A stretch of 64,000 nucleotides of DNA from Paracoccus seriniphilus (GTDB lineage Bacteria; Pseudomonadota; Alphaproteobacteria; Rhodobacterales; Rhodobacteraceae): assembly GCF_028553745.1 (NCBI RefSeq), contig NZ_CP067132.1, positions 248,001-312,000 on the forward strand, in the 5' to 3' direction. Position 1 is the stretch's first letter. Each line of letters starts with the position of its first letter. The translations under genes and the position numbers were made by a program. The notes under the pieces are model-generated. The model was not told the DNA's origin. It ran no database searches and saw nothing but the letters and a program-made list of their open reading frames with translations. Below, piece by piece: positions 1-64,000 of the stretch.

Positions 1-344
1 ACTTCTTCGATCTGGCGGGACATTGGGATCCCAGCCTTGCCTTCGTGATGGGTGGTGCCCTGATCGTCACATTCTTCGGTTATCGGCTTGTCTGGCGCAG
101 AAAGGCCCCGCTGTTTGGCGGGCGGTTCCAGATCCCCGGCGCGACGGAGATCGACGCCAAACTGATTGGTGGTGCGGCCCTTTTCGGCGTGGGCTGGGGC
201 ATCGCAGGATTTTGTCCCGGCGCGGCATTGCCCGCCCTGGGCACCGGACGCTGGGAGGTGGCCCTGTTCGTTGCATCCGTGATCGGCGGCATTTTCCTGC
301 GCCGCCTCTTGACCCCGACGAAACGCGCGGGCGCAACAGCCTGA
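1..344 (+). CDS. YeeE/YedE-family membrane protein, C-terminal fragment
   Basis: The reading frame is open from the window edge, so the start lies upstream. The visible ~113 residues are hydrophobic and contain a G-x-G-W-G-x-x-G-F-C-P-G-A motif, characteristic of YeeE/YedE (DUF6691-type) inner-membrane proteins that take up thiosulfate or other sulfur compounds. It ends 28 bp before a metallo-beta-lactamase-fold gene on the same strand, a common pairing in sulfide/persulfide metabolism loci. Family is a confident reading; the substrate is inferred. Confidence 0.8.
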   Translation, partial: FFDLAGHWDPSLAFVMGGALIVTFFGYRLVWRRKAPLFGGRFQIPGATEIDAKLIGGAALFGVGWGIAGFCPGAALPALGTGRWEVALFVASVIGGIFLRRLLTPTKRAGATA

Positions 345-372
345 TCCGAATTGATACGCATTGGAGGAACAC

Positions 373-1257
373 ATGACCGATTATCCCGTGAACATGGACA
401 TCAAACCGGACGTTCAGGCGTTCTTCGATGACGCGACGAATACCATCAGCTATATCGTCAAGGATCCTGAATCCGACGCCTGCGCAATCGTCGATAGCGT
501 CATGGACATCGACTATGCCGCCGGTCGCATCACCTATGACCACGCCGATGAGTTGATCCGTCAGATCAGGGCGCAGGGACTGAAGCTGGAGTGGATCATC
601 GAGACCCATGTCCATGCCGACCACCTGAGTGCCGCGCCCTATATCCAGCAGGAACTGGGTGGAAAGATCGGCATCGGTGCAAAGATCATGGTGGTGCAGG
701 ATACCTTTGGCAAGATCTTCAATGAAGGCACCGAATTCCAGCGCGACGGCAGCCAGTTCGATGCGCTGTTCGAGGATGGTGACACCTATCAGATCGGCAG
801 CATGACGGCCTTTGCCATGTATACCCCCGGCCATACCCCGGCCTGCATGACCCATGTGGTGGGCAATGCCGCCTTTGTCGGCGATACGCTTTTCATGCCC
901 GATGGCGGCTCGGCCCGTGCCGATTTCCCGGGGGGTGATGCCGGCACGCTCTATGACAGCATCCAGAAGGTCCTGTCCCTGCCCGATGAAATGCGCCTGT
1001 TCATGTGCCATGATTACGGGCCGAATGGGCGCGATATTCAGTGGGAAACCAGCGTCGGCGAAGAGAAGGCGCATAACATCCATGTCGGCGGCGGCAAGAC
1101 CAAAGAGGAATTCATCAAGTTCCGTACCGAGCGCGATGCCCAGCTTGCTATGCCACGGCTGATCATCCCGTCGCTTCAGGTCAACATGCGCGCCGGACGG
1201 GTTCCCACCGACAAGGACGGCAGACCCATGCTGAAAGTGCCGGTCAACGAATTGTAA
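373..1257 (+). CDS. MBL-fold hydrolase, persulfide dioxygenase-like (Blh type)
   Basis: A 294-residue metallo-beta-lactamase-fold protein. The metal-binding signature THVHADH lies at residues 78-84 (H79, H81, D83, H84), with later ligands in TPGHTPA and VGDTLF. Length and motif spacing fit the persulfide dioxygenase/Blh group that oxidises glutathione persulfide in the cytoplasm. The ATG at 373 is chosen because GGAGGA lies 5 bases upstream; a TTG at 361 would place that ribosome site inside the gene. The YeeE-type gene just upstream supports a sulfur role. The sulfur substrate itself is inferred. Confidence 0.8.
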   Translation: MTDYPVNMDIKPDVQAFFDDATNTISYIVKDPESDACAIVDSVMDIDYAAGRITYDHADELIRQIRAQGLKLEWIIETHVHADHLSAAPYIQQELGGKIGIGAKIMVVQDTFGKIFNEGTEFQRDGSQFDALFEDGDTYQIGSMTAFAMYTPGHTPACMTHVVGNAAFVGDTLFMPDGGSARADFPGGDAGTLYDSIQKVLSLPDEMRLFMCHDYGPNGRDIQWETSVGEEKAHNIHVGGGKTKEEFIKFRTERDAQLAMPRLIIPSLQVNMRAGRVPTDKDGRPMLKVPVNEL

Positions 1258-1304
1258 GACGGCTGCACCGCTGCCTGTTTCATGGCTACCTTGTCCGGTT
1301 CGCG

Positions 1305-1709
1305 TCAGGCGAGAAGGCTCGGGATGATGGCCATGTCCCGAAACGAGACATAGCTGTTTAGTCCCGGCATTTGGTGGATCGGATTTCGGGTTAAACGATC
1401 AGGCTCTGAGGTCCAGATCTTGCAGATGTATTCGTAGGGCGTAAGGCCGCTGAGGGTCTTGAGTCTGCGGCCGAAATTGTAGGCTGCCAGGAAGTCCGCA
1501 AGACGGGTGCGGAGTTGGTCGTGGTTGTCGTAATGGAACCGCTTGACGGTCGCCTCCTTGATCGTGCGGTTCATCCGCTCGACCTGGCCATTCCTCCACG
1601 GGTGCTTCACCTAGGTCAGTCTGTGCTCGATCTCATGCTCCCGGCAGACGCGGTCAAAGATGTGTTCGAAAGCATTCGTATCGCGGCTTCGATTTGCGAA
1701 TTGCACGCC
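1305..1709 (-). pseudogene. IS481-family transposase, 3' half (broken)
   Basis: Read on the minus strand this starts GVQFANRSRD and continues through NGQVERMNRTIKEAT, the C-terminal part of an IS481-type DDE integrase including the catalytic Glu region. A TAG at about 1611-1613 replaces the Lys codon expected in the motif LT(K)xKHPW. The N-terminal half is at 3338-3624, separated by an IS110 element inserted exactly between the Asn and Gly codons of the TDNG motif. The gene is therefore dead several times over (see the 5' part). Confidence 0.85.
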
Positions 1710-1739
1710 GTAGCACGTCGGGAAGAAGCGCTGTTTTAA

Positions 1740-1842
1740 GGTTATGGCCACGCGCGTAGCCCCCAAATAGCGCAGCGTGTGGCCATAACCGGTCTCAGGT
1801 CTCAACAGTGGTTTTGCAGAACCACACCGCTGAGGAGACCGG
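1740..1842 (+). other. Structured left non-coding region of IS110 copy 1
   Basis: Two strong stem-loops precede the transposase. Arms GGTTATGGCCAC (1740-1751) and GTGGCCATAACC (1779-1790) pair. CCGGTCTC (1789-1796) then pairs with GAGACCGG (1835-1842), enclosing an inner GTGGTT/AACCAC hairpin (1808-1825). The outer 3' arm covers the ribosome binding site, so it could damp translation. It is also one of two places where an IS110 bridge RNA could be encoded. Confidence 0.55.
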
Positions 1843-1844
1843 CT

Positions 1845-3101
1845 ATGCCCGCCAACCATTCTACTGCTGCGACTGTGCTTGTCGCCATCGACATTTCCAA
1901 GCACCGCCACGAGGTCTTGATCGAGGTACCGGGCAAGAAGCGCCGTCGTCGCATGACGATCATGAACACGTTGGAAGACTTCCAGCGCTTGTCCGCGAGC
2001 CTGGCCAGCTACGGCCTGCCTGTGCGGGTCGGGTTCGAGGCGACCGGCAACTATCACAGGCCACTGGCACATCATCTCGGGCAGGCCGGGTTTGACTTGA
2101 AGCTCATCCCTTCTGTCGGGCTCGCCCGGACGCGCGAGGCCCTGCACAACAGTTGGGACAAGAACGACCCGAAGGATGCCCAGGTCATCCTGCACATGCT
2201 GGAGATTGGCGCCGTGCAGTTCTTTCATGATCCGCTGGTCGTCGGGACCGCCGACATCCAGGAATTGTCAAAGACGCACGAGATCGTTTCACGCTCGAAG
2301 ACCGAGCTCTGGCACCGCATCCTGACCCATTACCTGCCGCTCTATTTCCCAGAGGCCGAACGGTTTCACCGAAGCTCACGAACCGATTGGTTCCTGGCCT
2401 TCCTCGAGAAGTATCCGACACCGACGATGATCACGGCCATGAGCCAGGAAACCTTCATCGCAGACGCTTGGCAGGTGGTGGGCAGGAAGGTCGCCAAGGA
2501 GCGCCTGCTTTCAGATATTTACGCTACGGCGGTCAACTCTGTTGGATTGCCCGTGGAACCGGATTCCGACGCCGTTCGCATGTTCCGCCTGGTCCTTTCC
2601 GAAGGTAGAAGCCTCGTCCGCCAGCGCAACGAGATCGAGGCCCGGGCGGTCGCGCTGCTCTCCGATCTGCCGGATTATCAGCTACTGACAACCATCCCCG
2701 GCATTGGTCCGATCAATGCCATGACCATCTTGGCCGAGGCCGGTGACCTACGCCGATTTCGGCATCATCGGCAGTTCCTGAAGTTCTGCGGCATGGATCT
2801 TGCCACCGTGCAGTCCGGCATGTTTCGCGGGCAGAGCCGGATCTCGAAGTACGGCAATGCCCGGCTGCGCCGCACGCTATGGATGGCCGGCCAGACGGCG
2901 GTCCAGACAAAGACCAACAGCTTTCGGGACAAGTTCGAACGCTACATCTCGAAAGACCGACACAACGCTCATCTGCGCCGCAAGGCCTACACCGCGATCG
3001 CGGCCAAGATGGCGCGCACCGTACACGCTGTGGTCAATCACGGCGAACCCTATCGCCCCTTCTTCGAGGGGGTGAGCCCAGGCGGAAGGACCTCTCTCTG
3101 A
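1845..3101 (+). CDS. IS110-family transposase (DEDD), copy 1
   Basis: 418 residues. The N-terminal RuvC-like DEDD domain has D16 (VAIDISK), E65 (GFEATGNY) and D108/D111 (NDPKDA). The C-terminal Transposase_20 domain has IPGIGPINAMTI and SRISKYGNARLRR with the conserved serine. The ATG at 1845 follows GAGGAGA at a normal distance; the frame is open further upstream but those residues look non-coding. IS110 enzymes move through a bridge RNA that pairs with donor and target. The protein appears identical to the copy at 8978-10234 and looks intact. Confidence 0.92.
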   Translation: MPANHSTAATVLVAIDISKHRHEVLIEVPGKKRRRRMTIMNTLEDFQRLSASLASYGLPVRVGFEATGNYHRPLAHHLGQAGFDLKLIPSVGLARTREALHNSWDKNDPKDAQVILHMLEIGAVQFFHDPLVVGTADIQELSKTHEIVSRSKTELWHRILTHYLPLYFPEAERFHRSSRTDWFLAFLEKYPTPTMITAMSQETFIADAWQVVGRKVAKERLLSDIYATAVNSVGLPVEPDSDAVRMFRLVLSEGRSLVRQRNEIEARAVALLSDLPDYQLLTTIPGIGPINAMTILAEAGDLRRFRHHRQFLKFCGMDLATVQSGMFRGQSRISKYGNARLRRTLWMAGQTAVQTKTNSFRDKFERYISKDRHNAHLRRKAYTAIAAKMARTVHAVVNHGEPYRPFFEGVSPGGRTSL

Positions 3102-3238
3102 CTGAGCCGTGGAGGCAGTCAATCTGACCTCGTAGATAATGTTCGGGCCTTCTGCTTGGGATTTGGGATCTCGTATTAAGGACGGTGAGGGCCGCCAGCG
3201 CGCGTACCCTGTGTTTGCTATGGATGAGATCATTTCTT

Positions 3239-3315
3239 GACGGCAGAGCCCGTCTGGGCAACCTTATCAGGGTATCCGGACAGCCGGATGCCACACGACC
3301 TGCTGACCTAAGCAG
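3239..3315 (+). other. Structured right non-coding region of IS110 copy 1
   Basis: Within the 236-bp 3' non-coding tail there are three short hairpins in a row: GACGG/CCGTC (3239-3254), ATCCGG/CCGGAT with a 4-base loop (3274-3289), and CTGC/GCAG (3300-3315). A long structured 3' end is where IS1111-type elements keep their bridge RNA. The identical sequence is at 6266-6482 on the other strand in copy 2. No guide loop was assigned. Confidence 0.5.
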
Positions 3316-3337
3316 CCAGATTTTCCTGACATAGGAC

Positions 3338-3624
3338 GTTGTCGGTCAGCACCCCGTGCAGGCGGTAGGGGACAGCCGCATCAGGTCACACAAGAACTGG
3401 GCTGCCGCCATCTTCCCTGCCTTCTTGACAAGCAGGGCGAAAGCGAACCTGCCTGTCCGGTCAATGCCGACGAACAGATAGAGCTTTCCTTCCGCCGTCT
3501 GCACTTCTGCGATGTCGATATGAAAGTAGCCGATAGGATAACGTTTGAAGCGCTTTCGCTTTGGTTTGTCGCCGTCAACATCGGGCAGCCGTGAAATCTC
3601 ATGCCGTTGCAGGCCGCGGCAGAT
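3338..3624 (-). pseudogene. IS481-family transposase, 5' part (truncated, frameshifted)
   Basis: The minus strand encodes ...HEISRLPDVDG, YFHIDIAEVQ and LYLFVGIDRTGRFAFA, the start of an IS481 DDE domain including the first catalytic Asp. It runs to PYRLHGVLTDN at 3338. A one-base frameshift lies near 3365-3375, because the first frame ends in TACTGC-stop instead of PYRLHG. The N-terminal helix-turn-helix is missing: at about 3625 the sequence switches to a fragment of IS21 istA. The other half is at 1305-1709. Confidence 0.8.
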
Positions 3625-3668
3625 GCCACCTCCTCCTCCTTGGACCAGGAGGCCGCGTATCGCCGGAC
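3625..3668 (-). mobile_element. Fragment of an IS21 istA gene
   Basis: About 44 bp closely match 8497-8543 in the complete istA. Translation of the minus strand gives RRYAASWSKEEEVASAAA against [18 protein letters not shown] in the intact gene. The small differences show it came from a related but different IS21 copy. It joins the IS481 remnant on one side and a palindromic element on the other, so it is rearrangement debris. Confidence 0.7.
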
Positions 3669-3742
3669 TGAACCGCGCCGGGTTTGCCGGATACTCCAAC
3701 TCATGAGTAGGATGGAGCATCCGGCAAACCCGGCGCGGTTCA
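3669..3742. repeat. 74-bp miniature palindromic element
   Basis: A perfect 24-bp inverted repeat (3669-3692 and 3719-3742, outer bases TGAACC...GGTTCA) encloses a 26-base spacer. Outer TGA/TCA bases and the GC-rich arms resemble IS3-family termini, so it may be a deletion derivative with two ends and no gene (MITE-like). No clear target duplication is visible. Confidence 0.7.
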
Positions 3743-3795
3743 AGCCGAATGGCGGCTACGGCCAAGGAGTTCCCCAATTTTACCGAATGAAGTTG

Positions 3796-3904
3796 AAGTT
3801 TTTTCTTCGTGCCGCGAGCACTTAGCCAATCTCCGTGTCGAGGGACGAAAACAAGGAGGACCATACCGAAGCGCAGACAGGCTTGACGCTGCCACGAATG
3901 GCAG
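3796..3904 (+). promoter_or_regulatory. Shared leader motif (copy A) plus hairpin
   Basis: A T-run followed by CTTCGTGCCGCGAG and TAGCCAATCTCC (3796-3840). Very similar sequence stands at 37696-37742 and 33826-33870, with looser versions at 4425, 34436 and, on the minus strand, 16166-16208. Downstream, CTGCC (3889-3893) and GGCAG (3900-3904) form a hairpin just ahead of the ribosome site. The same hairpin is at 37804-37819. Probably a promoter/operator shared by the transposon's small genes. Confidence 0.55.
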
Positions 3905-3929
3905 ACGCGCAACAAACAGGAGGACCACC

Positions 3930-4343
3930 ATGCTGCGCAAGTTTCCCACGAATACCCTGTCCGCAGATCCGCAACTCGACGCCGTGCGCGCACATTTCGA
4001 CAAACACGGTGCCGCCCTGTGCAATGCCGCCGGGCTGATCAACGGCGAGGCCGGGACGGCTCGCGTCCTACGCCTCATGTCCGGGCTCCGCGAAGCCTCG
4101 CGCCTGGACCGAGCCGCCCGGCGCAAGCTGGTCGAGCTGCACCGGCTCCTGTCCCTCGATCCGTTTGGCGATGATCTCGAACCGGATTTGTCGTCCTGGC
4201 CTCTACTCGATCCTGCCAGCCCCGTCGTGGAAGAGATATGCCTACTCACCGACCGGCTCTATGACCTTCTGGTCGAGATCGGAGAACTGGATGACGAGCA
4301 GAAGGCGCTGGCACTCGCCCACGGGGTGCAGGACGCCGCTTAA
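3930..4343 (+). CDS. Tn7-associated small accessory protein (type 1), older element
   Basis: 137 residues, not recognised as a named family. It aligns along its whole length with the product at 37845-38258: shared blocks are DPQL.AVRAHF, RVLRLMS.LR.ASRLDR, LVELHRLLSLDP, VEEICLLTD and LHDLLVEIGE or close variants. It is acidic and likely helical, with no signal peptide or membrane segment. An AGGAGGACC ribosome site precedes the ATG. Presence in two tandem Tn7-like elements with a conserved leader suggests a transposon-related role (regulation, target choice or defence); none is demonstrated. Confidence 0.7.
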   Translation: MLRKFPTNTLSADPQLDAVRAHFDKHGAALCNAAGLINGEAGTARVLRLMSGLREASRLDRAARRKLVELHRLLSLDPFGDDLEPDLSSWPLLDPASPVVEEICLLTDRLYDLLVEIGELDDEQKALALAHGVQDAA

Positions 4344-4424
4344 AACGCCATGCCGGTCGTGCGGTGTGCGCATGGCCGGCGGCATGCTCTTGGATAGACG
4401 CAAAGAAAAAATTGCGGCCCCGCC

Positions 4425-4468
4425 AGATTTCTTCTTCGTCTCTCAAAAGAACGACCAATGTTCTCATC
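4425..4468 (+). promoter_or_regulatory. Shared leader motif (copy D)
   Basis: TTTCTTCTTCG, a spacer, then GACCAATGTTCTC, about 140 bp upstream of the 116-residue gene. It most resembles copy E at 34436-34478 (TTTCTTCTTC...GACCAATGTCCTTC) ahead of tnsA. The surrounding 265-bp gap (4344-4608) shows nothing else I can support. Confidence 0.45.
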
Positions 4469-4608
4469 ACCAGCACCCAAGACCAGCTTTTGAAACCAAC
4501 CAGTAGGAGCCCGCCGAAACCCAAGCATCTCCCGCGAAGCAAGGAACATGACGCCGCAGAATAGGCGCACCGGCACCGTTTCCGCCACCGCATGAAAGGG
4601 AGAACATC

Positions 4609-4959
4609 ATGCTCAACACCACCAACCTCCACGCCGCCGAGGCGCGTCTCAGCGCAGCCTACGCCGCAGAACAGCATCTGCGCCGCCATGGTGCAAGTCT
4701 GTGCGACCTGCTCGATGCTCTGGATGATCCCAGCGGCTTCGCGGCACTCTGTGACCTGCATGGCGCCTACGGGCAGCCGATCCCAGATACGGATGCCGTC
4801 GAGACTGCGCTGCGCGACATCCAACGCATCCTGGCCGAGCAGACGCCGTCATCGCTCGACCGGATCGGTCATGAGCGGCGTCTTCCCGCGTCGGACATGG
4901 CGCGGTGGCACGGCGCGCGCGTCAGCGAGCTTCTCGCGCGGTTCCGCCATGCCCAATAA
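4609..4959 (+). CDS. Small accessory protein of older Tn7-like element (type 2)
   Basis: 116 residues, family not recognised. Alanine/leucine-rich and helical, with HAAEARLSAAYAAEQHLRRHG at the N-terminus and a charged tail; no membrane segment. GAAAGGGAGA lies 7-8 bases before the ATG. Its end overlaps the next gene by 11 bp, so the two are translationally coupled. A gene of similar size and composition (38326-38763) sits at the corresponding end of the newer element, but I see only weak similarity. Confidence 0.6.
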   Translation: MLNTTNLHAAEARLSAAYAAEQHLRRHGASLCDLLDALDDPSGFAALCDLHGAYGQPIPDTDAVETALRDIQRILAEQTPSSLDRIGHERRLPASDMARWHGARVSELLARFRHAQ

Positions 4960-5350
4960 GGCCGTCGGCACACGCTGTGCCCTTCAGGTGGCGCGTAAGC
5001 GCCGCCTGAGCGTCAATCCTGACGCGTTCGCGGTAGAGCAGGACATCTGCGACGTGACGCTCTGGCTCTCCGAGAAGCACAACTTGTCTCGGGTCCACGT
5101 ATGGGTAGACCGGCACTATACACAGGCCGGTCAAGAGATCGCAGGTGTTACCGTGATAAACTCACCGAGCCTCCCCGCGCACCTGACCGAGGAAGCACAC
5201 GAGGCCTTCCTCGCGCTTGGTTACAAGGTCGAAGATACGGGGGCTGACATATACGCCTATGGATTCTGTCACGGCAATCATTCGAGGCACGAGGCCATCC
5301 AAGCTTACGCGCGCATCGAGAACGCGCTGCGACTCTGGCGAGCACCTTAG
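4949..5350 (+). CDS. Tn7-associated small accessory protein (type 3), older element
   Basis: 133 residues starting at ATG 4949 inside the previous gene. It is a clear paralogue of the product at 33908-34324, with shared VEQDICDVTLWL, H-x-WV-RH, AHEAF.ALGY.VE, GAD.YAY and H-S-R-HEA-QAY-RI blocks. An N-terminal basic stretch (KRRLS) precedes the conserved core. The conserved His, Asp and Tyr residues could be functional, but I recognise no family. The copy in the newer element lies immediately upstream of tnsA, so this one probably once preceded the lost tnsAB genes. Confidence 0.7.
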   Translation: MPNKAVGTRCALQVARKRRLSVNPDAFAVEQDICDVTLWLSEKHNLSRVHVWVDRHYTQAGQEIAGVTVINSPSLPAHLTEEAHEAFLALGYKVEDTGADIYAYGFCHGNHSRHEAIQAYARIENALRLWRAP

Positions 5351-5450
5351 GAAAATCATAAGCTCCTCGAAAAGGGCGGCGGTAATCCCCCCCGATCTTA
5401 GGGGGATGCGGAAGTAGAATTTTCTCGGCAGGATGAACGAGGAGATACCG

Positions 5451-5714
5451 ATGAAGAAGACACGTTTCACAGAAGCCCAGATCATGGGCGTGCTGCGCCA
5501 GATGGAAGGCGGCGTTCCTGCTGCCGAGTTGTGCCGTGAACATGGCATGAGCAGTGCCACGCTTTACAAATGGCGGGCCAAATATGGCGGTATGGATGCG
5601 AGCCTGATCAGCGAGATGAAGGCGATGGCCGAGGAGAACCGCCGCCTGAAGCGTATGTTCGCTGATGTCAGCATGCAAAACGACCTGCTGAAGGAGGCGC
5701 TCGGAAAAAAATGA
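5451..5714 (+). CDS. IS3-family OrfA (helix-turn-helix)
   Basis: 87 residues, [20 protein letters not shown] followed by [23 protein letters not shown], the usual IS3 OrfA helix-turn-helix, then a leucine-rich coiled tail. The ATG at 5451 follows GGAGAT; an in-frame ATG at 5433 is possible. It ends in an A-run (5705-5711) overlapping orfB by 4 bp, the normal site for a -1 ribosomal frameshift producing OrfAB. Confidence 0.88.
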
Positions 5715-6265
5715 AGCGGCCAGCTCAACGCCGAGAGTTGGCCGTGAAAGCGGTGGCGATGAAGGGCGTCAGCATCGCACTGGCGTGCCGGGCATTTGAT
5801 GTCAGCGAGACCTGCTACCGATACAGCCCGAAGCTGGACGATGAGAACGAGCAGATCGCCGACCTGCTGCTTGGGCTGACGAAGGCGAAGAAGACCTGGG
5901 GCTTTGGCCTGTGCTTTCTCTACCTGCGCAATGTCCAGGGCCATGGCTGGAACCACAAGCGGGTCTACCGGATCTACCGCGAGCTGGAGCTGAACCTCAG
6001 GATCAAGCCGCGCAAACGGCTGAAACGGGAGAAGCCCGACGAGTTGGCCGTGCCAGAACAGCCGAACGAAGTCTGGTCCATGGCCTTCATGGCAGATCGC
6101 CTCGGGGACGGACGCCAGTTCCGGCTGCTGAATGTCCTGGACGACTTCAACCGTGAAGGGCTGGGTATCGAGGTCGACTTCTCGCTACCCGCGGAACGCG
6201 TCGTCAGGGCGCTGAACCAGATCATCGAATGGCGTGGTGCGCCTCGAACCATACGAGTCGACAAC
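5711..6265 (+). pseudogene. IS3-family OrfB, 5' half (split by IS110 copy 2)
   Basis: Encodes the N-terminal 185 residues of the DDE transposase up to RTIRVDN. The next codon should be Gly; instead the IS110 element starts at 6266. The remainder, GPEYISGTLMEW onward, resumes in frame at 10370. Removing the insertion restores a 275-residue protein, so this gene was intact when hit. W-S-MAFMAD near 6080 carries the first catalytic Asp region. Confidence 0.9.
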
Positions 6266-6619
6266 GTCCTATGTCAGGAAAATCTGGCTGCTTAGGTCAG
6301 CAGGTCGTGTGGCATCCGGCTGTCCGGATACCCTGATAAGGTTGCCCAGACGGGCTCTGCCGTCAAGAAATGATCTCATCCATAGCAAACACAGGGTACG
6401 CGCGCTGGCGGCCCTCACCGTCCTTAATACGAGATCCCAAATCCCAAGCAGAAGGCCCGAACATTATCTACGAGGTCAGATTGACTGCCTGTCAATCGGC
6501 AGGCAATCTTGACCCCCTATCGGCGTTCAAAAATGACCCCCATGGAGCGCACGGGTAGCTGGCCCGATGCGGTGTAGCCCCCATACAGCGCAGCCGTATC
6601 GGGCCAGCGTGGCCGTCGG

Positions 6620-7348
6620 TCATTCTCGGGTCTTGAAGCGCCAGCTCTCGTTGCCGGTTTCGACGATGTCGCAGTGATGGGTCAGCCGGTCGAGCAGCGC
6701 CGTGGTCATCTTCGCGTCGCCAAAGACCGAAGGCCATTCCCCGAAGTCGAGATTGGTCGTCACGATGATCGAGGTGCGTTCGTAGAGGCGGCTGATGAGA
6801 TGGAACAGTAGCTGGCCGCCGGTCTGCGCGAAGGGGAGATAGCCGAGCTCATCGAGGATCAGGAAGTCGAGGCGGCAGAGCAGGTCTGCCGTGCGCCCCT
6901 GTCGATCGGCACGGGCTTCGGCATCGAGCTTGTTTACCAGGTCTACGACATTGAAGAAGCGCCCCCGCTTGCCGCGCCGGATGCAGGCCCGGGCGATGCT
7001 GACGGCCAGGTGCGATTTACCAGTCCCGGTGCCGCCGATGAGGACGACATTGCGCTGCTGTTCGAGGAACTCTCCGGCGGCCAGATCGCGTACCAGCGTC
7101 TCGTTGACCGGCGTTTCCTCGAAGCTGAACTCGTCGACCTCTTTCGCCAGCGGCAACTTGGCGATCGTCATCTGATATTTGATCGAGCGCGCCTGCTTCT
7201 CGCTGATCTCGGCATTCAGCAGGTCGCCGACGATCTGTTGCGGCTCGTGCTGGCGCTTCACCGCCGTGGTGATGATCTCATCGTAGGCGGCCTTCATGCC
7301 GTAAAGCTTCAGCTGGCTCATCGCGTCCAGCACTTGTGATCTTTCCAT
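6620..7348 (-). CDS. istB: IS21-family helper ATPase IstB
   Basis: 242 residues, DnaA/DnaC-like AAA+ ATPase that activates IstA and helps choose the target. Walker A is GGTGTGKSH and Walker B is [13 protein letters not shown]. The N-terminal [16 protein letters not shown] is the usual IstB helical domain. It overlaps the 3' end of istA by 71 bp, as expected for coupled translation. Intact. Confidence 0.93.
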
Positions 7349-8846
7349 GGTTGGGTCTCCTGAGACTGTCGTAGCGTTTGCAATCGGCGACGGGCTCGCA
7401 GGTCAGTCGCAACGCGGCCGGCGTATCGATGGTCAGTGGCGGTGGCGGCTCCCGATGCCGTGCAAGGATGTTGATGACGACCGAGGCCGCAGGGACCCCT
7501 TCGCTCAGGGCCTCGGCACAGGCAGCATCCACCGCATCCAGCCCATCGATCGGGATCATGCTCAGGATCTGGACCATCTGCCGGTCGCCGTTCGGCACCT
7601 TGCCAAGCTTGCGCTGCACGCGCCTGATCGCCGGCGGCAGGTCCCAGCCCTTGAAGGGGGCCCCATTCCGGAGGGCGCCGGGCTTGCGAGCCAGAACCGG
7701 AATGTAGTGCAACGGGTCGTAGATGGCCTTGTCGCGCCCGAAGGCTCGGGCGTGCTGCCCCACGATCTTGCCGTCCTGCCAGAACTCGACCCGCTCGGCA
7801 TAGGCACGGATCTCGACAGGTCGGCCAACGGCCCGGCCGTTCACGGAGTAGCGGTTCTTGTCGAACCGGACGAGACAGGTCTTCGAGACCGAGGCTGGCA
7901 CGGCATGGAAGCCGTCGAACGGACCGACGTAGGGGACAAGACTCGTGCGCTCGTCCTGGAATACCTCCCAGATCGTTCGATCCCGAAGCTCCTGGTGCGG
8001 GTTGGCTTTGGCCCAGGCAACACAGCGATCCTCGAGCCAGGCGTTGAGTTCGGCGTAGCTCTTGAACTTCGGCCGAGGCACGAAGAACCGCCGCCGGACA
8101 ACGCCGACCTGGTTCTCGACCTGTCCCTTCTCCCAGCCGGATGCCGGGGTGCAAGCGACGGGATCGACGAGGTAATGGCTGCACATCTGCTGGAACCGGC
8201 GGTTGTAGGCGCGGTCGCGGCCGACGAAGATCGTGTCGACCGCGGTCTTCATGTTGTCGTAGATGCCCCGTGTGCAGGTGCCCCCGAAGAAGGCGAACGC
8301 CTTGTCATGGGCGTCGAAGACCATCTCCTGCGTCTCGCGGGGATAGGCACGCACGAACAGCATCCGGCTGTGACACAGGCGGACATGTGCCACCTTCACT
8401 GTGGTCGTCGCGCCATCGATCACTACGATCTCATGGCTCCAGTCGAACTGGTAGGCTTCCCCCGGATCGAAGCTCAGCGGCACATAGGCCGCGGCGGATG
8501 CCACCACCTCCTCCTTGGACCAGGTTGCCGCGTATCGCCGGACCGCATCATAGCCGCCATCATATCCTCGGGCCCGGAGTTCCTCGAAGATGCGGATGCG
8601 GGTCAGTCGCTCGCGCTTGGGCTTCCGCGCGTTCACCGACAGCATCTCGTCGAGCAAGTCTTTCCAAGGTCCGATCTTCGGCAACGGCTGAATGGTTCGC
8701 TCGTAGGTGAGCTCCGTTGCACCTGATCGGATCACCTTGCGCACCGTGTTCCGCGACACCCGCAGTTCACGGCAGATCTGCTTGATCGACTTCTTGTCCT
8801 GAAAATACGCCCGCCGGATCTTCGCTATCGTCTCCACGACCAACAT
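7278..8846 (-). CDS. istA: IS21-family transposase IstA
   Basis: 522 residues. An N-terminal helix-turn-helix ([21 protein letters not shown], residues ~19-39) is followed by the DDE core: first Asp in [10 protein letters not shown], second in GIYDNMK, Glu in KGQVEN. A C-terminal end-binding domain follows. Length is usual for the family (about 500). The ATG at 8846 is about 110 bp inside the element's right end. A fragment of a related istA lies at 3625-3668. Confidence 0.93.
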
Positions 8847-8977
8847 CCCACACTGTGCTCCCCGATGACCTCGGGGGCATCATCCACATCAGTGTAAGGG
8901 GGTCATTTTTGGACGCCGATCACCCCTCTACGGGGTCAAAATTGCACGCCGGTTCACAGACTGCCTCCACGGCTCAG

Positions 8978-10234
8978 TCAGAGAGAGGTCCTTCCGCCTG
9001 GGCTCACCCCCTCGAAGAAGGGGCGATAGGGTTCGCCGTGATTGACCACAGCGTGTACGGTGCGCGCCATCTTGGCCGCGATCGCGGTGTAGGCCTTGCG
9101 GCGCAGATGAGCGTTGTGTCGGTCTTTCGAGATGTAGCGTTCGAACTTGTCCCGAAAGCTGTTGGTCTTTGTCTGGACCGCCGTCTGGCCGGCCATCCAT
9201 AGCGTGCGGCGCAGCCGGGCATTGCCGTACTTCGAGATCCGGCTCTGCCCGCGAAACATGCCGGACTGCACGGTGGCAAGATCCATGCCGCAGAACTTCA
9301 GGAACTGCCGATGATGCCGAAATCGGCGTAGGTCACCGGCCTCGGCCAAGATGGTCATGGCATTGATCGGACCAATGCCGGGGATGGTTGTCAGTAGCTG
9401 ATAATCCGGCAGATCGGAGAGCAGCGCGACCGCCCGGGCCTCGATCTCGTTGCGCTGGCGGACGAGGCTTCTACCTTCGGAAAGGACCAGGCGGAACATG
9501 CGAACGGCGTCGGAATCCGGTTCCACGGGCAATCCAACAGAGTTGACCGCCGTAGCGTAAATATCTGAAAGCAGGCGCTCCTTGGCGACCTTCCTGCCCA
9601 CCACCTGCCAAGCGTCTGCGATGAAGGTTTCCTGGCTCATGGCCGTGATCATCGTCGGTGTCGGATACTTCTCGAGGAAGGCCAGGAACCAATCGGTTCG
9701 TGAGCTTCGGTGAAACCGTTCGGCCTCTGGGAAATAGAGCGGCAGGTAATGGGTCAGGATGCGGTGCCAGAGCTCGGTCTTCGAGCGTGAAACGATCTCG
9801 TGCGTCTTTGACAATTCCTGGATGTCGGCGGTCCCGACGACCAGCGGATCATGAAAGAACTGCACGGCGCCAATCTCCAGCATGTGCAGGATGACCTGGG
9901 CATCCTTCGGGTCGTTCTTGTCCCAACTGTTGTGCAGGGCCTCGCGCGTCCGGGCGAGCCCGACAGAAGGGATGAGCTTCAAGTCAAACCCGGCCTGCCC
10001 GAGATGATGTGCCAGTGGCCTGTGATAGTTGCCGGTCGCCTCGAACCCGACCCGCACAGGCAGGCCGTAGCTGGCCAGGCTCGCGGACAAGCGCTGGAAG
10101 TCTTCCAACGTGTTCATGATCGTCATGCGACGACGGCGCTTCTTGCCCGGTACCTCGATCAAGACCTCGTGGCGGTGCTTGGAAATGTCGATGGCGACAA
10201 GCACAGTCGCAGCAGTAGAATGGTTGGCGGGCAT
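8978..10234 (-). CDS. IS110-family transposase (DEDD), copy 2
   Basis: 418 residues, apparently identical to the product of 1845-3101, with DEDD residues D16, E65, D108 and D111 and the C-terminal KYGNARLRR region. The gene is undisturbed: the IS21 insertion lies 12 bp past its stop, in the 3' non-coding tail. That could separate the enzyme from any bridge RNA encoded there. Confidence 0.92.
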   Translation of the reverse strand: MPANHSTAATVLVAIDISKHRHEVLIEVPGKKRRRRMTIMNTLEDFQRLSASLASYGLPVRVGFEATGNYHRPLAHHLGQAGFDLKLIPSVGLARTREALHNSWDKNDPKDAQVILHMLEIGAVQFFHDPLVVGTADIQELSKTHEIVSRSKTELWHRILTHYLPLYFPEAERFHRSSRTDWFLAFLEKYPTPTMITAMSQETFIADAWQVVGRKVAKERLLSDIYATAVNSVGLPVEPDSDAVRMFRLVLSEGRSLVRQRNEIEARAVALLSDLPDYQLLTTIPGIGPINAMTILAEAGDLRRFRHHRQFLKFCGMDLATVQSGMFRGQSRISKYGNARLRRTLWMAGQTAVQTKTNSFRDKFERYISKDRHNAHLRRKAYTAIAAKMARTVHAVVNHGEPYRPFFEGVSPGGRTSL

Positions 10235-10369
10235 AGCCGGTCTCCTCAGCGGTGTGGTTCTGCAAAACCACTGTTGAGACCTGAGACCGGTTATGGCCAC
10301 ACGCTGCGCTATTTGGGGGCTACGCGCGTGGCCATAACCTTAAAACAGCGCTTCTTCCCGACGTGCTAC

Positions 10370-10642
10370 GGCCCAGAATACATCAGCGGCACCCTCATGG
10401 AATGGGCCGAAAACAAGGGCATCTCCTTGGCCCACATACAGCCGGGGAAACCGCAGCAGAACGCTTATGTCGAGCGCTACAACCGGACGGTCCGGCACGA
10501 ATGGCTGGACCTCCACATCTTCGAAAGCATCGACGAGGTGCAGCAGATTGCCACCGAATGGCTCTGGTCCTACAACAATGAACGCCCGAACATGGGCAAC
10601 GGCGGGATGACACCCGCACAGAAACTGAGAATGGCCGCGTAA
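10370..10642 (+). pseudogene. IS3-family OrfB, 3' half
   Basis: Continues OrfB from GPEYISGT through NAYVERYNRTVRHEW, which carries the catalytic Glu, to TPAQKLRMAA. In frame with 5711-6265 if the IS110 insertion is removed. It has no start of its own. The IS3 right inverted end follows at 10641-10681. Confidence 0.9.
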
Positions 10643-10681
10643 ATTCTACGACCAAGCCCCCGTAAAAACGGGGGGATTACC

Positions 10682-10795
10682 TGGGCTGTCCAGGAAAAGG
10701 CGGATGTCGGAAAGAACGTCTTCTTGTCAAACGATTGGTCGAAGATCGACCTCTCTGAGAAACCCCTTCCACCCCGCGACAGAAAGGGCCGCTGA
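10682..10795 (+). pseudogene. tnsC: tnsC remnant, last 38 codons
   Basis: Directly after the IS3 end the frame reads WAVQEKADVGKNVFLSNDW and SKIDLSEK to a TGA. It aligns with the C-terminus of the complete TnsC at 14921-15862 (WAMQEGVMPGKNVFLSPRW, AQIDL). It ends 2 bp before tniQ, the same tnsC-tniQ order as the newer copy. The rest of the gene was lost with the IS3 insertion. Confidence 0.85.
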
Positions 10796-10797
10796 TT

Positions 10798-12621
10798 ATG
10801 CTGCTACCCTTCTTGCCGTTCGACCCCAATGAGACGCCGTTATCCTATGCCGCGCGCTTGGCTCACTATCATGCCGACAAACCGATAGTTCCATTTCTGA
10901 GGGATCTGCAGATCCGACCGGAGGCGATCGCGTCGTCCGAGCCGGACGCTCTCGCAAGGCTGGCGGAGACTTCTGGTGCGCCACTGAACGATCTGCGCCG
11001 GAATGCTGCAGTTCGCCAGGGCAAACGGACATATGATCTTCGTGGTGAGCCGGTCACCGCCGAGTTCCTGTCGAACCCGTACACTGTATTCTGCCCTGCC
11101 TGCCTGGCAGAGGATGATATGACTGGACGACGCCGTGGACGTTGGCACTGGGCCCTTTCGATCGTGCGGACATGCCCGCATCACGAGATCGCTCTGGTTC
11201 GCCAGGCGCAGGCCGCATGGGATGACAAGCTTCACGAGCTTGACCGCCGGGTGCCCGAGCGCGGCAGTGAACTCCAGGCCATGATCGAAAGGGCAGTGCG
11301 CCGCTCAGTTTCGCCCCTGCAAGGCTATGTGCAGCGACGCCTCGAAGGAATTGCGGGCCCAGATTGGCTGGATGCCCAGACCCTTGATCAGGCGACCCGC
11401 GCGACAGAACTCCTGGGAGTTTTGGTCGTCTACGGGCGGACCCAGAAGCTCCCGGAGCTCACCTCTGATGACTGGGATCATGCCGGTCGCGTTGGCTTCC
11501 AGTTCACGTCGCGCGGCGAAGAAGGCATTCGGGAGGCGCTCGAAACGCAGTTGCGGAAATTCGACGAGGCCACTGGAAACGCTGGACCACGCAAGATCTT
11601 CGGGTGCTTCTACAACGCCCTCGCGCACTCGAAATCACTCAAAGAACCTGGCGACATCGCGCGCATTCTTCGCGACGTCATTACCGAGAACATCGTAATG
11701 CCGGCTGGGACGAAGGTGCTGGGCGTCGAATTTCCCGAGCGCCAGTTGCACACGGTCGCATCCCTGGCCAAGGAGCAATCCCTCGACTCGCGGACCCTGA
11801 GTAACGTGCTGGTTGCCGCGGGGGCGATCCCGGAGAATGCACCGGCACATTTCGCGATCCCGGCAGATCTGGGTCGTGAAATCGCGGGACGCATGAAGCG
11901 CACGGTGAACGTGATCTCGCTGTGGAAAGACATGAATTGTACTCGCCCGCTCGTCGATCAGCTTTTTGCTGATCGGCTTCTCACTCCCATTTACTACGGG
12001 AGGCCGAGCGCGAGAGGGCGTGCCCAAAAAGCCGTGGATCGCGACGAGATTGCCGTGCTGGTTGGCAAGCTCCATGCGAAGGCGGCTGAACTGGATGCCG
12101 AAACCGACGGGTTGGTGCCGGTCTCGAAAGCTGCGGAGAAGGCAAAGGTGCCGGCCGTTGCTGTGGTGCATATGATACTGGGAGGTTTCCTCGGTCGTGT
12201 ATTTCGCTTGGCTGGTCAGGGCGGGATAGGCGCGCTTCGGGTCGACTCTACGGAGGTCGAGCGGCACGCGGCTGCCTTCGGCGTAGGTCTTTCACCGATG
12301 GCGGCCTTCGGCGCGCTGAAAATCCCGAGGGATGTTGGTTGGCGCCTGGTCGATCGGCATCCGCAGGAGGTGAGTTTGACCGTCGACTGGATCGCTGGAT
12401 CCGACGACAGCCACCGGATTCCACGGTTCGATCCGGCGGACGTCGGCGACTTCAAGGCTCGGTTCACCCATCCTGCACGGATCGCCGAGACTCATGGCCT
12501 TCAGGTGGGGGAGGTTGTCGGCCGCCTAAAGCGTCGGGGCATTCGTCCCATCTTGACCAGGGCCAAGATCGGCGTGGACTTCTACCGGACCAACGATCTG
12601 GAGCCGGATCTGTTCACTTAA
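10798..12621 (+). CDS. tniQ: TniQ/TnsD-family target-site protein, older element
   Basis: 607 residues. The N-terminal TniQ domain has a zinc site formed by C99, C102 (FCPACL) and C126, H129 (RTCPHH). A long C-terminal region with repeated helix-turn-helix-like segments follows, as in TnsD proteins that bind a chromosomal attachment site. It is homologous over the full length to the product of 13071-14909. Both elements sit at the same site, so both probably recognise the nrdJ 3' end. The gene is intact although its transposase partners are gone; it might act in trans with the newer element's TnsABC. Confidence 0.88.
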   Translation: MLLPFLPFDPNETPLSYAARLAHYHADKPIVPFLRDLQIRPEAIASSEPDALARLAETSGAPLNDLRRNAAVRQGKRTYDLRGEPVTAEFLSNPYTVFCPACLAEDDMTGRRRGRWHWALSIVRTCPHHEIALVRQAQAAWDDKLHELDRRVPERGSELQAMIERAVRRSVSPLQGYVQRRLEGIAGPDWLDAQTLDQATRATELLGVLVVYGRTQKLPELTSDDWDHAGRVGFQFTSRGEEGIREALETQLRKFDEATGNAGPRKIFGCFYNALAHSKSLKEPGDIARILRDVITENIVMPAGTKVLGVEFPERQLHTVASLAKEQSLDSRTLSNVLVAAGAIPENAPAHFAIPADLGREIAGRMKRTVNVISLWKDMNCTRPLVDQLFADRLLTPIYYGRPSARGRAQKAVDRDEIAVLVGKLHAKAAELDAETDGLVPVSKAAEKAKVPAVAVVHMILGGFLGRVFRLAGQGGIGALRVDSTEVERHAAAFGVGLSPMAAFGALKIPRDVGWRLVDRHPQEVSLTVDWIAGSDDSHRIPRFDPADVGDFKARFTHPARIAETHGLQVGEVVGRLKRRGIRPILTRAKIGVDFYRTNDLEPDLFT

Positions 12622-12662
12622 CATAATGGGGCTTCTCGGCCCTTTCGCCACATCGAAATCTT

Positions 12663-12690
12663 GAAGCCGCCCTTACGGGCGGCTTTTTTC
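12663..12690 (+). terminator. Intrinsic terminator after tniQ of older element
   Basis: AAGCCGCC, a short loop and GGGCGGCTT followed by a T-run, 42 bp beyond the tniQ stop on the plus strand. Confidence 0.8.
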
Positions 12691-12721
12691 ATGTCTTGGT
12701 CTCGGATGTTGCGAAGAAGAG

Positions 12722-12860
12722 GGCAGGGGCAAGTTATTCTTACAAGGAGTGGTCAGAATATGCTTCCATAGTGGCCAAATTATTGGAGTGATGGAATAAA
12801 TTATTCAATGAAATCAATGATTCCAATCTTCACAATGGACAATAAGTCCTTACGGCTACA
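12722..12860 (-). repeat. Right-end repeats of the older Tn7-like element
   Basis: Reading inward on the minus strand from 12860 the end is TGTAGCCGTAAGGACTTATT, followed by TnsB-site-like repeats such as CCAATAATTTGGCCAC (about 12771-12786) and CTTGTAAGAATAACTTGCC. The terminal TGT and spacing match the newer element's ends. It is AT-rich and non-coding. Confidence 0.7.
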
Positions 12861-12865
12861 ACAAG
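12861..12865. repeat. Target-site duplication ACAAG, left copy
   Basis: ACAAG lies between the ACA end of the older element and the TGT start of the newer one. The second copy is at 39132-39136. Tn7-like transposition makes 5-bp duplications. Confidence 0.9.
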
Positions 12866-12990
12866 TGTGATGACAACCTAATTTCGGCCATCAACAACCT
12901 TTAAGCCATTGATTTTATTAAACGTAGAATCAAAGTCGGCGGCAAAATGGGCCATTTGACAAGCTAATCTTGGCTACCGGATTTCGTGAG
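12866..12990 (+). repeat. Left-end TnsB-site array of newer Tn7-like transposon
   Basis: At least three direct repeats read inward: GACAACCTAATTTCGGCCAT (12872), ACAACCTTTAAGCCATTGAT (12893) and GACAAGCTAATCTTGGCTAC (12958). They match GACAAGCTAATTTTGGCCAT at the right end. These are the expected binding sites for TnsB. No gene is present up to 13070. Confidence 0.8.
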
Positions 12991-13004
12991 TTGCAGCCCT
13001 GCAG

Positions 13005-13041
13005 CCGAACAAAAGAACGGCCGCCCCCAAGGGACGGCCGA
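13005..13041 (-). terminator. Intrinsic terminator after tniQ of newer element
   Basis: On the minus strand, CGGCCGTCCC, a short loop and GGGGCGGCCG, then TTCTTTTGTTC, starting about 30 bp past the tniQ stop. Confidence 0.7.
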
Positions 13042-13070
13042 CCAATGATGTTACATGTTGTCAGGGATGT

Positions 13071-14909
13071 CTACACGCGGAAGCGATCCGGCAGATCGCT
13101 TCGTCGAAAGATCCGTACGCCGATGTCGGACTTTAGCAAAAAGGGCTTCGCTCCAGCCGCCTTCATCACCGGCTTCAGGTCTCGAACGCCCATCCCCAAT
13201 GCGGCACCGATATGCACTTCCGTCGTAAATTCGGAAAGAAACGCATCGACGACTTCAGGCTCAAACCGATGGATGACGTGTTCTCCATCTTCGGACCGGA
13301 TTTCACATGCCCGTAGAAGCCCCCGCCGAACCAGTTCCCAGCCGGATGCAACGGGAATACCCATCCGGATGAATGCCTCCGAAGGCGACAAGCCGCCCAT
13401 GACGTCAGAAACGACCGCCTTGGCTTCGATCGGATCCAAGTGGATTGCGTCACATCCGTCAAAACCAACGGCTCGTACCACCTTCTGAAGGTGCCCTCCC
13501 AAGATGAGATGCACGATCTCGACCGCAGGAGCGTTCGACTTCATGGCTGCTTTCGCGAGATCGACCATGCCGCCTGGGATTTTCTCGACCGGCTTCGTGA
13601 AAGCGGTGATCCGACGAAGCAGCTCCTCGGCCTCCTTTTCATCGACAGCCTTTTTCTTGCGACCCGGAGCATCCGAGACCTCGTCGACGATCGGCGTCAA
13701 AATCCGTTCGGCAACGAGTTGTTCTGCGAGAGGACGCGTGCAGCCGAGCAGTTTCGGCAGCCCCGAAATCGGAACAAGTCGACGCACGGTCTGCGAGACT
13801 TCGCGACCGAGATCGGCGTCAAAGACGTAGTTGGCGTCTCGAGCCGCATTCAATGGGATAACCGCCTTAGCTTCCAGCACATTTCGAAGCGTGCGTGGGT
13901 CGAGACCGCTCTCTTTTGCGAGAGTGGCGCAAGTATGAAGCCGACGCTCAGCAAGTGTCTTGCCGAGCACAGTCTTGCCCGCCGGCATTTCGATGTTTTC
14001 GACGATGTAGTCACGGAGGATCCGCTTGATGTCTCCGGGCTCCTTCTTGGCTCGGGACCGCGAAAGCCACTGGTACAGGCGGCCGAAGACCGCCTGAGGG
14101 CCAAGCTTGCCGCCCTTTCGGTTGGCGCGCGCGTGAATATCGGCCAGGACGCGACGGATACCGTCTTCGCCTTGGGCAGTGATGGCGTAGCCCGCGGCAC
14201 CTGCCCGATCCCAATCGTCCTCCGTGAGGTTGTCGAGGTTCGGCCTCGCACCGAACAAAACAAGCGCACCAAGCATTTCGCTTGCACGAACAGCTTGCTC
14301 GAGGCCTTCGCTGTCGAGCCAGGCGGGGCCGGTCTCTCCTTCGAGGCGCGCGAGGGTATAATTCTGAAGAGGCGATACGGAGCGAGGCTGAAGCTGGCCG
14401 ATCATGTCTGCGAGGCGCTCGCCCGTTTCCGGGACAATGACTCCAAGCTCGTGAAAACGGTCGCCCGAGAAATCCGCCTTTCGACGCATGAGGGGAAGAC
14501 CGTGGCTTGGGCAGGTCCGAACGACAGCCAGTTGCCAGATCCACTGGTGACGCCGTTCACCGGTCTGGCCGCCGGATGCCTGATCATCCTCCAGCAGGCA
14601 CGCCGGACAGAATACCGTATAAGGTGACGCCAGAAATTCCGCTGACACGTGCTCTCCGCGTAGGTCATAATGCCGTCGATCCAAACCCCGAGGGGCGTTG
14701 GCGAAGAGCGCATCTGGCGAGACGCCAGTCCAATCTGCCAGCCGATGTACGGCATCAGAATCCCCGCGCGCAAGCTCCGGAGGCTTTATGCCATTGTCGC
14801 TAAGGAAAGAGCCCGTTCGACCGCCGATGTGGAAGGCTGCCAGGCGTGCTACGAAGCCCATTACGGATTCGGCCGGATCATGGGCGATGTGAGGTGAGAG
14901 CATTGCCAT
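13071..14909 (-). CDS. tniQ: TniQ/TnsD-family target-site protein, newer element
   Basis: 612 residues. The TniQ domain includes zinc ligands C101, C104 (FCPACL) and C133, H136 (RTCPSHG), and a long C-terminal DNA-binding region has repeated winged-helix-like segments. TnsD-type TniQ proteins recruit TnsC to one chromosomal site. The insertion just past nrdJ implies it reads that gene's 3' end. ATGs at 14915, 14909 and 14903 are all possible; GAGG is 9 bases ahead of 14909. It follows tnsC by 11 bp on the same transcript. Confidence 0.88.
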   Translation of the reverse strand: MAMLSPHIAHDPAESVMGFVARLAAFHIGGRTGSFLSDNGIKPPELARGDSDAVHRLADWTGVSPDALFANAPRGLDRRHYDLRGEHVSAEFLASPYTVFCPACLLEDDQASGGQTGERRHQWIWQLAVVRTCPSHGLPLMRRKADFSGDRFHELGVIVPETGERLADMIGQLQPRSVSPLQNYTLARLEGETGPAWLDSEGLEQAVRASEMLGALVLFGARPNLDNLTEDDWDRAGAAGYAITAQGEDGIRRVLADIHARANRKGGKLGPQAVFGRLYQWLSRSRAKKEPGDIKRILRDYIVENIEMPAGKTVLGKTLAERRLHTCATLAKESGLDPRTLRNVLEAKAVIPLNAARDANYVFDADLGREVSQTVRRLVPISGLPKLLGCTRPLAEQLVAERILTPIVDEVSDAPGRKKKAVDEKEAEELLRRITAFTKPVEKIPGGMVDLAKAAMKSNAPAVEIVHLILGGHLQKVVRAVGFDGCDAIHLDPIEAKAVVSDVMGGLSPSEAFIRMGIPVASGWELVRRGLLRACEIRSEDGEHVIHRFEPEVVDAFLSEFTTEVHIGAALGMGVRDLKPVMKAAGAKPFLLKSDIGVRIFRRSDLPDRFRV

Positions 14910-14920
14910 GAACATGAACC

Positions 14921-15862
14921 TCACGCGGCTTCGTGGAGTTTGGTGAGGTCGATTTGGGCCCACCGTGGAGACAGGAAAACGTTCTTGCCGGGCATGACGC
15001 CCTCCTGCATCGCCCACGAATGCGCGAAATGCTGCGCCGTAAGCTGCCCATCGCCCTTCCGGAGGGCCGTTTCGATTGCGGCAATGATGTTCTCGATGCA
15101 GCGACCGAACCGGGAGCGGCTCGCATAGACAAGCCGATGGATGATATCCGACCCGGCATCCGGAACGAGACCCGCGTCTTTGCAGAACTTTTCCATAATA
15201 CCCCGCAGCATCTTTTCGTGAGTGCTCGCAGAGATTGTGGGCAGCGTGACCTTGGAATAGCGCCTTTTGACCTGATCGTCGTAGGATGCGATGTTCCACA
15301 GGGAGTCGATGCCAGTCAGAATGACAATCACCGCGCCCTCCCCTTGCATCACCGATTTCAGCATCTTCAGGATGTCTTCGATCGCCTTCCCGGCCCTGAA
15401 CAGGTCATGGGCCTCGTCGATCCAGAGTACGGCCGTCCCCAGTTGCTGCATGCGGAAACGGACAAGTCGCCAGATGTCCCACTCCTTGCGTTTTGAAGAA
15501 ACCTCTGGGTACCCGGTAGCCCGAAGTATCTCGAGGCCCAGGCTTTTTAGGGTCGCGGGACTTGGTACGCGGACCCCGATCCACGGCTTGTGGCCAGGCT
15601 CTTCGCTCTGCAACGCGGGATGGGTCTTTAGGAAGTGATGCACCAGCGAAGTTTTCCCGCCGCCAGGACCTTCGACGAGCACGATCCCGTGGGTTTCACC
15701 GGTTGAGGTAAACGTCACTGGCTTGGCCATAGGCTGACCCTTTGCGTCGTGCTGCAGCAGCAGCTCGAAGTGTTCCTGGAGAATTTTGTCACGAGCCGTC
15801 TCGATATAGTTTGCGCGCAGTTCCGCACTGACCCGGAACGGATCGGTTCCACGTTTGTCCAT
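14921..15862 (-). CDS. tnsC: TnsC/TniB-family AAA+ transposition regulator
   Basis: 313 residues. Walker A is GPGGGKT (65-71) and Walker B is VLWIDEAHD (D149/E150), followed by an AAA lid. TnsC links the TniQ-marked target to the TnsAB transposase and gives target immunity. The ATG at 15862 is preceded by CGGAGA at 7 bases; an upstream in-frame start would add an N-terminus lacking similarity. Unusually, no tnsB lies upstream; tnsA-tnsB are 19 kb away and divergent. The C-terminus matches the remnant at 10682-10795. Confidence 0.9.
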   Translation of the reverse strand: MDKRGTDPFRVSAELRANYIETARDKILQEHFELLLQHDAKGQPMAKPVTFTSTGETHGIVLVEGPGGGKTSLVHHFLKTHPALQSEEPGHKPWIGVRVPSPATLKSLGLEILRATGYPEVSSKRKEWDIWRLVRFRMQQLGTAVLWIDEAHDLFRAGKAIEDILKMLKSVMQGEGAVIVILTGIDSLWNIASYDDQVKRRYSKVTLPTISASTHEKMLRGIMEKFCKDAGLVPDAGSDIIHRLVYASRSRFGRCIENIIAAIETALRKGDGQLTAQHFAHSWAMQEGVMPGKNVFLSPRWAQIDLTKLHEAA

Positions 15863-16488
15863 GTTGTTCTCCGAAATTTGAAGGTTGCTGACAGCCGACG
15901 TCCGTCTTTCTGCAGCGCACACCGGTCTGTGCTCCGAAAGTGCGTTCATCGGAATTTCAACAGAAATTGTTTGACGACGCGTAGCGACCTGAGACCAGCA
16001 TTCTTGCTCATGCCAGGGGCGCGGGGGCCCGTCAGCCTCCAAAGGATGTTGTGCTTCGGGTCTGAGGTACCGTCTTGTGATAGACGGTCACCGCGTGGCG
16101 GCGAGTTACGCGTCCCCGCGCGGTCGTGTCTGAATTCTCATGACAATTCTCCTCTATCGTCGCACCCAAGAGGTTGGCCAACTTGTGTGGAAAGGAAGAA
16201 GATTTCACATGAAATCCGAACGGATGAATGCGAGGCGGTTTATCGCGGCGCCTCGAGCTTTGTCCGGTTACTCGCGACAGCCTACAGCGCAGGCACTCGC
16301 AGATAGCAACCTAACCCATTCACGAAGCCCGACGAGATCAAGCACTCTCGGCTCGACGGGAGAACTGGCCCCCAAGTACACCATGGTGATGGTTCGCCGC
16401 CCCCCCCAATACCAGGCCATGTCCGGCCCCGCTGAACAGCGTCGCGTTTCAGAATGACAAGCTATTCGGCACCGCTTATCGTGCGATC
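15863..16488 (-). promoter_or_regulatory. tnsC leader with shared motif (copy F, 16166-16208)
   Basis: A 626-bp stretch with no convincing gene. On the minus strand at 16166-16208 it holds ATCTTCTTCCTTTCC, a spacer and TTGGCCAACCTCTT, matching the motif ahead of the accessory genes and tnsA. This places a common control element ahead of both halves of the transposition machinery. A short frame at 16140-16457 lacks coding character. A run of nine C residues lies near 16400-16409. Confidence 0.45.
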
Positions 16489-17319
16489 ATGGAAGCAACC
16501 GATTGGTCCGATTTGGAAAACGACGCTGTGGTCGCAGCGTATTTCTCGATGCTAAGCGACGAACTGTCGGGGCGTCGCTACAACAAGGCCGCCCAGAACC
16601 GCGCCCTTCAGGACCAGATCAACCGCAGCCGGGGCTCTATAGAATTCAAGATGTGCAACGTCTCTGCCGCTCTGCGCGGCCTCGGGTTGCCGATTATCAA
16701 GGGCTACGCGCCCCGCTTCAATTTCCAGATGGCGCTCGCCGAGGCTGCAGCCCGCTGGCTGGCATGCAATCCGGAGTGGGAGATCGCGCTTCATCAGAAA
16801 GAGCAGCGCCAGATGGCCGAACCTGCGCCGATTTTCGTCGGCGTGGCCCCCACCCTGAGGAATGCGCCGCCCCCGGACGAGCTTGAACAGATGCAACGCA
16901 TCGCACGCCGTTTCGACGCGGCAGGACGCGACGAGCGCAACCGCGCCCTGGGATACGCCGGCGAAGAGCGTGTATTTCACCACGAACGCGCGACCTTGAA
17001 ATTAAATGGCAGAGACGACCTCGCCCGACAGGTACGGTGGGTATCGAAGGAGGACGGCGACGGTCTGGGCTTTGACATCGCCAGCTTCACGCCGGACGGA
17101 CAGGATCGCCTGATCGAGGTGAAGACAACCAACGGATGGGAACGCACGCCCTTTCATATCTCTCGCAACGAGTTGGAGGTGGCCGAAGAACGGCGCGATC
17201 ATTGGCACCTGTTTCGCCTCCATGACTTCGCACGGGAACCCAAGGCGTTCGAACTGCGCCCCCCACTGGAGGCGCATGTCTCGCTGAGCGCCACGAGTTT
17301 TCAGGCGAGTTTCGAATGA
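16489..17319 (+). CDS. DUF3883 domain protein, predicted nuclease-like
   Basis: 276 residues. The N-terminal half has a helical region (ALRGLGLPIIKGYAPRFNFQ). The C-terminal half matches the DUF3883 pattern: ALGYAGEERVF, GLGFDIASF (D ~196), LIEVKTT (E ~212, K ~214), then PFHISRNELEVA and a YxLFR-like ending. The D...ExK arrangement is the PD-(D/E)xK nuclease fold found in restriction-type proteins. First cargo gene inside the left arm, divergent from tnsC. Exact activity unknown. Confidence 0.75.
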   Translation: MEATDWSDLENDAVVAAYFSMLSDELSGRRYNKAAQNRALQDQINRSRGSIEFKMCNVSAALRGLGLPIIKGYAPRFNFQMALAEAAARWLACNPEWEIALHQKEQRQMAEPAPIFVGVAPTLRNAPPPDELEQMQRIARRFDAAGRDERNRALGYAGEERVFHHERATLKLNGRDDLARQVRWVSKEDGDGLGFDIASFTPDGQDRLIEVKTTNGWERTPFHISRNELEVAEERRDHWHLFRLHDFAREPKAFELRPPLEAHVSLSATSFQASFE

Positions 17320-17471
17320 CAAGCGAAGGACGCATCTTTCGCCGGACGATCGGCATCGACTACTCTGGCGCCCAGACAGCAGAAGCCAGCCTGAAGGGGC
17401 TCAGGGTTCAACAAACACAGTACGATGGGCCAGCGATCTCATATGTAAGACGCGTCAGGTCGCAGGCCTGA
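17316..17471 (+). pseudogene. Truncated gene, N-terminus of IGIDYSGAQT-type protein
   Basis: Starts at an ATG overlapping the DUF3883 stop (ATGA), so it was its operon partner. The 51 residues begin with RRTIGIDYSGAQTAEASLKG, which resembles the start of an RNase H-like/DUF429-type protein with a first Asp in GIDYSG. After about residue 31 the frame runs into unrelated sequence that also encodes the end of a minus-strand pseudogene, so the remainder was deleted. Confidence 0.55.
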
Positions 17472-17777
17472 TAGAGTGACCACAAAGCTTGGACATGTTC
17501 CGTTGCAGGGTCATGATCAGGCTCCAATGTGCCTGCACCGAACCATTCCCATTTCACCATCTCGGCGCGCGGCACTTCGCTCGCCGCTTCAACGGTTCGC
17601 AAAAGCATCAGCGCAGTGGGGGGCCTCAATAGGGCGGTGCATCCCGAGCGGATCGAGACCGCCGTCTTGACCGAGTTCAGTCCACTCGGGGAAACCAGGT
17701 TCAAAGTCCTTCATCGTCAATCCACCAATATGAAAATCAAATAGTGGGATGATGGCCGGAACAAGGTTCGTGTGCAA
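17408..17777 (-). pseudogene. Decayed gene fragment of unknown function
   Basis: Two overlapping minus-strand frames join into one plausible protein. One reads AIIPLFDFHIGGLTMKDFEP and WTELGQDGGLDPLGMHRPIE (17589-17777). The other continues ALMLLRTVEAASEVPRAEMV to YEIAGP (17408-17640), after a frameshift near 17630 in a G-run. No upstream start is visible, and the IS903-like element sits just beyond. I do not recognise the family. Confidence 0.45.
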
Positions 17778-17889
17778 CTCCGAGTTACTATTCCCAGAAT
17801 GCGATGGCCCTCGTAGATCTCATACCGCAACACGTATTTCCCGTAAGTGAGTTTAGGTTGCAACTGCGTCGTTGGTTTTTGGTACGGTG

Positions 17890-18940
17890 GGGGTTGTTGC
17901 GCAAATCAGCGTTCGGGCTGAAGATGCCCTTTCCCGTGGCCTTTCAGGCGATGGCCTCGATCTCGGCCCTGCCGAGGGCCGAGAAGCGGTTCATAATGGC
18001 GATGCGGATCTGGATTTCGGCGGTCTGGCGGTCGGGGTCTCGGGACATGATCCGCTCACCGAAGAGCTTCAGGCGGTTCATCTGGGCCTCGACCCGACTT
18101 CGGACGTGGTAGCCCGCCCACTTCTTCCAGAGTGCCCGACCGAAGTGGCGCGTCGCGCGCAGGATCTCATTTCGCGCCAATGCGGCGGGGCAGTCTTCTT
18201 TCCACGCGCGGCCGTTGCGGCGGATCGGTATGACGGCATCGGCGCCGTGCTCGATGATGGCAGTGTGGCATCGGCGTGTGTCGTATGCGCCGTCCGCGGT
18301 GACAGTGGCGATCTCTTCGCCCTCAGAAATTTGCGACAGCAGGTCTGGCAGCAGGGGGCTGTCGCCCTGGCGGCTTGAGGTGAACTCGACTGCGCGTATG
18401 TCCTCGGTCTCCGTGTCCATGGCGATGTGAACCTTGCGCCATTGCCTCCGGCGGGAGGAGCCATGCTTCCGGGCCAGCCATTCGCCATCGCCGCGGAACT
18501 TCACCCCCGTGCTGTCGACAAGCAGGTTCAAGGGCTTACCCGAGCGGCGATAGGGGATCTGCACCCCGATCCGCGCTTGCCGTCGGCACAGCGTCGAATA
18601 GTCCGGAGCCGGCCAGTCGAGCCCCGCCATCCGGATCAGGCTCTCAACCAGCCCGACCGTCTGCCGCAGCGGAAGGCCGAAGAGGACCTTCAGCGTCAGG
18701 CAGGTTTGGATCGCGGCATCCGAGAACGCCTCGGGCCGTCCCCGCTTGCCGGTCTTTCCGGCGTGCCAGGCCGTGTCGGGATCAAACCAGACCAAGAGCG
18801 AACCCCGCTGGCGCAGCGCTGCGTTGTAGTCGGACCAGTTCGTCGTGCGATAGCGGGTGGGAGAGGGATTCGGCATGGCACTGATCTAACGCACTGGATT
18901 CGCGCAGTGAATCCTCATCACTGATATGTGCAACAAGGTC
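17890..18940 (-). mobile_element. IS5-family (IS903-like) insertion sequence
   Basis: 1051 bp with inverted ends GGTTGTTGCGCAAATCAG and, from the other side, CCTTGTTGCACATATCAG. A perfect 9-bp duplication GGTACGGTG lies at 17881-17889 and 18941-18949, the length typical of the IS903 group. Removing it joins 17889 to 18950 without disturbing an intact gene. Confidence 0.92.
17944..18876 (-). CDS. IS5-family transposase
   Basis: 310 residues with LLVDSTGVKFRGDGEW (first Asp), KHGSSRRRQWRKVHIAMD, VTADGAYDTRRCH (second Asp) and RSRVEAQMNRLK (Glu), the DDE pattern of IS903-type transposases. Length is normal and no disruption is seen. Confidence 0.92.
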   Translation of the reverse strand: MPNPSPTRYRTTNWSDYNAALRQRGSLLVWFDPDTAWHAGKTGKRGRPEAFSDAAIQTCLTLKVLFGLPLRQTVGLVESLIRMAGLDWPAPDYSTLCRRQARIGVQIPYRRSGKPLNLLVDSTGVKFRGDGEWLARKHGSSRRRQWRKVHIAMDTETEDIRAVEFTSSRQGDSPLLPDLLSQISEGEEIATVTADGAYDTRRCHTAIIEHGADAVIPIRRNGRAWKEDCPAALARNEILRATRHFGRALWKKWAGYHVRSRVEAQMNRLKLFGERIMSRDPDRQTAEIQIRIAIMNRFSALGRAEIEAIA

Positions 18941-19054
18941 GGTACGGTGTTCAGATGGAAGGGGTGAAATCGATCTGCGAGAGCTTCTACTGGCATCTTC
19001 GCCTCCCTATCAATACTCTAAGCTTAAAAGAGAAATTCTTAGGTTGGGCTTAAA

Positions 19055-20182
19055 GTGATCGATTGGAAAAGAGGCGGCCGGACAGGCAGCATCAATAGGC
19101 TGGTAAGGAGGGAGGTGAGCGATCATCTCCGTAAAAACTCGGTGGCGAGACGGTCACGATATCGGTTTGCGCACCGGTTCCTAAGGCGCTTCTTTTCGAT
19201 CGGGACATTTGGCCGGTTCGTTGGGTTATACATTTTCTTGGACGTTGCATTGGTAGTAACCGAAGGAAGCATGGCGAAATTTGCTCCCGAGTTCCTCTCC
19301 AACTGGCCGGTAGCCACTTCAGCATCCGCAATCAAGGAATCCCTGCGTAGTATAGCAAGTTATTTGATCGCGGCTCAGGTCGGTGTGCTTGGTGTAATAT
19401 CAATGGCGCTCGCATTGATCACCCTGATCGCTCAAAGAGAAAGCTCATCCACCGATGTTAAGGTATACTATCACGAGTCCTTCTGCTTTGAAGTCGTCGC
19501 AAGCTCAATTGCGCTCTTGGCCATTCTATGTGCACAGCTTTTTTGGCCGGTTCAAGCGCCGCTGTTCTGGCTGGGGTTGGACCATCCCTCTCCAATTTTC
19601 GAGGCCGGGTTGCTTGGATTCCATCTTTCTTGGTTGCTCCTGAACCTTGCTGGGCTTGCTCACTTCATTACGACAACCTTCGGCTTTGTTCAGCAGTCGG
19701 AGCGAGAGTTCTTAAGGAACCGCTACACCGCCAACGTCGTGCAGCCAATGGAGATGACCACACGCTTGCGGAGACATTTTTATTCGGCCGCAAATACAAT
19801 GCTGGATGGGAACGATGAGAATGCGGATGAAGAACAACCCCGTGCTACCTTCGGATCTGAATTTGGCACGCCATATAGTGTTGAATTGACGTCAGTGTTT
19901 TCGCGCCCCAAGGCTCTCCGCGATGTTCGCATGACTTGGGTCCTTTGGGCCCTGCGTCGATGGGCGGCCCGCTGCACCGATGCTGCGACAAAGAAACCCA
20001 AAGCAACAACCGACGGGCATTGGCAGAAGAGCCCAAAGATATGGTTTACACCGCATCTCGACGGCACCTTGAAGGGAAAGCAAGACTGGTGCCGGCGCTG
20101 CGGTGGGGTTCCTCTTGATTGTATTGAGAAATTTGTCTTGCGGCGGGCCTTTTGCTTCCAAAGGATTGATGAGAATGCGTGA
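19055..20182 (+). CDS. Four-helix membrane protein of unrecognised defence-island cassette
   Basis: 375 residues. A basic N-terminus is followed by four predicted membrane helices at about 53-70, 102-126, 145-165 and 185-209, then a ~165-residue soluble tail rich in charged residues with a CRRCGG motif. No family recognised. Base composition is clearly more AT-rich than the chromosome. It overlaps the next gene by 14 bp, so the two are made together. The start is uncertain: GTG 19055, or GTG 19115 behind AAGGAGG. In defence systems such proteins often act as the membrane effector; that is inference. Confidence 0.65.
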   Translation: MIDWKRGGRTGSINRLVRREVSDHLRKNSVARRSRYRFAHRFLRRFFSIGTFGRFVGLYIFLDVALVVTEGSMAKFAPEFLSNWPVATSASAIKESLRSIASYLIAAQVGVLGVISMALALITLIAQRESSSTDVKVYYHESFCFEVVASSIALLAILCAQLFWPVQAPLFWLGLDHPSPIFEAGLLGFHLSWLLLNLAGLAHFITTTFGFVQQSEREFLRNRYTANVVQPMEMTTRLRRHFYSAANTMLDGNDENADEEQPRATFGSEFGTPYSVELTSVFSRPKALRDVRMTWVLWALRRWAARCTDAATKKPKATTDGHWQKSPKIWFTPHLDGTLKGKQDWCRRCGGVPLDCIEKFVLRRAFCFQRIDENA

Positions 20183-22469
20183 CCTTCCAACGCCAGAGCA
20201 AATCCTCGAAGAACTGGCCGATAAAACCGCTGCCCACATGGATCGCAAGGCTGTTGTCGCTTTCGACGGCGCATTAGCCGAAATGACACGCTATCACCGT
20301 TTCTTGCTGGCCTTGAACGCCTCCCAAGCTCGGGATGGTACGGTTTTTAGTTTTGCCGAAGTAGCTGGAGGCTCTTGGAACAAACCTCATCAAGATTGGA
20401 CTGGGCAATACCGCCGCCTCTTCGAGCGTGCTGCTGATCAAATTCCAAATGAAACACACTACATTCGCTCGCTCGCCCATATTCCTTCACGTCTTCTGCC
20501 AGGATCAAATGATCCGAGCCTAACAACTGATGTTACTAATGGAATACTCGATCTCGGGCCAATGATGATGCATCGCCTGGAAGCTTGGGTCACTAAACGA
20601 ACGGTACTTGATACACCCGAAGGTCAATCCGCTAAACCCCGGCTCTCGCTTGCAGGTTCTGACGCGAGAGCATTCGAAAGCATTTTGCCCGGGTTGGTTG
20701 GCGCGTGGGAGAGCATACTGGAACGCGCTCCAAGGTTGTACAACTGGGGTGAGCGAGGTGAGACCGATGAGGCAAAGCGCTGGGAAGCATTCCGGAGAAG
20801 CTGGCCCTTCCTTTGGCAGCACCTCACCAATACGGCCTATTGCCTTGCGATCACAGTATGGAATGAGGATGAAATTGCAGCATCCCTATTCCGCGAAGCC
20901 CTCGTGCGGTGGCCGGAAACTTTCCAGTACGTACTTGATCGTGACGCTGATCTACCAAGTAGGCGATATCTCTTTCCTGATGTTATGCAAATGGATTGGC
21001 CAGCGGCGAGCGGACACGCGGCATCTTTCGCTCATGAAAACATGCAGCCATTAACAACCGACCAAGTGTTTTCGAACATGATCCGAGGCGCGCATGACGA
21101 CGTAATTCTTCTAACTGCAGGCCTGCTCTTGTTCTGGACCATGAACGAGAAGCAAACATCAAATATTGGCGGTCAAACAGCATGGGCGCTTCTGAAGCGC
21201 GAGAGTGGATGCGAGCACCGCAATCAATCAGTTGGTGATAGTGTGCGCTTGCAATCCCTATTCCTGGATTTTCTTCGGATTGAGATGTCCGGCGATAAAA
21301 ATACTGATGAATCTTATGCCGTAGATCTCGACAAATTGGTCGAATCTTTAGATCGAATGACTGAACGGCGAGTAGTTCCAGGACGAATTTACACCCCATC
21401 CACGTTGCACGGGCGAGACGGTATATTGATGCCTTTGGCAGCGGTGTTGGCAGCAGTGACGCCTGAGAACGGTGATGACAGTGTATCACGTCACATCACT
21501 GAAATCGCCGAAAAGGATGAGGTGCTACCAGGCAGAGATAGGTCCCTGCGAAGGATCATTCGTGCACTCAAAAGCGTGCAATCGATACTGGAGGAACCTT
21601 CGCCCGATCTTGAAGGCGGTGTTTCTGTGCTAAAGCCGGAATTAGCCACACGTAAAGCAATCGATAGACTACGCACGATTGTTGAAGATGCTATAATTTC
21701 TATTGAAACCAAACGCCGCGAACGCTTGCAGGAACGACCGGTTGACCCAGCAAAGCTCGAGCGGATCCGCTCGGCGGTTGAAGCTGCGCTACTGAACGAA
21801 GCCGCCGAAGTACCGTTCTTTCGAGATGTGCGGATCGAACAAGCGCCACATAATGCTGATGCCGATCCAAGCGAGATAACCTTCTTGAAAATCGATAAAG
21901 CACAGATGGTTGATCCAATTATGGAATCATCAATATCTAACTTTGACGATTGGTTCATTCGGGAAACACAACAGAAGGCTGGCCGCGACGCGTGGGATGC
22001 CTTCAAACGTCGACCGCGCATGCAAACGGTGGTCAGCGCGAGCGTTGAGGAAGACGCGTTCTGGAAACAAATCGCTGGCCATATAGAACAAGTGGGTCCC
22101 GACCCAATTCTCGTGATTTCTCAGTCCGCAGAGGGCCACGCGCTTCGAAGTCAATTAGATCAGGGTGCGGATAACTTTCCTGATCTCAGGATCGAACGCC
22201 GCCCACGAGATGATGCGGGGGGCTCCTATATCGTCACCGTGGAAGGTGTGGACGTTTTCGGTGCCGATTTTCCGGCCGGCGTAGGCTGGCTGTTCTCCGG
22301 GCAAATGCTTCAACAAATTCGATATGCCGAGCTGGGCACCTCTGGACGCTATGTCGACATCGCCTTCGAACTCAAGGATGAAGAAAAAGTAGACTTACGG
22401 TTTGGGTTCCGCCACCAATTTGTCTGGAATGATAGACCAATCTTCGAGATCAAAGGGCAAGACGCGTGA
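20169..22469 (+). CDS. Large soluble protein of unrecognised defence-island cassette
   Basis: 766 residues from ATG 20169 (AAAGG 4 bases upstream). Largely helical; a long charged segment (~450-560) has RRERLQERPVDPAKLERIRS and looks coiled. The C-terminus is more beta-like (IERRPRDDAGGSYIVTVEGV, YVDIAFELKDEEKVDL). No Walker, nuclease, TIR or protease motif is evident. The TGA stop is also the first three bases of an IS3-type end (TGACCTGCC), so the natural C-terminus may have been longer. Coupled to the membrane protein upstream. Confidence 0.65.
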   Translation: MRMRDLPTPEQILEELADKTAAHMDRKAVVAFDGALAEMTRYHRFLLALNASQARDGTVFSFAEVAGGSWNKPHQDWTGQYRRLFERAADQIPNETHYIRSLAHIPSRLLPGSNDPSLTTDVTNGILDLGPMMMHRLEAWVTKRTVLDTPEGQSAKPRLSLAGSDARAFESILPGLVGAWESILERAPRLYNWGERGETDEAKRWEAFRRSWPFLWQHLTNTAYCLAITVWNEDEIAASLFREALVRWPETFQYVLDRDADLPSRRYLFPDVMQMDWPAASGHAASFAHENMQPLTTDQVFSNMIRGAHDDVILLTAGLLLFWTMNEKQTSNIGGQTAWALLKRESGCEHRNQSVGDSVRLQSLFLDFLRIEMSGDKNTDESYAVDLDKLVESLDRMTERRVVPGRIYTPSTLHGRDGILMPLAAVLAAVTPENGDDSVSRHITEIAEKDEVLPGRDRSLRRIIRALKSVQSILEEPSPDLEGGVSVLKPELATRKAIDRLRTIVEDAIISIETKRRERLQERPVDPAKLERIRSAVEAALLNEAAEVPFFRDVRIEQAPHNADADPSEITFLKIDKAQMVDPIMESSISNFDDWFIRETQQKAGRDAWDAFKRRPRMQTVVSASVEEDAFWKQIAGHIEQVGPDPILVISQSAEGHALRSQLDQGADNFPDLRIERRPRDDAGGSYIVTVEGVDVFGADFPAGVGWLFSGQMLQQIRYAELGTSGRYVDIAFELKDEEKVDLRFGFRHQFVWNDRPIFEIKGQDA

Positions 22470-22598
22470 CCTGCCCCCCGCGAAATCCCTCACCGTGATG
22501 TAGAGTCTGCGCCAACTCTGAAGGAGCAGACAGATGCTGATCTGATCCCCGCAAACTGGGCTCCGGTCGCGGCTGGATGAAAGTTCAGTGGCAGGTCA
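22467..22598. mobile_element. IS3-family remnant (ends only)
   Basis: 132 bp between perfect 9-bp inverted ends TGACCTGCC and GGCAGGTCA. It contains a GAAGGAGCAGACAGATG start region like an IS3 orfA ribosome site and ATG, then jumps straight to the right-end sequence; the genes are deleted. Its last 61 bp (22538-22598) are repeated exactly at 33658-33718. The rest of the gap to hsdR (22599-22693) shows nothing else. Confidence 0.65.
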
Positions 22599-22693
22599 TG
22601 CTCTGGCCCTTGTTTGCGCGATTTTCGGCAAGCCAGCGCTTGTGTGTTGCGGTCGATCCGGTAGGTTGTTCAGATACTTGCGGGAAGGTTGGA

Positions 22694-25159
22694 ATGGAAA
22701 AGCGCTTTCTCTCCGAACGAGATATTTGCAGCAAATTTATTATGCCCGCTTTGATTGCGGCGGGGTGGGATCTGAAAACACAGATTTCAGAGGAAAAGAC
22801 GCTGACAGATGGGCGAATAATTGTCCGAGGCAAAATGGTTGCCCGCGGCCAGAAGAAGCGTGCGGATTACGTTTTGTATTTGAAGCCCAACATCCCAATC
22901 GCCATTATTGAGGCAAAGGACAATAAACACAGCATCAATGACGGGATGCAGCAGGCATTGACTTATGCTGGGATGCTTCGCGTCCCTTTCGCATTTTCGT
23001 CCAACGGGGATGGGTTCGTGTTCCACGACAGAACCGGTCAGTCTTCTGAAATTGAAACACGGATTGGGCTGGATGACTTTCCCTCGCCAGCGACATTGCT
23101 TGCGAAATACAAGGCGTGGAAGGGGTTTACTGACATCCAGGCCGAAAGTGCGCTTTTCCCATACTACGATGATGGAAGAACGCCGCGCTACTACCAGATG
23201 AACGCTATCAATGCTTCGCTGGAAGCGATTTCGAAGGGCCAAGACCGACTGCTGCTCGTTATGGCTACAGGCACGGGCAAGACACTCACAGCCTTCCAGA
23301 TCATTTGGCGCCTATGGAAATCGGGAGCCAAAAAACGGGTCTTGTTCCTCGCTGATCGTAACATTCTGATCGACCAAACCATGGTCAACGATTTCCGCCC
23401 GTTCATCGGTGACATGGCAAAATTGTCTTCGCACTCCAAGACGATTGAACGCCCGGATGGCAGCACCGAGCAACTGACGTTGGCCGTTGACAAGAAAAGG
23501 CGCATCAACACAGCGTATCAAATCTACCTTGGCCTCTATCAAGCCCTCACCGGCCCGAAAGAATCCCAAAAGATATTCAAGGAGTTGTCGCCTGATTTCT
23601 TCGACCTGATAATTATCGATGAGTGCCATCGAGGAAGCGCAGCAGAAGATTCGGCATGGCGTGAAATCCTCGATCATTTCTCAAGCGCCACGCATATCGG
23701 CCTCACGGCAACCCCGAAGGAAACCGAATACGTCTCCAACATCGATTACTTTGGGGAACCCGTCTATTCTTATACGCTTCGGGAAGGGATTGATGACGGG
23801 TTCCTGGCTCCCTACAAGGTCATCAAGTGCCATATCGATAGAGATGTCGAAGGATACAGGCCCGAGGCTGGTCAAGTAGACCGAGATGGCGTTGAGGTCG
23901 AAGACCGCATCTACAACACCAAGGACTTTGATCGCGTCCTTGTCATTGATGACCGCACCAAGTTGGTCGCGCGACGCGTCACCCAGTTCTTGAAAGAGAG
24001 TGGTGACCGGATGCAAAAGACCATCGTATTCTGCGTCGACGAAGAGCACGCTGCTCGCATGCGCCAAGCCCTCATTAACGAAAATCAGGATCTTGTCGCG
24101 AAGGAATCCAAGTATGTCATGCGGATCACCGGCAGTGACAAAGAAGGCATAAACCAGCTCGCGAACTTCATCGACCCGGAAGCGCACTGTCCGGTCATAG
24201 TCACGACATCCCGCCTGCTCAGCACCGGCGTCGATGCCCAAACGTGCCGTCTTATCGTTCTTGATCGGCAAATCGGGTCTATGACCGAATTCAAGCAGAT
24301 CGTGGGCAGGGGCACACGTGTGCACAGCGACACTGGAAAATACTATTTCACGCTGATGGATTTCCGAGGAGCGACAAGCCACTTTGCCGACCCCGACTTC
24401 GATGGTGATCCGGTCCAGATATACCAACCTACCGGTGATGATCCCATGGTGCCGCCGGAGGATGGCGACGATGCCATTGATATCGACAACGGCAATGGAG
24501 CCGATCCCAACATTGACGGCATCGAAATTCTGATCAATCCCACCGACGGCGACGATACAACGGCCATCGACGGTAGTGACAACACCGGTCCAATCCGGAA
24601 AATCTATATCGATGGCGTCGGTGCCACGATCATCAAGGAACGGGTCGAATATCTGGACGCAGACGGAAAGCTCATCACCGAAAGCCTGAAGGATTTCACC
24701 CGCAAGCATCTCACACGCCGCTTTGCTTCGATGGACGACTTCCTGAAGCGTTGGAATGCCGAAGAGCGTAAACAGGCCATCATCGATGAACTCGCAGATG
24801 AAGGGCTGGATCTGACCATGATTGGTTCAGAACTCGGCCAGGACCTCGATCCATTTGATCTTGTCTGCCACATCGCGTTCGACGCCAAGCCACTTACCCG
24901 TAAGGAACGGGCGGAGAACGTCAAGAAACGGGATGTCTTCAACCGCTATGGCGAACAGGCCCGCGCTGTTCTGGACGCCCTGCTTGAAAAGTATGCCGAT
25001 GAAGGGGTATTCGACCTCGACGATACGAACATCCTCCAAATCAACCCCTTCTCCCACATGGGAACGCCAATCGAGCTTATGCGGGCTTTTGGTAGGAAAC
25101 CTGATTATCTGCGGGCAGTTCACGACCTTCAAAACGCCCTATATGAAGAAAGCGCTTAG
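22694..25159 (+). CDS. hsdR: Type I restriction enzyme R subunit (EcoEI-like)
   Basis: 821 residues. An N-terminal nuclease domain has D58 and IIEAK (E73, K75). Superfamily 2 helicase motifs follow: Walker A ATGTGKT near 190, DECH near 308, GLTATPKE, and QIVGRGTR as motif VI. The C-terminal EcoEI_R_C-like region starts around 700. It translocates and cuts DNA when bound to HsdM/HsdS on unmodified DNA. ATG 22694 follows GGAAGG. First gene of a six-gene operon; the FRG gene begins immediately at its stop (TAGATG). Confidence 0.92.
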   Translation: MEKRFLSERDICSKFIMPALIAAGWDLKTQISEEKTLTDGRIIVRGKMVARGQKKRADYVLYLKPNIPIAIIEAKDNKHSINDGMQQALTYAGMLRVPFAFSSNGDGFVFHDRTGQSSEIETRIGLDDFPSPATLLAKYKAWKGFTDIQAESALFPYYDDGRTPRYYQMNAINASLEAISKGQDRLLLVMATGTGKTLTAFQIIWRLWKSGAKKRVLFLADRNILIDQTMVNDFRPFIGDMAKLSSHSKTIERPDGSTEQLTLAVDKKRRINTAYQIYLGLYQALTGPKESQKIFKELSPDFFDLIIIDECHRGSAAEDSAWREILDHFSSATHIGLTATPKETEYVSNIDYFGEPVYSYTLREGIDDGFLAPYKVIKCHIDRDVEGYRPEAGQVDRDGVEVEDRIYNTKDFDRVLVIDDRTKLVARRVTQFLKESGDRMQKTIVFCVDEEHAARMRQALINENQDLVAKESKYVMRITGSDKEGINQLANFIDPEAHCPVIVTTSRLLSTGVDAQTCRLIVLDRQIGSMTEFKQIVGRGTRVHSDTGKYYFTLMDFRGATSHFADPDFDGDPVQIYQPTGDDPMVPPEDGDDAIDIDNGNGADPNIDGIEILINPTDGDDTTAIDGSDNTGPIRKIYIDGVGATIIKERVEYLDADGKLITESLKDFTRKHLTRRFASMDDFLKRWNAEERKQAIIDELADEGLDLTMIGSELGQDLDPFDLVCHIAFDAKPLTRKERAENVKKRDVFNRYGEQARAVLDALLEKYADEGVFDLDDTNILQINPFSHMGTPIELMRAFGRKPDYLRAVHDLQNALYEESA

Positions 25160-26008
25160 ATGAGGACTATTGGAAAATCCAAGTTGCTGAATATTCCGGC
25201 GCAAGGGGGAATTCCCGTCGAGCAAACAAACGATCAGATTAGAAAATCAAAACCCACTCCTGTCCAAAATTACTTAGACTTAGCCAACAAAATCGCAGAA
25301 GTTCAATATCTAAACCCAGAACACGTTCTGGTTTTTCGTGGCCAGTCCGCTGATCACACAGACGAAAATCACATGACTTCAATTAGGCCAGGAATATTTC
25401 GTGGGCACGATTCTACGGTTACCAGGTCGCCGATTGCAGCTCGATTCGAGAAGCTCAAAAGGGCAGAAAAGCTGTTGATTGAAAAATGGTTGGATGCGCC
25501 GATTGCCGGAAATGAAAAGATAAGAAAATATCGAATTCTACGATGGTCAATTTTACAGCACTACGAGATCTGCGAGACACCATTACTCGACGTTACCTAC
25601 TCACTCCGCGTAGCGGCTTCGTTCGCGTCGTTGCACGACGATAGTCACGGATATGTCTTTGCCCTTGGGGTCCCGAACATCTCCGGAACGGTGACAACTG
25701 ATATGGAAGCCGGTCTTCAGACAGTTCGACTTTCGAGTGTTTGCCCGCCCCAAGCGCGCCGGCCACATATCCAGGAAGGTTATCTGTTGGGAGAGTATCC
25801 AGATATCAGTGTCTATGCCGAAAAGCAAAACTACTCGTCCTTTGAGGTCGACTTCGGCCGACGATTGTTGGCCAAGTTCGAGTTTGTCAAAAAAGCATTT
25901 TGGAACCGCAACACATTTCCTCAAATCTCGCAGCAAGCACTCTATCCCAACAGAGAAGACACCTTTAAGGACGTAGCAAAACAGATTATAATCGAACTGG
26001 GTGAATAA
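25160..26008 (+). CDS. FRG domain-containing protein
   Basis: 282 residues. The FRG signature is visible: VFRGQSAD near 57-64, then RWSILQHYEICETPLLDVT with the H-x-G/E-x-x-TPLLD pattern, and SLRVAASFA. FRG proteins are widespread in mobile and defence regions, and their biochemical role is not well settled. It sits between hsdR and hsdM with no gap on the left and 3 bp on the right. Notably lower GC than hsdM, which suggests later insertion into the hsd operon. Confidence 0.85.
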   Translation: MRTIGKSKLLNIPAQGGIPVEQTNDQIRKSKPTPVQNYLDLANKIAEVQYLNPEHVLVFRGQSADHTDENHMTSIRPGIFRGHDSTVTRSPIAARFEKLKRAEKLLIEKWLDAPIAGNEKIRKYRILRWSILQHYEICETPLLDVTYSLRVAASFASLHDDSHGYVFALGVPNISGTVTTDMEAGLQTVRLSSVCPPQARRPHIQEGYLLGEYPDISVYAEKQNYSSFEVDFGRRLLAKFEFVKKAFWNRNTFPQISQQALYPNREDTFKDVAKQIIIELGE

Positions 26009-26011
26009 ACT

Positions 26012-27457
26012 ATGTCCATGAGAAACCTCGTAAAATCAATTCAGGACGTGATGCGCAAGGACGTTGGCGTCGACGGTGACGCACAGCGCCTGTCTCAGCT
26101 GGTCTGGATGTTCTTCCTCAAGATCATCGACGACCAGGACGAGGCCTTGGAATTCACCCGCGACGACTACACATCCCCCATTCCCGAGCGCCTTCAGTGG
26201 CGCACTTGGGCAGCCGATCCCGAAGGTATCACTGGCGACGACCTGCTGGAATTTGTGAACGATGACCTGTTCCCGACGCTCAAGGAACTGCCCGGCACGA
26301 CATCCCGCGCCAAGGTCGTCCGCTCCGTCTTCCAGGATGCCTACAACTACATGAAATCCGGCACGCTCATGCGGCAGGTGATCAACAAGATCAACGACGT
26401 CGATTTCAACTCCCTGACCGAACGCCAGCACTTCGGCGACCTCTACGAACAACTCCTGAACGACCTGCAAAACGCGGGCAACGCCGGCGAATACTACACG
26501 CCCCGCGCCGTCACCGCCTTCATGGTCCAGCAGATCGACCCGCACCCCGGCGAAATCCTGATGGACCCCGCCTGCGGCACCGGCGGCTTCCTGACCTGCG
26601 CCATGCGCCACATGCGCGACAACTACGTGAAACGCCCTGAGGACGAGGCGCTCATGCAGGCCTCCCTCCGCGCGGTGGAAAAGAAACCGCTGCCCCACAT
26701 GCTCTGCACGACCAACATGCTCCTACACAACATTGAGGAGCCATCTTGGGTCAAACACGACAACACCCTCGCCCGTCCGCTCATCAGCTGGACCAAGGAT
26801 GAACGCGTCGACATCATCCTTACCAACCCGCCCTTCGGCGGCAAGGAAGAGGACGGGATCGAAAACAACTTCCCCGCCTTCAAGACCCGCGAAACTGCCG
26901 ACCTGTTCCTCGCCCTCATCATCCGTCTGCTCAAGAAAACTGGCCGCGCCGCTGTGGTCCTGCCCGATGGCTCGCTCTTTGGCGAAGGGATCAAGACCCG
27001 GCTCAAGGAACACCTGCTGACCGAATGCAACCTGCACACCATCGTGCGCCTGCCCAACTCGGTCTTCAAACCCTACGCCTCCATCGGCACCAACCTGCTG
27101 TTCTTTGAAAAGGGCACGCCGACGCAGGACGTCTGGTATTGGGAACACCGCGTGCCAGAGGGGCAAAAGGCCTATTCCATGACCCGGCCCATCAAGCTGG
27201 AACACCTGGACGACTGCGCCGCATGGTGGGGCGGTGCAACCCGCGAGGGGCGCGAGGAAAACGAACAGGCCTGGAAAGTCTCGATCGACACGATCCGCGA
27301 ACGTGGCTTCAACCTCGACATCAAGAACCCCCATGTGGTCGAGGACGACCACGGCAACCCCGACGACCTGCTGAACGAACTGACCAAGGCAGAGGCGTCT
27401 GTTGAAAGTCTGCGGGCCGAGCTGAAGGCTATCCTGACCGAGGCGCTGGCACGATGA
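26012..27457 (+). CDS. hsdM: Type I restriction-modification M subunit
   Basis: 481 residues. The HsdM N-terminal helical domain is followed by a class I N6-adenine methyltransferase: SAM site DPACGTGGFL near 185-194 and catalytic NPPFGG near 272. It methylates the adenine of the site chosen by HsdS and forms the M2S core. ATG at 26012 or 26018. It overlaps the next gene by ATGA. Confidence 0.95.
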   Translation: MSMRNLVKSIQDVMRKDVGVDGDAQRLSQLVWMFFLKIIDDQDEALEFTRDDYTSPIPERLQWRTWAADPEGITGDDLLEFVNDDLFPTLKELPGTTSRAKVVRSVFQDAYNYMKSGTLMRQVINKINDVDFNSLTERQHFGDLYEQLLNDLQNAGNAGEYYTPRAVTAFMVQQIDPHPGEILMDPACGTGGFLTCAMRHMRDNYVKRPEDEALMQASLRAVEKKPLPHMLCTTNMLLHNIEEPSWVKHDNTLARPLISWTKDERVDIILTNPPFGGKEEDGIENNFPAFKTRETADLFLALIIRLLKKTGRAAVVLPDGSLFGEGIKTRLKEHLLTECNLHTIVRLPNSVFKPYASIGTNLLFFEKGTPTQDVWYWEHRVPEGQKAYSMTRPIKLEHLDDCAAWWGGATREGREENEQAWKVSIDTIRERGFNLDIKNPHVVEDDHGNPDDLLNELTKAEASVESLRAELKAILTEALAR

Positions 27458-28533
27458 CACTGCAATCCATTCCCGAAAATGCCATGGGCCGCTTGCGGGC
27501 CGCCAAGGCCGCAATGCTGGACAGACAAGACACCCGTGAAATCTTGGAGGCCAAAGACGAAGTCCTCGCGCGCTACAGCCCCGCATTCCAACCCGATACA
27601 ATCGGCACAATCGACGAAGATGTCCTGCGCTCCTTCCTCTACTTCGAAAACAACCGCCACTGGTCCGGCCTGAACCGTCAGGTCAACCGCGTCTGTGGTG
27701 ACATGCCGACCACTCGTGCTGCCCTTTTCCACCTCGTCGACGAAGCCCGCCCAATCGCGGAGCGGATGCAGCCTGTCACCGACATCAAAGGCATGGGCAA
27801 AGGCATCATCACTGCGATCCTCCATGTCGCCTATCCCGAAAAATACGGTGTCTGGAACAACACCTCCCATGATGGCCTCGTCGAGCTTGGCCTCCTACCG
27901 AAAACCCCACGAGGGGCCAGCTTTGGCGAACGCTACGCCGCCGTGAACAAAGTCCTGCTGCAACTGTCGGCCGCGCTTGATGTCGATCTCTGGACCCTTG
28001 ATGCGGTCTGGTGGTTCCTCCATTCCGATGGAGAAGACGAGGATACGGATCAGCCTGCCCTGAGCACACCGGATGCCCCCGCACCAAGCCCAACCACCAA
28101 ACCCACCCGCTTCGCCCTCGAACGCCACCTGCATGATTACATGGTCGACAATTGGGACATGCTGGACCTTGCGCAGGAATGGGACATATACACCCGCGAC
28201 GGAGAGCCCGAGGCAGGCTATGAATTCCGCACTCCCATCGGACGCATCGACCTGTTGGCCAGGCACAAACGCGACCCGCGCTGGCTGGTGATTGAACTCA
28301 AGCGCGAGAAATCCTCGGACGCGGTGGTCGGTCAGGTGCTCCGCTATATGGGCTGGGTGCAGAAACATCTGATTGAGGATGGTGAGACAGTCGAGGGCCT
28401 TGTCGTCGCCACCGAAGGTGACCCGCAACTGCACTACGCGCTCGAAGTCGTGCCCTCGGTGTCGTTCAAATCCTACGAGGTCGAATTCCGCCTCAAGAAT
28501 GGCCCGACGTTTGAGGAGTTCGCCAAGCCATGA
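27454..28533 (+). CDS. NucS-like PD-(D/E)xK nuclease inserted in hsd operon
   Basis: 359 residues. The N-terminal part has a helix-hairpin-like stretch (DIKGMGKGIITAILHVAYPEKY) resembling DNA-binding/ligase-type segments. The C-terminal domain has IGRIDLLARHK (Asp ~265), WLVIELKRE (E-x-K ~280-282) and QVLRYMGWVQ, the signature of NucS/RecB-like nucleases. A proline-rich linker separates the two. It overlaps hsdM and hsdS by 4 bp each, so it is an integral operon member. It may add nuclease activity or modulate the complex. Confidence 0.8.
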   Translation: MTLQSIPENAMGRLRAAKAAMLDRQDTREILEAKDEVLARYSPAFQPDTIGTIDEDVLRSFLYFENNRHWSGLNRQVNRVCGDMPTTRAALFHLVDEARPIAERMQPVTDIKGMGKGIITAILHVAYPEKYGVWNNTSHDGLVELGLLPKTPRGASFGERYAAVNKVLLQLSAALDVDLWTLDAVWWFLHSDGEDEDTDQPALSTPDAPAPSPTTKPTRFALERHLHDYMVDNWDMLDLAQEWDIYTRDGEPEAGYEFRTPIGRIDLLARHKRDPRWLVIELKREKSSDAVVGQVLRYMGWVQKHLIEDGETVEGLVVATEGDPQLHYALEVVPSVSFKSYEVEFRLKNGPTFEEFAKP

Positions 28534-30272
28534 ACGCTGACCGCCTTTTGGAATTGTTTAATCAGATCAGCGAAGCGCCGGATGCCATCGCACGGCTGCG
28601 GCGGTTTGTGCTGGATCTGGCAGTGCGGGGCAAGTTGGTGGAGCCGGACCCAACGGAAGGCACAGGAGCAGAATTGGCCCGCTGCATTGCTGCCGAGAAA
28701 ACGGAAAAGGCGCAAGCCGGTCTGATCAAACCAACAAAGCCACCAAAAGGAATTACCCACGACACGGCATTGGAATTTCCAGATCACTGGCAGCCGTTGT
28801 TGATGGCAGATATTCTGGATGAACTCCAAACTGGGCCCTTCGGCAGTTCTCTGAAGAAGTCAGACTATGTTGTCGGCGGAGTTCCAGTGATCAACCCTGC
28901 TTCAATCGTGAATGAAGCTATCCGGCCAGTTGCTGAAATGGCCGTTGGCTCTAAGACTCTTGAGCGGCTGGCATCGTTCAAACTGCAACGGGGCGACATC
29001 GTGATGGCACGGCGCGGCGAGATGGGCCGCTGCGCACTCGTTGGCAACACTGAAACCGGATGGCTTTGCGGCACGGGGAGCCTAATACTTCGCCCCTCGA
29101 AGCTGTTGTTTGGCCCGTATCTGGTGCTTTTGATCGGCTCCCCATATTCCCGGAATTACCTTTCTGGAAGTGCGGTTGGCGCTACGATGCAAAACCTCAA
29201 CCAGAACATCCTGCTTTCTATGCCCATTGGCTTACCGCCAAAGCTTGAACAACACCGGATCGTCGCCAAGGTCGATGAGCTCATGGCGCTCTGTGATCGG
29301 CTGGAGGAGGCCCGCAAGTCCCGCGAAGAGACGCGCGACAAGCTCACCGCCGCCAGCCTCGCCCGTCTGACCGCCCCCGACACCACGCCCGAGGACTTCC
29401 CAGCCCACGCCCGCTTCGCCCTCGCAGCCCTGCCGTCCCTCACCACCCGCCCCGACCAGATCAAAACCCTCCGCCAAACCATCCTCAACCTCGCCGTCCG
29501 CGGCAAACTGGTGGAACAGAACCAGGCGGATGAACCGGCTTCAGAACTGTTAGAACGGATCGGGACGTTGCCGCCACCACCGCGATACACCAAGCGTAGC
29601 CCCGAACTGATACCCGGAGACTGCGGTCTGTCGATCAACATGCCCGAACTTACAGTTCCGAATGGTTGGCTTTGGGTGCCCCTTGTGAAGATCGCGCGTC
29701 TGGAAAGCGGGCACACACCAAGCCGAAACCGGCCGGATTGGTGGGACGGTGACATTCCTTGGATGGGGCTCGTCGATGCGCGAGCCCACAACAACGGCCG
29801 CATTTCCGAGACGATCCAGCATACAAACGAAGCGGGCCTTGCAAACTCCGCCGCGCGGCTGCTCCCCAAGGGCACAGTCTGTTTCAGCAGAACTGCTTCC
29901 GTGGGTTATGTCGTGATTATGGACCGATCAATGGCGACCAGCCAAGACTTTGTGAACTGGGTCCCGACGGAGGCGATCTCGGCGGAATGGCTGCAACTCG
30001 TAATGATCGCGGAAAGACCAGCGATCCCAAGGTTCAGCAAGGGCGCCGTTCATCAGACCATCTACTATCCGGCGTGGCTATCTATGCACGTCGCTCTTCC
30101 CCCCGTCGCCGAACAACATCGCATCGTGGCCAAGGTCGACGCCCTCATGGCCCTCTGCGACCGGCTGGAGGCCGCCCTGGCCACCACCGACACCACCCGC
30201 ACCCGCCTCTTTGAGGCCCTCCTCCACGAGGCGCTGGAGCCGAAATCAGACATCTTGGAAGCCGCTGAATGA
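28530..30272 (+). CDS. hsdS: Type I restriction-modification specificity subunit S
   Basis: 580 residues with two target-recognition domains, each followed by a conserved helical spacer: EQHRIVAKVDELMALCDRLE (near 255) and EQHRIVAKVDALMALCDRLE (near 535). Each TRD reads half of a bipartite site. Length is slightly above the usual 400-500 because of extended N-terminal and middle helices. ATGA overlaps on both sides. Confidence 0.93.
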   Translation: MNADRLLELFNQISEAPDAIARLRRFVLDLAVRGKLVEPDPTEGTGAELARCIAAEKTEKAQAGLIKPTKPPKGITHDTALEFPDHWQPLLMADILDELQTGPFGSSLKKSDYVVGGVPVINPASIVNEAIRPVAEMAVGSKTLERLASFKLQRGDIVMARRGEMGRCALVGNTETGWLCGTGSLILRPSKLLFGPYLVLLIGSPYSRNYLSGSAVGATMQNLNQNILLSMPIGLPPKLEQHRIVAKVDELMALCDRLEEARKSREETRDKLTAASLARLTAPDTTPEDFPAHARFALAALPSLTTRPDQIKTLRQTILNLAVRGKLVEQNQADEPASELLERIGTLPPPPRYTKRSPELIPGDCGLSINMPELTVPNGWLWVPLVKIARLESGHTPSRNRPDWWDGDIPWMGLVDARAHNNGRISETIQHTNEAGLANSAARLLPKGTVCFSRTASVGYVVIMDRSMATSQDFVNWVPTEAISAEWLQLVMIAERPAIPRFSKGAVHQTIYYPAWLSMHVALPPVAEQHRIVAKVDALMALCDRLEAALATTDTTRTRLFEALLHEALEPKSDILEAAE

Positions 30273-31738
30273 CACTTGCCCCCAAAGACGCCGAGCGCCT
30301 TCTCTATGCCCGCTACGTTGAGCCGGCAAAATCGCCGACCAAGTATGTCGTCGGTTTCCACACCCCAACCGGAAAAGTTCTGGCCATCCACCGCACCGTG
30401 GCCGAGACCATGGTCTGGTTCCAGCCCCCCGAACCGCCGCGCCTTGATGGCGTCGACCTTCAGTCAGAACCGAACAACGGAAACCACAACATAAATGGTC
30501 CTTTGACCCCGCTGAGCCGCCCAGACACCTTGCGCGCTCGTATCGATAGCGCCACCGCTCTGAACCGTTTCCTTGACTGGTATGACGGTGTAGCGGCCAG
30601 CGACGCTGTCCCAACGACACCGCGCCCGACAGATTTCGCGGCGTCCTATGCGCATTTCCAGGACCTCGTGACACAGAAGTCCGGCGAGCCTTTCACCCGG
30701 TTCGATGAGGGGCTGATTGCGGCATGGGAAAGCTACAAACCGCGCGTGCGGGACTATGCGTTGGAATTGCTGGCCGCCGACCAATGGACGGAAGATCAGA
30801 TCGGGTCCGGTGAAATCCTGGGAAAAGTCATCTCTGCCATAGAGATCCAGGCGACGCATGGGGATCGCACGAACAACATGGTCTTCTGGCAGAACCGATT
30901 TGGACATGCACAGCGGGATCACCGCGCCCTTCTGGACGCGGAGCGCGATGAACGAGATAAGCAACGGTTTGAACGCCTGTTTTTCGACCTATATCGGAGT
31001 GATCACGACGAAGGCGCAATCTTTGAGGGCCTTCGTGATCTGTCGGACGGAAAGTATCCGCTTCTCGCCTACCTGTTTTTTCTGAAAGACATGGGGCGTT
31101 TTATGCCGATCCAGCCTACCGGGTTCGACAGGGTCTTCAGCGAGCTGGGGATCGAGCTTAAAACCCTGCGGAACTGTTCTTGGGAGAATTACCAGACGTT
31201 CAACGCAGTTCTGAACGAACTTCGAGGTGGCATCGAGCGGCAAACCGGTCTGAAAGATGTCAGGTTGATCGACGCCCATTCGTTTTGCTGGTTGTTCAGC
31301 ACGCTTCTGAGACAAGCCGCAAATGGCGAGTTGGCATCGGGTGGAAAGATCAACGAGCGCCATCTTGGTGCCCGCGAAAAATCCATCGCCGACATCAAGT
31401 ATTCGGTTAACAAAACCGTGTTCAACTCGAATGGTCAGGTCGTTCCCCGAACGGTCAAGGAAAAGGAACTCCGTATGTCCGATGCGGAGCTGGACAAGCG
31501 CATCCGCGAATTGCTGGAGATACAGGGCGACCGCTGCGCGATCACCGGTCTTCCGTTTCAGTTTCAGGGGGCTCATGAAGATTCAAATATGTTGCCGTCG
31601 CTGGACCGGATCGACAGCAATGGTCACTATGAAGCATCGAACGTTCAACTCGTTTGCCGGTTTATCAATTTTTGGAAACAGGCCTCTGACGATGCAGAGT
31701 TCCGGCGGCTTATGCATCTGGTTCAGGGAGTAGGGTGA
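30269..31738 (+). CDS. HNH-type protein at end of hsd operon
   Basis: 489 residues; the N-terminal two thirds are unrecognised and helical. The C-terminal 70 residues read RCAITGLPFQF, PSLDRIDSNGHY and NVQLVCRFIN, matching an HNH/recombination-associated nuclease fold. The Asp-Arg-Ile-Asp with the downstream Asn provides the metal site, and the first His is replaced in a SLDRIDS context. It overlaps hsdS by 4 bp. Probably an auxiliary restriction or anti-phage nuclease. Confidence 0.7.
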   Translation: MTLAPKDAERLLYARYVEPAKSPTKYVVGFHTPTGKVLAIHRTVAETMVWFQPPEPPRLDGVDLQSEPNNGNHNINGPLTPLSRPDTLRARIDSATALNRFLDWYDGVAASDAVPTTPRPTDFAASYAHFQDLVTQKSGEPFTRFDEGLIAAWESYKPRVRDYALELLAADQWTEDQIGSGEILGKVISAIEIQATHGDRTNNMVFWQNRFGHAQRDHRALLDAERDERDKQRFERLFFDLYRSDHDEGAIFEGLRDLSDGKYPLLAYLFFLKDMGRFMPIQPTGFDRVFSELGIELKTLRNCSWENYQTFNAVLNELRGGIERQTGLKDVRLIDAHSFCWLFSTLLRQAANGELASGGKINERHLGAREKSIADIKYSVNKTVFNSNGQVVPRTVKEKELRMSDAELDKRIRELLEIQGDRCAITGLPFQFQGAHEDSNMLPSLDRIDSNGHYEASNVQLVCRFINFWKQASDDAEFRRLMHLVQGVG

Positions 31739-31877
31739 GGAAATGGGGTTGCCCACAAATCTCTCTGGGCCGTTTAGAGCCCAGGATACAAAATTCTGCG
31801 AGAATCTTAAAGGTCGGTCTTGAACAGCAAGCAGCCTATTAAAAGGCTCGGCAGCCAACATCGGCAGCTGTGCATTC

Positions 31878-33538
31878 GGCCGAGGCTGTGTGGAAACGTG
31901 CTGGCAAAACCTACCTGATGCTGGTTTCCCGCACTGCTCGTTTTTAGCGACCTCCGACCATTCCTTCGCGCGCATGGCGGCCTGATGAGCCCTTGCTGGG
32001 CAGAGCGTGACGACTGAGCCCGGGGCGGCTACCCGATCAGGCCGGAATGGCCTGCATCAGGCGCCGGAGGCCAATCAACGCGATCACTCGCTTGATATTA
32101 TAGGCCAGAACATTGAGCGCCATTTCGGTGCTGACATTCTTCAGCCTCCGCGTCAGGAAATGGGTGTGCCCCATCCAAGCCTTGATCGTGCCGAACGGGT
32201 GTTCGACCGTGCAGCGGCGTAGGGTCATCGGGTCCGCGTCCCCGCTCAGCCTTTCGCGCATCGCATCGACCAGATGCTCATGGTCCCATCGCGTGATCCG
32301 GCGTTCTTTGCCACTGGTGCAGCGGTGCCGAACCGGACAATGCTGACAGGCATTGGTCCAGTAGCGACCGACCTGCAGCCCGTCTTCCTCGCGCGTGTAG
32401 CGGTAGGTCAACTCTTCACCCGCGGGGCAGGTATAGACATCGCGTGCCGGGTCATAGGCAAAATCGGCCTTCACATACATACCTTTGGCCCGGTTGCCCG
32501 AGGTTTCCGGGCGCGGCACGGTCGTGGTGATCCCCGCTTGATGGCAAGCCAGGATTTGAGACCCACTGAAATATCCCTTGTCGGCGACGGCGTGCAGGTC
32601 GTCGCGCTGCAGGGCTTCCTTGGCGGCGGTCGCCATTGGGCTGAGCTGGTCGCGATCGAAACCCTGATTGGTAACGTCGTGTGCCACGACCAGATGCGTC
32701 TCGGTATCGACCGCTGTCTGCACATTGTAGCCGACCATGCCGCTGTGCCGGGCGCTGGTCGACATGGCGCGGGCATCGGGATCGGTCAGGGATATCTGCC
32801 CGTCGGGCGCATCGGCCAAAGCCTTCTCCATTGACTTCAGCCGCGCGATCTCCTGCCGGATGCGGCCATAGCGACGGGCGAGATGGGCAACCTTTTCGGC
32901 CCGGGCCTTACCCTCCTCTTGACGGTCTATGCGCACCATCTCATCGATGTAGCGCTCAACATCGCTCTCGAGATGTGCCAGACGGCTGGCGATCTTGTTC
33001 TTCGTGAAGTTGTGGTCGCGGTTATTCACTGCCTTGAACTTACTGCCGTCGATGGCAACGCAATCCCCCTTCAGCACGCCGATCCGGCGGCAAAGTTCCA
33101 CAAACTGTGCGCAGGTCCTGCGGATGGCCGGGCCATTGTCCCGCCGGAAGTCAGAGATGGTTTTGTGGTCGGGCACCAGGCGACCGGTTAGCCACATCAG
33201 CTCGACATTGCGACCGGCTTCGCGTTCCAGGCGGCGGCTGGACGGGATCCGGTTCAGGTAGCCATAGATGAAGAGCTTCAGGAGGACGGATGGATGGTAG
33301 CCCGGGCGACCGGTTCGAGCAGGCACACAGCGTCCGAACCCGAGCGCGAGAAGATCGAGCTCATCGACGAAGAGGTCGACAACACGGACCAGATGATCCT
33401 CCCCAATCCAATCTTCGAGACGCTCGGGGAAAAGCGTGGCTTGCTCCCGGTCGATGCCATCAATGAAACCCGCCATCCATGCCTCCCGCTGCCTCGCGGA
33501 AGTATACCATGGACTTCAGTTTCCACACAGCCTCGGCC
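31878..33538 (-). mobile_element. IS1182-family insertion sequence
   Basis: 1661 bp with perfect inverted ends GGCCGAGGCTGTGTGGAAAC (left) and GTTTCCACACAGCCTCGGCC (right). Flanks show no clear duplication. The 139 bp between the HNH gene and this element, and the 119 bp after it, contain no supported gene. Confidence 0.88.
32037..33476 (-). CDS. IS1182-family transposase
   Basis: 479 residues. DUF772-like N-terminal domain (PGYHPSVLLKLFIYGYLN), DDE core with VAIDGSKFKAVN, AVADKGYFSG and HPFGTIKAWMG, and a Cys cluster (CQHCPVRHRC). Full length and intact. Confidence 0.93.
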   Translation of the reverse strand: MAGFIDGIDREQATLFPERLEDWIGEDHLVRVVDLFVDELDLLALGFGRCVPARTGRPGYHPSVLLKLFIYGYLNRIPSSRRLEREAGRNVELMWLTGRLVPDHKTISDFRRDNGPAIRRTCAQFVELCRRIGVLKGDCVAIDGSKFKAVNNRDHNFTKNKIASRLAHLESDVERYIDEMVRIDRQEEGKARAEKVAHLARRYGRIRQEIARLKSMEKALADAPDGQISLTDPDARAMSTSARHSGMVGYNVQTAVDTETHLVVAHDVTNQGFDRDQLSPMATAAKEALQRDDLHAVADKGYFSGSQILACHQAGITTTVPRPETSGNRAKGMYVKADFAYDPARDVYTCPAGEELTYRYTREEDGLQVGRYWTNACQHCPVRHRCTSGKERRITRWDHEHLVDAMRERLSGDADPMTLRRCTVEHPFGTIKAWMGHTHFLTRRLKNVSTEMALNVLAYNIKRVIALIGLRRLMQAIPA

Positions 33539-33657
33539 CACAGCGAACATCCGCATATTCCGCCAATGCTGCATCGCAGCTTCCCGAAAGAGGGCGTTCG
33601 TGATCATCTGGCCGCAAATTGCTAAGTTCCTACGCGAGAAACCAGTTGGATCGAGAT

Positions 33658-33718
33658 TGATCTGATCCCCGCAAACTGGGCTCCGGTCGCGGCTGGATGA
33701 AAGTTCAGTGGCAGGTCA
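33658..33718. repeat. 61-bp direct repeat, second copy
   Basis: Identical to 22538-22598, beginning TGATCTGATCCCCGCAAACT and ending GTGGCAGGTCA. The pair brackets the hsd operon and IS1182 (about 11 kb). It looks like an IS3-type right end; recombination between the copies would excise the restriction locus. Confidence 0.75.
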
Positions 33719-33825
33719 CAGCTGAGACGGTAAGAAGTTGCTGTTCTTGTGGTTGCCTTGCGCAATTTGAACCGCCTCAATTATGGCCCTGGCGAAGTTC
33801 CAAACGACATCCGAAGTTTCTGCAA

Positions 33826-33870
33826 AGATTTTTTTCTTCTTCGCGTCGCGATTAGCCAACCTTTCTTTAC
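33826..33870 (+). promoter_or_regulatory. Shared leader motif (copy C)
   Basis: TTTTTTTCTTCTTCGCG followed by ATTAGCCAACCTTTC, about 40 bp before the ATG at 33908. Closest to copies A and B. Confidence 0.55.
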
Positions 33871-33907
33871 AGAACCGACGGCACTCCCACCAAAGAAGGC
33901 TATCTCA

Positions 33908-34324
33908 ATGACATCAGAGAAAGTTTCGCGCTGCGCCCTGCAGTTCTCCATGAAGCGGAGACTCAGTAAACGGAGGCCCGATGTTCATCCGGACGAACAC
34001 GCGGTCGAACAGGACATCTGCGACGTGACACTTTGGCTCCGCGAGAGGTACCACCTTCAGTCACTCCACCTCTGGGTCGAACGCCATTTTTCGCAAATCG
34101 GCCGACAGATCGCCGCAATCTCGATCTTGCACCCCAAGGATCGAGCCGAACAGCTGGTCCCAGCAGCGCACGCGGCTTTTGTCGCAATTGGGTACGAGGT
34201 CGAGCACTATGGGGCCGATGTGTACGCGTATCAGGCCTGCAACGGAAGGCACTCGCAACACGAGGCCTTACAGGCATACTCGAGAATTCAAGCCGCGCTT
34301 CAGTCGACAGCAGCAACCGGATAG
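33908..34324 (+). CDS. Tn7-associated small accessory protein (type 3), newer element
   Basis: 138 residues, paralogue of the product of 4949-5350 (same VEQDICDVTLWL, WVERHF, AHAAFVAIGYEVE, GADVYAY and HSQHEALQAYSRI blocks). Unknown family, soluble, with a basic N-terminus (MKRRLSKRR). It lies directly before tnsA under its own copy of the shared leader motif. The recurrence beside transposition genes in two elements argues for a role in transposon biology rather than random cargo. Confidence 0.72.
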   Translation: MTSEKVSRCALQFSMKRRLSKRRPDVHPDEHAVEQDICDVTLWLRERYHLQSLHLWVERHFSQIGRQIAAISILHPKDRAEQLVPAAHAAFVAIGYEVEHYGADVYAYQACNGRHSQHEALQAYSRIQAALQSTAATG

Positions 34325-34435
34325 CCCCATCCCTGAGTAAAGCCTTTACTTGATGGGAAGTAATTGGGAGATGGATTTTTCCATTACAAGTCAGTAGGTT
34401 AAGCGTTTCAAATGCGTTTTTCTTGCCCGCAGCGC

Positions 34436-34478
34436 CCATTTCTTCTTCTGCCAATTGTGGATCGACCAATGTCCTTCT
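34436..34478 (+). promoter_or_regulatory. Shared leader motif (copy E) ahead of tnsA
   Basis: TTTCTTCTTC, spacer, then GACCAATGTCCTTC, closely like copy D. It lies 50-190 bp upstream depending on which tnsA start is used. Confidence 0.45.
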
Positions 34479-34619
34479 CGAGCCCTTGAATCGGGTTCAT
34501 AGGCAGAACAGAGAAGGAACGGTCAGTTGGATCACACCCGAAACGCCCCCGTCCCCGGCTGGAGCCGAACAGATAAAACCAGTCTCTCTACGAATGTTGA
34601 CCATACGGGAAAGGTCGCA

Positions 34620-35270
34620 ATGCTTGCTTTGCCTGAGCGTCCTGCGACGGATCGCACACCAGGAGTGGGCGCGAAGAAACGCTTCTCTTGCACATTTGTG
34701 CACGGGCCGGGCGCAGGTTGCGTGATGGATACCGAGAGCCTCACTGAGAAGCGGGTCGCGTTTGTGCTGTTGGCCCGCACGGACGTCGCCAAACTGGAAA
34801 ACCAGGTTCTTTTCACCTGGGGCCAAGAGGATGGGCCCAAAGAGCGGCACACTTTCGACTTCCGGGCGACAATGGTGGACGGCAGCCGGGTCGCGATCAT
34901 GGTCAAATACGACAAGAAGCTCAGCGACGAGAAATTCATCGCCAAGAGTTCCCGGATCGTAGCACATGTGACCACCGACTTCGCGGACCGCGTGACCCTG
35001 CTGACGGAAAAGCATCTCGATCCTGTCGCTGTCCACAACGCCATACTCTTCAATGCCGTACGCAAGCCTGACCCTGATGCAGATGCCGTCATGCGGGATG
35101 CGGTGTCCAACCTTATCGGCGCCGCCAAGATCGGCGACCTGATCCAGCACACTGGTCTTGGTGGTCGAGGTTTCCGGTCGATTGCCCGTCTCATCGGCGC
35201 TCATGAGCTTGAGTTGCAGCGGCCGGCGCGGATCGACTACGACAGCTACGTCATGCGGAGGGCCGCGTGA
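34620..35270 (+). CDS. tnsA: TnsA-like endonuclease subunit
   Basis: 216 residues from ATG 34620 (GGAAAGG upstream); a TTG at 34527 with GAAGGAA is an alternative. The TnsA-type catalytic pattern is visible: E39/E43 in TESLTEKR, D80 in HTFDFRATM and K96 in VAIMVK. The residue two before the Lys is Met rather than the usual Gln. TnsA cuts the 5' ends so the transposon leaves cleanly; similarity to classic TnsA is low, so the call rests on motif and position before tnsB. It overlaps tnsB at TGATG. Confidence 0.75.
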   Translation: MLALPERPATDRTPGVGAKKRFSCTFVHGPGAGCVMDTESLTEKRVAFVLLARTDVAKLENQVLFTWGQEDGPKERHTFDFRATMVDGSRVAIMVKYDKKLSDEKFIAKSSRIVAHVTTDFADRVTLLTEKHLDPVAVHNAILFNAVRKPDPDADAVMRDAVSNLIGAAKIGDLIQHTGLGGRGFRSIARLIGAHELELQRPARIDYDSYVMRRAA

Positions 35271-37504
35271 TGCTCGATGTGCAGTTCAGCCCGACGTTGC
35301 CGCGTTTTGCCTTCGGCGAATTTGATGAAGTGATCATGGATGGGATCTCGTATCGTCCGTCCGAAAGTAACGAATTTGGATATACCTTCCTTCGAACCGA
35401 CCGCTCGGGTGTCGCGGAATCGTTCACCCACGCAGAGCTGTCGCAGCGGGTCACTTCAGGTAAACTCAAACATCGACGTGATGCATTCCTGCCCGAACAT
35501 GCAAAACGACGGCTGAGGATGCCGACACAGGAGCTGTCCAAGCTTTCGTTAAAACAGCAGCAGAAGGCCAAATACCATGAGTCCCTCGTGCGCGCGTTCC
35601 TGGAGATGGAGTCCGAGGGCAAGGTCAAACGCACCGAAGGTTCCGTGAAACTCGCCTTGTCCGAAATCAAATTCCGGGCCGGAAAGTACCTATCGGTGCC
35701 GAGCGAAGGCGACCCGGCCCCCGCCGGCGGCAAAACCATGATCGTTCCCACGAAGATCAGCGCGAGCAGGCTACTCAAGCGCGTAGCCGCCTTCAGCCGA
35801 GACGGGATGGTGGCCCTCTATGGCCAGGGCGGACAAGGACGTCGCAGCCGCCGTCTCGGCGCAGATGAACTCGCTCTTTTGTCCCAAACGGTCCGCAACT
35901 ACCTGACGATGGAAAAGCCAACCATTGCGCAGGTGATCGAAGACGTGGAGCACGCATTCATTGCTGAGAACCTTCGCCGCAAGGAGTTGAGGGAAAGGGA
36001 AGTAGCCGGTGAGGCGCACGGCCAGAGTACCAGGCCGCTCGTGATGCCGTCTCGAGAGACGATCCGGCTCGAAGTCAGGAAGCTGGACCCATTCGAGGTG
36101 GACCTTGCTCGGTTCGGACTGGAACAGGCCCGCAAGCGCAACGCGCCGGTTGGAAAGGGGCTGGAACTCACGCGCCCCTTGGAACGCGTAGAGATGGATG
36201 AGTGGAAAGTTGATCTCCAGTCTTTTCTGGCGACGACTGGCATTTGGTCAATCCTGAGCGAGGAGGAGAAGGCCAGTTTCGGCCTCGAGGACGGCAAGAA
36301 GGCACGCTGGTTCCTGACTGCCGCGATCTGCTGCACTACCCGCTGCATTGTGGCCATGAAGCTCTCGCGGGCGCCCAGCAAGCGAAGTGCTATGCAAACC
36401 ATCGACATGATCGTGCGCGACAAGGGCGTCTGGGCAGACGCGGTCGGCGCACTCTCACCATGGAACATGTCCGGCACGCCTGAGTTGATTGTCACCGATT
36501 GTGGTTCCGCTTTCATCGATTTCGACACAAGGGTCGGGGCAACCGATCTCGGCATCAATATCGACGCTGCTCCGGCGGGAATGCCCGAATTTCGAGCGAG
36601 GATCGAGCGCCTGTTCGGAACGATGTCGAACAACTTCATCGGGCGGTTTACAGGGCGTACATTCAGCAACACTGTCGTGAAGGGCGACTACGATGCCGAG
36701 GCTCGTGCTGCATTGACGGCAGAAGATCTCAGTGAAGCACTGGTCCGCTGGGTGGTGGACGTATACCACCGTCGCCCGCACGCGGGCCTGAACGGGGAAA
36801 CGCCCCTCAATTGTTGGAACCGCCTCGTCGGACGGTATGGGGTCGCGCCGATGCCTGCGCTCGAGCTACGGCGCAGGGCCCTTGGTACCCGGCTGAAGCG
36901 CTCGGTGTCCAAGAAAGGGATCTTCGTTCTGGGCATCCGCTACCACTCCAAAGAACTCGCCCACTGGTTCATGCATAACACCAAAAAGGAAGTCCGTGTC
37001 CGCTGGTATTCGGAGGAGCTCGGCGCGATCGCGGTAGAGCTGGATGGCGATTGGATCGAGGTGCCTGCAGTCTTCGAGCGCTTCCGCGGGGAACGTGCGC
37101 AAACGTGGATGTTGGCGGTGCGTGAAATCCGTGCGTCGGTGGCAGCGCAGAAAAAATTCGACCAAGAGGTCATCTTCCAGGCAATGACCCGTATCCGCGA
37201 GATCAACTCCGACGCCTTGGCGCGGCAGGGACTGTTCGTCGACGACTATTCCGAGGAGCGCGTCGTGCAACTCGAGGACCAGTTCCTGATCGGGCTTGAG
37301 GTGGATGAAACGCCGCGCACTCCACGGATGCGACCCATTTCAGACGGCCTTGGCATCGACCTGTCGACAGCGCGTTCAAACACGCAGCCCCAGTCCCCGA
37401 TGGAGGTTTCAGGCCACGTCGAACCGAAGCGCCATTCTGGGTCAGCAGGCGAACCCGATCCTTTCACCGACCCCGATGCCGAATGGTCCTTCCGGGACAA
37501 GTAG
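35270..37504 (+). CDS. tnsB: TnsB-family DDE transposase
   Basis: 744 residues. N-terminal DNA-binding domains are followed by an rve core with D310 (VEMDEWKVD), D410 (IVTDCGSAF) and E446 (RARIERLFGT), an exact D35E spacing. A Mu-type beta-barrel (near 540-600) and a C-terminal tail likely to contact TnsC follow. It binds the terminal repeats and joins 3' ends to target DNA. No tnsC follows; a terminator does. Confidence 0.92.
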   Translation: MLDVQFSPTLPRFAFGEFDEVIMDGISYRPSESNEFGYTFLRTDRSGVAESFTHAELSQRVTSGKLKHRRDAFLPEHAKRRLRMPTQELSKLSLKQQQKAKYHESLVRAFLEMESEGKVKRTEGSVKLALSEIKFRAGKYLSVPSEGDPAPAGGKTMIVPTKISASRLLKRVAAFSRDGMVALYGQGGQGRRSRRLGADELALLSQTVRNYLTMEKPTIAQVIEDVEHAFIAENLRRKELREREVAGEAHGQSTRPLVMPSRETIRLEVRKLDPFEVDLARFGLEQARKRNAPVGKGLELTRPLERVEMDEWKVDLQSFLATTGIWSILSEEEKASFGLEDGKKARWFLTAAICCTTRCIVAMKLSRAPSKRSAMQTIDMIVRDKGVWADAVGALSPWNMSGTPELIVTDCGSAFIDFDTRVGATDLGINIDAAPAGMPEFRARIERLFGTMSNNFIGRFTGRTFSNTVVKGDYDAEARAALTAEDLSEALVRWVVDVYHRRPHAGLNGETPLNCWNRLVGRYGVAPMPALELRRRALGTRLKRSVSKKGIFVLGIRYHSKELAHWFMHNTKKEVRVRWYSEELGAIAVELDGDWIEVPAVFERFRGERAQTWMLAVREIRASVAAQKKFDQEVIFQAMTRIREINSDALARQGLFVDDYSEERVVQLEDQFLIGLEVDETPRTPRMRPISDGLGIDLSTARSNTQPQSPMEVSGHVEPKRHSGSAGEPDPFTDPDAEWSFRDK

Positions 37505-37529
37505 GGAGCACTCCTTGGCTCACGACATG

Positions 37530-37563
37530 GCCCCTGCAGTCGACACGGACTGCGGGGGTTTTC
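37530..37563 (+). terminator. Intrinsic terminator after tnsB
   Basis: CCCCTGCAGTC and GACTGCGGGG pair across a short loop and are followed by GTTTTCG, 26 bp past the tnsB stop. It separates tnsAB from the accessory genes. The rest of the 340-bp gap (to 37844) holds only the leader motif. Confidence 0.8.
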
Positions 37564-37695
37564 GTTGTTCTGGTGCCACTACAGAGATGAGCTCCTTGGT
37601 TCCGCCACGTCTCCAACCCAACGCGTGCAGATCCAGAATCCGCACCACGGTCCTCTTTGGATTGGCTCAAAGTCCACAACGATTTTAAAACGAAA

Positions 37696-37819
37696 ATAAT
37701 TTTTTTTCTTCGTCCCGGAGACTTGTAGCCAATTTCCTTGTCAGAAGACGAAACTAATACTCATCGAGAACAGAAACGGGAAAAACGACGGACAGGCTTG
37801 ATGCTGCCGCGATTGGCAG
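37696..37819 (+). promoter_or_regulatory. Shared leader motif (copy B) plus hairpin
   Basis: TTTTTTTTCTTCGTCCCGGAG and TTGTAGCCAATTTCC at 37696-37742, then the hairpin CTGCC/GGCAG at 37804-37819. The whole ~130-bp leader is similar to that at 3796-3929. Confidence 0.55.
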
Positions 37820-37844
37820 ACGCGCAACCCAAAGGAGGACCACA

Positions 37845-38258
37845 TTGCTGCGTAGACTACCCACGAACCCCCTGTCCACTGACCCCCAACTGTCCGCAGT
37901 CCGAGCGCATTTTTCCGCGAACGGGGAATCCCTTTGCAACGCTGCGGCCCTGATCGATGGTGACGCCGGGAGATCTCGCGTTCTACGGCTCATGTCTCAG
38001 CTGCGGGGCGCATCGCGTCTCGATCGGACGATCCGGCTCTGGCTGGTCGAATTGCATAGGCTTCTTTCTCTCGACCCTGACATCGGCGCGTTCGAGTCAA
38101 ACCTGTCATTCTGGACCTCCTTCGACCCGGCGGGTCCGGAAGTGGAGGAAATCTGCCTCCTTACGGACCAGCTCCACGATCTCCTCGTCGAGATTGGCGA
38201 ACGGGATGATGCCCGGGACGCGCAGGCACTCGCGTTCCAAGCCAACGATGCCGCATGA
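37845..38258 (+). CDS. Tn7-associated small accessory protein (type 1), newer element
   Basis: 137 residues beginning at TTG 37845 behind AAAGGAGGACC; the paralogue at 3930 uses ATG at the same position, which fixes this start. Same helical, acidic protein with RVLRLMSQLRGASRLDR and VEEICLLTDQLHDLLVEIGE. Function unknown. A weak start beside a strong ribosome site and a conserved leader hairpin suggest controlled expression. Confidence 0.7.
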   Translation: MLRRLPTNPLSTDPQLSAVRAHFSANGESLCNAAALIDGDAGRSRVLRLMSQLRGASRLDRTIRLWLVELHRLLSLDPDIGAFESNLSFWTSFDPAGPEVEEICLLTDQLHDLLVEIGERDDARDAQALAFQANDAA

Positions 38259-38325
38259 AGGTAGCCCGTTGGTCGAGCACGGCCAGCGGCACTCCACTCC
38301 CCAGAAGCGAAATGAGGATATTGCC

Positions 38326-38763
38326 ATGAAATACTTCGACCATATGACAGACACGACGCTCTGCGCCCACATCCTGCAAGGGCTCGACATCCTGCACGAT
38401 CAGATCCAGCGCAATGATGCGGATATGCCTGCCACCGACCTCATATTGGTTCTGCAAAGTCTATCCGCACTGCGCCGGAACGGTCCACTCTCCGAGACCG
38501 CAGCCGATGAAATTGGACGCATCGAGAGCCTTCTCGACCAAGCCATCTCGCAGGAAACCCTCGGCTTCCGGAACGTCTTCGACGGGATTGAAGACCCAGA
38601 ACTCGGAGCCGTCGGTCGTGTTCGCGCGGTCCCCGTGCTATCCGAAAAGGGTGCCGCTCTCGACAGGCTGCTGAAAGGCTTCCGGCAGTTCCTCGCGATG
38701 CGGAATCTGTTGGCAGCCAGGGTCGATAGCCGGCTTATGGTGAACCGAAAAATAGCCGCGTAG
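38326..38763 (+). CDS. Small accessory protein near right end of newer element (type 4)
   Basis: 145 residues, unrecognised. Helical, with LCAHILQGLDILHDQIQRND and LLDQAISQETLG; no membrane segment. ATG 38326 has GAGG 9 bases upstream. It is 67 bp after the type 1 gene, probably the same transcript, and is the last gene before the transposon right end. Confidence 0.6.
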   Translation: MKYFDHMTDTTLCAHILQGLDILHDQIQRNDADMPATDLILVLQSLSALRRNGPLSETAADEIGRIESLLDQAISQETLGFRNVFDGIEDPELGAVGRVRAVPVLSEKGAALDRLLKGFRQFLAMRNLLAARVDSRLMVNRKIAA

Positions 38764-38856
38764 TTCTACCTGGCGGAGTGTGGTGAGGAAACGCCAACTG
38801 ATCAACAATTGCGGTCATGTGGCAACCACCGACAGGCGACCGTTCATGCAAGCATC

Positions 38857-38890
38857 GAAGGCCACGGGAATACCCGTGGCCTTCTTGCTT
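38857..38890 (+). terminator. Terminator after the accessory genes
   Basis: Perfect 12-bp stem GAAGGCCACGGG/CCCGTGGCCTTC with an AATA loop (38857-38884) followed by TTGCTTT. It could work in both directions. No gene is supported between 38764 and the nrdJ stop. Confidence 0.75.
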
Positions 38891-39059
38891 TCATGGATCG
38901 CAGCCCCAAGAAGATGGCGTTACATCGCTCAAAATAGGGCTCGCCGCTTTGACGCCACTTTGAATGACCGAAAACAAGATAACTTTTAGCTCCTATTTTC
39001 GTAAAATTCTACCCGACCCTATAGAAAACTCGAAATACTCCGCTCTCGGAGAGGGCTTT

Positions 39060-39131
39060 CCAAATAGCCGCCCTTAACTTGTGGAATGGCCATTTTCTTC
39101 CGAAAATGGCCAAAATTAGCTTGTCGCCACA
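39060..39131 (-). repeat. Right-end TnsB-site array of newer Tn7-like transposon
   Basis: Reading inward from 39131: TGTGGCGACAAGCTAATTTT, GGCCATTTT, then CACAAGTTAAGGGCGGCTAT. A perfect palindrome TGGCCATTTT/AAAATGGCCA (39087-39112) links the two sites. Since nrdJ reads toward this end, the palindrome may also stop nrdJ transcription. Confidence 0.82.
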
Positions 39132-39136
39132 ACAAG
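39132..39136. repeat. Target-site duplication ACAAG, right copy
   Basis: Matches 12861-12865. It lies 16 bp from the nrdJ stop codon (39153-39155), comparable with the attachment of Tn7 just beyond glmS. Confidence 0.9.
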
Positions 39137-39152
39137 AACACCTGATTGCCGA

Positions 39153-41420
39153 TCAGCCGCATTTCGAATGGCCGCAGCTTGGGCAGGTCATGCAGCCTTC
39201 GACCATGCGCATTCCATATTGACCGCAGCTGGGGCAGGCTGGCCCGCGGGGGCGTTCTTCTCCGACGGCCATGACCTCGGCCTTGGGATCCGTCTTGAGG
39301 CCGAGACCCTCGCCTTCCAGGAACCCCGTCGCGATCAGGTGGCGCTCTATGACACCACCAATAGCCGCAAGGATCGAGGGAACATAGCGCCCCTGCATCC
39401 ACGCTCCGCCACGGGGATCAAAGACTGCTTTCAGTTCCTCGACCACGAAGCTGACATCGCCACCGCGCCGGAACACCGCCGAGATCATCCGCGTCAACGC
39501 GACCGTCCAGGCGTAATGCTCCATGTTCTTCGAGTTGATGAACACCTCGAAGGGGCGGCGATGGTCGCCCTGAATGATGTCATTGACCGTGATATAGATG
39601 GCATGTTCCGAACCCGGCCATTTCAGCTTGTAGGTCGCGCCTTCCAGTGCCGCCGGACGGTCCAGCGGTTCGGTCAGATAGACCACATCCGCGCCCTGAT
39701 CGGCCTCGGGCGTGGTTTCGGTCTTCTCGCTGACCGACAGCACGCTGCCAGTGACGTCATTGGGGCGATAGGTCGTGCAGCCCTTGCAACCCAGATCCCA
39801 GGCCGAGAGATACACATCCTTGAATTCCTCGAAGCTGATGTCCTCGGGGCAGTTGATGGTCTTGGAGATCGAGCTGTCGACCCATTCCTGCGCGGCCGCC
39901 TGCATGGCGACGTGATCCTTGGGGGCAAGGGTCTGCGCGTTCACGAAATAATCCGGCAGCGGCGCATCACCATGCAGGTCACGCCACATCTGCACCGCGT
40001 AATCGACGACCTCTTCTTCGGTGCGCGAGCCATCCTTCTGCAAGACCTTGCGCGTATAGGCATAGGCAAAGACCGGCTCGATGCCAGAACTGACATTGCC
40101 GGCATAAAGGCTGATCGTGCCCGTCGGTGCAATCGAGGTCAGCAATGCGTTGCGGATGCCATGTTCGGCGATGGCGGCGCGGACATCCTCGTCCATCTTG
40201 GCCATGAAGCCGGAACTCAGGTATTTTTCCGCGTCAAACAGCGGGAAGGGGCCTTTCTCCTTGGCCAGATCGACACTGGCCAGATAGGCCGAACGCGCGA
40301 TCGCCTTCATCCAGACGCGGGTTTGCTGCACGGCATCCCCGGCCCCATAGCGCAGACCCAGCATCAGCAGCGCATCGGCCAGACCGGTCACACCCAGACC
40401 GATGCGGCGCTTGGCCTGCGCCTCGGCCGCCTGGGCTTCCAGCGGGAATTTCGAGGCATCGACGACATTGTCCATCATCCGCACGGCCGTACGCACCAGA
40501 TCATCAAGAGCGGCCTCATCCAGCCGGGCAGAACCGGTAAAGGGTTCGGTGACCAGCCGCGCCAGATTGATCGAGCCCAGAAGACATGCGCCATATGGTG
40601 GCAGCGGCTGTTCCCCGCAGGGATTGGTCGCGGCGATGGTCTCGACATAGTTCAGATTGTTGGCTTTGTTGATCCGGTCGATGAAAATGACGCCCGGCTC
40701 TGCGTAATCATAGGTGGCCCGCATGATCCGGTTCCACAGATCGCGCGCCTGAACGGTCTGATAGACCCTGTCCTTGAATTTCAGATCCCACGGGCCGTCC
40801 GCCTTGACCGCATCCATGAAGTCATCGGTGACCAGAACCGACAGGTTGAACATGCGCAGCCGTGCGCTGTCCTGCTTGGCCTCGATGAACTGCTCGATAT
40901 CGGGATGGTCGCAGCGCATGGTCGCCATCATCGCGCCACGGCGCGAGCCGGCCGACATGATCGTGCGGCACATCGCGTCCCAGACATCCATGAAGGACAA
41001 CGGCCCCGAAGCATCGGCAGCAACGCCTTTGACTTCGGCGCCACGCGGGCGGATGGTGGAAAAATCGTAACCGATGCCGCCGCCCTGCTGCATGGTCAGC
41101 GCCGCTTCCTTGAGCATGTCGAAGATGCCCGCCATGCTGTCGGGAATGGTGCCCATGACAAAGCAGTTGAACAGCGTCACCGAGCGCCCGGTGCCCGCCC
41201 CCGCCAGAATCCGGCCTGCGGGCAGGAACTTGAAATCTTCAAGGGCGGCGTTGAAGCGCTCTTCCCATTTCGCCGGGTCCTTTTCGACACGGGCCAGATC
41301 ACGCGCAACACGGCGCCAGCTATCCTCGACCGAACCGTCGACCGGCTGCCCTTCGGCGTCTTTCATCCGGTATTTCATATCCCAGATTTGTTCGGCGATG
41401 GGGGCAGCAAAGCGGGTCAT
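39153..41420 (-). CDS. nrdJ: Adenosylcobalamin-dependent ribonucleotide reductase (class II)
   Basis: 755 residues. FNCFVMGTIPDSM, GGIGYDFSTIRPRG, NPCGEQPLPPYG with the thiyl-radical Cys, and the class II long C-terminus ending in CPSCGQYGM...CPSCGHSKCG, a double CxxC tail for redox transfer. It makes deoxyribonucleotides without oxygen or iron. ATG 41420 follows AAGGAAG. Its 3' end appears to be the attachment site for both Tn7-like elements. No cobalamin riboswitch is visible in the 75 bp upstream. Confidence 0.95.
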   Translation of the reverse strand: MTRFAAPIAEQIWDMKYRMKDAEGQPVDGSVEDSWRRVARDLARVEKDPAKWEERFNAALEDFKFLPAGRILAGAGTGRSVTLFNCFVMGTIPDSMAGIFDMLKEAALTMQQGGGIGYDFSTIRPRGAEVKGVAADASGPLSFMDVWDAMCRTIMSAGSRRGAMMATMRCDHPDIEQFIEAKQDSARLRMFNLSVLVTDDFMDAVKADGPWDLKFKDRVYQTVQARDLWNRIMRATYDYAEPGVIFIDRINKANNLNYVETIAATNPCGEQPLPPYGACLLGSINLARLVTEPFTGSARLDEAALDDLVRTAVRMMDNVVDASKFPLEAQAAEAQAKRRIGLGVTGLADALLMLGLRYGAGDAVQQTRVWMKAIARSAYLASVDLAKEKGPFPLFDAEKYLSSGFMAKMDEDVRAAIAEHGIRNALLTSIAPTGTISLYAGNVSSGIEPVFAYAYTRKVLQKDGSRTEEEVVDYAVQMWRDLHGDAPLPDYFVNAQTLAPKDHVAMQAAAQEWVDSSISKTINCPEDISFEEFKDVYLSAWDLGCKGCTTYRPNDVTGSVLSVSEKTETTPEADQGADVVYLTEPLDRPAALEGATYKLKWPGSEHAIYITVNDIIQGDHRRPFEVFINSKNMEHYAWTVALTRMISAVFRRGGDVSFVVEELKAVFDPRGGAWMQGRYVPSILAAIGGVIERHLIATGFLEGEGLGLKTDPKAEVMAVGEERPRGPACPSCGQYGMRMVEGCMTCPSCGHSKCG

Positions 41421-41495
41421 CGATACTTCCTTTAGTGTTGATGGCAGCATAACACCCCAGATATTGATCCGAAGTGGCCTTAGCAAGTGATTATA

Positions 41496-42365
41496 TTAAG
41501 ACGTTTTCGACCCAAAGTCGAAACCTTCCCGCACAAGTTTTTCGGCGGCGGCAGAGAGCGTCTTACGCGTATGACCTGAAACGGAAATCGGTGCTGACAG
41601 CCGCACGGTCACATCGCCCTGCACCGGTGCAGACAGCACCGCAAGCAGGTGATCGGCCAGCGCCATATCGTCCCACCAGCCATAGAATCGCGGATCGGTC
41701 CCCGCCGGAGCGCGGTAGATCACGCTCATCGGCTGGATGGCCAGGGAATCGGGCAGATCGGGATCGAGAAAGCCCTGGAACAGCGTCGGCTTGAAGGGCA
41801 GCACCCGCTGGCCATCGGTCGAAGTGCCCTCGGGAAAGAACAACAGCCTGTGCCCGGCGCGAATCCGGGCCGCGAATTGGGCCGCCTGTTCGCGCGCCAG
41901 CTTGGGGTCACGGGTGACGAAATGGGTATTTGTCACCGCCGTCAGAATATTGATCCCGGGCCAGCTGCGCACCTCGGACTTGCTGACGAAAAACACCGGC
42001 ATCGCGGCATTCATGGTCAGTATATCCAGCCAGCTTGAATGATTGGCCACCACCGCCCCCGGCCCGCGCATCGGTTTTCCGACGCGGTGCCAGCGCAAAC
42101 CGATGCAGCGCAGCACCAGCCGGCAGACGCCCTGCACATAGGGACCCGTCCATGGCCTGCGGGGGCCGTGGAACATCCGTTCCGTCAGGCGCAGCGGCAA
42201 TATCAGGATCACCCCGATCAGCAGCACGACAACCGCCGGAACACCTCGGCGCAACACCCGCCACCAGCCACGCACACCCTGCGGTGCCGGCAGGACAGGA
42301 GTGTCGCCATCACGCCATGTCGCCGCCCCGCGGCCCGGATCGACGCGCCCTTGCCTCTCGCTCAT
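41496..42365 (-). CDS. olsA: Lysophospholipid acyltransferase, likely OlsA
   Basis: 289 residues with an N-terminal membrane helix (43-60), acyltransferase motif NHSSWLD (H109, D114) and FPEGTS. PlsC-superfamily enzyme. It follows an OlsB-like gene with an ATGA overlap, which points to the second step of ornithine lipid synthesis (O-acylation of lyso-ornithine lipid) at the inner membrane. A phosphatidic-acid role is the alternative. Confidence 0.8.
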   Translation of the reverse strand: MSERQGRVDPGRGAATWRDGDTPVLPAPQGVRGWWRVLRRGVPAVVVLLIGVILILPLRLTERMFHGPRRPWTGPYVQGVCRLVLRCIGLRWHRVGKPMRGPGAVVANHSSWLDILTMNAAMPVFFVSKSEVRSWPGINILTAVTNTHFVTRDPKLAREQAAQFAARIRAGHRLLFFPEGTSTDGQRVLPFKPTLFQGFLDPDLPDSLAIQPMSVIYRAPAGTDPRFYGWWDDMALADHLLAVLSAPVQGDVTVRLSAPISVSGHTRKTLSAAAEKLVREGFDFGSKTS

Positions 42366-43144
42366 TGGGACTGCCAACGGCTTTCATAGAACTTGCGGTG
42401 CTTGTCGGACATGGCCTTGGTATCCATCAGCAGGAATACGTCGGTCGTATTGAAAGCGCGATCGACAAAGGCCCCCTCGCCGACCATGCCACCCAGCCGC
42501 AGATAGGCCTTGATCAGCGCCGGCATCCCGATCAGTGCCTGACGCCGGTCCAGTTGGTCGGGCGGGATCAGATCCATCGGCTGAAAACCCTCGGCCCGTG
42601 CCACCGGGCGCAGGCCCTCGGGCGCAAGATGGTTGTGATGCAGCCAGCTGAGCGAGGGCGCCAGCACCTGAATATCAGTGCCGTGAAAGCTGGCGACGCC
42701 AAACAGAACCTCGATCCCCAGATCAAGGACATAATCCGCCAGGGCGTTCCACAACAGGAACATGGCCGTCCCGCCGCGAAAGGCAGGATCGACACAGGAA
42801 CGGCCCAGTTCCAGAACCGGACGATCCGATTGCCGCAGGGGTGTCAGGTCATATTCGCTGTCACAATAGAAGCGACCAAAGCTGCGGGCGCGATCGCCGG
42901 GCAACAGACGATAGACCCCGACCACATGGTCCAGATCCTCGACCGACCGGCGCCGGTCGATCAGGCAGAGGTGATCGACGATATCGTCGAATTCATCGCG
43001 CTCGAGACGCGCGTCGTGGTCGACCAGCGGGCCGGTTCCGCCCAGTTCCTCGACAAAGACACGATAGCGCAGCCGTTGGGCGGCGCGCAGGTCACTGTCG
43101 GAACGGGCAATGCGAATGTCGAAATATGATGGATCAGACTTCAT
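42362..43144 (-). CDS. olsB: Ornithine N-acyltransferase OlsB-like (GNAT)
   Basis: 260 residues. LRYRVFVEELG near the N-terminus, ELGRSCVDPAFRGG and GVASFHG are typical of the hemolysin/OlsB acyltransferase family that transfers a 3-hydroxyacyl group from ACP to ornithine. ATG 43144 is chosen as the first good start. Forms an operon with olsA. Confidence 0.85.
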   Translation of the reverse strand: MKSDPSYFDIRIARSDSDLRAAQRLRYRVFVEELGGTGPLVDHDARLERDEFDDIVDHLCLIDRRRSVEDLDHVVGVYRLLPGDRARSFGRFYCDSEYDLTPLRQSDRPVLELGRSCVDPAFRGGTAMFLLWNALADYVLDLGIEVLFGVASFHGTDIQVLAPSLSWLHHNHLAPEGLRPVARAEGFQPMDLIPPDQLDRRQALIGMPALIKAYLRLGGMVGEGAFVDRAFNTTDVFLLMDTKAMSDKHRKFYESRWQSQ

Positions 43145-43298
43145 GCGGCCTTCGATCGAAGGAGGGAAAGACGCCGATCTGTCTAGGGTCAGGGAGACCT
43201 CATTGCAACACAAGCTGCAAATCAAGCCGCGTCACAAAAGGGTAATGGTTGCGAAAAACAACCTGTGGCTGCAATCTTCGGTCCAAGCCCAAACCGGA

Positions 43299-43478
43299 TC
43301 AGCCGTCGTTGCCAATGATGATTTCCAGTTGCACTCGCTTTCCGTCCAGAACCTGCTTGCCGGCCTCGGCAAAATTCACGGTGATCCGGTCTCCGATGCG
43401 CGACTGGACCTGTCCCGGCCCCCACTCGGGCGCCCCGGGGTGACGGACGCGCATACCCGGTTCAAGCATCTCGTTCAC
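43299..43478 (-). CDS. DUF3553 domain protein
   Basis: 59 residues, too short for many gene callers. GTG 43478 lies 8 bases after AGGAG; an ATG at 43469 is possible. The sequence MLEPGMRVRHPGAPEWGPGQ followed by VQSRIGDRITVNFAEAGKQV is the DUF3553 pattern, a small beta-barrel like that in CarD/UvrD-associated domains. Function unknown. Confidence 0.8.
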   Translation of the reverse strand: MNEMLEPGMRVRHPGAPEWGPGQVQSRIGDRITVNFAEAGKQVLDGKRVQLEIIIGNDG

Positions 43479-43516
43479 AACAAGCTCTCCTGCTTCAATG
43501 CGAATGGTAACGGTTC

Positions 43517-44149
43517 ATGACTGTCGACACAACGCGGATGTTACCCGAAGATCTGGCCACGCTGGTGGGATCACGCCTGTGCCATGATCTTGTTTCTCCC
43601 CTTGGTGCCATCGGAAATGGCATCGAACTGCTGGAAATGTCACCGGATTTCCCCGGTCTGGCAACCAGCCCCGAAATGTCCCTGATCGCGCAATCGGTCA
43701 AGGCCGCGCGCGACCGGATTCATGCCTTCCGAATGGCCTTTGGCCAGGCCCGATCAGACCAGCGGGTTGCGGATCGCGAATTGCGCGACCTGCTGCTTGG
43801 CGCGTCGGCACAGGGCCGGCTGCAGATCGAACTGGACGCGCAGGGAGATTTTCCCCGCAGCGAGGTCAGAATGCTGATGCTGGCGGTGATGTGCCTTGAT
43901 ACCGCAATGCCATGGGGCGGACGGCTCTCTGCGCAGCATGACTCTGCGGGCTGGAAGTTGCGGGCCGAGGCCGAGCGCGTGAAACAGGATGACGCCCTGT
44001 GGGCATGGCTGGACGAAGCGGCGGAATGCGAAGGCCGCAGAATTGCCCCTGCGGAGGTGCAGTTTCCATTGCTTGCGCGGGCGGTGCACAATGCGGGACG
44101 CAGGCTGACATGGCATCTGGATGAGACCGGCGGCGACATCAGTTTCTGA
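43517..44149 (+). CDS. chpT: Histidine phosphotransferase ChpT
   Basis: 210 residues. SRLCHDLVSPLGAIGNGIEL carries the phospho-accepting H23 in a HisKA-like dimerisation helix, with a degenerate ATPase-like C-terminal domain. ChpT passes phosphate from CckA to CtrA in alphaproteobacteria. It diverges from the DUF3553 gene across 38 bp. Confidence 0.88.
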   Translation: MTVDTTRMLPEDLATLVGSRLCHDLVSPLGAIGNGIELLEMSPDFPGLATSPEMSLIAQSVKAARDRIHAFRMAFGQARSDQRVADRELRDLLLGASAQGRLQIELDAQGDFPRSEVRMLMLAVMCLDTAMPWGGRLSAQHDSAGWKLRAEAERVKQDDALWAWLDEAAECEGRRIAPAEVQFPLLARAVHNAGRRLTWHLDETGGDISF

Positions 44150-44331
44150 GCGCCTCTGGCCCGGATCATCCCGACATCACACCGACGGACAACGCCCCCT
44201 GATCATGGGGCTGCTCGACACGGGTGACATGACAGCAGACGCCATGATCGAATTTTCCGCAAATGTGTCCTGTGCAAAACCCCCATGGCGTGCTTACTTG
44301 CCGCGACATTCAATGCCTTCGGAACGACGCA

Positions 44332-45570
44332 ATGACCAGAATCCTGCATACCGCCGATATTCATCTGGATTCCCCGCTCAGATCGCTTGCCATGCGGGAT
44401 GAAGGTCTGCGCGAAGTGGTCCGCACCGCGACACGGACGGCTTTCACGCGGATCGTCGATGCAGCCCTGTCCCATGAAGTCGCCGCCCTGCTGATTTCCG
44501 GCGACCTGTTCGACGGGGCCGAGCGCAGCGCCAAGACCGGCGCATTTCTGACAGGTCAACTGGACCGGCTGCGCGAGGCCGGGATCGCGGTGTTCTACAT
44601 CAAGGGCAATCACGACGCGGAAAACCCGATCACGGGAGAGGTCAAACTGCCCGAGAATGTCCATGTCTTTGACGGGCGCGGCGGCAAGAAGCGATTGGGT
44701 GATCGCGACATCTGGATCCATGGGGTCAGTTTCAGCGGGCGTCACGCCCCCGACAGCCTGCTGCCGAAATTCCACGCGCCCGAACCGGATGCCATCAATA
44801 TCGCCATGCTGCATACCTCACTCGCGGGGGCCGAGGGCCATGACACCTATGCGCCCTGCGCGCTTGCCGATCTGACGGCCGCGGGATTTGACTATTGGGC
44901 TCTGGGTCATGTGCACAAGCGCCAGATACACAGCAGCGCACCCTGGGTGGTAATGCCCGGCATTCCGCAGGGCCGCGACATTGGCGAGGCCGGCCCGAAA
45001 TCGGCCACGCTGCTGCATCTGTCCGATGACGGCATCACCATCGAGGAAATCCCGACTTCGGCCGCCGAATTTATGGAACACCGACTTGATGTCAGCCCCT
45101 GCTCCGGCGACGATGAATTGCGCAGCCATCTGCGCGCCACCATGCAGGATATCGCGGGCAGGCTGAACTCCGATGCCGGATTGCTTCGCCTGCGCTTTAC
45201 AGGTCGCAGCGAAAGGCGCTGGCAGATCCTGCGCGACGCCGATCAATGGGCCGAAACCGCACGTGACATGGCTGCCGAGACCGGTGCGATCTGGCTGGAC
45301 AAGATCAGCTTTGATCTCGACACGACCGAAGAAGGCACCGACACCGCGTCCGCCGTCAGCGAGCTTGCAGCCCTGATGGATGACATCCGCAGCGAGCCGG
45401 GCTTCGCGGCCGAGATCACCGCCACCCTGTCCGCGATGCTGTCGGAACTGCCCGCGCATCGGCGTGCTCATGTTGCCGCCGATGAGGCCACGGCCGAACG
45501 TCTGGGGCAGGAGCTGGCCGGCGACGGGGCACTTCATGTCATCGCAGCCATGCGGGGTGCCTCGGAATGA
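44332..45570 (+). CDS. SbcD/YhaO-like metallophosphoesterase
   Basis: 412 residues. DNA-repair exonuclease motifs: D-x-H in HTADIHLDSPL, GDLFDG, GNHDAE and GHVHKRQ, all at the N-terminal two thirds. Acts with the coiled-coil ATPase encoded next, which starts inside its stop codon (ATGATG). Likely an SbcCD-type double-strand end nuclease. Confidence 0.88.
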   Translation: MTRILHTADIHLDSPLRSLAMRDEGLREVVRTATRTAFTRIVDAALSHEVAALLISGDLFDGAERSAKTGAFLTGQLDRLREAGIAVFYIKGNHDAENPITGEVKLPENVHVFDGRGGKKRLGDRDIWIHGVSFSGRHAPDSLLPKFHAPEPDAINIAMLHTSLAGAEGHDTYAPCALADLTAAGFDYWALGHVHKRQIHSSAPWVVMPGIPQGRDIGEAGPKSATLLHLSDDGITIEEIPTSAAEFMEHRLDVSPCSGDDELRSHLRATMQDIAGRLNSDAGLLRLRFTGRSERRWQILRDADQWAETARDMAAETGAIWLDKISFDLDTTEEGTDTASAVSELAALMDDIRSEPGFAAEITATLSAMLSELPAHRRAHVAADEATAERLGQELAGDGALHVIAAMRGASE

Positions 45571-48500
45571 TGCGGCTTCGCCAGCTTTCGCTTGACCTCT
45601 TCGGCCAGTTCTCCGGCAAGACCTATGACTTCGGCGCGGCCACGCCCGGCAAGCCGGATTTCCACATCATCTACGGCCCCAATGAGGCCGGGAAGACCAC
45701 CACGATGGAGGCCTTTCTGCGCCTTCTTTACGGATTCCCCCATCGCGACGGCTATGATTTCCTGCATCAACGAAAGAACCTGCGGGTTTCGGGTGTTCTG
45801 GATATCGACGGGCAAAGCCACGATCTGGTCCGCCTGCCCAAACGCGATGGCTCATTGGTGGATGGCTCTGGCAATGCCCTGCCGGAAATGATCCTGCAGA
45901 ACGCGCTGGGGCGGCTGAGTCTTGATGACTATCGCACCCTGCTGTGCCTTGATGACGAGACCATCGAAAAGGGCGGCGAGGAAATCGTCAAAAGTCGCGG
46001 CGATATCGGCAAGCTGCTCTTTTCGGCGGCGGCCGGGGTCAGCGATCTGACCAGGGTTCTGGACGGCATTCGCGAACAGGCCGATCTGCTGTATCGCAAA
46101 CGCGCCAGCAGCACCGAACTGGCGCGACTCAAGAAGGAACTGGCCGAAACCGACAAGCGCATCAAGGAGTTGGACATCCCGGCCAGCGCCTATCGCAAGC
46201 TGCGCCAGGGCTTTGATCTTGCCCGCACAGAGGAAGACGCCACCAGACAGGAACGCAGCCGGCTGCGCCGGAAACATGCCCGTACCGAAGCACAAAGCAA
46301 GGCCCTGCCCCTGATTGCACGGATCGACGCGCTGGACGCCAGCCTGACCTCATGTGCCCATTATCCTGAACGACTGGATTTCAATCCCGAAGATCTGGTC
46401 GAACTGCTGACCCAGCAAACCAGCGCTCAAGGCGAAACCGACAGGCTGAAGGCGCTTTTGCAGGATCTGAAGGCACAGCGCGACGCCATCACACGCCGCC
46501 CCGATCTGCTGAGCCTGGGTCAGGCTCTGGAAGAGCTGGATATCCTGCGCAGCCGCGATGCAACCGCCCGGCTTGACCTGCAGCGGCGACAGGAAGAACT
46601 GCGACAGGTGTTGGCGGATATGCAGCTGGCCGCGCGTAACATGCAGGCTGCGCCCGACATGAACCTTCAGGATCTGGTGCCGACCGAGCCTGAGCTGGCC
46701 GAACTGGAGGCGGCACGCTCTGCGCTGCACAGCGCAGAGCAACAGCTGGACGCCGAACAGAAGGAAGTCGCCCGTCTGAAGACCCGTCTGGACAGGGCAG
46801 AGGCCGCCCGTGACGCATTGGGTCAGGGCGATGAGACCGGCGCAAAGGTCGGGCAAATCCTCGAGCGGTTTTCGCTGGACAGCCTGGCCCCGCAACATGC
46901 CGCCGCACAGCAGGCCGTCGCCGATGCCAGGACCCGAATGCAGGACGCGCTGCATGCGCTGACCATTCAGGGCCGGACATTCGACCCGCTGCCCGCCTGC
47001 CGGATCAATGCAGATGAGGCCGAGGAACTGGCCCGGCAGTTCCGCAGGCTGGAAGAGCGGCTGGAAAAGGCGCAGGAGGAAGACAGGCGCCTTGCGAAAG
47101 AGGAAGACACCCATCGGCTGCAGATCGAGGGATTGATCGAAAGCCACGGGCTGATCAGCGATGAAACCGCGCAGGCCCAGCTTGATGCACGTGACAAGGC
47201 CTGGGCGCAGCATCGCGCAACCCTGGACGAAGACAGCGCCAATCATTTCGAAGCCGCCATGCGACAGGTCGACGCCAGCGCGCAGGCCCGGCTGACCCAT
47301 GTCCGAGATCAGGAACGTCTGCGTCATGCGCAACAGGAATTGGCCAGCCTGCGGGTTCAGCGCGAACATCAGGCCCGCATCATTCAGGACCTGCGGGACC
47401 AATGCGATGCCCTGCGCGCGCCCTTGGTCGAGGCGGCTGCGGACTTGGGCCTCGATCCGGACATCTCGCCTGCGGTCTTTGCCAATTGGGCCATCAAGCG
47501 CGACGCGGCCAGCGCCGCCAATCAGAAACTGGTCCAGGTCACGGCCCAACATCAGCCAAGCTTTGACAAAGCCGCGCGCCTGGTGGCGGCGCTGTCAGCG
47601 GAAATGGATCTGGACGCGCCCGATTTCGACACGCTGGTCGCCAAGGCGCGGCAGTTGCAACAGCAAGAGCAGACACGGCGTGAACAAAGCGCGCAGGCCC
47701 GCAAGAGCTGCGATGATCTGCAGGCCGAACTGACATCGCGCCAAAATAATCTGGACGAGATCGCCAAGGCCGCGCAAGCCGCGCGGCAGCGATGGCATGA
47801 TCTGGTTCAGAACAGTTTCAAGGGCCAGTTGTCGCCAGATAGCTTGATTCACAGCCTGGCACCCCTTGGCAAGTTGCGCGAGTTCTCGGTCCGGCGGGAC
47901 AATATCCAACGTCAGATCAACGGCATGGAGCGGGATCAAAAGGCCTATGCCGCCCGGCTGGCCGATCTGGCGGAGAAACATGGGGTTGCCGCAGATGCCG
48001 GTCCCGAGGATCTCTATGACACCTTGCGCGAACTGGCACGACAGGCCGCCGAATCCGAAAGCCGATATGTTGCGCTTTGCGGACAGATCGAAAAGGCCGA
48101 GCATGCGCTGGTACCACAGCAGCAAATCCTGACCCGCATCGCGCAGCGGGTCGAACAACTGGCAGCGCTCTTCCCGCCCGATCTGCCAACTGCGACCCTG
48201 CCCCAGTTGCGCCAGACTGCCCTGCAGGCCCAGAAGGTGATCGAGGACCGTCAGCGGCGCAGAGATCTGGTCGATGAAGCCTGCGCGGTACTGGGGGCAT
48301 CCTCTCTGGAAGAGGCGCGCAAGGAACTGGAAGGTTGCGACCCCAATGCGCTTGCAGCCGCCCTGGCCGATCTGGATGCCGACCTGCAGCGTATCGATAC
48401 GGCGCTGGATGAGGCCATCGCGACCCGCAGCGCCAAAGAGCGCGATCTTGCCGCCGTCACGGGGGATTCAGATATCGCGGAACTGACCGAGACCAGGGCC

Positions 48501-49019
48501 ACGCTGGAAGCCCAGATCGAAGAAACGGTGATGCGCTACCTGACGCTGGATCTGGGACATCGTCTGGCAGACGAGGCCATCCGCCGCTATCGCGACAGCC
48601 ATCGCAGCACCATGATGGAGGCAACCGAGCGGGCATTCCGCGACCTGACCAATGGTGCCTACGGCAGATTGACCACCCAGCCTTCGGGGAACGGTGAAAC
48701 GCTGCTCGCGCTGGATCAGGCAGGCATGGCCAAACAGGCGCAGGACATGTCCAAGGGAACACGCTTCCAGCTGTTTCTGGCGCTGCGGGCAGCCGCCTAT
48801 GAACAATTGGTGGCGCAGGGCACCTGTCTGCCATTCTTCTGCGACGATATCTTCGAAACTTTCGATGAAGAGCGGACACGCTCGGCCTGTCGGCTGATGG
48901 GCCGCATCGGGCAGACGGGGCAGGCCATCTATCTGACCCATCATCGCCATGTCGTCGACATCGCCCGGCAGGAATTCGGCGAGGATCTGACTCTGCACGC
49001 AATTCATTCGGCTCGATAA
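45567..49019 (+). CDS. YhaN/SbcC-like coiled-coil ATPase
   Basis: 1150 residues. Walker A GPNEAGKT (37-44), very long coiled coils (~170-930), then an ABC-type signature region (MSKGTRFQLFLALR) and Walker B LPFFCDDIFETFD near the C-terminus. SMC/Rad50-like partner for the nuclease upstream. Length is typical of YhaN rather than E. coli SbcC, and no central CxxC hook is evident. Confidence 0.88.
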   Translation: MMRLRQLSLDLFGQFSGKTYDFGAATPGKPDFHIIYGPNEAGKTTTMEAFLRLLYGFPHRDGYDFLHQRKNLRVSGVLDIDGQSHDLVRLPKRDGSLVDGSGNALPEMILQNALGRLSLDDYRTLLCLDDETIEKGGEEIVKSRGDIGKLLFSAAAGVSDLTRVLDGIREQADLLYRKRASSTELARLKKELAETDKRIKELDIPASAYRKLRQGFDLARTEEDATRQERSRLRRKHARTEAQSKALPLIARIDALDASLTSCAHYPERLDFNPEDLVELLTQQTSAQGETDRLKALLQDLKAQRDAITRRPDLLSLGQALEELDILRSRDATARLDLQRRQEELRQVLADMQLAARNMQAAPDMNLQDLVPTEPELAELEAARSALHSAEQQLDAEQKEVARLKTRLDRAEAARDALGQGDETGAKVGQILERFSLDSLAPQHAAAQQAVADARTRMQDALHALTIQGRTFDPLPACRINADEAEELARQFRRLEERLEKAQEEDRRLAKEEDTHRLQIEGLIESHGLISDETAQAQLDARDKAWAQHRATLDEDSANHFEAAMRQVDASAQARLTHVRDQERLRHAQQELASLRVQREHQARIIQDLRDQCDALRAPLVEAAADLGLDPDISPAVFANWAIKRDAASAANQKLVQVTAQHQPSFDKAARLVAALSAEMDLDAPDFDTLVAKARQLQQQEQTRREQSAQARKSCDDLQAELTSRQNNLDEIAKAAQAARQRWHDLVQNSFKGQLSPDSLIHSLAPLGKLREFSVRRDNIQRQINGMERDQKAYAARLADLAEKHGVAADAGPEDLYDTLRELARQAAESESRYVALCGQIEKAEHALVPQQQILTRIAQRVEQLAALFPPDLPTATLPQLRQTALQAQKVIEDRQRRRDLVDEACAVLGASSLEEARKELEGCDPNALAAALADLDADLQRIDTALDEAIATRSAKERDLAAVTGDSDIAELTETRATLEAQIEETVMRYLTLDLGHRLADEAIRRYRDSHRSTMMEATERAFRDLTNGAYGRLTTQPSGNGETLLALDQAGMAKQAQDMSKGTRFQLFLALRAAAYEQLVAQGTCLPFFCDDIFETFDEERTRSACRLMGRIGQTGQAIYLTHHRHVVDIARQEFGEDLTLHAIHSAR

Positions 49020-49178
49020 CGGTCCGGACCAACCGCCTGCAAGAGCGGTCCGCGCATATCCGAACCGGATCGGGTGATCAGCCGCCGCTGTCGCCCTCAC
49101 CTGCCCGCGCCGCGATCTTCAGGCCTGCCGACCACGCTGTTCTGTCCCGACATCGTGGCTGGCAAGCCTGTCGGCAGC

Positions 49179-49547
49179 TCAGGCCGCTGTCCCATTGCTG
49201 CGGGCGGCAGTCAGGATGATCTCGACCTTGTAATCGGGCGTGGCAAGGCGCGCTTCACCACAGGCACGGGTCGGTGCGTGCCCTTCCGGCACCCATTTGT
49301 CCCAGACGGAATTCATTTCATCAAAATCGTCCATAGAGGCCAGCCAGATGGTCGCCTGAAGCATATGTTCCTTGTCGGAACCGGCCTCTTCCAGAAGTTT
49401 TTCGATCGACGCAAGGCAGTCCTGCGTCTGCTCGGCGACGCTTCCCCCCGGGCGACCGACCTGACCGGCCAGATAGATCGTGTCCCCATGGATGACGATC
49501 TGAGACATGCGTTGACCGGTGTGATGCCGGACGATGGTATTTTCCAT
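49179..49547 (-). CDS. RidA-family imine deaminase
   Basis: 122 residues: DTIYLAGQVG, QTQDCLASIEKLLEEAGS, MDDFDEMN and a conserved Arg in PTRACGEARLA. Hydrolyses reactive enamines/imines from amino-acid breakdown. Last gene of the amino-acid transport operon. The 159 bp to the ATPase gene hold nothing supported. Confidence 0.88.
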   Translation of the reverse strand: MENTIVRHHTGQRMSQIVIHGDTIYLAGQVGRPGGSVAEQTQDCLASIEKLLEEAGSDKEHMLQATIWLASMDDFDEMNSVWDKWVPEGHAPTRACGEARLATPDYKVEIILTAARSNGTAA

Positions 49548-49637
49548 GACTTCCTCGTGATTTGTCAGGTGAGTAAAACAAGTTTCGGATGGTCCCCGAC
49601 CGCAACTGCGCAGGGGCTTGCCGTGACCACAGGCCGG

Positions 49638-50546
49638 TCAATTTGCAACGGCATTCCTGCCCCTGCCTTTCCGGCTTTGCGCCATCAGCATACCCGAGGT
49701 CAGGATGAGCGCGATCCCGGCCCAGGCCAGCGCATTCGTGCCACTGCCCCAAAGCAGAAAGGCCCAGAGGCTGGCAAAGACCAGGAAGGAATATTCGAAC
49801 ACGGCGACGACGGCGGGCGTCCCGATCCGATAGGCCTGTGCGATCAGGGTCACCGCGCAGATCGACCCGACCGCCTGAAGCAATGTCAGCCAGATGAAAC
49901 GCGTGCTGGGAGCAACCCATGGCACCGAAATGAAGGCATCTCCGGGCCAGATCGTCACCACACAAAGCATGATCACTGCTGCCAGACCGATGGTGATGAA
50001 AATCCCCAGGGCCAGCGCGATCGCGCTTTCCTCAGCGCAAAGATGTCGTGTCAGCATCATGCCAAGCCCATAGAAAAATCCGGCCGCCAGAGGCAAGAGC
50101 GACAGCGTGGTCAGATTCGCCAGATCAGGCTGCAACAGCATCAGCGCCCCGACGAAGCCAAGCAGAACCGCGCCCGTGCCGATGAGGCCGATGTTCTGAC
50201 GGAACAGGACAACCGACAGCAGGGCAACCCAAAGCGGGGCGCTGAACAGTCCAGCACCCGCCTGAGACACCGGCAGGCTGCCAAGGGCCGCGAAATAGAT
50301 CAGCAGACCGACGGATACCGCAAGGCTGCGCAGGGCCAGTCGGGGCAGGTTCACCGGACGGATCCCCTGCCCCGAAATTCTTGCGGCAAGGATCAACAGG
50401 GGCAGGGCAAACAATGTTCGAAAGACCTGAAACTGCCACAGCCCGGCTTCCTGACTGACCGCCGCAACGAAATTGTCTATGAAACTCAGCACCGCCGAAG
50501 CAGCCAGGGCCAGCCCGGCCGCTTTCAGCCCCTGATCAGGCTGCAT
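49638..50546 (-). CDS. EamA/DMT-family transporter
   Basis: 302 residues with about ten membrane helices in two EamA repeats. ATG 50546 overlaps the preceding cysteine hydrolase stop by 11 bp. Probably exports a product or excess metabolite of the operon's substrate. Confidence 0.85.
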   Translation of the reverse strand: MQPDQGLKAAGLALAASAVLSFIDNFVAAVSQEAGLWQFQVFRTLFALPLLILAARISGQGIRPVNLPRLALRSLAVSVGLLIYFAALGSLPVSQAGAGLFSAPLWVALLSVVLFRQNIGLIGTGAVLLGFVGALMLLQPDLANLTTLSLLPLAAGFFYGLGMMLTRHLCAEESAIALALGIFITIGLAAVIMLCVVTIWPGDAFISVPWVAPSTRFIWLTLLQAVGSICAVTLIAQAYRIGTPAVVAVFEYSFLVFASLWAFLLWGSGTNALAWAGIALILTSGMLMAQSRKGRGRNAVAN

Positions 50547-51171
50547 GGCTTTCCGCCTGGGCCTGCATTGCGGACAGGACCTCGTCCAGACTGCGCACCG
50601 CGCCATGCTGCAGATATTCCATCGCCTTCAGAGATGCCTGATGGGCTTCGAGACTGGAACCCGCCACGCAATCCTCGATCACACGGCAGAAATAGTCACC
50701 CTGATGGGCGTCCACGAATGTGTAATGCACGCAGACATCCGTCAGACCACCGACAAGGATAAGTGTATCGGCCTTCAGCCCCTTCAGCAGGATCTCCAGA
50801 TCCGTCCCGTAAAAGGCGGAATAGCGCCGTTTCGCAATGCGGTAGTCATCGGGCAGCATGCCCAGTTCCTCTTCGGCAAATTCGGTCAGCGGATTGTTGT
50901 CGAGGCAATGAATATCCTCGTCACCATCGGTTTCACGGCCCATGTCGATCAGATCGGCGCGGTGGACCTCCTTGATGAAGACAATCGGGATCCCGGCTTC
51001 GCGCGCCTTGTCGATGGCCAGCTTCGACCGCGCCATGCGTTCGGCATAGTCCGGCATGTGGGCAATCGCACGCTTGTCATCGGGAATGGGCGCGAAAGCC
51101 GATTTCATGATGTCGATGACGACAAGCGCGGCACGCCCTTCGATCAGGTCACGTTTCTTCGTGGTGGTCAT
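50536..51171 (-). CDS. Cysteine hydrolase (isochorismatase-like)
   Basis: 211 residues. The triad Asp (VVIDIMKSAF), Lys (FIKEVHR) and Cys (GLTDVCVHYT) is present. This family hydrolyses C-N bonds such as N-carbamoyl or ureido groups. Placement with RidA and an amino-acid ABC transporter suggests catabolism of a nitrogen compound. ATG 51171 follows AAAGG. Confidence 0.85.
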   Translation of the reverse strand: MTTTKKRDLIEGRAALVVIDIMKSAFAPIPDDKRAIAHMPDYAERMARSKLAIDKAREAGIPIVFIKEVHRADLIDMGRETDGDEDIHCLDNNPLTEFAEEELGMLPDDYRIAKRRYSAFYGTDLEILLKGLKADTLILVGGLTDVCVHYTFVDAHQGDYFCRVIEDCVAGSSLEAHQASLKAMEYLQHGAVRSLDEVLSAMQAQAESHAA

Positions 51172-51232
51172 GGAAATACCTTTCAGCAGCAAGCAACTAG
51201 AAGCATGGGGAGGAGTCTCCGCGTGTCGGCGC

Positions 51233-52018
51233 TCAGGCCAGCGCGGGGGCGGTCTTGGGTTTGGGGGTCTCGCGCGGGCGCAGATGGCCAAGGAATTTCC
51301 TTTCGGCCAGCCGGAACGCGAAGGAGATCAGGAAGACGATGGCCATGTAGAACAGCATCGCGGTCAGGAAACCTTCATAGGCCAGATAATAGCGCCCATT
51401 CAGCCAGCGCCCGACGCCCAGCAGATCCTGCAGGGTGACCGTGCTGGCGATGACCGAGCCATGCAGCGTGAAGATGACCTCATTCGAATAGGCCGGCAGG
51501 GCGCGCCGGAACGCATTGGGCAGCACGACGATCCGCATCCGCGTGACGGGGGACATGCCGCAGGCCTTGGCGGCCTCGATCTCTCCGTGCGGTGTGGTTT
51601 CGATCGCGCCACGCAGGAATTCGGTGGTATAGGCCGCCGTATTCAGCGTGAAGGCGATCAGAACGCACCACCAGGGGCTGCTGAGAACCCGGTCCCAGAG
51701 AAAGCTTTCCTGCACCGACTGGAACTGGCCCAGACCGAAATAGAACAGATAGACCTGCACCAGCAGCGGCGTTCCGCAGAAGACATAGGTATAGGCGCGG
51801 ATGATCGGGTTCAGAAATGGCTTGCGATAAGCCCTTGCGATGGCCAGCGGAACGGCGATCAGACCGCCGACAAGCAAGGCCAGGAAGGTCAGTTGCAGGG
51901 TGACCAGAGCGCCATCGAAAAAGCGATCCAGATTGTCATAGATCAGCATGAAGTTGATCGGAGAGCGGGTCTCGCTGAAGCTGTGCAGATATTCCAGGAA
52001 GCTGCGTTCGGTTTCCAT
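51233..52018 (-). CDS. Polar amino-acid ABC transporter permease (HisM-like)
   Basis: 261 residues, five to six membrane helices and the EAA loop EAAKACGMSPVTRMRIVVLP that contacts the ATPase. Pairs with the permease encoded 2 bp upstream. Confidence 0.9.
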   Translation of the reverse strand: METERSFLEYLHSFSETRSPINFMLIYDNLDRFFDGALVTLQLTFLALLVGGLIAVPLAIARAYRKPFLNPIIRAYTYVFCGTPLLVQVYLFYFGLGQFQSVQESFLWDRVLSSPWWCVLIAFTLNTAAYTTEFLRGAIETTPHGEIEAAKACGMSPVTRMRIVVLPNAFRRALPAYSNEVIFTLHGSVIASTVTLQDLLGVGRWLNGRYYLAYEGFLTAMLFYMAIVFLISFAFRLAERKFLGHLRPRETPKPKTAPALA

Positions 52019-52020
52019 TT

Positions 52021-52716
52021 CTAGGCTCTCCTCACGCCGGCCGAATATTTCCGGTCGATCCTGCGCAAGAGCAGATCGGAAATGCCGGTGATGACCAGAT
52101 AGATGACCATGACGGTGATCATGAAGCTGAACAGCTGATGTGTTGACCGGCCTGCGGAAAAGGCATTCCAGACCAGATCATGCAGGCCGATGACCGAAAC
52201 GAGGGCCGTCGACTTTACCAGCACCAGCCAGTTGTTGGTGAAACTTGGCAGGGCAAAACGCACCATTTGCGGCCATGTCACGATGCGAAAGATCTGCCAG
52301 GGTGCCATGCCCACCGCCATGGCCGCCTCGATCTGCCCGCGCGGGATTGCGAGGATCGCGCCACGAAATGTCTCGGACATATAGGCGCCAAAGATGAACC
52401 CCAGCGTCACCACCCCGGCGACGAACTGGTTGATCTCGACATAGCCCCAAAGACCGGTGACCGCGCCGATCTGCGTCACGAATGTCTGACCGCCAAAGAA
52501 GATCAGCATCATCAGCACAAGATCAGGCACGCTGCGCACAAAGGTGGTATAGGCATTGCCCGCCCGCCGAATTGCACGCGACGGCGACAGTTTGGCAAAG
52601 GCACCTATCAGCCCCAGCACAACGGATAACAGCAGAGACAGGATCGCCAGCGAGATCGTGACCAGCGTGCCCTCGATCAATATCTGTCTGTACTCGAAAA
52701 TCACATCCATGCGCAT
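52021..52716 (-). CDS. Polar amino-acid ABC transporter permease (HisQ-like)
   Basis: 231 residues from ATG 52716 (or 52710). EAA motif EAAMAVGMAPWQIFRIVTWP, several membrane helices. Forms the heterodimeric channel with the HisM-like partner. Confidence 0.9.
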   Translation of the reverse strand: MRMDVIFEYRQILIEGTLVTISLAILSLLLSVVLGLIGAFAKLSPSRAIRRAGNAYTTFVRSVPDLVLMMLIFFGGQTFVTQIGAVTGLWGYVEINQFVAGVVTLGFIFGAYMSETFRGAILAIPRGQIEAAMAVGMAPWQIFRIVTWPQMVRFALPSFTNNWLVLVKSTALVSVIGLHDLVWNAFSAGRSTHQLFSFMITVMVIYLVITGISDLLLRRIDRKYSAGVRRA

Positions 52717-52790
52717 TGGTCCGTCAGTGAAGGGGATGAAGGGCGGTTCCGACCCGAAGGGCCGGTCCCGCTGCAAATCATGTCAGGGGA

Positions 52791-53555
52791 TCACTTGCCG
52801 TAGATATCGACGTCGAAATACTTGTCGTTGATCCCGGCATAGGTGCCATCTTCGCGAATGGCCCTGATCGCGGCGCTGAACTCATCGGCCAGCGGATCAC
52901 CCTTGCGCACGGCGATGCCCATGCCTTCGCCAAGACATTCCGGATCATCCACATCATCGCCATAGAAGGCGAAACCCTCGCCCTGTTCGGTGTTCAGGAA
53001 ACCGTCCATCGCGCCAAGCGTGTTGTTCAGCTGCAGATCCAGCCGCCCGGTGGCAAGGTCGGCAAAGACATCCTCTTGCGTGTTGTAAAGGCGCAGATCC
53101 GCATCGGGAAAAGCCTTTTCGACATGGCATTGCAGAGTGGTACCGCGCAACACGCCGATCTTCAGCCCCTTGGTTCCCTCGGGCGTCAATTCGAAGTCCG
53201 CACCTTCCTTCGCGATGAAGCGCGAGGGGGTAAAGTAGTATTTCTCGGAAAAATCGACCTGCTTCTTGCGGTCCTCGGTGATCGACAGGGACGCCACGAT
53301 GGCATCATATTTCCGGGCGATCAGCGCCGGGATCATCCCGTCCCATTCCTGCTCGACCAATTCGCATTCGCGATCCATCTGGGCGCAGAGCGCCAGGGCG
53401 ATATCAATGTCAAAGCCCGTCAGCGTTCCATCGGCCTCCTTCTGTGAAAAGGGCGGATAGGCGCCCTCGACGCCGATGCGCAGGACCTCGGCCGAAGCCA
53501 TGCCCCCCATCAGCGTCATGGCGGCAAAGGCGGTTGCAACGATTTTCTGTTTCAT
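52791..53555 (-). CDS. Amino-acid ABC transporter substrate-binding protein
   Basis: 254 residues with a signal peptide cut after MASA (about residue 22). SBP_bac_3 features: [28 protein letters not shown] and [16 protein letters not shown]. Resembles lysine/arginine/ornithine binding proteins. Confidence 0.92.
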
Positions 53556-53618
53556 CTTGTTCTCCCTTGTCCGGACCTGAGTTGTCTGAACTTGTTGCAG
53601 ATTTCTGACCGGGCGCGG

Positions 53619-54413
53619 TCACTGGCGCGTGTTCGACAGGAACTCCCGGAAGCGGGTCGTTTCCGGCGCGGTGAACATGCGGTCGGGGTCGCCCTGCTCT
53701 TCGATCAGCCCCTGGTGCAGAAAGATCACCTCGGAAGAAACATCGCGCGCAAAACCCATTTCATGGGTCACCACGATCATCGTCCGGCCTTCCTCGGCCA
53801 GCGAGCGGATCACCTTGAGAACCTCGCCGACAAGTTCGGGGTCCAGCGCCGAGGTCGGCTCGTCAAACAGCATGACCTCCGGCTTCATCGCCAGCGCACG
53901 GGCGATTGCCGCGCGCTGCTGCTGGCCGCCCGAAATATGTGTGGGATAATAGTCGCGGCGCTCATACATGCCGACCCGCGCCAGCATTTCCTTGGCATGT
54001 TCGATCGCCTCGGCGCGCGGCTGTTTCAGAACATGTATCGGCCCCGCGATGACATTTTCCAGTACGGTCATATGCGACCACAGGTTGAAGGACTGGAACA
54101 CCATGGCCAGACGCGCGCGGATCCGCTCGACCTGGCGTGGATCCGCAGGGCTGGAATCACCATGGCGATCCTTCTTCATCCTGATCTCTTCGCCATGCAC
54201 CAGGATCTGGCCCGATGTCGGCGTCTCAAGCAGGTTGATGCAACGCAGAAAGGTGCTTTTCCCCGAACCCGACGACCCCAGCAATGAGATCACATCGCCT
54301 TCCCGCGCCTTCAGCGAGACCCCTTTCAGCACTTCCACCGTCCCGAATGACTTGTGCAAATCCGTCACGCTAAGCGACGCGTTCGGGTCGGCGGAGAACG
54401 TGATCTGGGCCAT
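53619..54413 (-). CDS. Amino-acid ABC transporter ATPase (HisP-like)
   Basis: 264 residues. Walker [10 protein letters not shown], signature [14 protein letters not shown], Walker [14 protein letters not shown]. First gene of the minus-strand operon, reading away from the LysR gene at 54530; the 116 bp between them must hold both promoters. Confidence 0.95.
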
Positions 54414-54529
54414 GAGGATTCCTGTTCGTCAGTAGATTCCATTGTTCTGATCTGACGCTAGCTGGCGTGAACCGTTCTGAAAAACGCGTTTAACTTGCTC
54501 TCAGCGAAGGTTTTGCCTACGCTGGATCA

Positions 54530-55423
54530 ATGAAGAACCCCCTTCGCCATCTGAACGCCCTGCGTGTTTTCGAAGCCGCCGCACGCCATTGCAGCTTTGC
54601 CAAGGCCGCGAGTGAGCTGAACGTCAGTCACAGCGTCGTCAGCCAGCATATTCGCAATCTGGAAGCATGGTTCGGCACCGATCTGTTCATCAGATATGGC
54701 AATCGCGTCGAGTTGAGCGAAGACGGGCGTGACCTGCTGCCCCAGATCGCCAGCGGGCTGCAAATCCTGACCGATGCCAGCGAGACCCTGCTGCGCAAGA
54801 CCCGGTCGGGGACGCTGGTGGTCAGCGCCGAGCCCGCGCTGGCCTCGCTGTGGCTGCGCAAACGCATCACCGAATTCTGCGACCTTTTCCCGCGCATCGA
54901 GGTCGATCTGCGCCCTGCATGGACCCCCGCCCAGATCGGAGAGGGCCAGGCCGATATGCTCATTCATTTCGAAACCCGCATCCCCCGCAGCGGCGTGACG
55001 AAGGACCGGCTGTTCGCGATAGATGGCTATCCGGCCGCAGCACCTGATCTGCGCGACAGTCTGGCATCCCGTGATGATCAGATTGACTGGGACCGCGCCC
55101 TTCTGATCCATGACAATGGCAAGGAGACCTGGCACAAATGGTATCTGGCCCATGAACCCGACAGCGCCGGCTGGCGCAGCGGGAAAGTCCATTCCGACCT
55201 GTCACTGGCCATTGATGCCGCCATCGATGGCGAGGGTATCATTCTTGCCGATGACATCCTTTGCCAGCGCGAGATATCATCGGGCCAACTGGTCCGGCTG
55301 GATCCGCGTTCGGTCAGATGCGTCTGGTACGAAATCGCCCTGCCCAGGGAAGCATCCAGGTCAAGCGCTTCGACGCTGTTCAAGAACTGGCTTCTGGAAC
55401 AGAGCCAAACTCTTCGCGAATAG
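54530..55423 (+). CDS. LysR-family regulator (GcvA-like) of the ABC operon
   Basis: 297 residues. N-terminal winged helix LRHLNALRVFEAAARHCSF and KAASELNVSHSVVSQHIRNL, effector domain after residue 90. Divergent from the ABC transporter operon, so very likely its regulator. Confidence 0.9.
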   Translation: MKNPLRHLNALRVFEAAARHCSFAKAASELNVSHSVVSQHIRNLEAWFGTDLFIRYGNRVELSEDGRDLLPQIASGLQILTDASETLLRKTRSGTLVVSAEPALASLWLRKRITEFCDLFPRIEVDLRPAWTPAQIGEGQADMLIHFETRIPRSGVTKDRLFAIDGYPAAAPDLRDSLASRDDQIDWDRALLIHDNGKETWHKWYLAHEPDSAGWRSGKVHSDLSLAIDAAIDGEGIILADDILCQREISSGQLVRLDPRSVRCVWYEIALPREASRSSASTLFKNWLLEQSQTLRE

Positions 55424-55481
55424 GATCATCGATCGCGACGCCGGTTTCCCGACATGCCCTGTCGATCTGACATGTGAAGTT

Positions 55482-56411
55482 CTATTGAAACGATGGCGCC
55501 CCGGACAGCTTGCCCACGGCCAGCATCGCCGCGACCTCGCTGCGGATCAACTCACGCATGGTCGAAACAGCCGGAGAAATCGCCGTGTCCGCCATCCAGC
55601 ATAGTGAATGCACGCGGCTGATTCCCGGCGATGTCAGCTGCTGCGCCGCAATCAATCCCGCACCGATCTTGTCCAGCCAGAAGGTCGTCGGCACGATACT
55701 GCAGGCCAGCCCCTCTTCGACCAGTCTTCCGATGACATTGATGCTGCTGGTTTCATATTTGACGTTCAGGGTGACACCGGTCGCACGCGCGGTTTCCTCG
55801 ATGCGGCGGCGCAAGTCGTGGCTATGAAAGGGCAGGACCAGCGGTTGGGCCGCGGCTTCGGCAAGTGTCAGCGATCTGGGCCGCGCGAAGGAACTGGCAC
55901 GAGAGATGAACTGAAAGCTCTCCTCGAACAATGGGATTGACGCGGCCTTGGGCAGATCGGTTGCGACATTGGGAATGATGGCCAGATCGACCTCATGTCG
56001 CAGCAATGCGTCACGCGCGCCATCCGATGTGCGATCGACGATATGCAGTGACAGCCTGGGATGGCGTCTTTCTACGCGCGGATAAAGCTCGACCGCCAGC
56101 GCCGCCGCCAAAGACGTGATCACGGCCAGGGTGACGCTGCCCGCAACCTCGTTGTCGGCATCATGGATCGCGTGTTTGATCGAATCAAGACGGCGGATCA
56201 GATCGGCCGCCTCCTCGCGCAGCTTCTCTCCGGCCTTGGTCGGCGCCACCCCGCGTGAGTGGCGTTCGAAGAGTTTCGCCTGCAACTCGTGTTCCAGCTG
56301 GGAAATCTGCTTGCTCAGCGCCGGCTGCGCTATGCCCAACTCCTTGGCCGCGGCGGACATCGAACCAAGTCGACAGACCGCAAGGAACTGGATCAACTGA
56401 CGTGGTCGCAT
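55482..56411 (-). CDS. LysR-family regulator of the Tct-sulfatase operon
   Basis: 309 residues. MRPRQLIQFLAVCRLGSMSA and AKELGIAQPALSKQISQLE form the DNA-binding domain. Divergent from tctC with a 117-bp gap, the usual position for a regulator of the neighbouring operon. Confidence 0.9.
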   Translation of the reverse strand: MRPRQLIQFLAVCRLGSMSAAAKELGIAQPALSKQISQLEHELQAKLFERHSRGVAPTKAGEKLREEAADLIRRLDSIKHAIHDADNEVAGSVTLAVITSLAAALAVELYPRVERRHPRLSLHIVDRTSDGARDALLRHEVDLAIIPNVATDLPKAASIPLFEESFQFISRASSFARPRSLTLAEAAAQPLVLPFHSHDLRRRIEETARATGVTLNVKYETSSINVIGRLVEEGLACSIVPTTFWLDKIGAGLIAAQQLTSPGISRVHSLCWMADTAISPAVSTMRELIRSEVAAMLAVGKLSGAPSFQ

Positions 56412-56528
56412 GGCATTTCCCTATAACCAAACAGGTATAGCTTCCATATCAGCTTTCTATTTCTGCATCTATCTCTCGACGCATATGATGTAAGCGGGGC
56501 GACCAGGTTGTCCCTTGGGGAGGAAAAG

Positions 56529-57470
56529 ATGAAAACACTTTACGTTGCCGCCGTCGCGGCACTGTTCTCGGGGTCCGTGGCCCATGCAGAGTGGACACCC
56601 GCAGGTCCGATCAAGGTGCTGATCGCCTTCAAGGCGGGCGGTGGGTCGGACACCATGGCCCGGATGATCATCGAGGATGTGCAGGCCGAGCGCGGCTGGA
56701 ATCTGATCCCGGAGAACGTTCCGGGCGCAGGCGGCGGCGTGATGGCTCGCGAGTTGAAGAACGCGCCGGCGGATGGGCTGACCATCGGCTTTGGCATTAC
56801 CGACACTTTCGCCTATGGAATCCTGGCTGCCCGCAACCCCGGCTATACTCCGGATGACTTCGATTTCCTGGCGACGCTTGCCGGCACCCAGATGGCGGTG
56901 GTCGCGAAAGCGGAGCGCGGCTGGACCACATTTTCAGATGTCATCGAGGCAGCCAGGGCCGGCGAAGAGATATCATTCGGAACCATGACCCCGCGCCTGG
57001 CGGATGGCGCCTATTATCTGGGCAAGGTGAATGACGTCGATTTCAATATCGTCACCAATTACAACGGCGGGCAGGATGTCCTGAATGCCATCAATGCCGA
57101 GGATGTCGATATCGGTTGGGTCGCGGGACCGCAGAAATCCGGTGTCCTGTCCGGGGACCTGATCGATCTGGTCAATGGCGAGGATGTACCGCTGATTGCC
57201 TCTCCGAACGCACAGGAGCTTTCGGATATCGGCGTCGATTTTCATTTCGGCGCGACTTTCCTGGCGGTGGCTCCGGCGGGTCTGGACGAAGAGATCGCCA
57301 CGGCCCTGACCGATGCCATCACGACGGCTGTTCAAAAAGAGGGCAGCAAGGCCAACACCTTCATCAACAAACTGTTCGTCGAGAAAATCAAGGCTGGCGC
57401 CGATGCCCGCGCCTATGTCGAACGTGAAGCCGCCGATGCCGAAGCGCTCTTGTCGGCCACGGCGGACTGA
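56529..57470 (+). CDS. TctC/Bug-family periplasmic binding protein
   Basis: 313 residues with a signal peptide (cut after AHA near residue 20). Bug fold motifs FKAGGGSDTMAR and ENVPGAGGGVMARELKNA. Binds a carboxylate for the TctAB transporter. ATG 56529 follows GGGGAGGAA. Confidence 0.9.
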   Translation: MKTLYVAAVAALFSGSVAHAEWTPAGPIKVLIAFKAGGGSDTMARMIIEDVQAERGWNLIPENVPGAGGGVMARELKNAPADGLTIGFGITDTFAYGILAARNPGYTPDDFDFLATLAGTQMAVVAKAERGWTTFSDVIEAARAGEEISFGTMTPRLADGAYYLGKVNDVDFNIVTNYNGGQDVLNAINAEDVDIGWVAGPQKSGVLSGDLIDLVNGEDVPLIASPNAQELSDIGVDFHFGATFLAVAPAGLDEEIATALTDAITTAVQKEGSKANTFINKLFVEKIKAGADARAYVEREAADAEALLSATAD

Positions 57471-57494
57471 CCTGCAAGACAAGAGGCAGATGAC

Positions 57495-58055
57495 ATGGGC
57501 AGAGTAAAGAACACCCACGACATGGCATTGGGTGCAACCGGGGTAATCCTGTCGCTTGCCATCCTGTGGCTGTGGATTCCCGCCGACATAGATACCGGCG
57601 TCATCGATGTCTGGCGGCGTGTCACCCGCATTGGCGATGCAATGTTGCCGACATTTTCCTGCATCGCCATCCTGCTGGCCAGCCTGATCATTGCCCTTCG
57701 CGGATGGGCCGGCCGGCAGGCGGACAGGATGCCGAATCTCGATCCGGCATTTCTTTTGCTGACGATGATGATCCTGACGATCGGCATCGCCCTGATGTTC
57801 GTCACCGGGCCTGTCTTGGTGCGGATCTTTCTTGGCGCAGACCGATCCTATCCCCTTCTGCGCGATGAATTCCCGTGGAAATATACTGGCTTCGTCACCG
57901 GTGGAACTTTCCTTGTCTTCTCCTTCCACGCTCTGGTCTGTCATCGCTTCTCGCGGCGGGCCGCAGCCATCGCCCTTCTGGCAACCGTCGCAATCGCAGC
58001 CATCTATGGTCTGCCTTTTGACGACCTGTTGCTGCCGCCCAATGGTGACGTCTGA
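57495..58055 (+). CDS. TctB-family small membrane subunit
   Basis: 186 residues with four predicted membrane helices, including VILSLAILWLWIP and MLPTFSCIAILLASLIIALR. It starts 24 bp after tctC and overlaps tctA by TGATG. Confidence 0.85.
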   Translation: MGRVKNTHDMALGATGVILSLAILWLWIPADIDTGVIDVWRRVTRIGDAMLPTFSCIAILLASLIIALRGWAGRQADRMPNLDPAFLLLTMMILTIGIALMFVTGPVLVRIFLGADRSYPLLRDEFPWKYTGFVTGGTFLVFSFHALVCHRFSRRAAAIALLATVAIAAIYGLPFDDLLLPPNGDV

Positions 58056-59635
58056 TGGGCGCGCTTGACTATGTGCTGGCCGGAGTCATCGAGGCCCTGA
58101 CCGGCAACCCTGCCCTGACATTGGGTCCGCTTGTCCTGTCCTGGCCTGTGCTCATGGTCAGCGCGGGGTTCTTTACCGGTGTGCTGATCGGCGCCACGCC
58201 CGGATTGTCCGGCCCCTTTGCAATGGCGCTTGCCTTGCCGCTGCTGATCTCCAGCTTCGGCTTTTCCCATGATGCCCTGCTGCCGGTCATCGGCTTTCTG
58301 ATCGGCATCATGAAGGGTGCGACGGTCGGTGGCGCGGTTCCGGCCATTCTCTTCAATACGCCGGGAACGCCGGATGCATTCATGACCACGCTTGACGGAT
58401 ACCCCATGGCCCAAAAGGGACAGGGCGGCAAGGCCCTGCGCGTGGCGCAGTTTGCCTCGGTCACGGGGGACACCTTCTCGGACATCGTGCTGTTTCTCTG
58501 CGCCCCCTTTCTGGCCATTTCTATCGAGTTGTTCCTCGGCCTGTCCGAAAAGGCGTCGCTGATGATCCTGTCGCTGTCCTTCGTGGCGGTCGTCGTGGGC
58601 AGCGATGCCTTCAAGGGATTGCTGGCGGCCAGCCTTGGTCTTCTGGTGGCCTCGGTGGGGTCGGGAACCGATCCCTATCCGCGCCTGTCATTGGGTATGG
58701 ATTTCCTTGCCTCCGGGCTTCCCACCATTGCCGTGATCATCGGCATCCTTGTGGTCGGAGAGATTTTCGGCAGCCTTGCCGAGATGCGCCGCCATGCCCG
58801 CGCCACCGGCCAGGCCGAAATCATCCGCGATACCGGCGACAACAGTCTCGGCCTCGCCGAAAGAATCCGGCTACTGCCCTTCATCGGCATGTCGATGACC
58901 ATTGGCACCCTGATCGGCGCCCTGCCCGGCATCGGATCAACCCTGGCTGCCGCCATGGGCTATACCGCCGGACGCAAGATCCACAAGGGAGCCGTGCCCT
59001 TTGGTGAAGGCGCGCCAGAAGGCATCGCCTCTTGCGAGGCTGCAAATTCCGCGGTCTCCGGCGCGAATCTGATCCCCGCCCTCAGCCTTGGGATTCCGGG
59101 CAATGTCTCGGCCGTTTTCATTATTCTGGCCGCGAACAGCATCGGGGGCTTCAACCCCGGCCCATCGGTCTTCCGCTTTACCCAGGACCAGGTGAACCCC
59201 GAACTGGTGATCGCCTTTGGCCTGTTTACGCTGATGGTCGTGGGCAATCTGCTGAACTGGACGACAGGAGCCTGGTTCATGCGGCTTCTGGGTGGCCTGA
59301 TCCGGGTGCCGCGCCAGATACTGTTGCCGGTCGTGCTGCTGCTGACGATCACTTCGGTCTATGTCGAGGGCGGCAGCATGGTGGATGTCTATATCCTGCT
59401 GGTCTTCGGATTCATCGGATACCTGATGCGTTGGGCACATGTTCCGATCCTGCCTTTCGTCATCGCCTATATCTTGGCGCTGCCGCTGGAATCCACCATC
59501 CGCAATGCCTTCGAGGCTTCGGGCGGCGACCCTTACTTCCTGTTTCACGGCGTGGTTTCGCCCGCGCTGCTGTTCCTCTCTGTCGTGATCTTCGCCGCCT
59601 CGGGCTGGCTGAGACGCGGCAAGCCCTCCGACTGA
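58055..59635 (+). CDS. TctA-family large membrane subunit
   Basis: 526 residues, about twelve helices, with family motifs GATPGLSGPFAMALALPL, GIMKGATVGGAVPAILFNTPG and IPALSLGIPG. Sodium- or proton-driven uptake of the bound carboxylate. Confidence 0.93.
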   Translation: MGALDYVLAGVIEALTGNPALTLGPLVLSWPVLMVSAGFFTGVLIGATPGLSGPFAMALALPLLISSFGFSHDALLPVIGFLIGIMKGATVGGAVPAILFNTPGTPDAFMTTLDGYPMAQKGQGGKALRVAQFASVTGDTFSDIVLFLCAPFLAISIELFLGLSEKASLMILSLSFVAVVVGSDAFKGLLAASLGLLVASVGSGTDPYPRLSLGMDFLASGLPTIAVIIGILVVGEIFGSLAEMRRHARATGQAEIIRDTGDNSLGLAERIRLLPFIGMSMTIGTLIGALPGIGSTLAAAMGYTAGRKIHKGAVPFGEGAPEGIASCEAANSAVSGANLIPALSLGIPGNVSAVFIILAANSIGGFNPGPSVFRFTQDQVNPELVIAFGLFTLMVVGNLLNWTTGAWFMRLLGGLIRVPRQILLPVVLLLTITSVYVEGGSMVDVYILLVFGFIGYLMRWAHVPILPFVIAYILALPLESTIRNAFEASGGDPYFLFHGVVSPALLFLSVVIFAASGWLRRGKPSD

Positions 59636-59689
59636 ACCAAAACAAAATGCCGATTCCGGGCCCTGCCCGCCGTAACATGGAGATTTCAG

Positions 59690-61216
59690 TTGAAAGAATC
59701 CGCTTCCAGGCCGAACATCCTGTTCATCACCGCCGATCAGCAACGCAGCGACTGCTATGGGTTTCGCGGCCGCAATGTCCAGACCCCGCATCTTGACATG
59801 CTGGCACGCGAGGGCACCAGCCTTGAAACTGTGATCACCCCCTGCGTGGTCTGCCAGCCGGCGCGCGCCTCTATCCTGACCGGACTGTTGCCACGCACCC
59901 ACGGCGTGCATGACAACGGCATCGATCTGGACCCGGAAATCGGCGAGAAGGGCTTTGCCGGATCGCTGTCAGCCGCAGGCTATCACACCGCCAAGATCGG
60001 CAAGGCGCATTTCTCGACCTATCATGTCTTCGAGGAAACCGGCCGCCCCGAGAGCATTCCCGGCTCGGCGGAAGTCCCGGCCGACTGGCGCGGCCCCTAT
60101 ATGGGCTTTGACCATGCCGAGCTGGTGCTGGTGGGGCACAACTGGTGGCTGCCCGAACAGCCGCCGCGCGGGCTGGCCTATGAGGAATGGTATTATTCCG
60201 ATGGCCGTGGCGAGGAAAAGAACAAGCTGCTCTGGGAAAGCTCTCGTGATCACAAGGGGGCGCCCCAGGTCTGGTCGTCGAAACTGCCGGTGGCCTGGCA
60301 TAATTCGACCTGGATTGCCGATCGCGCCATCGATTATCTCAGACGTGATCACACCCAGCCCTTCTGTCTCTGGGTGTCCTTCCCCGACCCTCACCATCCT
60401 TTCGACGCGCCCGAGCCATGGGCCTCGTTGCACCGCCCCGAAGAGGTCGACCTGCCCCGGCATCGCCGCCGGGATTTCACCGGGCGTCCATGGTGGCACA
60501 AGGCAGCCGTCGAAACCGAGATTCCCAGCGAGCACAAGGAAATCCGCGAGAAATACTCAAGGATGCCCGAGGTCTCGGACGAGCATCTGCGCGAGATCAT
60601 CGCCAATACCTATGGCCAGATCGCGCTGATCGACCATTCGGTCGGCCGGATCCTCATCGAGTTGGAGCGACAGGGTTTGGCCGACAACACCTATATCGTC
60701 TACACGGCCGATCACGGCGACTGGCTGGGAGATCACGGGCTTGTCCTGAAGGGGCCGATGCCCTTCGAAGGACTTCTCAACGTCGGCGCCATCGTCAAAG
60801 GGCCGGATATCCCGGCGGGCAAGACCTGTCACGAACCCCTGTCGACACTGGACCTGGGGGCGACCTTCATGGACTGGGCCGGTGCCGAAAGCCTGATGCC
60901 GATCCATGGCCGGTCCATGCGCGACGTGCTGTCGGGCGATGGCACGCGCGAAGCCGCGCTCAGCGAATGGGAATTGCTGCCCGGTCGGGTGGGCGTCGGA
61001 CTGTCGCTGCGCACGGTTCGCAGCAAGACGGCAAAGCTGACGATGGATCTGAAATCCGGAGCCGGCGAAATGTATGATCTGGCCAGGGATCCAGACGAGT
61101 TGACGAATCTGTTCGACGATCCCGCCCATGCCGAATTGCGCCAACAGTTGACCGAAATCCTGATGTCCCGCCCAGACGACATGCGGCCCAATCAGGTTCA
61201 GGTCGGAATGGCATAA
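59690..61216 (+). CDS. Cytoplasmic type I sulfatase
   Basis: 508 residues. NILFITADQQRSD gives the first metal ligands, C55 in CQPARAS is the residue converted to formylglycine, and YTADHGDWLGDHG completes the metal site. No signal peptide, so it acts inside the cell. TTG 59690 is the start: GGAG is 8 bases upstream and no ATG fits the frame. It follows the Tct genes and precedes an alpha-hydroxyacid oxidase, suggesting hydrolysis of an imported sulfate ester of a hydroxy acid. It needs a formylglycine-generating enzyme elsewhere. Confidence 0.88.
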   Translation: MKESASRPNILFITADQQRSDCYGFRGRNVQTPHLDMLAREGTSLETVITPCVVCQPARASILTGLLPRTHGVHDNGIDLDPEIGEKGFAGSLSAAGYHTAKIGKAHFSTYHVFEETGRPESIPGSAEVPADWRGPYMGFDHAELVLVGHNWWLPEQPPRGLAYEEWYYSDGRGEEKNKLLWESSRDHKGAPQVWSSKLPVAWHNSTWIADRAIDYLRRDHTQPFCLWVSFPDPHHPFDAPEPWASLHRPEEVDLPRHRRRDFTGRPWWHKAAVETEIPSEHKEIREKYSRMPEVSDEHLREIIANTYGQIALIDHSVGRILIELERQGLADNTYIVYTADHGDWLGDHGLVLKGPMPFEGLLNVGAIVKGPDIPAGKTCHEPLSTLDLGATFMDWAGAESLMPIHGRSMRDVLSGDGTREAALSEWELLPGRVGVGLSLRTVRSKTAKLTMDLKSGAGEMYDLARDPDELTNLFDDPAHAELRQQLTEILMSRPDDMRPNQVQVGMA

Positions 61217-61227
61217 GGAGAGGGCGA

Positions 61228-62358
61228 ATGACCACCGTAACCTGTGTCGAGGACATGCGTCAGCTTTACCGACGCCGTGTGCCGCGGATGTTCTATGATT
61301 ACGCGGAATCAGGGTCTTACACGGAAAGCACCTTTCGCCGGAACGAGACGGATTTTCAAAGCATCCAGATCCGCCAGCGGGTCGGCATCGACATTTCGGA
61401 TATCGATACATCGACCCGAATGGCCGGCGCCGCCGCCGCCATCCCCGCCGGATTCGCGCCGGTGGGCATGCTGGGTATCCAGAATGCCGGGGGCGAAATC
61501 AAGGTAGCCCGCGCCGCGCGGGATTTTGGTGTCCCCTTTACCCTGTCCACCATGTCGATCTGCTCGATGGAGCAGGTCGCCGAGGCGACCGGGGCACCAT
61601 TCTGGTTTCAGCTCTATGTCGTCAAGGACCGCGAATTCGTTCGTGACCTGATCCAGCGCGCCAAGGCCGCGAAATGCTCGGCGCTGGTCGTGACCATGGA
61701 TCTGTCGATGCTGGGACAGCGCCACAAGGATATCAAGAACCAGCTGTCCATTCGCCCCAACCTTCGCAACCTGCTGAACATCGCCACGAAACCGGGCTGG
61801 GCCTATGAGATGGCCAGAACCCCCTATCGCAGCTTTGGAAATGTCATCGGCCATGCGAAAGGCGTCGACGACCTCAGCAGCCTGCTGGTCTGGGCCGCAG
61901 AAATGGTGGACCCGGCACTGGACTGGAAGGACATTGAATGGATCCGCAAGGAATGGGGAGGGCCGATCATCCTCAAGGGCATCATGGATGTCGAGGACGC
62001 CCGGATCGCCGCGGAACTGGATATCAGGACCATCGTGGTGTCCAATCACGGCGGTCGTCAGCTGGACGGCGCGGGCAGCTCGATCCGGTGGTTGCCCCGT
62101 ATCGCGGATGCCGTGGGTGAGCGCGTCGAACTGATGCTGGATTCAGGGGTGCGCAGCGGAATGGACATTTTCCGGGCGCGTGCACTTGGCGCCTCGGGCG
62201 TCCTTCTGGGGCGCGCCATGGTTTATGCTCTGGGTGCCCAGGGACAGGCAGGTGTCACGACACTGCTGAACATCCTGCAAAAGGAACTGCGCACCACGAT
62301 GGGCCTGGCGGGCAAGGTGAATACACAGTCGATCGGGCGGGACGACGTCATCCTCTGA
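61228..62358 (+). CDS. FMN-dependent alpha-hydroxyacid oxidase/dehydrogenase
   Basis: 376 residues. FYDYAESGSYTE at the N-terminus, FAPVGMLGIQNAGGE, LVVTMDLSMLGQRHKDIKN and the catalytic VVSNHGGRQLDG, then DSGVRSGMDIFRA for FMN phosphate. Oxidises an L-2-hydroxy acid to the keto acid. It begins 11 bp after the sulfatase, so it is probably the next pathway step. Confidence 0.9.
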   Translation: MTTVTCVEDMRQLYRRRVPRMFYDYAESGSYTESTFRRNETDFQSIQIRQRVGIDISDIDTSTRMAGAAAAIPAGFAPVGMLGIQNAGGEIKVARAARDFGVPFTLSTMSICSMEQVAEATGAPFWFQLYVVKDREFVRDLIQRAKAAKCSALVVTMDLSMLGQRHKDIKNQLSIRPNLRNLLNIATKPGWAYEMARTPYRSFGNVIGHAKGVDDLSSLLVWAAEMVDPALDWKDIEWIRKEWGGPIILKGIMDVEDARIAAELDIRTIVVSNHGGRQLDGAGSSIRWLPRIADAVGERVELMLDSGVRSGMDIFRARALGASGVLLGRAMVYALGAQGQAGVTTLLNILQKELRTTMGLAGKVNTQSIGRDDVIL

Positions 62359-62430
62359 GCTGTTCCGGTTGCAGGGCGGAACGCCCCCGGCAAAGGCGCT
62401 GGTCCGTCGCAACTTCGGATCTGACGTCGC

Positions 62431-63825
62431 CTATGTGGCGACGTCGCGGCTGTGATGGATGAAAAGCTGCGCCATGGCGGCCGAGGCCAGCCGCGACATC
62501 ACGCCATCGGCGCGACTGGTCAGCATGATCGGAACACGCGCACCAAGAACGATCCCCGCCGACTCGGCCCCGGCCAGATGAATCAACTGCTTGGCCAGCA
62601 TGTTGCCCGCTTCCAGATCGGGCACGACCAGAATATCGGCATCACCCGCGACCTCCGAGACAATGCCCTTGGCCTCGGCAGCCGATTTCGACACGGCGTT
62701 GTCAAAGGCCAGCGGACCGTCCAGCACGCCGCCAGTGATCTGGCCGCGATCCCACATCTTGCAAAGGGCGGCAGCATCCAGTGTCGAGGGAATCTTGGGA
62801 TAGACCGTCTCGACCGCCGAGAGGATCGCCACCTTGGGCCGTTCGACACCCAATGCCTGTGCCAGTTCTATGGCGTTCTGCACAATGTCGCGCTTGGTAT
62901 CCAGATCGGGCGAGATATTGATCGCCGCATCGGTGATGAAAAGCGGCTTGGGATAATGTGGCACGTCCAGCGCGAAGACATGGCTCATCCGCCGTTCGGT
63001 GCGCAGCCCATGGGCGCGATCGACAACCGGCGTGATCAATTCATCCGTATGCAGTTTGCCCTTCATCAGGCAGTCGACCTCGCCCCTGCGGGCCATCTCG
63101 ACCGCATGTTCGGCGGCGGCATGGCTGTGGGGCACATCAATGATCTCGATCCCCTCAAGACTGCGCTGCGCATCCCGCGCGGCGGCCTCGATCTTCGCGC
63201 GCGGCCCGATCAGGACCGGCACGATCAACCCCTGCGAGCCGGCTTCCAGAGCGCCTGTCAACGAGATGTCATCGCAAGGATGCACCACGGCAGTGCGCAC
63301 CGGCGCAAGCTCATGTGTCGCTGCAATCAGTTCGCGATAGCGTGCGCCGCTCTCGTGAAGATGGACCTCGGGCAGGACGACGCGCGGGCGGCGGACCTTT
63401 TCGGTTGGCGCAATGACCTCGGCCTGACCCGTGATGACCGCCTCGCCGTCCTGATTGGAGCAAAGGCAATCCAGGATCATGCGATGGGTTTCGGGATCCT
63501 TTGAGGCGACGGTGACGCGGATTGTCACCGTATCGCCAAGGCCAACCGGACGACGGAAACTGAGGTTCTGGTTGAGATAGATCGTACCCGGGCCCGGCAG
63601 TTCGGTGCCCAGAACCGCCGAAATCAGCGCCCCGCCCCACATGCCATGGGCGATGATTTCATGAAACATGTCCGAGCGCGCATAGTCCTCGTCGACATGA
63701 GCGGGGTTCACATCGCCCGACATCACCGCGAACAGCTCGATATCCTCGGCCTTCAGCTTGCGGGTCAGCTCGGCGCTGTCACCGACCTGAATTTCGTCGA
63801 AGGTCCTGTTCTCTATATATTGCAT
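62431..63825 (-). CDS. Bifunctional enoyl-CoA hydratase/phosphate acyltransferase
   Basis: 464 residues from ATG 63825 (GGAAAGG upstream). Residues 1-150 are a MaoC-like hot-dog domain (GDVNPAHVDEDYA, HGMWGGALISAVLG); 160-464 are a phosphate acetyl/butyryl transferase domain (GLIVPVLIGPRAKIEAAA, ILVVPDLEAGNMLAKQL). Follows fabI by 19 bp. Confidence 0.9.
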   Translation of the reverse strand: MQYIENRTFDEIQVGDSAELTRKLKAEDIELFAVMSGDVNPAHVDEDYARSDMFHEIIAHGMWGGALISAVLGTELPGPGTIYLNQNLSFRRPVGLGDTVTIRVTVASKDPETHRMILDCLCSNQDGEAVITGQAEVIAPTEKVRRPRVVLPEVHLHESGARYRELIAATHELAPVRTAVVHPCDDISLTGALEAGSQGLIVPVLIGPRAKIEAAARDAQRSLEGIEIIDVPHSHAAAEHAVEMARRGEVDCLMKGKLHTDELITPVVDRAHGLRTERRMSHVFALDVPHYPKPLFITDAAINISPDLDTKRDIVQNAIELAQALGVERPKVAILSAVETVYPKIPSTLDAAALCKMWDRGQITGGVLDGPLAFDNAVSKSAAEAKGIVSEVAGDADILVVPDLEAGNMLAKQLIHLAGAESAGIVLGARVPIMLTSRADGVMSRLASAAMAQLFIHHSRDVAT

Positions 63826-63844
63826 CGGGTCGACCTTTCCGGTT

Positions 63845-64000
63845 TCAGGACATGACGTGATAGCCCGCATCGACATAAGCGATATTGCCGGTCACATTGC
63901 GCGCCGAGGAACTGACCAGACCCGCAGCCATATTCCCGACATCTTCTATCGTGACCAGACGATGCTGCGGCGCACGGTCTCGCGCCTCATCGATCAGCCT
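63845..64000 (-). CDS. fabI: Enoyl-ACP reductase FabI, C-terminal fragment
   Basis: The frame is open to the window edge; 51 residues remain. GNMAAGLVSSSARNVTGNIA and YVDAGYHVMS are the conserved end of FabI. Cotranscribed with the hydratase/phosphotransferase gene. Confidence 0.85.
   Translation of the reverse strand, partial: RLIDEARDRAPQHRLVTIEDVGNMAAGLVSSSARNVTGNIAYVDAGYHVMS

Follow-up and report, generated by a model that had tools for sequence, protein, structure and literature searches.

The window is a 64,000-nt stretch of Paracoccus seriniphilus DNA (GCF_028553745.1, NZ_CP067132.1, positions 248,001–312,000, forward strand). It carries two copies of an IS110 element, each lying within the gene of another transposase (^ marks the insertion point throughout):

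1305–1709, − strand: IS481 gene, C-terminal part, starting G-V-Q-F, with an in-frame stop at 1611–1613
1710–3337, + strand: IS110 copy A, 1628 bp including the left core GT (1710–1711); right core GT at 3338–3339
1740–1841 (bounds approximate), + strand: two strong hairpins upstream of the gene, from folding
1845–3101, + strand: DEDD recombinase/transposase gene, 418 aa from ATG (PF01548, PF02371, NF033542)
3120–3268, + strand: conserved structured RNA downstream of the gene, a candidate bridge RNA or seekRNA, from covariation
3135–3149, + strand: candidate target-guide block (suggestive only)
3179–3185, + strand: candidate left donor guide AGGAC-GG, matching the right end ..AGGAC^G by eye
3216–3221, + strand: candidate right donor guide UGCU-AU, pairing with the left end (G/A)T-AGCA
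3338–3900 (upper bound approximate), − strand: IS481 gene, N-terminal part, ending ..T-D-N, frameshifted upstream
5381–6265, + strand: IS3 element, N-terminal part, ending ..V-D-N
6266–10369, − strand: IS110 copy B, interrupted by IS21, from genome self-comparison and junction reading
about 6491–8958, − strand: IS21 element inside copy B, with an 8-bp duplication (istB 6620–7348, istA 7278–8846, encoding IstB and IstA)
10370–10681, + strand: IS3 element, C-terminal part, starting G-P-E-Y, through its right end

In a profile search the 418-aa protein matched PF01548 (E = 1.4e-18) and PF02371 (E = 4.9e-27), and it scored 227.6 bits against NF033542 (cut-off 140). The open reading frame list gives the same gene as 440 aa, with a GTG start at 1779. 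Membership of the IS110 family follows from the presence of both a DEDD RuvC-like domain and a Transposase_20 domain, and from insertion that is specific for site and orientation with no target duplication beyond the core. The genome (G000) holds nine copies, of which eight are full-length and identical, copy A among them (identical to the 7 others), and one is split by IS21. The 8-bp duplication around this IS21 is itself IS110 sequence (query overlap 1405–1412).

Both copies enter their hosts at the second catalytic Asp, where they separate the Asn codon from the Gly codon (host sense GACAAC^GG). The junction of copy A reads, in host sense, ...ACCGACAAC^GGCGTGCAA (IS481, T-D-N^G-V), and that of copy B ...GTCGACAAC^GGCCCAGAA (IS3, V-D-N^G-P), which confirms the sequence-only reading that the two elements interrupt unrelated IS481 and IS3 transposases at the same DN^G codons. 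That reading had named a single insertion copied by recombination as a possible refutation. This is contradicted by the hosts, which are unrelated and share 10 bp that are the site itself, and by identical copies in further genes of the genome. The IS481 host was already decayed, with a frameshift upstream of the site besides its in-frame stop (a correction of the earlier note).

The target site across the lineage

We assembled the best 80 of 358 stretches encoding a relative, and 20 plasmid loci from Rhodobacterales, Hyphomicrobiales, Sphingomonadales and Rhodospirillales (64–94% amino acid identity); host-piece counts pool these with the genome's own copies, and one locus of poor sequence (L212) was excluded. 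With all loci and duplicates included, D-N is the last in-frame residue pair on 92 of 98 readable right sides, and a Gly codon opens the left side in 104 of 105. The six other right sides are one- or two-residue changes (VDY, TDH, LYN, VGY, SHN) and one tandem copy (L148), in which the right end is joined to the left end through GT. Among 90 unique left junctions, position −1 is C in all 90 and −2 is C in 89; among 86 unique right junctions, GT is invariant (86/86) and is followed by T (+3, 83), G or A (+4, 71 and 15), T (+5, 85) and C (+6, 84). Target, orientation, phase and breadth can be read from the sequences themselves.

The sequence-only reading had proposed collecting other copies as a test, and the outcome is the predicted one: unique host pieces are DDE transposases on 77/82 N sides and 88/92 C sides, belonging by family scans to IS3 and IS481 with one IS30 and one Mu-C/TniA-like host. 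Insertion at unrelated sequences, which would have spoken against it, was not seen as a rule. The five exceptional N sides are L002 (a TonB receptor), L031, L065 (where a ribulokinase is fused immediately before the site), L140 and the tandem copy L148, and the four exceptional C sides are L002, L031 (CIA30), L035 and L148. Since the TonB receptor and the CIA30-like gene, two unrelated genes, are also cut at DN^G codons, it is the DNA and not the protein that is read. Comparison of flanks with intact homologues (7 comparisons, 78–94% per flank) showed no loss of target bases. In the genome itself, 7 of 18 above-cut-off PF00665 matches stop exactly at profile position 74, which is the DN, and 8 of the 9 IS110 copies lie within DDE genes; by distinct site this makes 3 of 4, with the hybrid L004 left out of the site count. 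Unrelated hosts within one genome carry identical copies both here and in Actibacterium. A wider family survey gave some match in 52 of 295 genomes and a match of at least 1500 bp in 12 (our genome included), at least 5 of which, by coordinates, seem to be the same assemblies as in the 80-locus set. Three Bacillota relatives (26–28% amino acid identity; element ends not placed) have, by eye, no DDE gene on the left flank.

Could the element simply recognize a frequent short motif (roughly CC(G/A)TTGTC), the excess of transposases arising by survivorship in dispensable, multicopy genes near mobile DNA? The two non-transposase insertions at the same motif (L002, L031) would fit, as would the conservation at −11 to −3, which tracks the protein code with no added DNA specificity demonstrated there. 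However, the genome has 181 CCGTTGTC sites and, among 100 listed, all on one contig (C1), none falls inside the PF00665 spans of that contig, yet the host pieces are DDE transposases in the proportions given above; most dispensable genes, moreover, are not transposases. Occurrence in DDE genes therefore exceeds chance in this comparison, and we consider survivorship an unlikely explanation, although preference and survivorship cannot be fully separated because an insertion that hits a useful gene will be lost. Some motifs are left empty: one IS3 gene of the genome (L189) keeps an uninterrupted GACAACGGC; this copy lies outside the active site, and the second D there reads SDQG.

Core bases and the Asn codon

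The Asn codon at right junctions is AAC in 86/86 cases, whereas intact genes have 28 AAC and 16 AAT (Fisher, 3.4e-9). We withdrew this excess as evidence for codon choice, because the right GT more probably represents the core of the donor. The target's own base is then probably the one that opens the left end, which is G (55) or A (35), not different from intact genes (p = 0.85). In keeping with this, the only difference between L076 and L077 along 1631 bases is the first base of the left end, although both come from one genome. All three intact/interrupted pairs with at least 90% identity on both flanks (L023, L057, L137) fit, as do 5 of all 7 pairs (L021 and L142 do not); C-flank matches of at least 85% are against this reading or neutral, with only 10 of 19 in agreement.

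A conserved RNA downstream of the gene

Across 40 sequences the downstream RNA has 17 pairs, 95.3% paired, with covariation in three helices: 9 pairs changed on both sides, against a shuffle mean of 3.0 (0/500). One proposed pair (columns 29/142) was rejected, being unpaired in 28/40 sequences. Rfam gave no match within positions 1600–3450 of the window. The candidate right donor guide and the left end change together, C occurring with AGCA in 64 cases and U with AACA in 21, with one exception (duplicates included; 4 loci not parsed). The sequence-only reading had suggested looking for target guides in the element's non-coding RNA. The downstream RNA does contain a block that could pair with the site, though the pairing is only suggestive: the near-invariant GAUAAUG^UUCGGGCC has a wobble-capable U at both third codon positions. 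Taken singly against shuffles, neither the left guide (0.19) nor the right 7-mer (0.12) is significant; two candidates no more than 15 nt apart arise in 0.3% of 4000 shuffles, by a criterion chosen after seeing the match. In AACA-ended relatives the left guide carries A where most targets need G.

Target choice might instead lie with the protein, or with the hairpins that precede the gene. The upstream region does fold strongly (1709–1850, −62.7 kcal/mol, z −5.0), ISEc21 is described as using its upstream non-coding region (PMC11187229), and no natural retargeting ties RNA to target in this lineage, because the target is constant. Against this stand the strong conservation and three covarying helices of the downstream RNA and the covariation of its candidate donor guide with the left end, and we give this alternative little weight.

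Proposed mechanism

We propose, with considerable confidence, that the DEDD recombinase of this IS110 element is guided by RNA and places a circular copy, always facing the same way, at the short DNA sequence GA(C/T)-AA(C/T)^GG (host sense). In DDE genes this target encodes the second catalytic Asp, the adjoining Asn and the next Gly. Because DDE chemistry conserves the codons across many transposases of the IS3, IS481, IS30 and TniA types, a single guide can find sites in many unrelated elements. The DDE gene is broken just behind its second D, and the third catalytic residue (E) ends up on the separate piece. Of the two core dinucleotides, the left one, (G/A)T, would stay the target's and the right one, GT, would be the donor's. 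The downstream RNA is the probable guide, its exact pairing with the target being a prediction, as are circular intermediates and a benefit to the element. That the many copies reflect a few insertions, carried by host insertion sequences or spread by recombination between copies, does hold for some of them (the same IS3#1::IS110 arrangement occurs at several places with different outer flanks, no IS3#1 C-half without an adjoining IS110 was found in the genome, and L004 is a hybrid of two sites), but as a general explanation it is very improbable and already contradicted by identical elements in an IS481, two different IS3 elements and a TonB gene of this genome, by the Actibacterium copies in different hosts, and by hosts that vary over dozens of species.

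Discussion

The idea itself is not new. ISEc21, also of the IS110 family, was reported in 2024 to target the same codons in IS3 elements, RNA-guided, in one orientation and without target duplication (Siddiquee et al. 2024, PMC11187229). The Paracoccus lineage shares this second-D codon target. As described in that paper, ISEc21 has a 358-aa transposase, a guide region upstream of the gene and only IS3 elements as named hosts. In the present lineage the transposase is 418 aa, the conserved, covarying RNA lies downstream, though the upstream region folds too, and the hosts also include IS481, IS30 and TniA-type elements, in alphaproteobacteria. The Paracoccus element had no DNA match in E. coli genomes. 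Its phage matches are distant, and an E. coli phage copy considered as ISEc21 was rejected, as it encodes 326 aa and not 358. What is new is a second lineage, with a 418-aa protein and a conserved downstream RNA, spanning several DDE host families and four alphaproteobacterial orders. In the literature searched, which lay mostly outside subscription journals and preprints, we found no report of IS110 targeting of IS481, IS30 or TniA.

IS1111 subgroup elements have subterminal inverted repeats of 11–13 bp; the TCGGGAA-like repeat here is similarly placed but measures only about 7–9 bp. Also as in IS1111-type elements, the non-coding RNA lies downstream of the gene and, as in their seekRNAs, the candidate top-strand match is 5' of the bottom-strand match, but their transposases are 330–350 aa (PMC11187229), against 418 aa here. 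With IS621 (Durrant et al. 2024, PMC11208160) the element shares a recombinase, a bispecific RNA with target and donor guides (here candidates), a core dinucleotide and the use of repeated targets (REP in IS621). Unlike in IS621, the candidate donor loop sits within a single long hairpin, with the candidate target guides on its 5' flank, and the insertion site consists of protein-coding active-site codons.

The lineage may use these codons as a safe harbour and may suppress other elements. More tentatively, the guide could read a protein motif via the genetic code (GAU-AAU-G, its U pairing with G or A and so covering all four Asp-Asn spellings) and thereby reach many DDE families. Together with ISEc21, apparently a different IS110 branch, this might make the DDE active site a safe harbour that RNA-guided elements have reached repeatedly, perhaps by convergence, and such elements a general brake on transposons, possibly via truncated products that keep the DNA-binding part; we regard this wider picture as possible rather than probable.

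Inteins and homing introns in active-site motifs likewise exploit strongly conserved codons as a perpetual target, but they restore the host product by splicing, whereas this IS110 lineage breaks the host gene. What had been reported as an oddity of ISEc21 now holds as a rule for a whole lineage: one mobile element can exploit the active site that selection preserves in others. Such a conserved target supplies sites whenever the element reaches a new host, and the cell should suffer little harm. The lineage also offers natural bridge-type RNAs that may be tuned for degenerate codon recognition, which would be useful in genome tools that tolerate target variation, and it makes parasitism of one element on another open to testing.

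Mobile elements in the window

1710-3337, plus strand: IS110 copy A, in an IS481, junction 1709/3338
10369 to 6266, minus strand: IS110 copy B, split by an IS21, in an IS3, junction 6265/10370
10798 (10798-12621): TniQ domain (domain search)
13071-15299, minus strand; 14921-16042, minus strand; 35267-37504: TniQ/TniB/TniA-like ORFs (by eye)

Both IS110 domains are present in the 418-aa product (protein family searches). As the sequence-only reading had proposed, the two copies occupy the same codons of an IS481 and an IS3 gene, falling after the Asn and before the Gly codon of (T/V)-D-N^G in the host sense (^, insertion point). Three host pieces were scanned: both IS3 pieces matched IS3 best and the C-terminal IS481 piece matched IS481 best, all scoring below whole-protein cut-offs, as expected for pieces; the N-terminal IS481 piece was named from its sequence. 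The TniQ domain and TniQ/TniB/TniA-like ORFs mark a Tn7/Tn5053-like transposon region. By eye, the IS3 seems placed in a tniB-like remnant, and 22577-30272 holds ORFs like a type I restriction-modification set (HsdR, HsdM, HsdS-like).

Relatives and their host genes

Targeting of these codons in other transposases was borne out by further copies, namely the best 80 among 358 relative-encoding stretches plus 20 plasmid copies picked across the identity range. We read junctions on 101 right and 104 left sides (loci L009, L011 and L212 left out). Over all loci, duplicates included, D-N in frame ends 92 of the 98 readable right sides, and Gly starts 104/105 left sides. After removal of duplicates and pieces below 20 aa, similarity clustering and inspection identified DDE transposases in 77 of 82 N-side and 88 of 92 C-side host pieces. 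IS3 and IS481 predominate; because NCBIfam matches overlap between them, no exact split is given. The host is IS30 on both sides at L055 and a Mu-C/TniA-like transposase at L151 (Pfam and record annotation; NCBIfam gives a weak IS481 match). The non-DDE N-side pieces belonged to L002, L031 (CIA30), L065, L140 and L148, and the non-DDE C-side pieces to L002, L031, L035 and L148. Single family matches such as IS66 and DctP probably come from adjacent genes that share the reading frame. At L065 (4492-5007) a ribulokinase frame joins an IS3 remnant a few codons short of its VSDN, an arrangement that suggests a deletion beside the IS110 right end. L148 carries, from 2726 onwards, tandem IS110 copies in which a single GT joins the right end to the next left end, circle-junction-like.

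Copies elsewhere in the genome

The P. seriniphilus genome holds eight full-length identical copies plus split copy B, located in IS481, in one IS3 element (IS3#1: copy B, L005-L008), in a second (IS3#2: L003), in a hybrid of the two (L004) and in a TonB-dependent receptor gene (L002); every junction reads GACAAC^GG. Seven of 18 PF00665 domains over cut-off end precisely at the DN (profile position 74). Intact second-D DNG motifs seen were GATAAC (L187, L188) and GACAAT (L204); L189 has an intact GACAACGGC, but its second D lies further upstream and reads SDQG. None of 100 listed CCGTTGTC sites, all on contig C1 (genome total 181), lies inside a PF00665 span. All six IS3#1 C-halves found adjoin an IS110, outer flanks differ among these copies, and one of five inspected (L007) has matching 3-bp flanks by eye. 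IS3 may have carried its IS110 passenger along, or IS3#1 may have been hit repeatedly. L004 and L003 (contig C2, 578694 and 597556) are opposed IS110 copies separated by ~17 kb, and their host flanks are mixed, a pattern suggesting recombination between copies.

With each insertion, the N-terminal host product ends shortly after D-N (in a window example, a stop soon follows), and the third catalytic residue is separated from it.

Target sequence and codon choice

In IS110 orientation the consensus site is ..CC-(G/A)T-T(G/A)TC... With L148, L212, L009 and L011 dropped, the left side has C at -1 (90/90) and -2 (89/90), and the right side T at +3 (83/86), G (71) or A (15) at +4, T at +5 (85/86) and C at +6 (84/86). 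Asp codon choice equals that of intact genes (GAC 71 and GAT 15 at junctions vs 36 and 8 in 44 intact IS3 genes). Most plausibly, the donor supplies the right core dinucleotide, GT, and the target supplies the first base of the left end; support from the sequences is mixed. On that reading the Asn codon is likewise unbiased (AAC 55, AAT 35 vs 28 and 16 intact), and a strong-looking AAC preference was therefore withdrawn. Intact DNG genes have AAT in 16/44 and GAT in just 8/44, as raw counts.

A conserved downstream RNA

Approximately 150 nt after the gene are conserved across the lineage. Covariation was counted in 40 of 94 extracted RNAs, without the relatives whose left end reads AACA because these are poorly alignable. 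The 17 proposed pairs are 95.3% paired and nine show changes on both sides (shuffle mean 3.0, 0/500 as high; slid controls 0-2), a count that leans towards this structure as it was drawn from the same 40 sequences. An inner loop, UG(C/U)U-AU, pairs with the left end, (G/A)T-A(G/A)CA. Among the best 80 relatives the left end is AGCA in 56, AACA in 21 and unread in 3, and both groups share a common target. The loop base is C with AGCA in 64 and U with AACA in 21 (one exception, four unparsed; duplicates included), a covariation that may reflect a single ancestral switch.

The RNA's 5' side is near-invariant, GUAGAUAAUGUU(C/U)(G/A)GG(C/U)C, with AGATAATGT in 88/94. GAUAAUG can pair with every C(G/A)TT(G/A)TC via G-U wobble, and UUCGGGCC with the left half of the target on the other strand, making both candidate target guides. 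As to the expected guides, the pairing is suggestive: pairable blocks exist, both lying ≤15 nt apart in 0.3% of shuffles (a test chosen after the match was seen), but neither match is significant alone. The top-strand match lies 5' of the bottom-strand match, the same order as reported for IS1111 seekRNAs (PMC11187229). Two strong hairpins (1740-1841, z -5.0), also present in relatives, follow the left end and precede the gene; they may serve expression control or belong to a longer RNA.

Relation to ISEc21

Siddiquee et al. 2024 (PMC11187229) place the ISEc21 target in IS3-family transposases, at the codon of the second D of DDE and the codons around it, so such targeting is already known in kind. 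Against the ISEc21 described there, the product is larger (418 vs 358 aa) and the RNA lies downstream rather than upstream of the gene; by size and RNA position the present lineage looks like a separate branch. What it adds beyond ISEc21 is several DDE families as hosts, a spread over four alphaproteobacterial orders and, as a hypothesis, a wobble-based guide.
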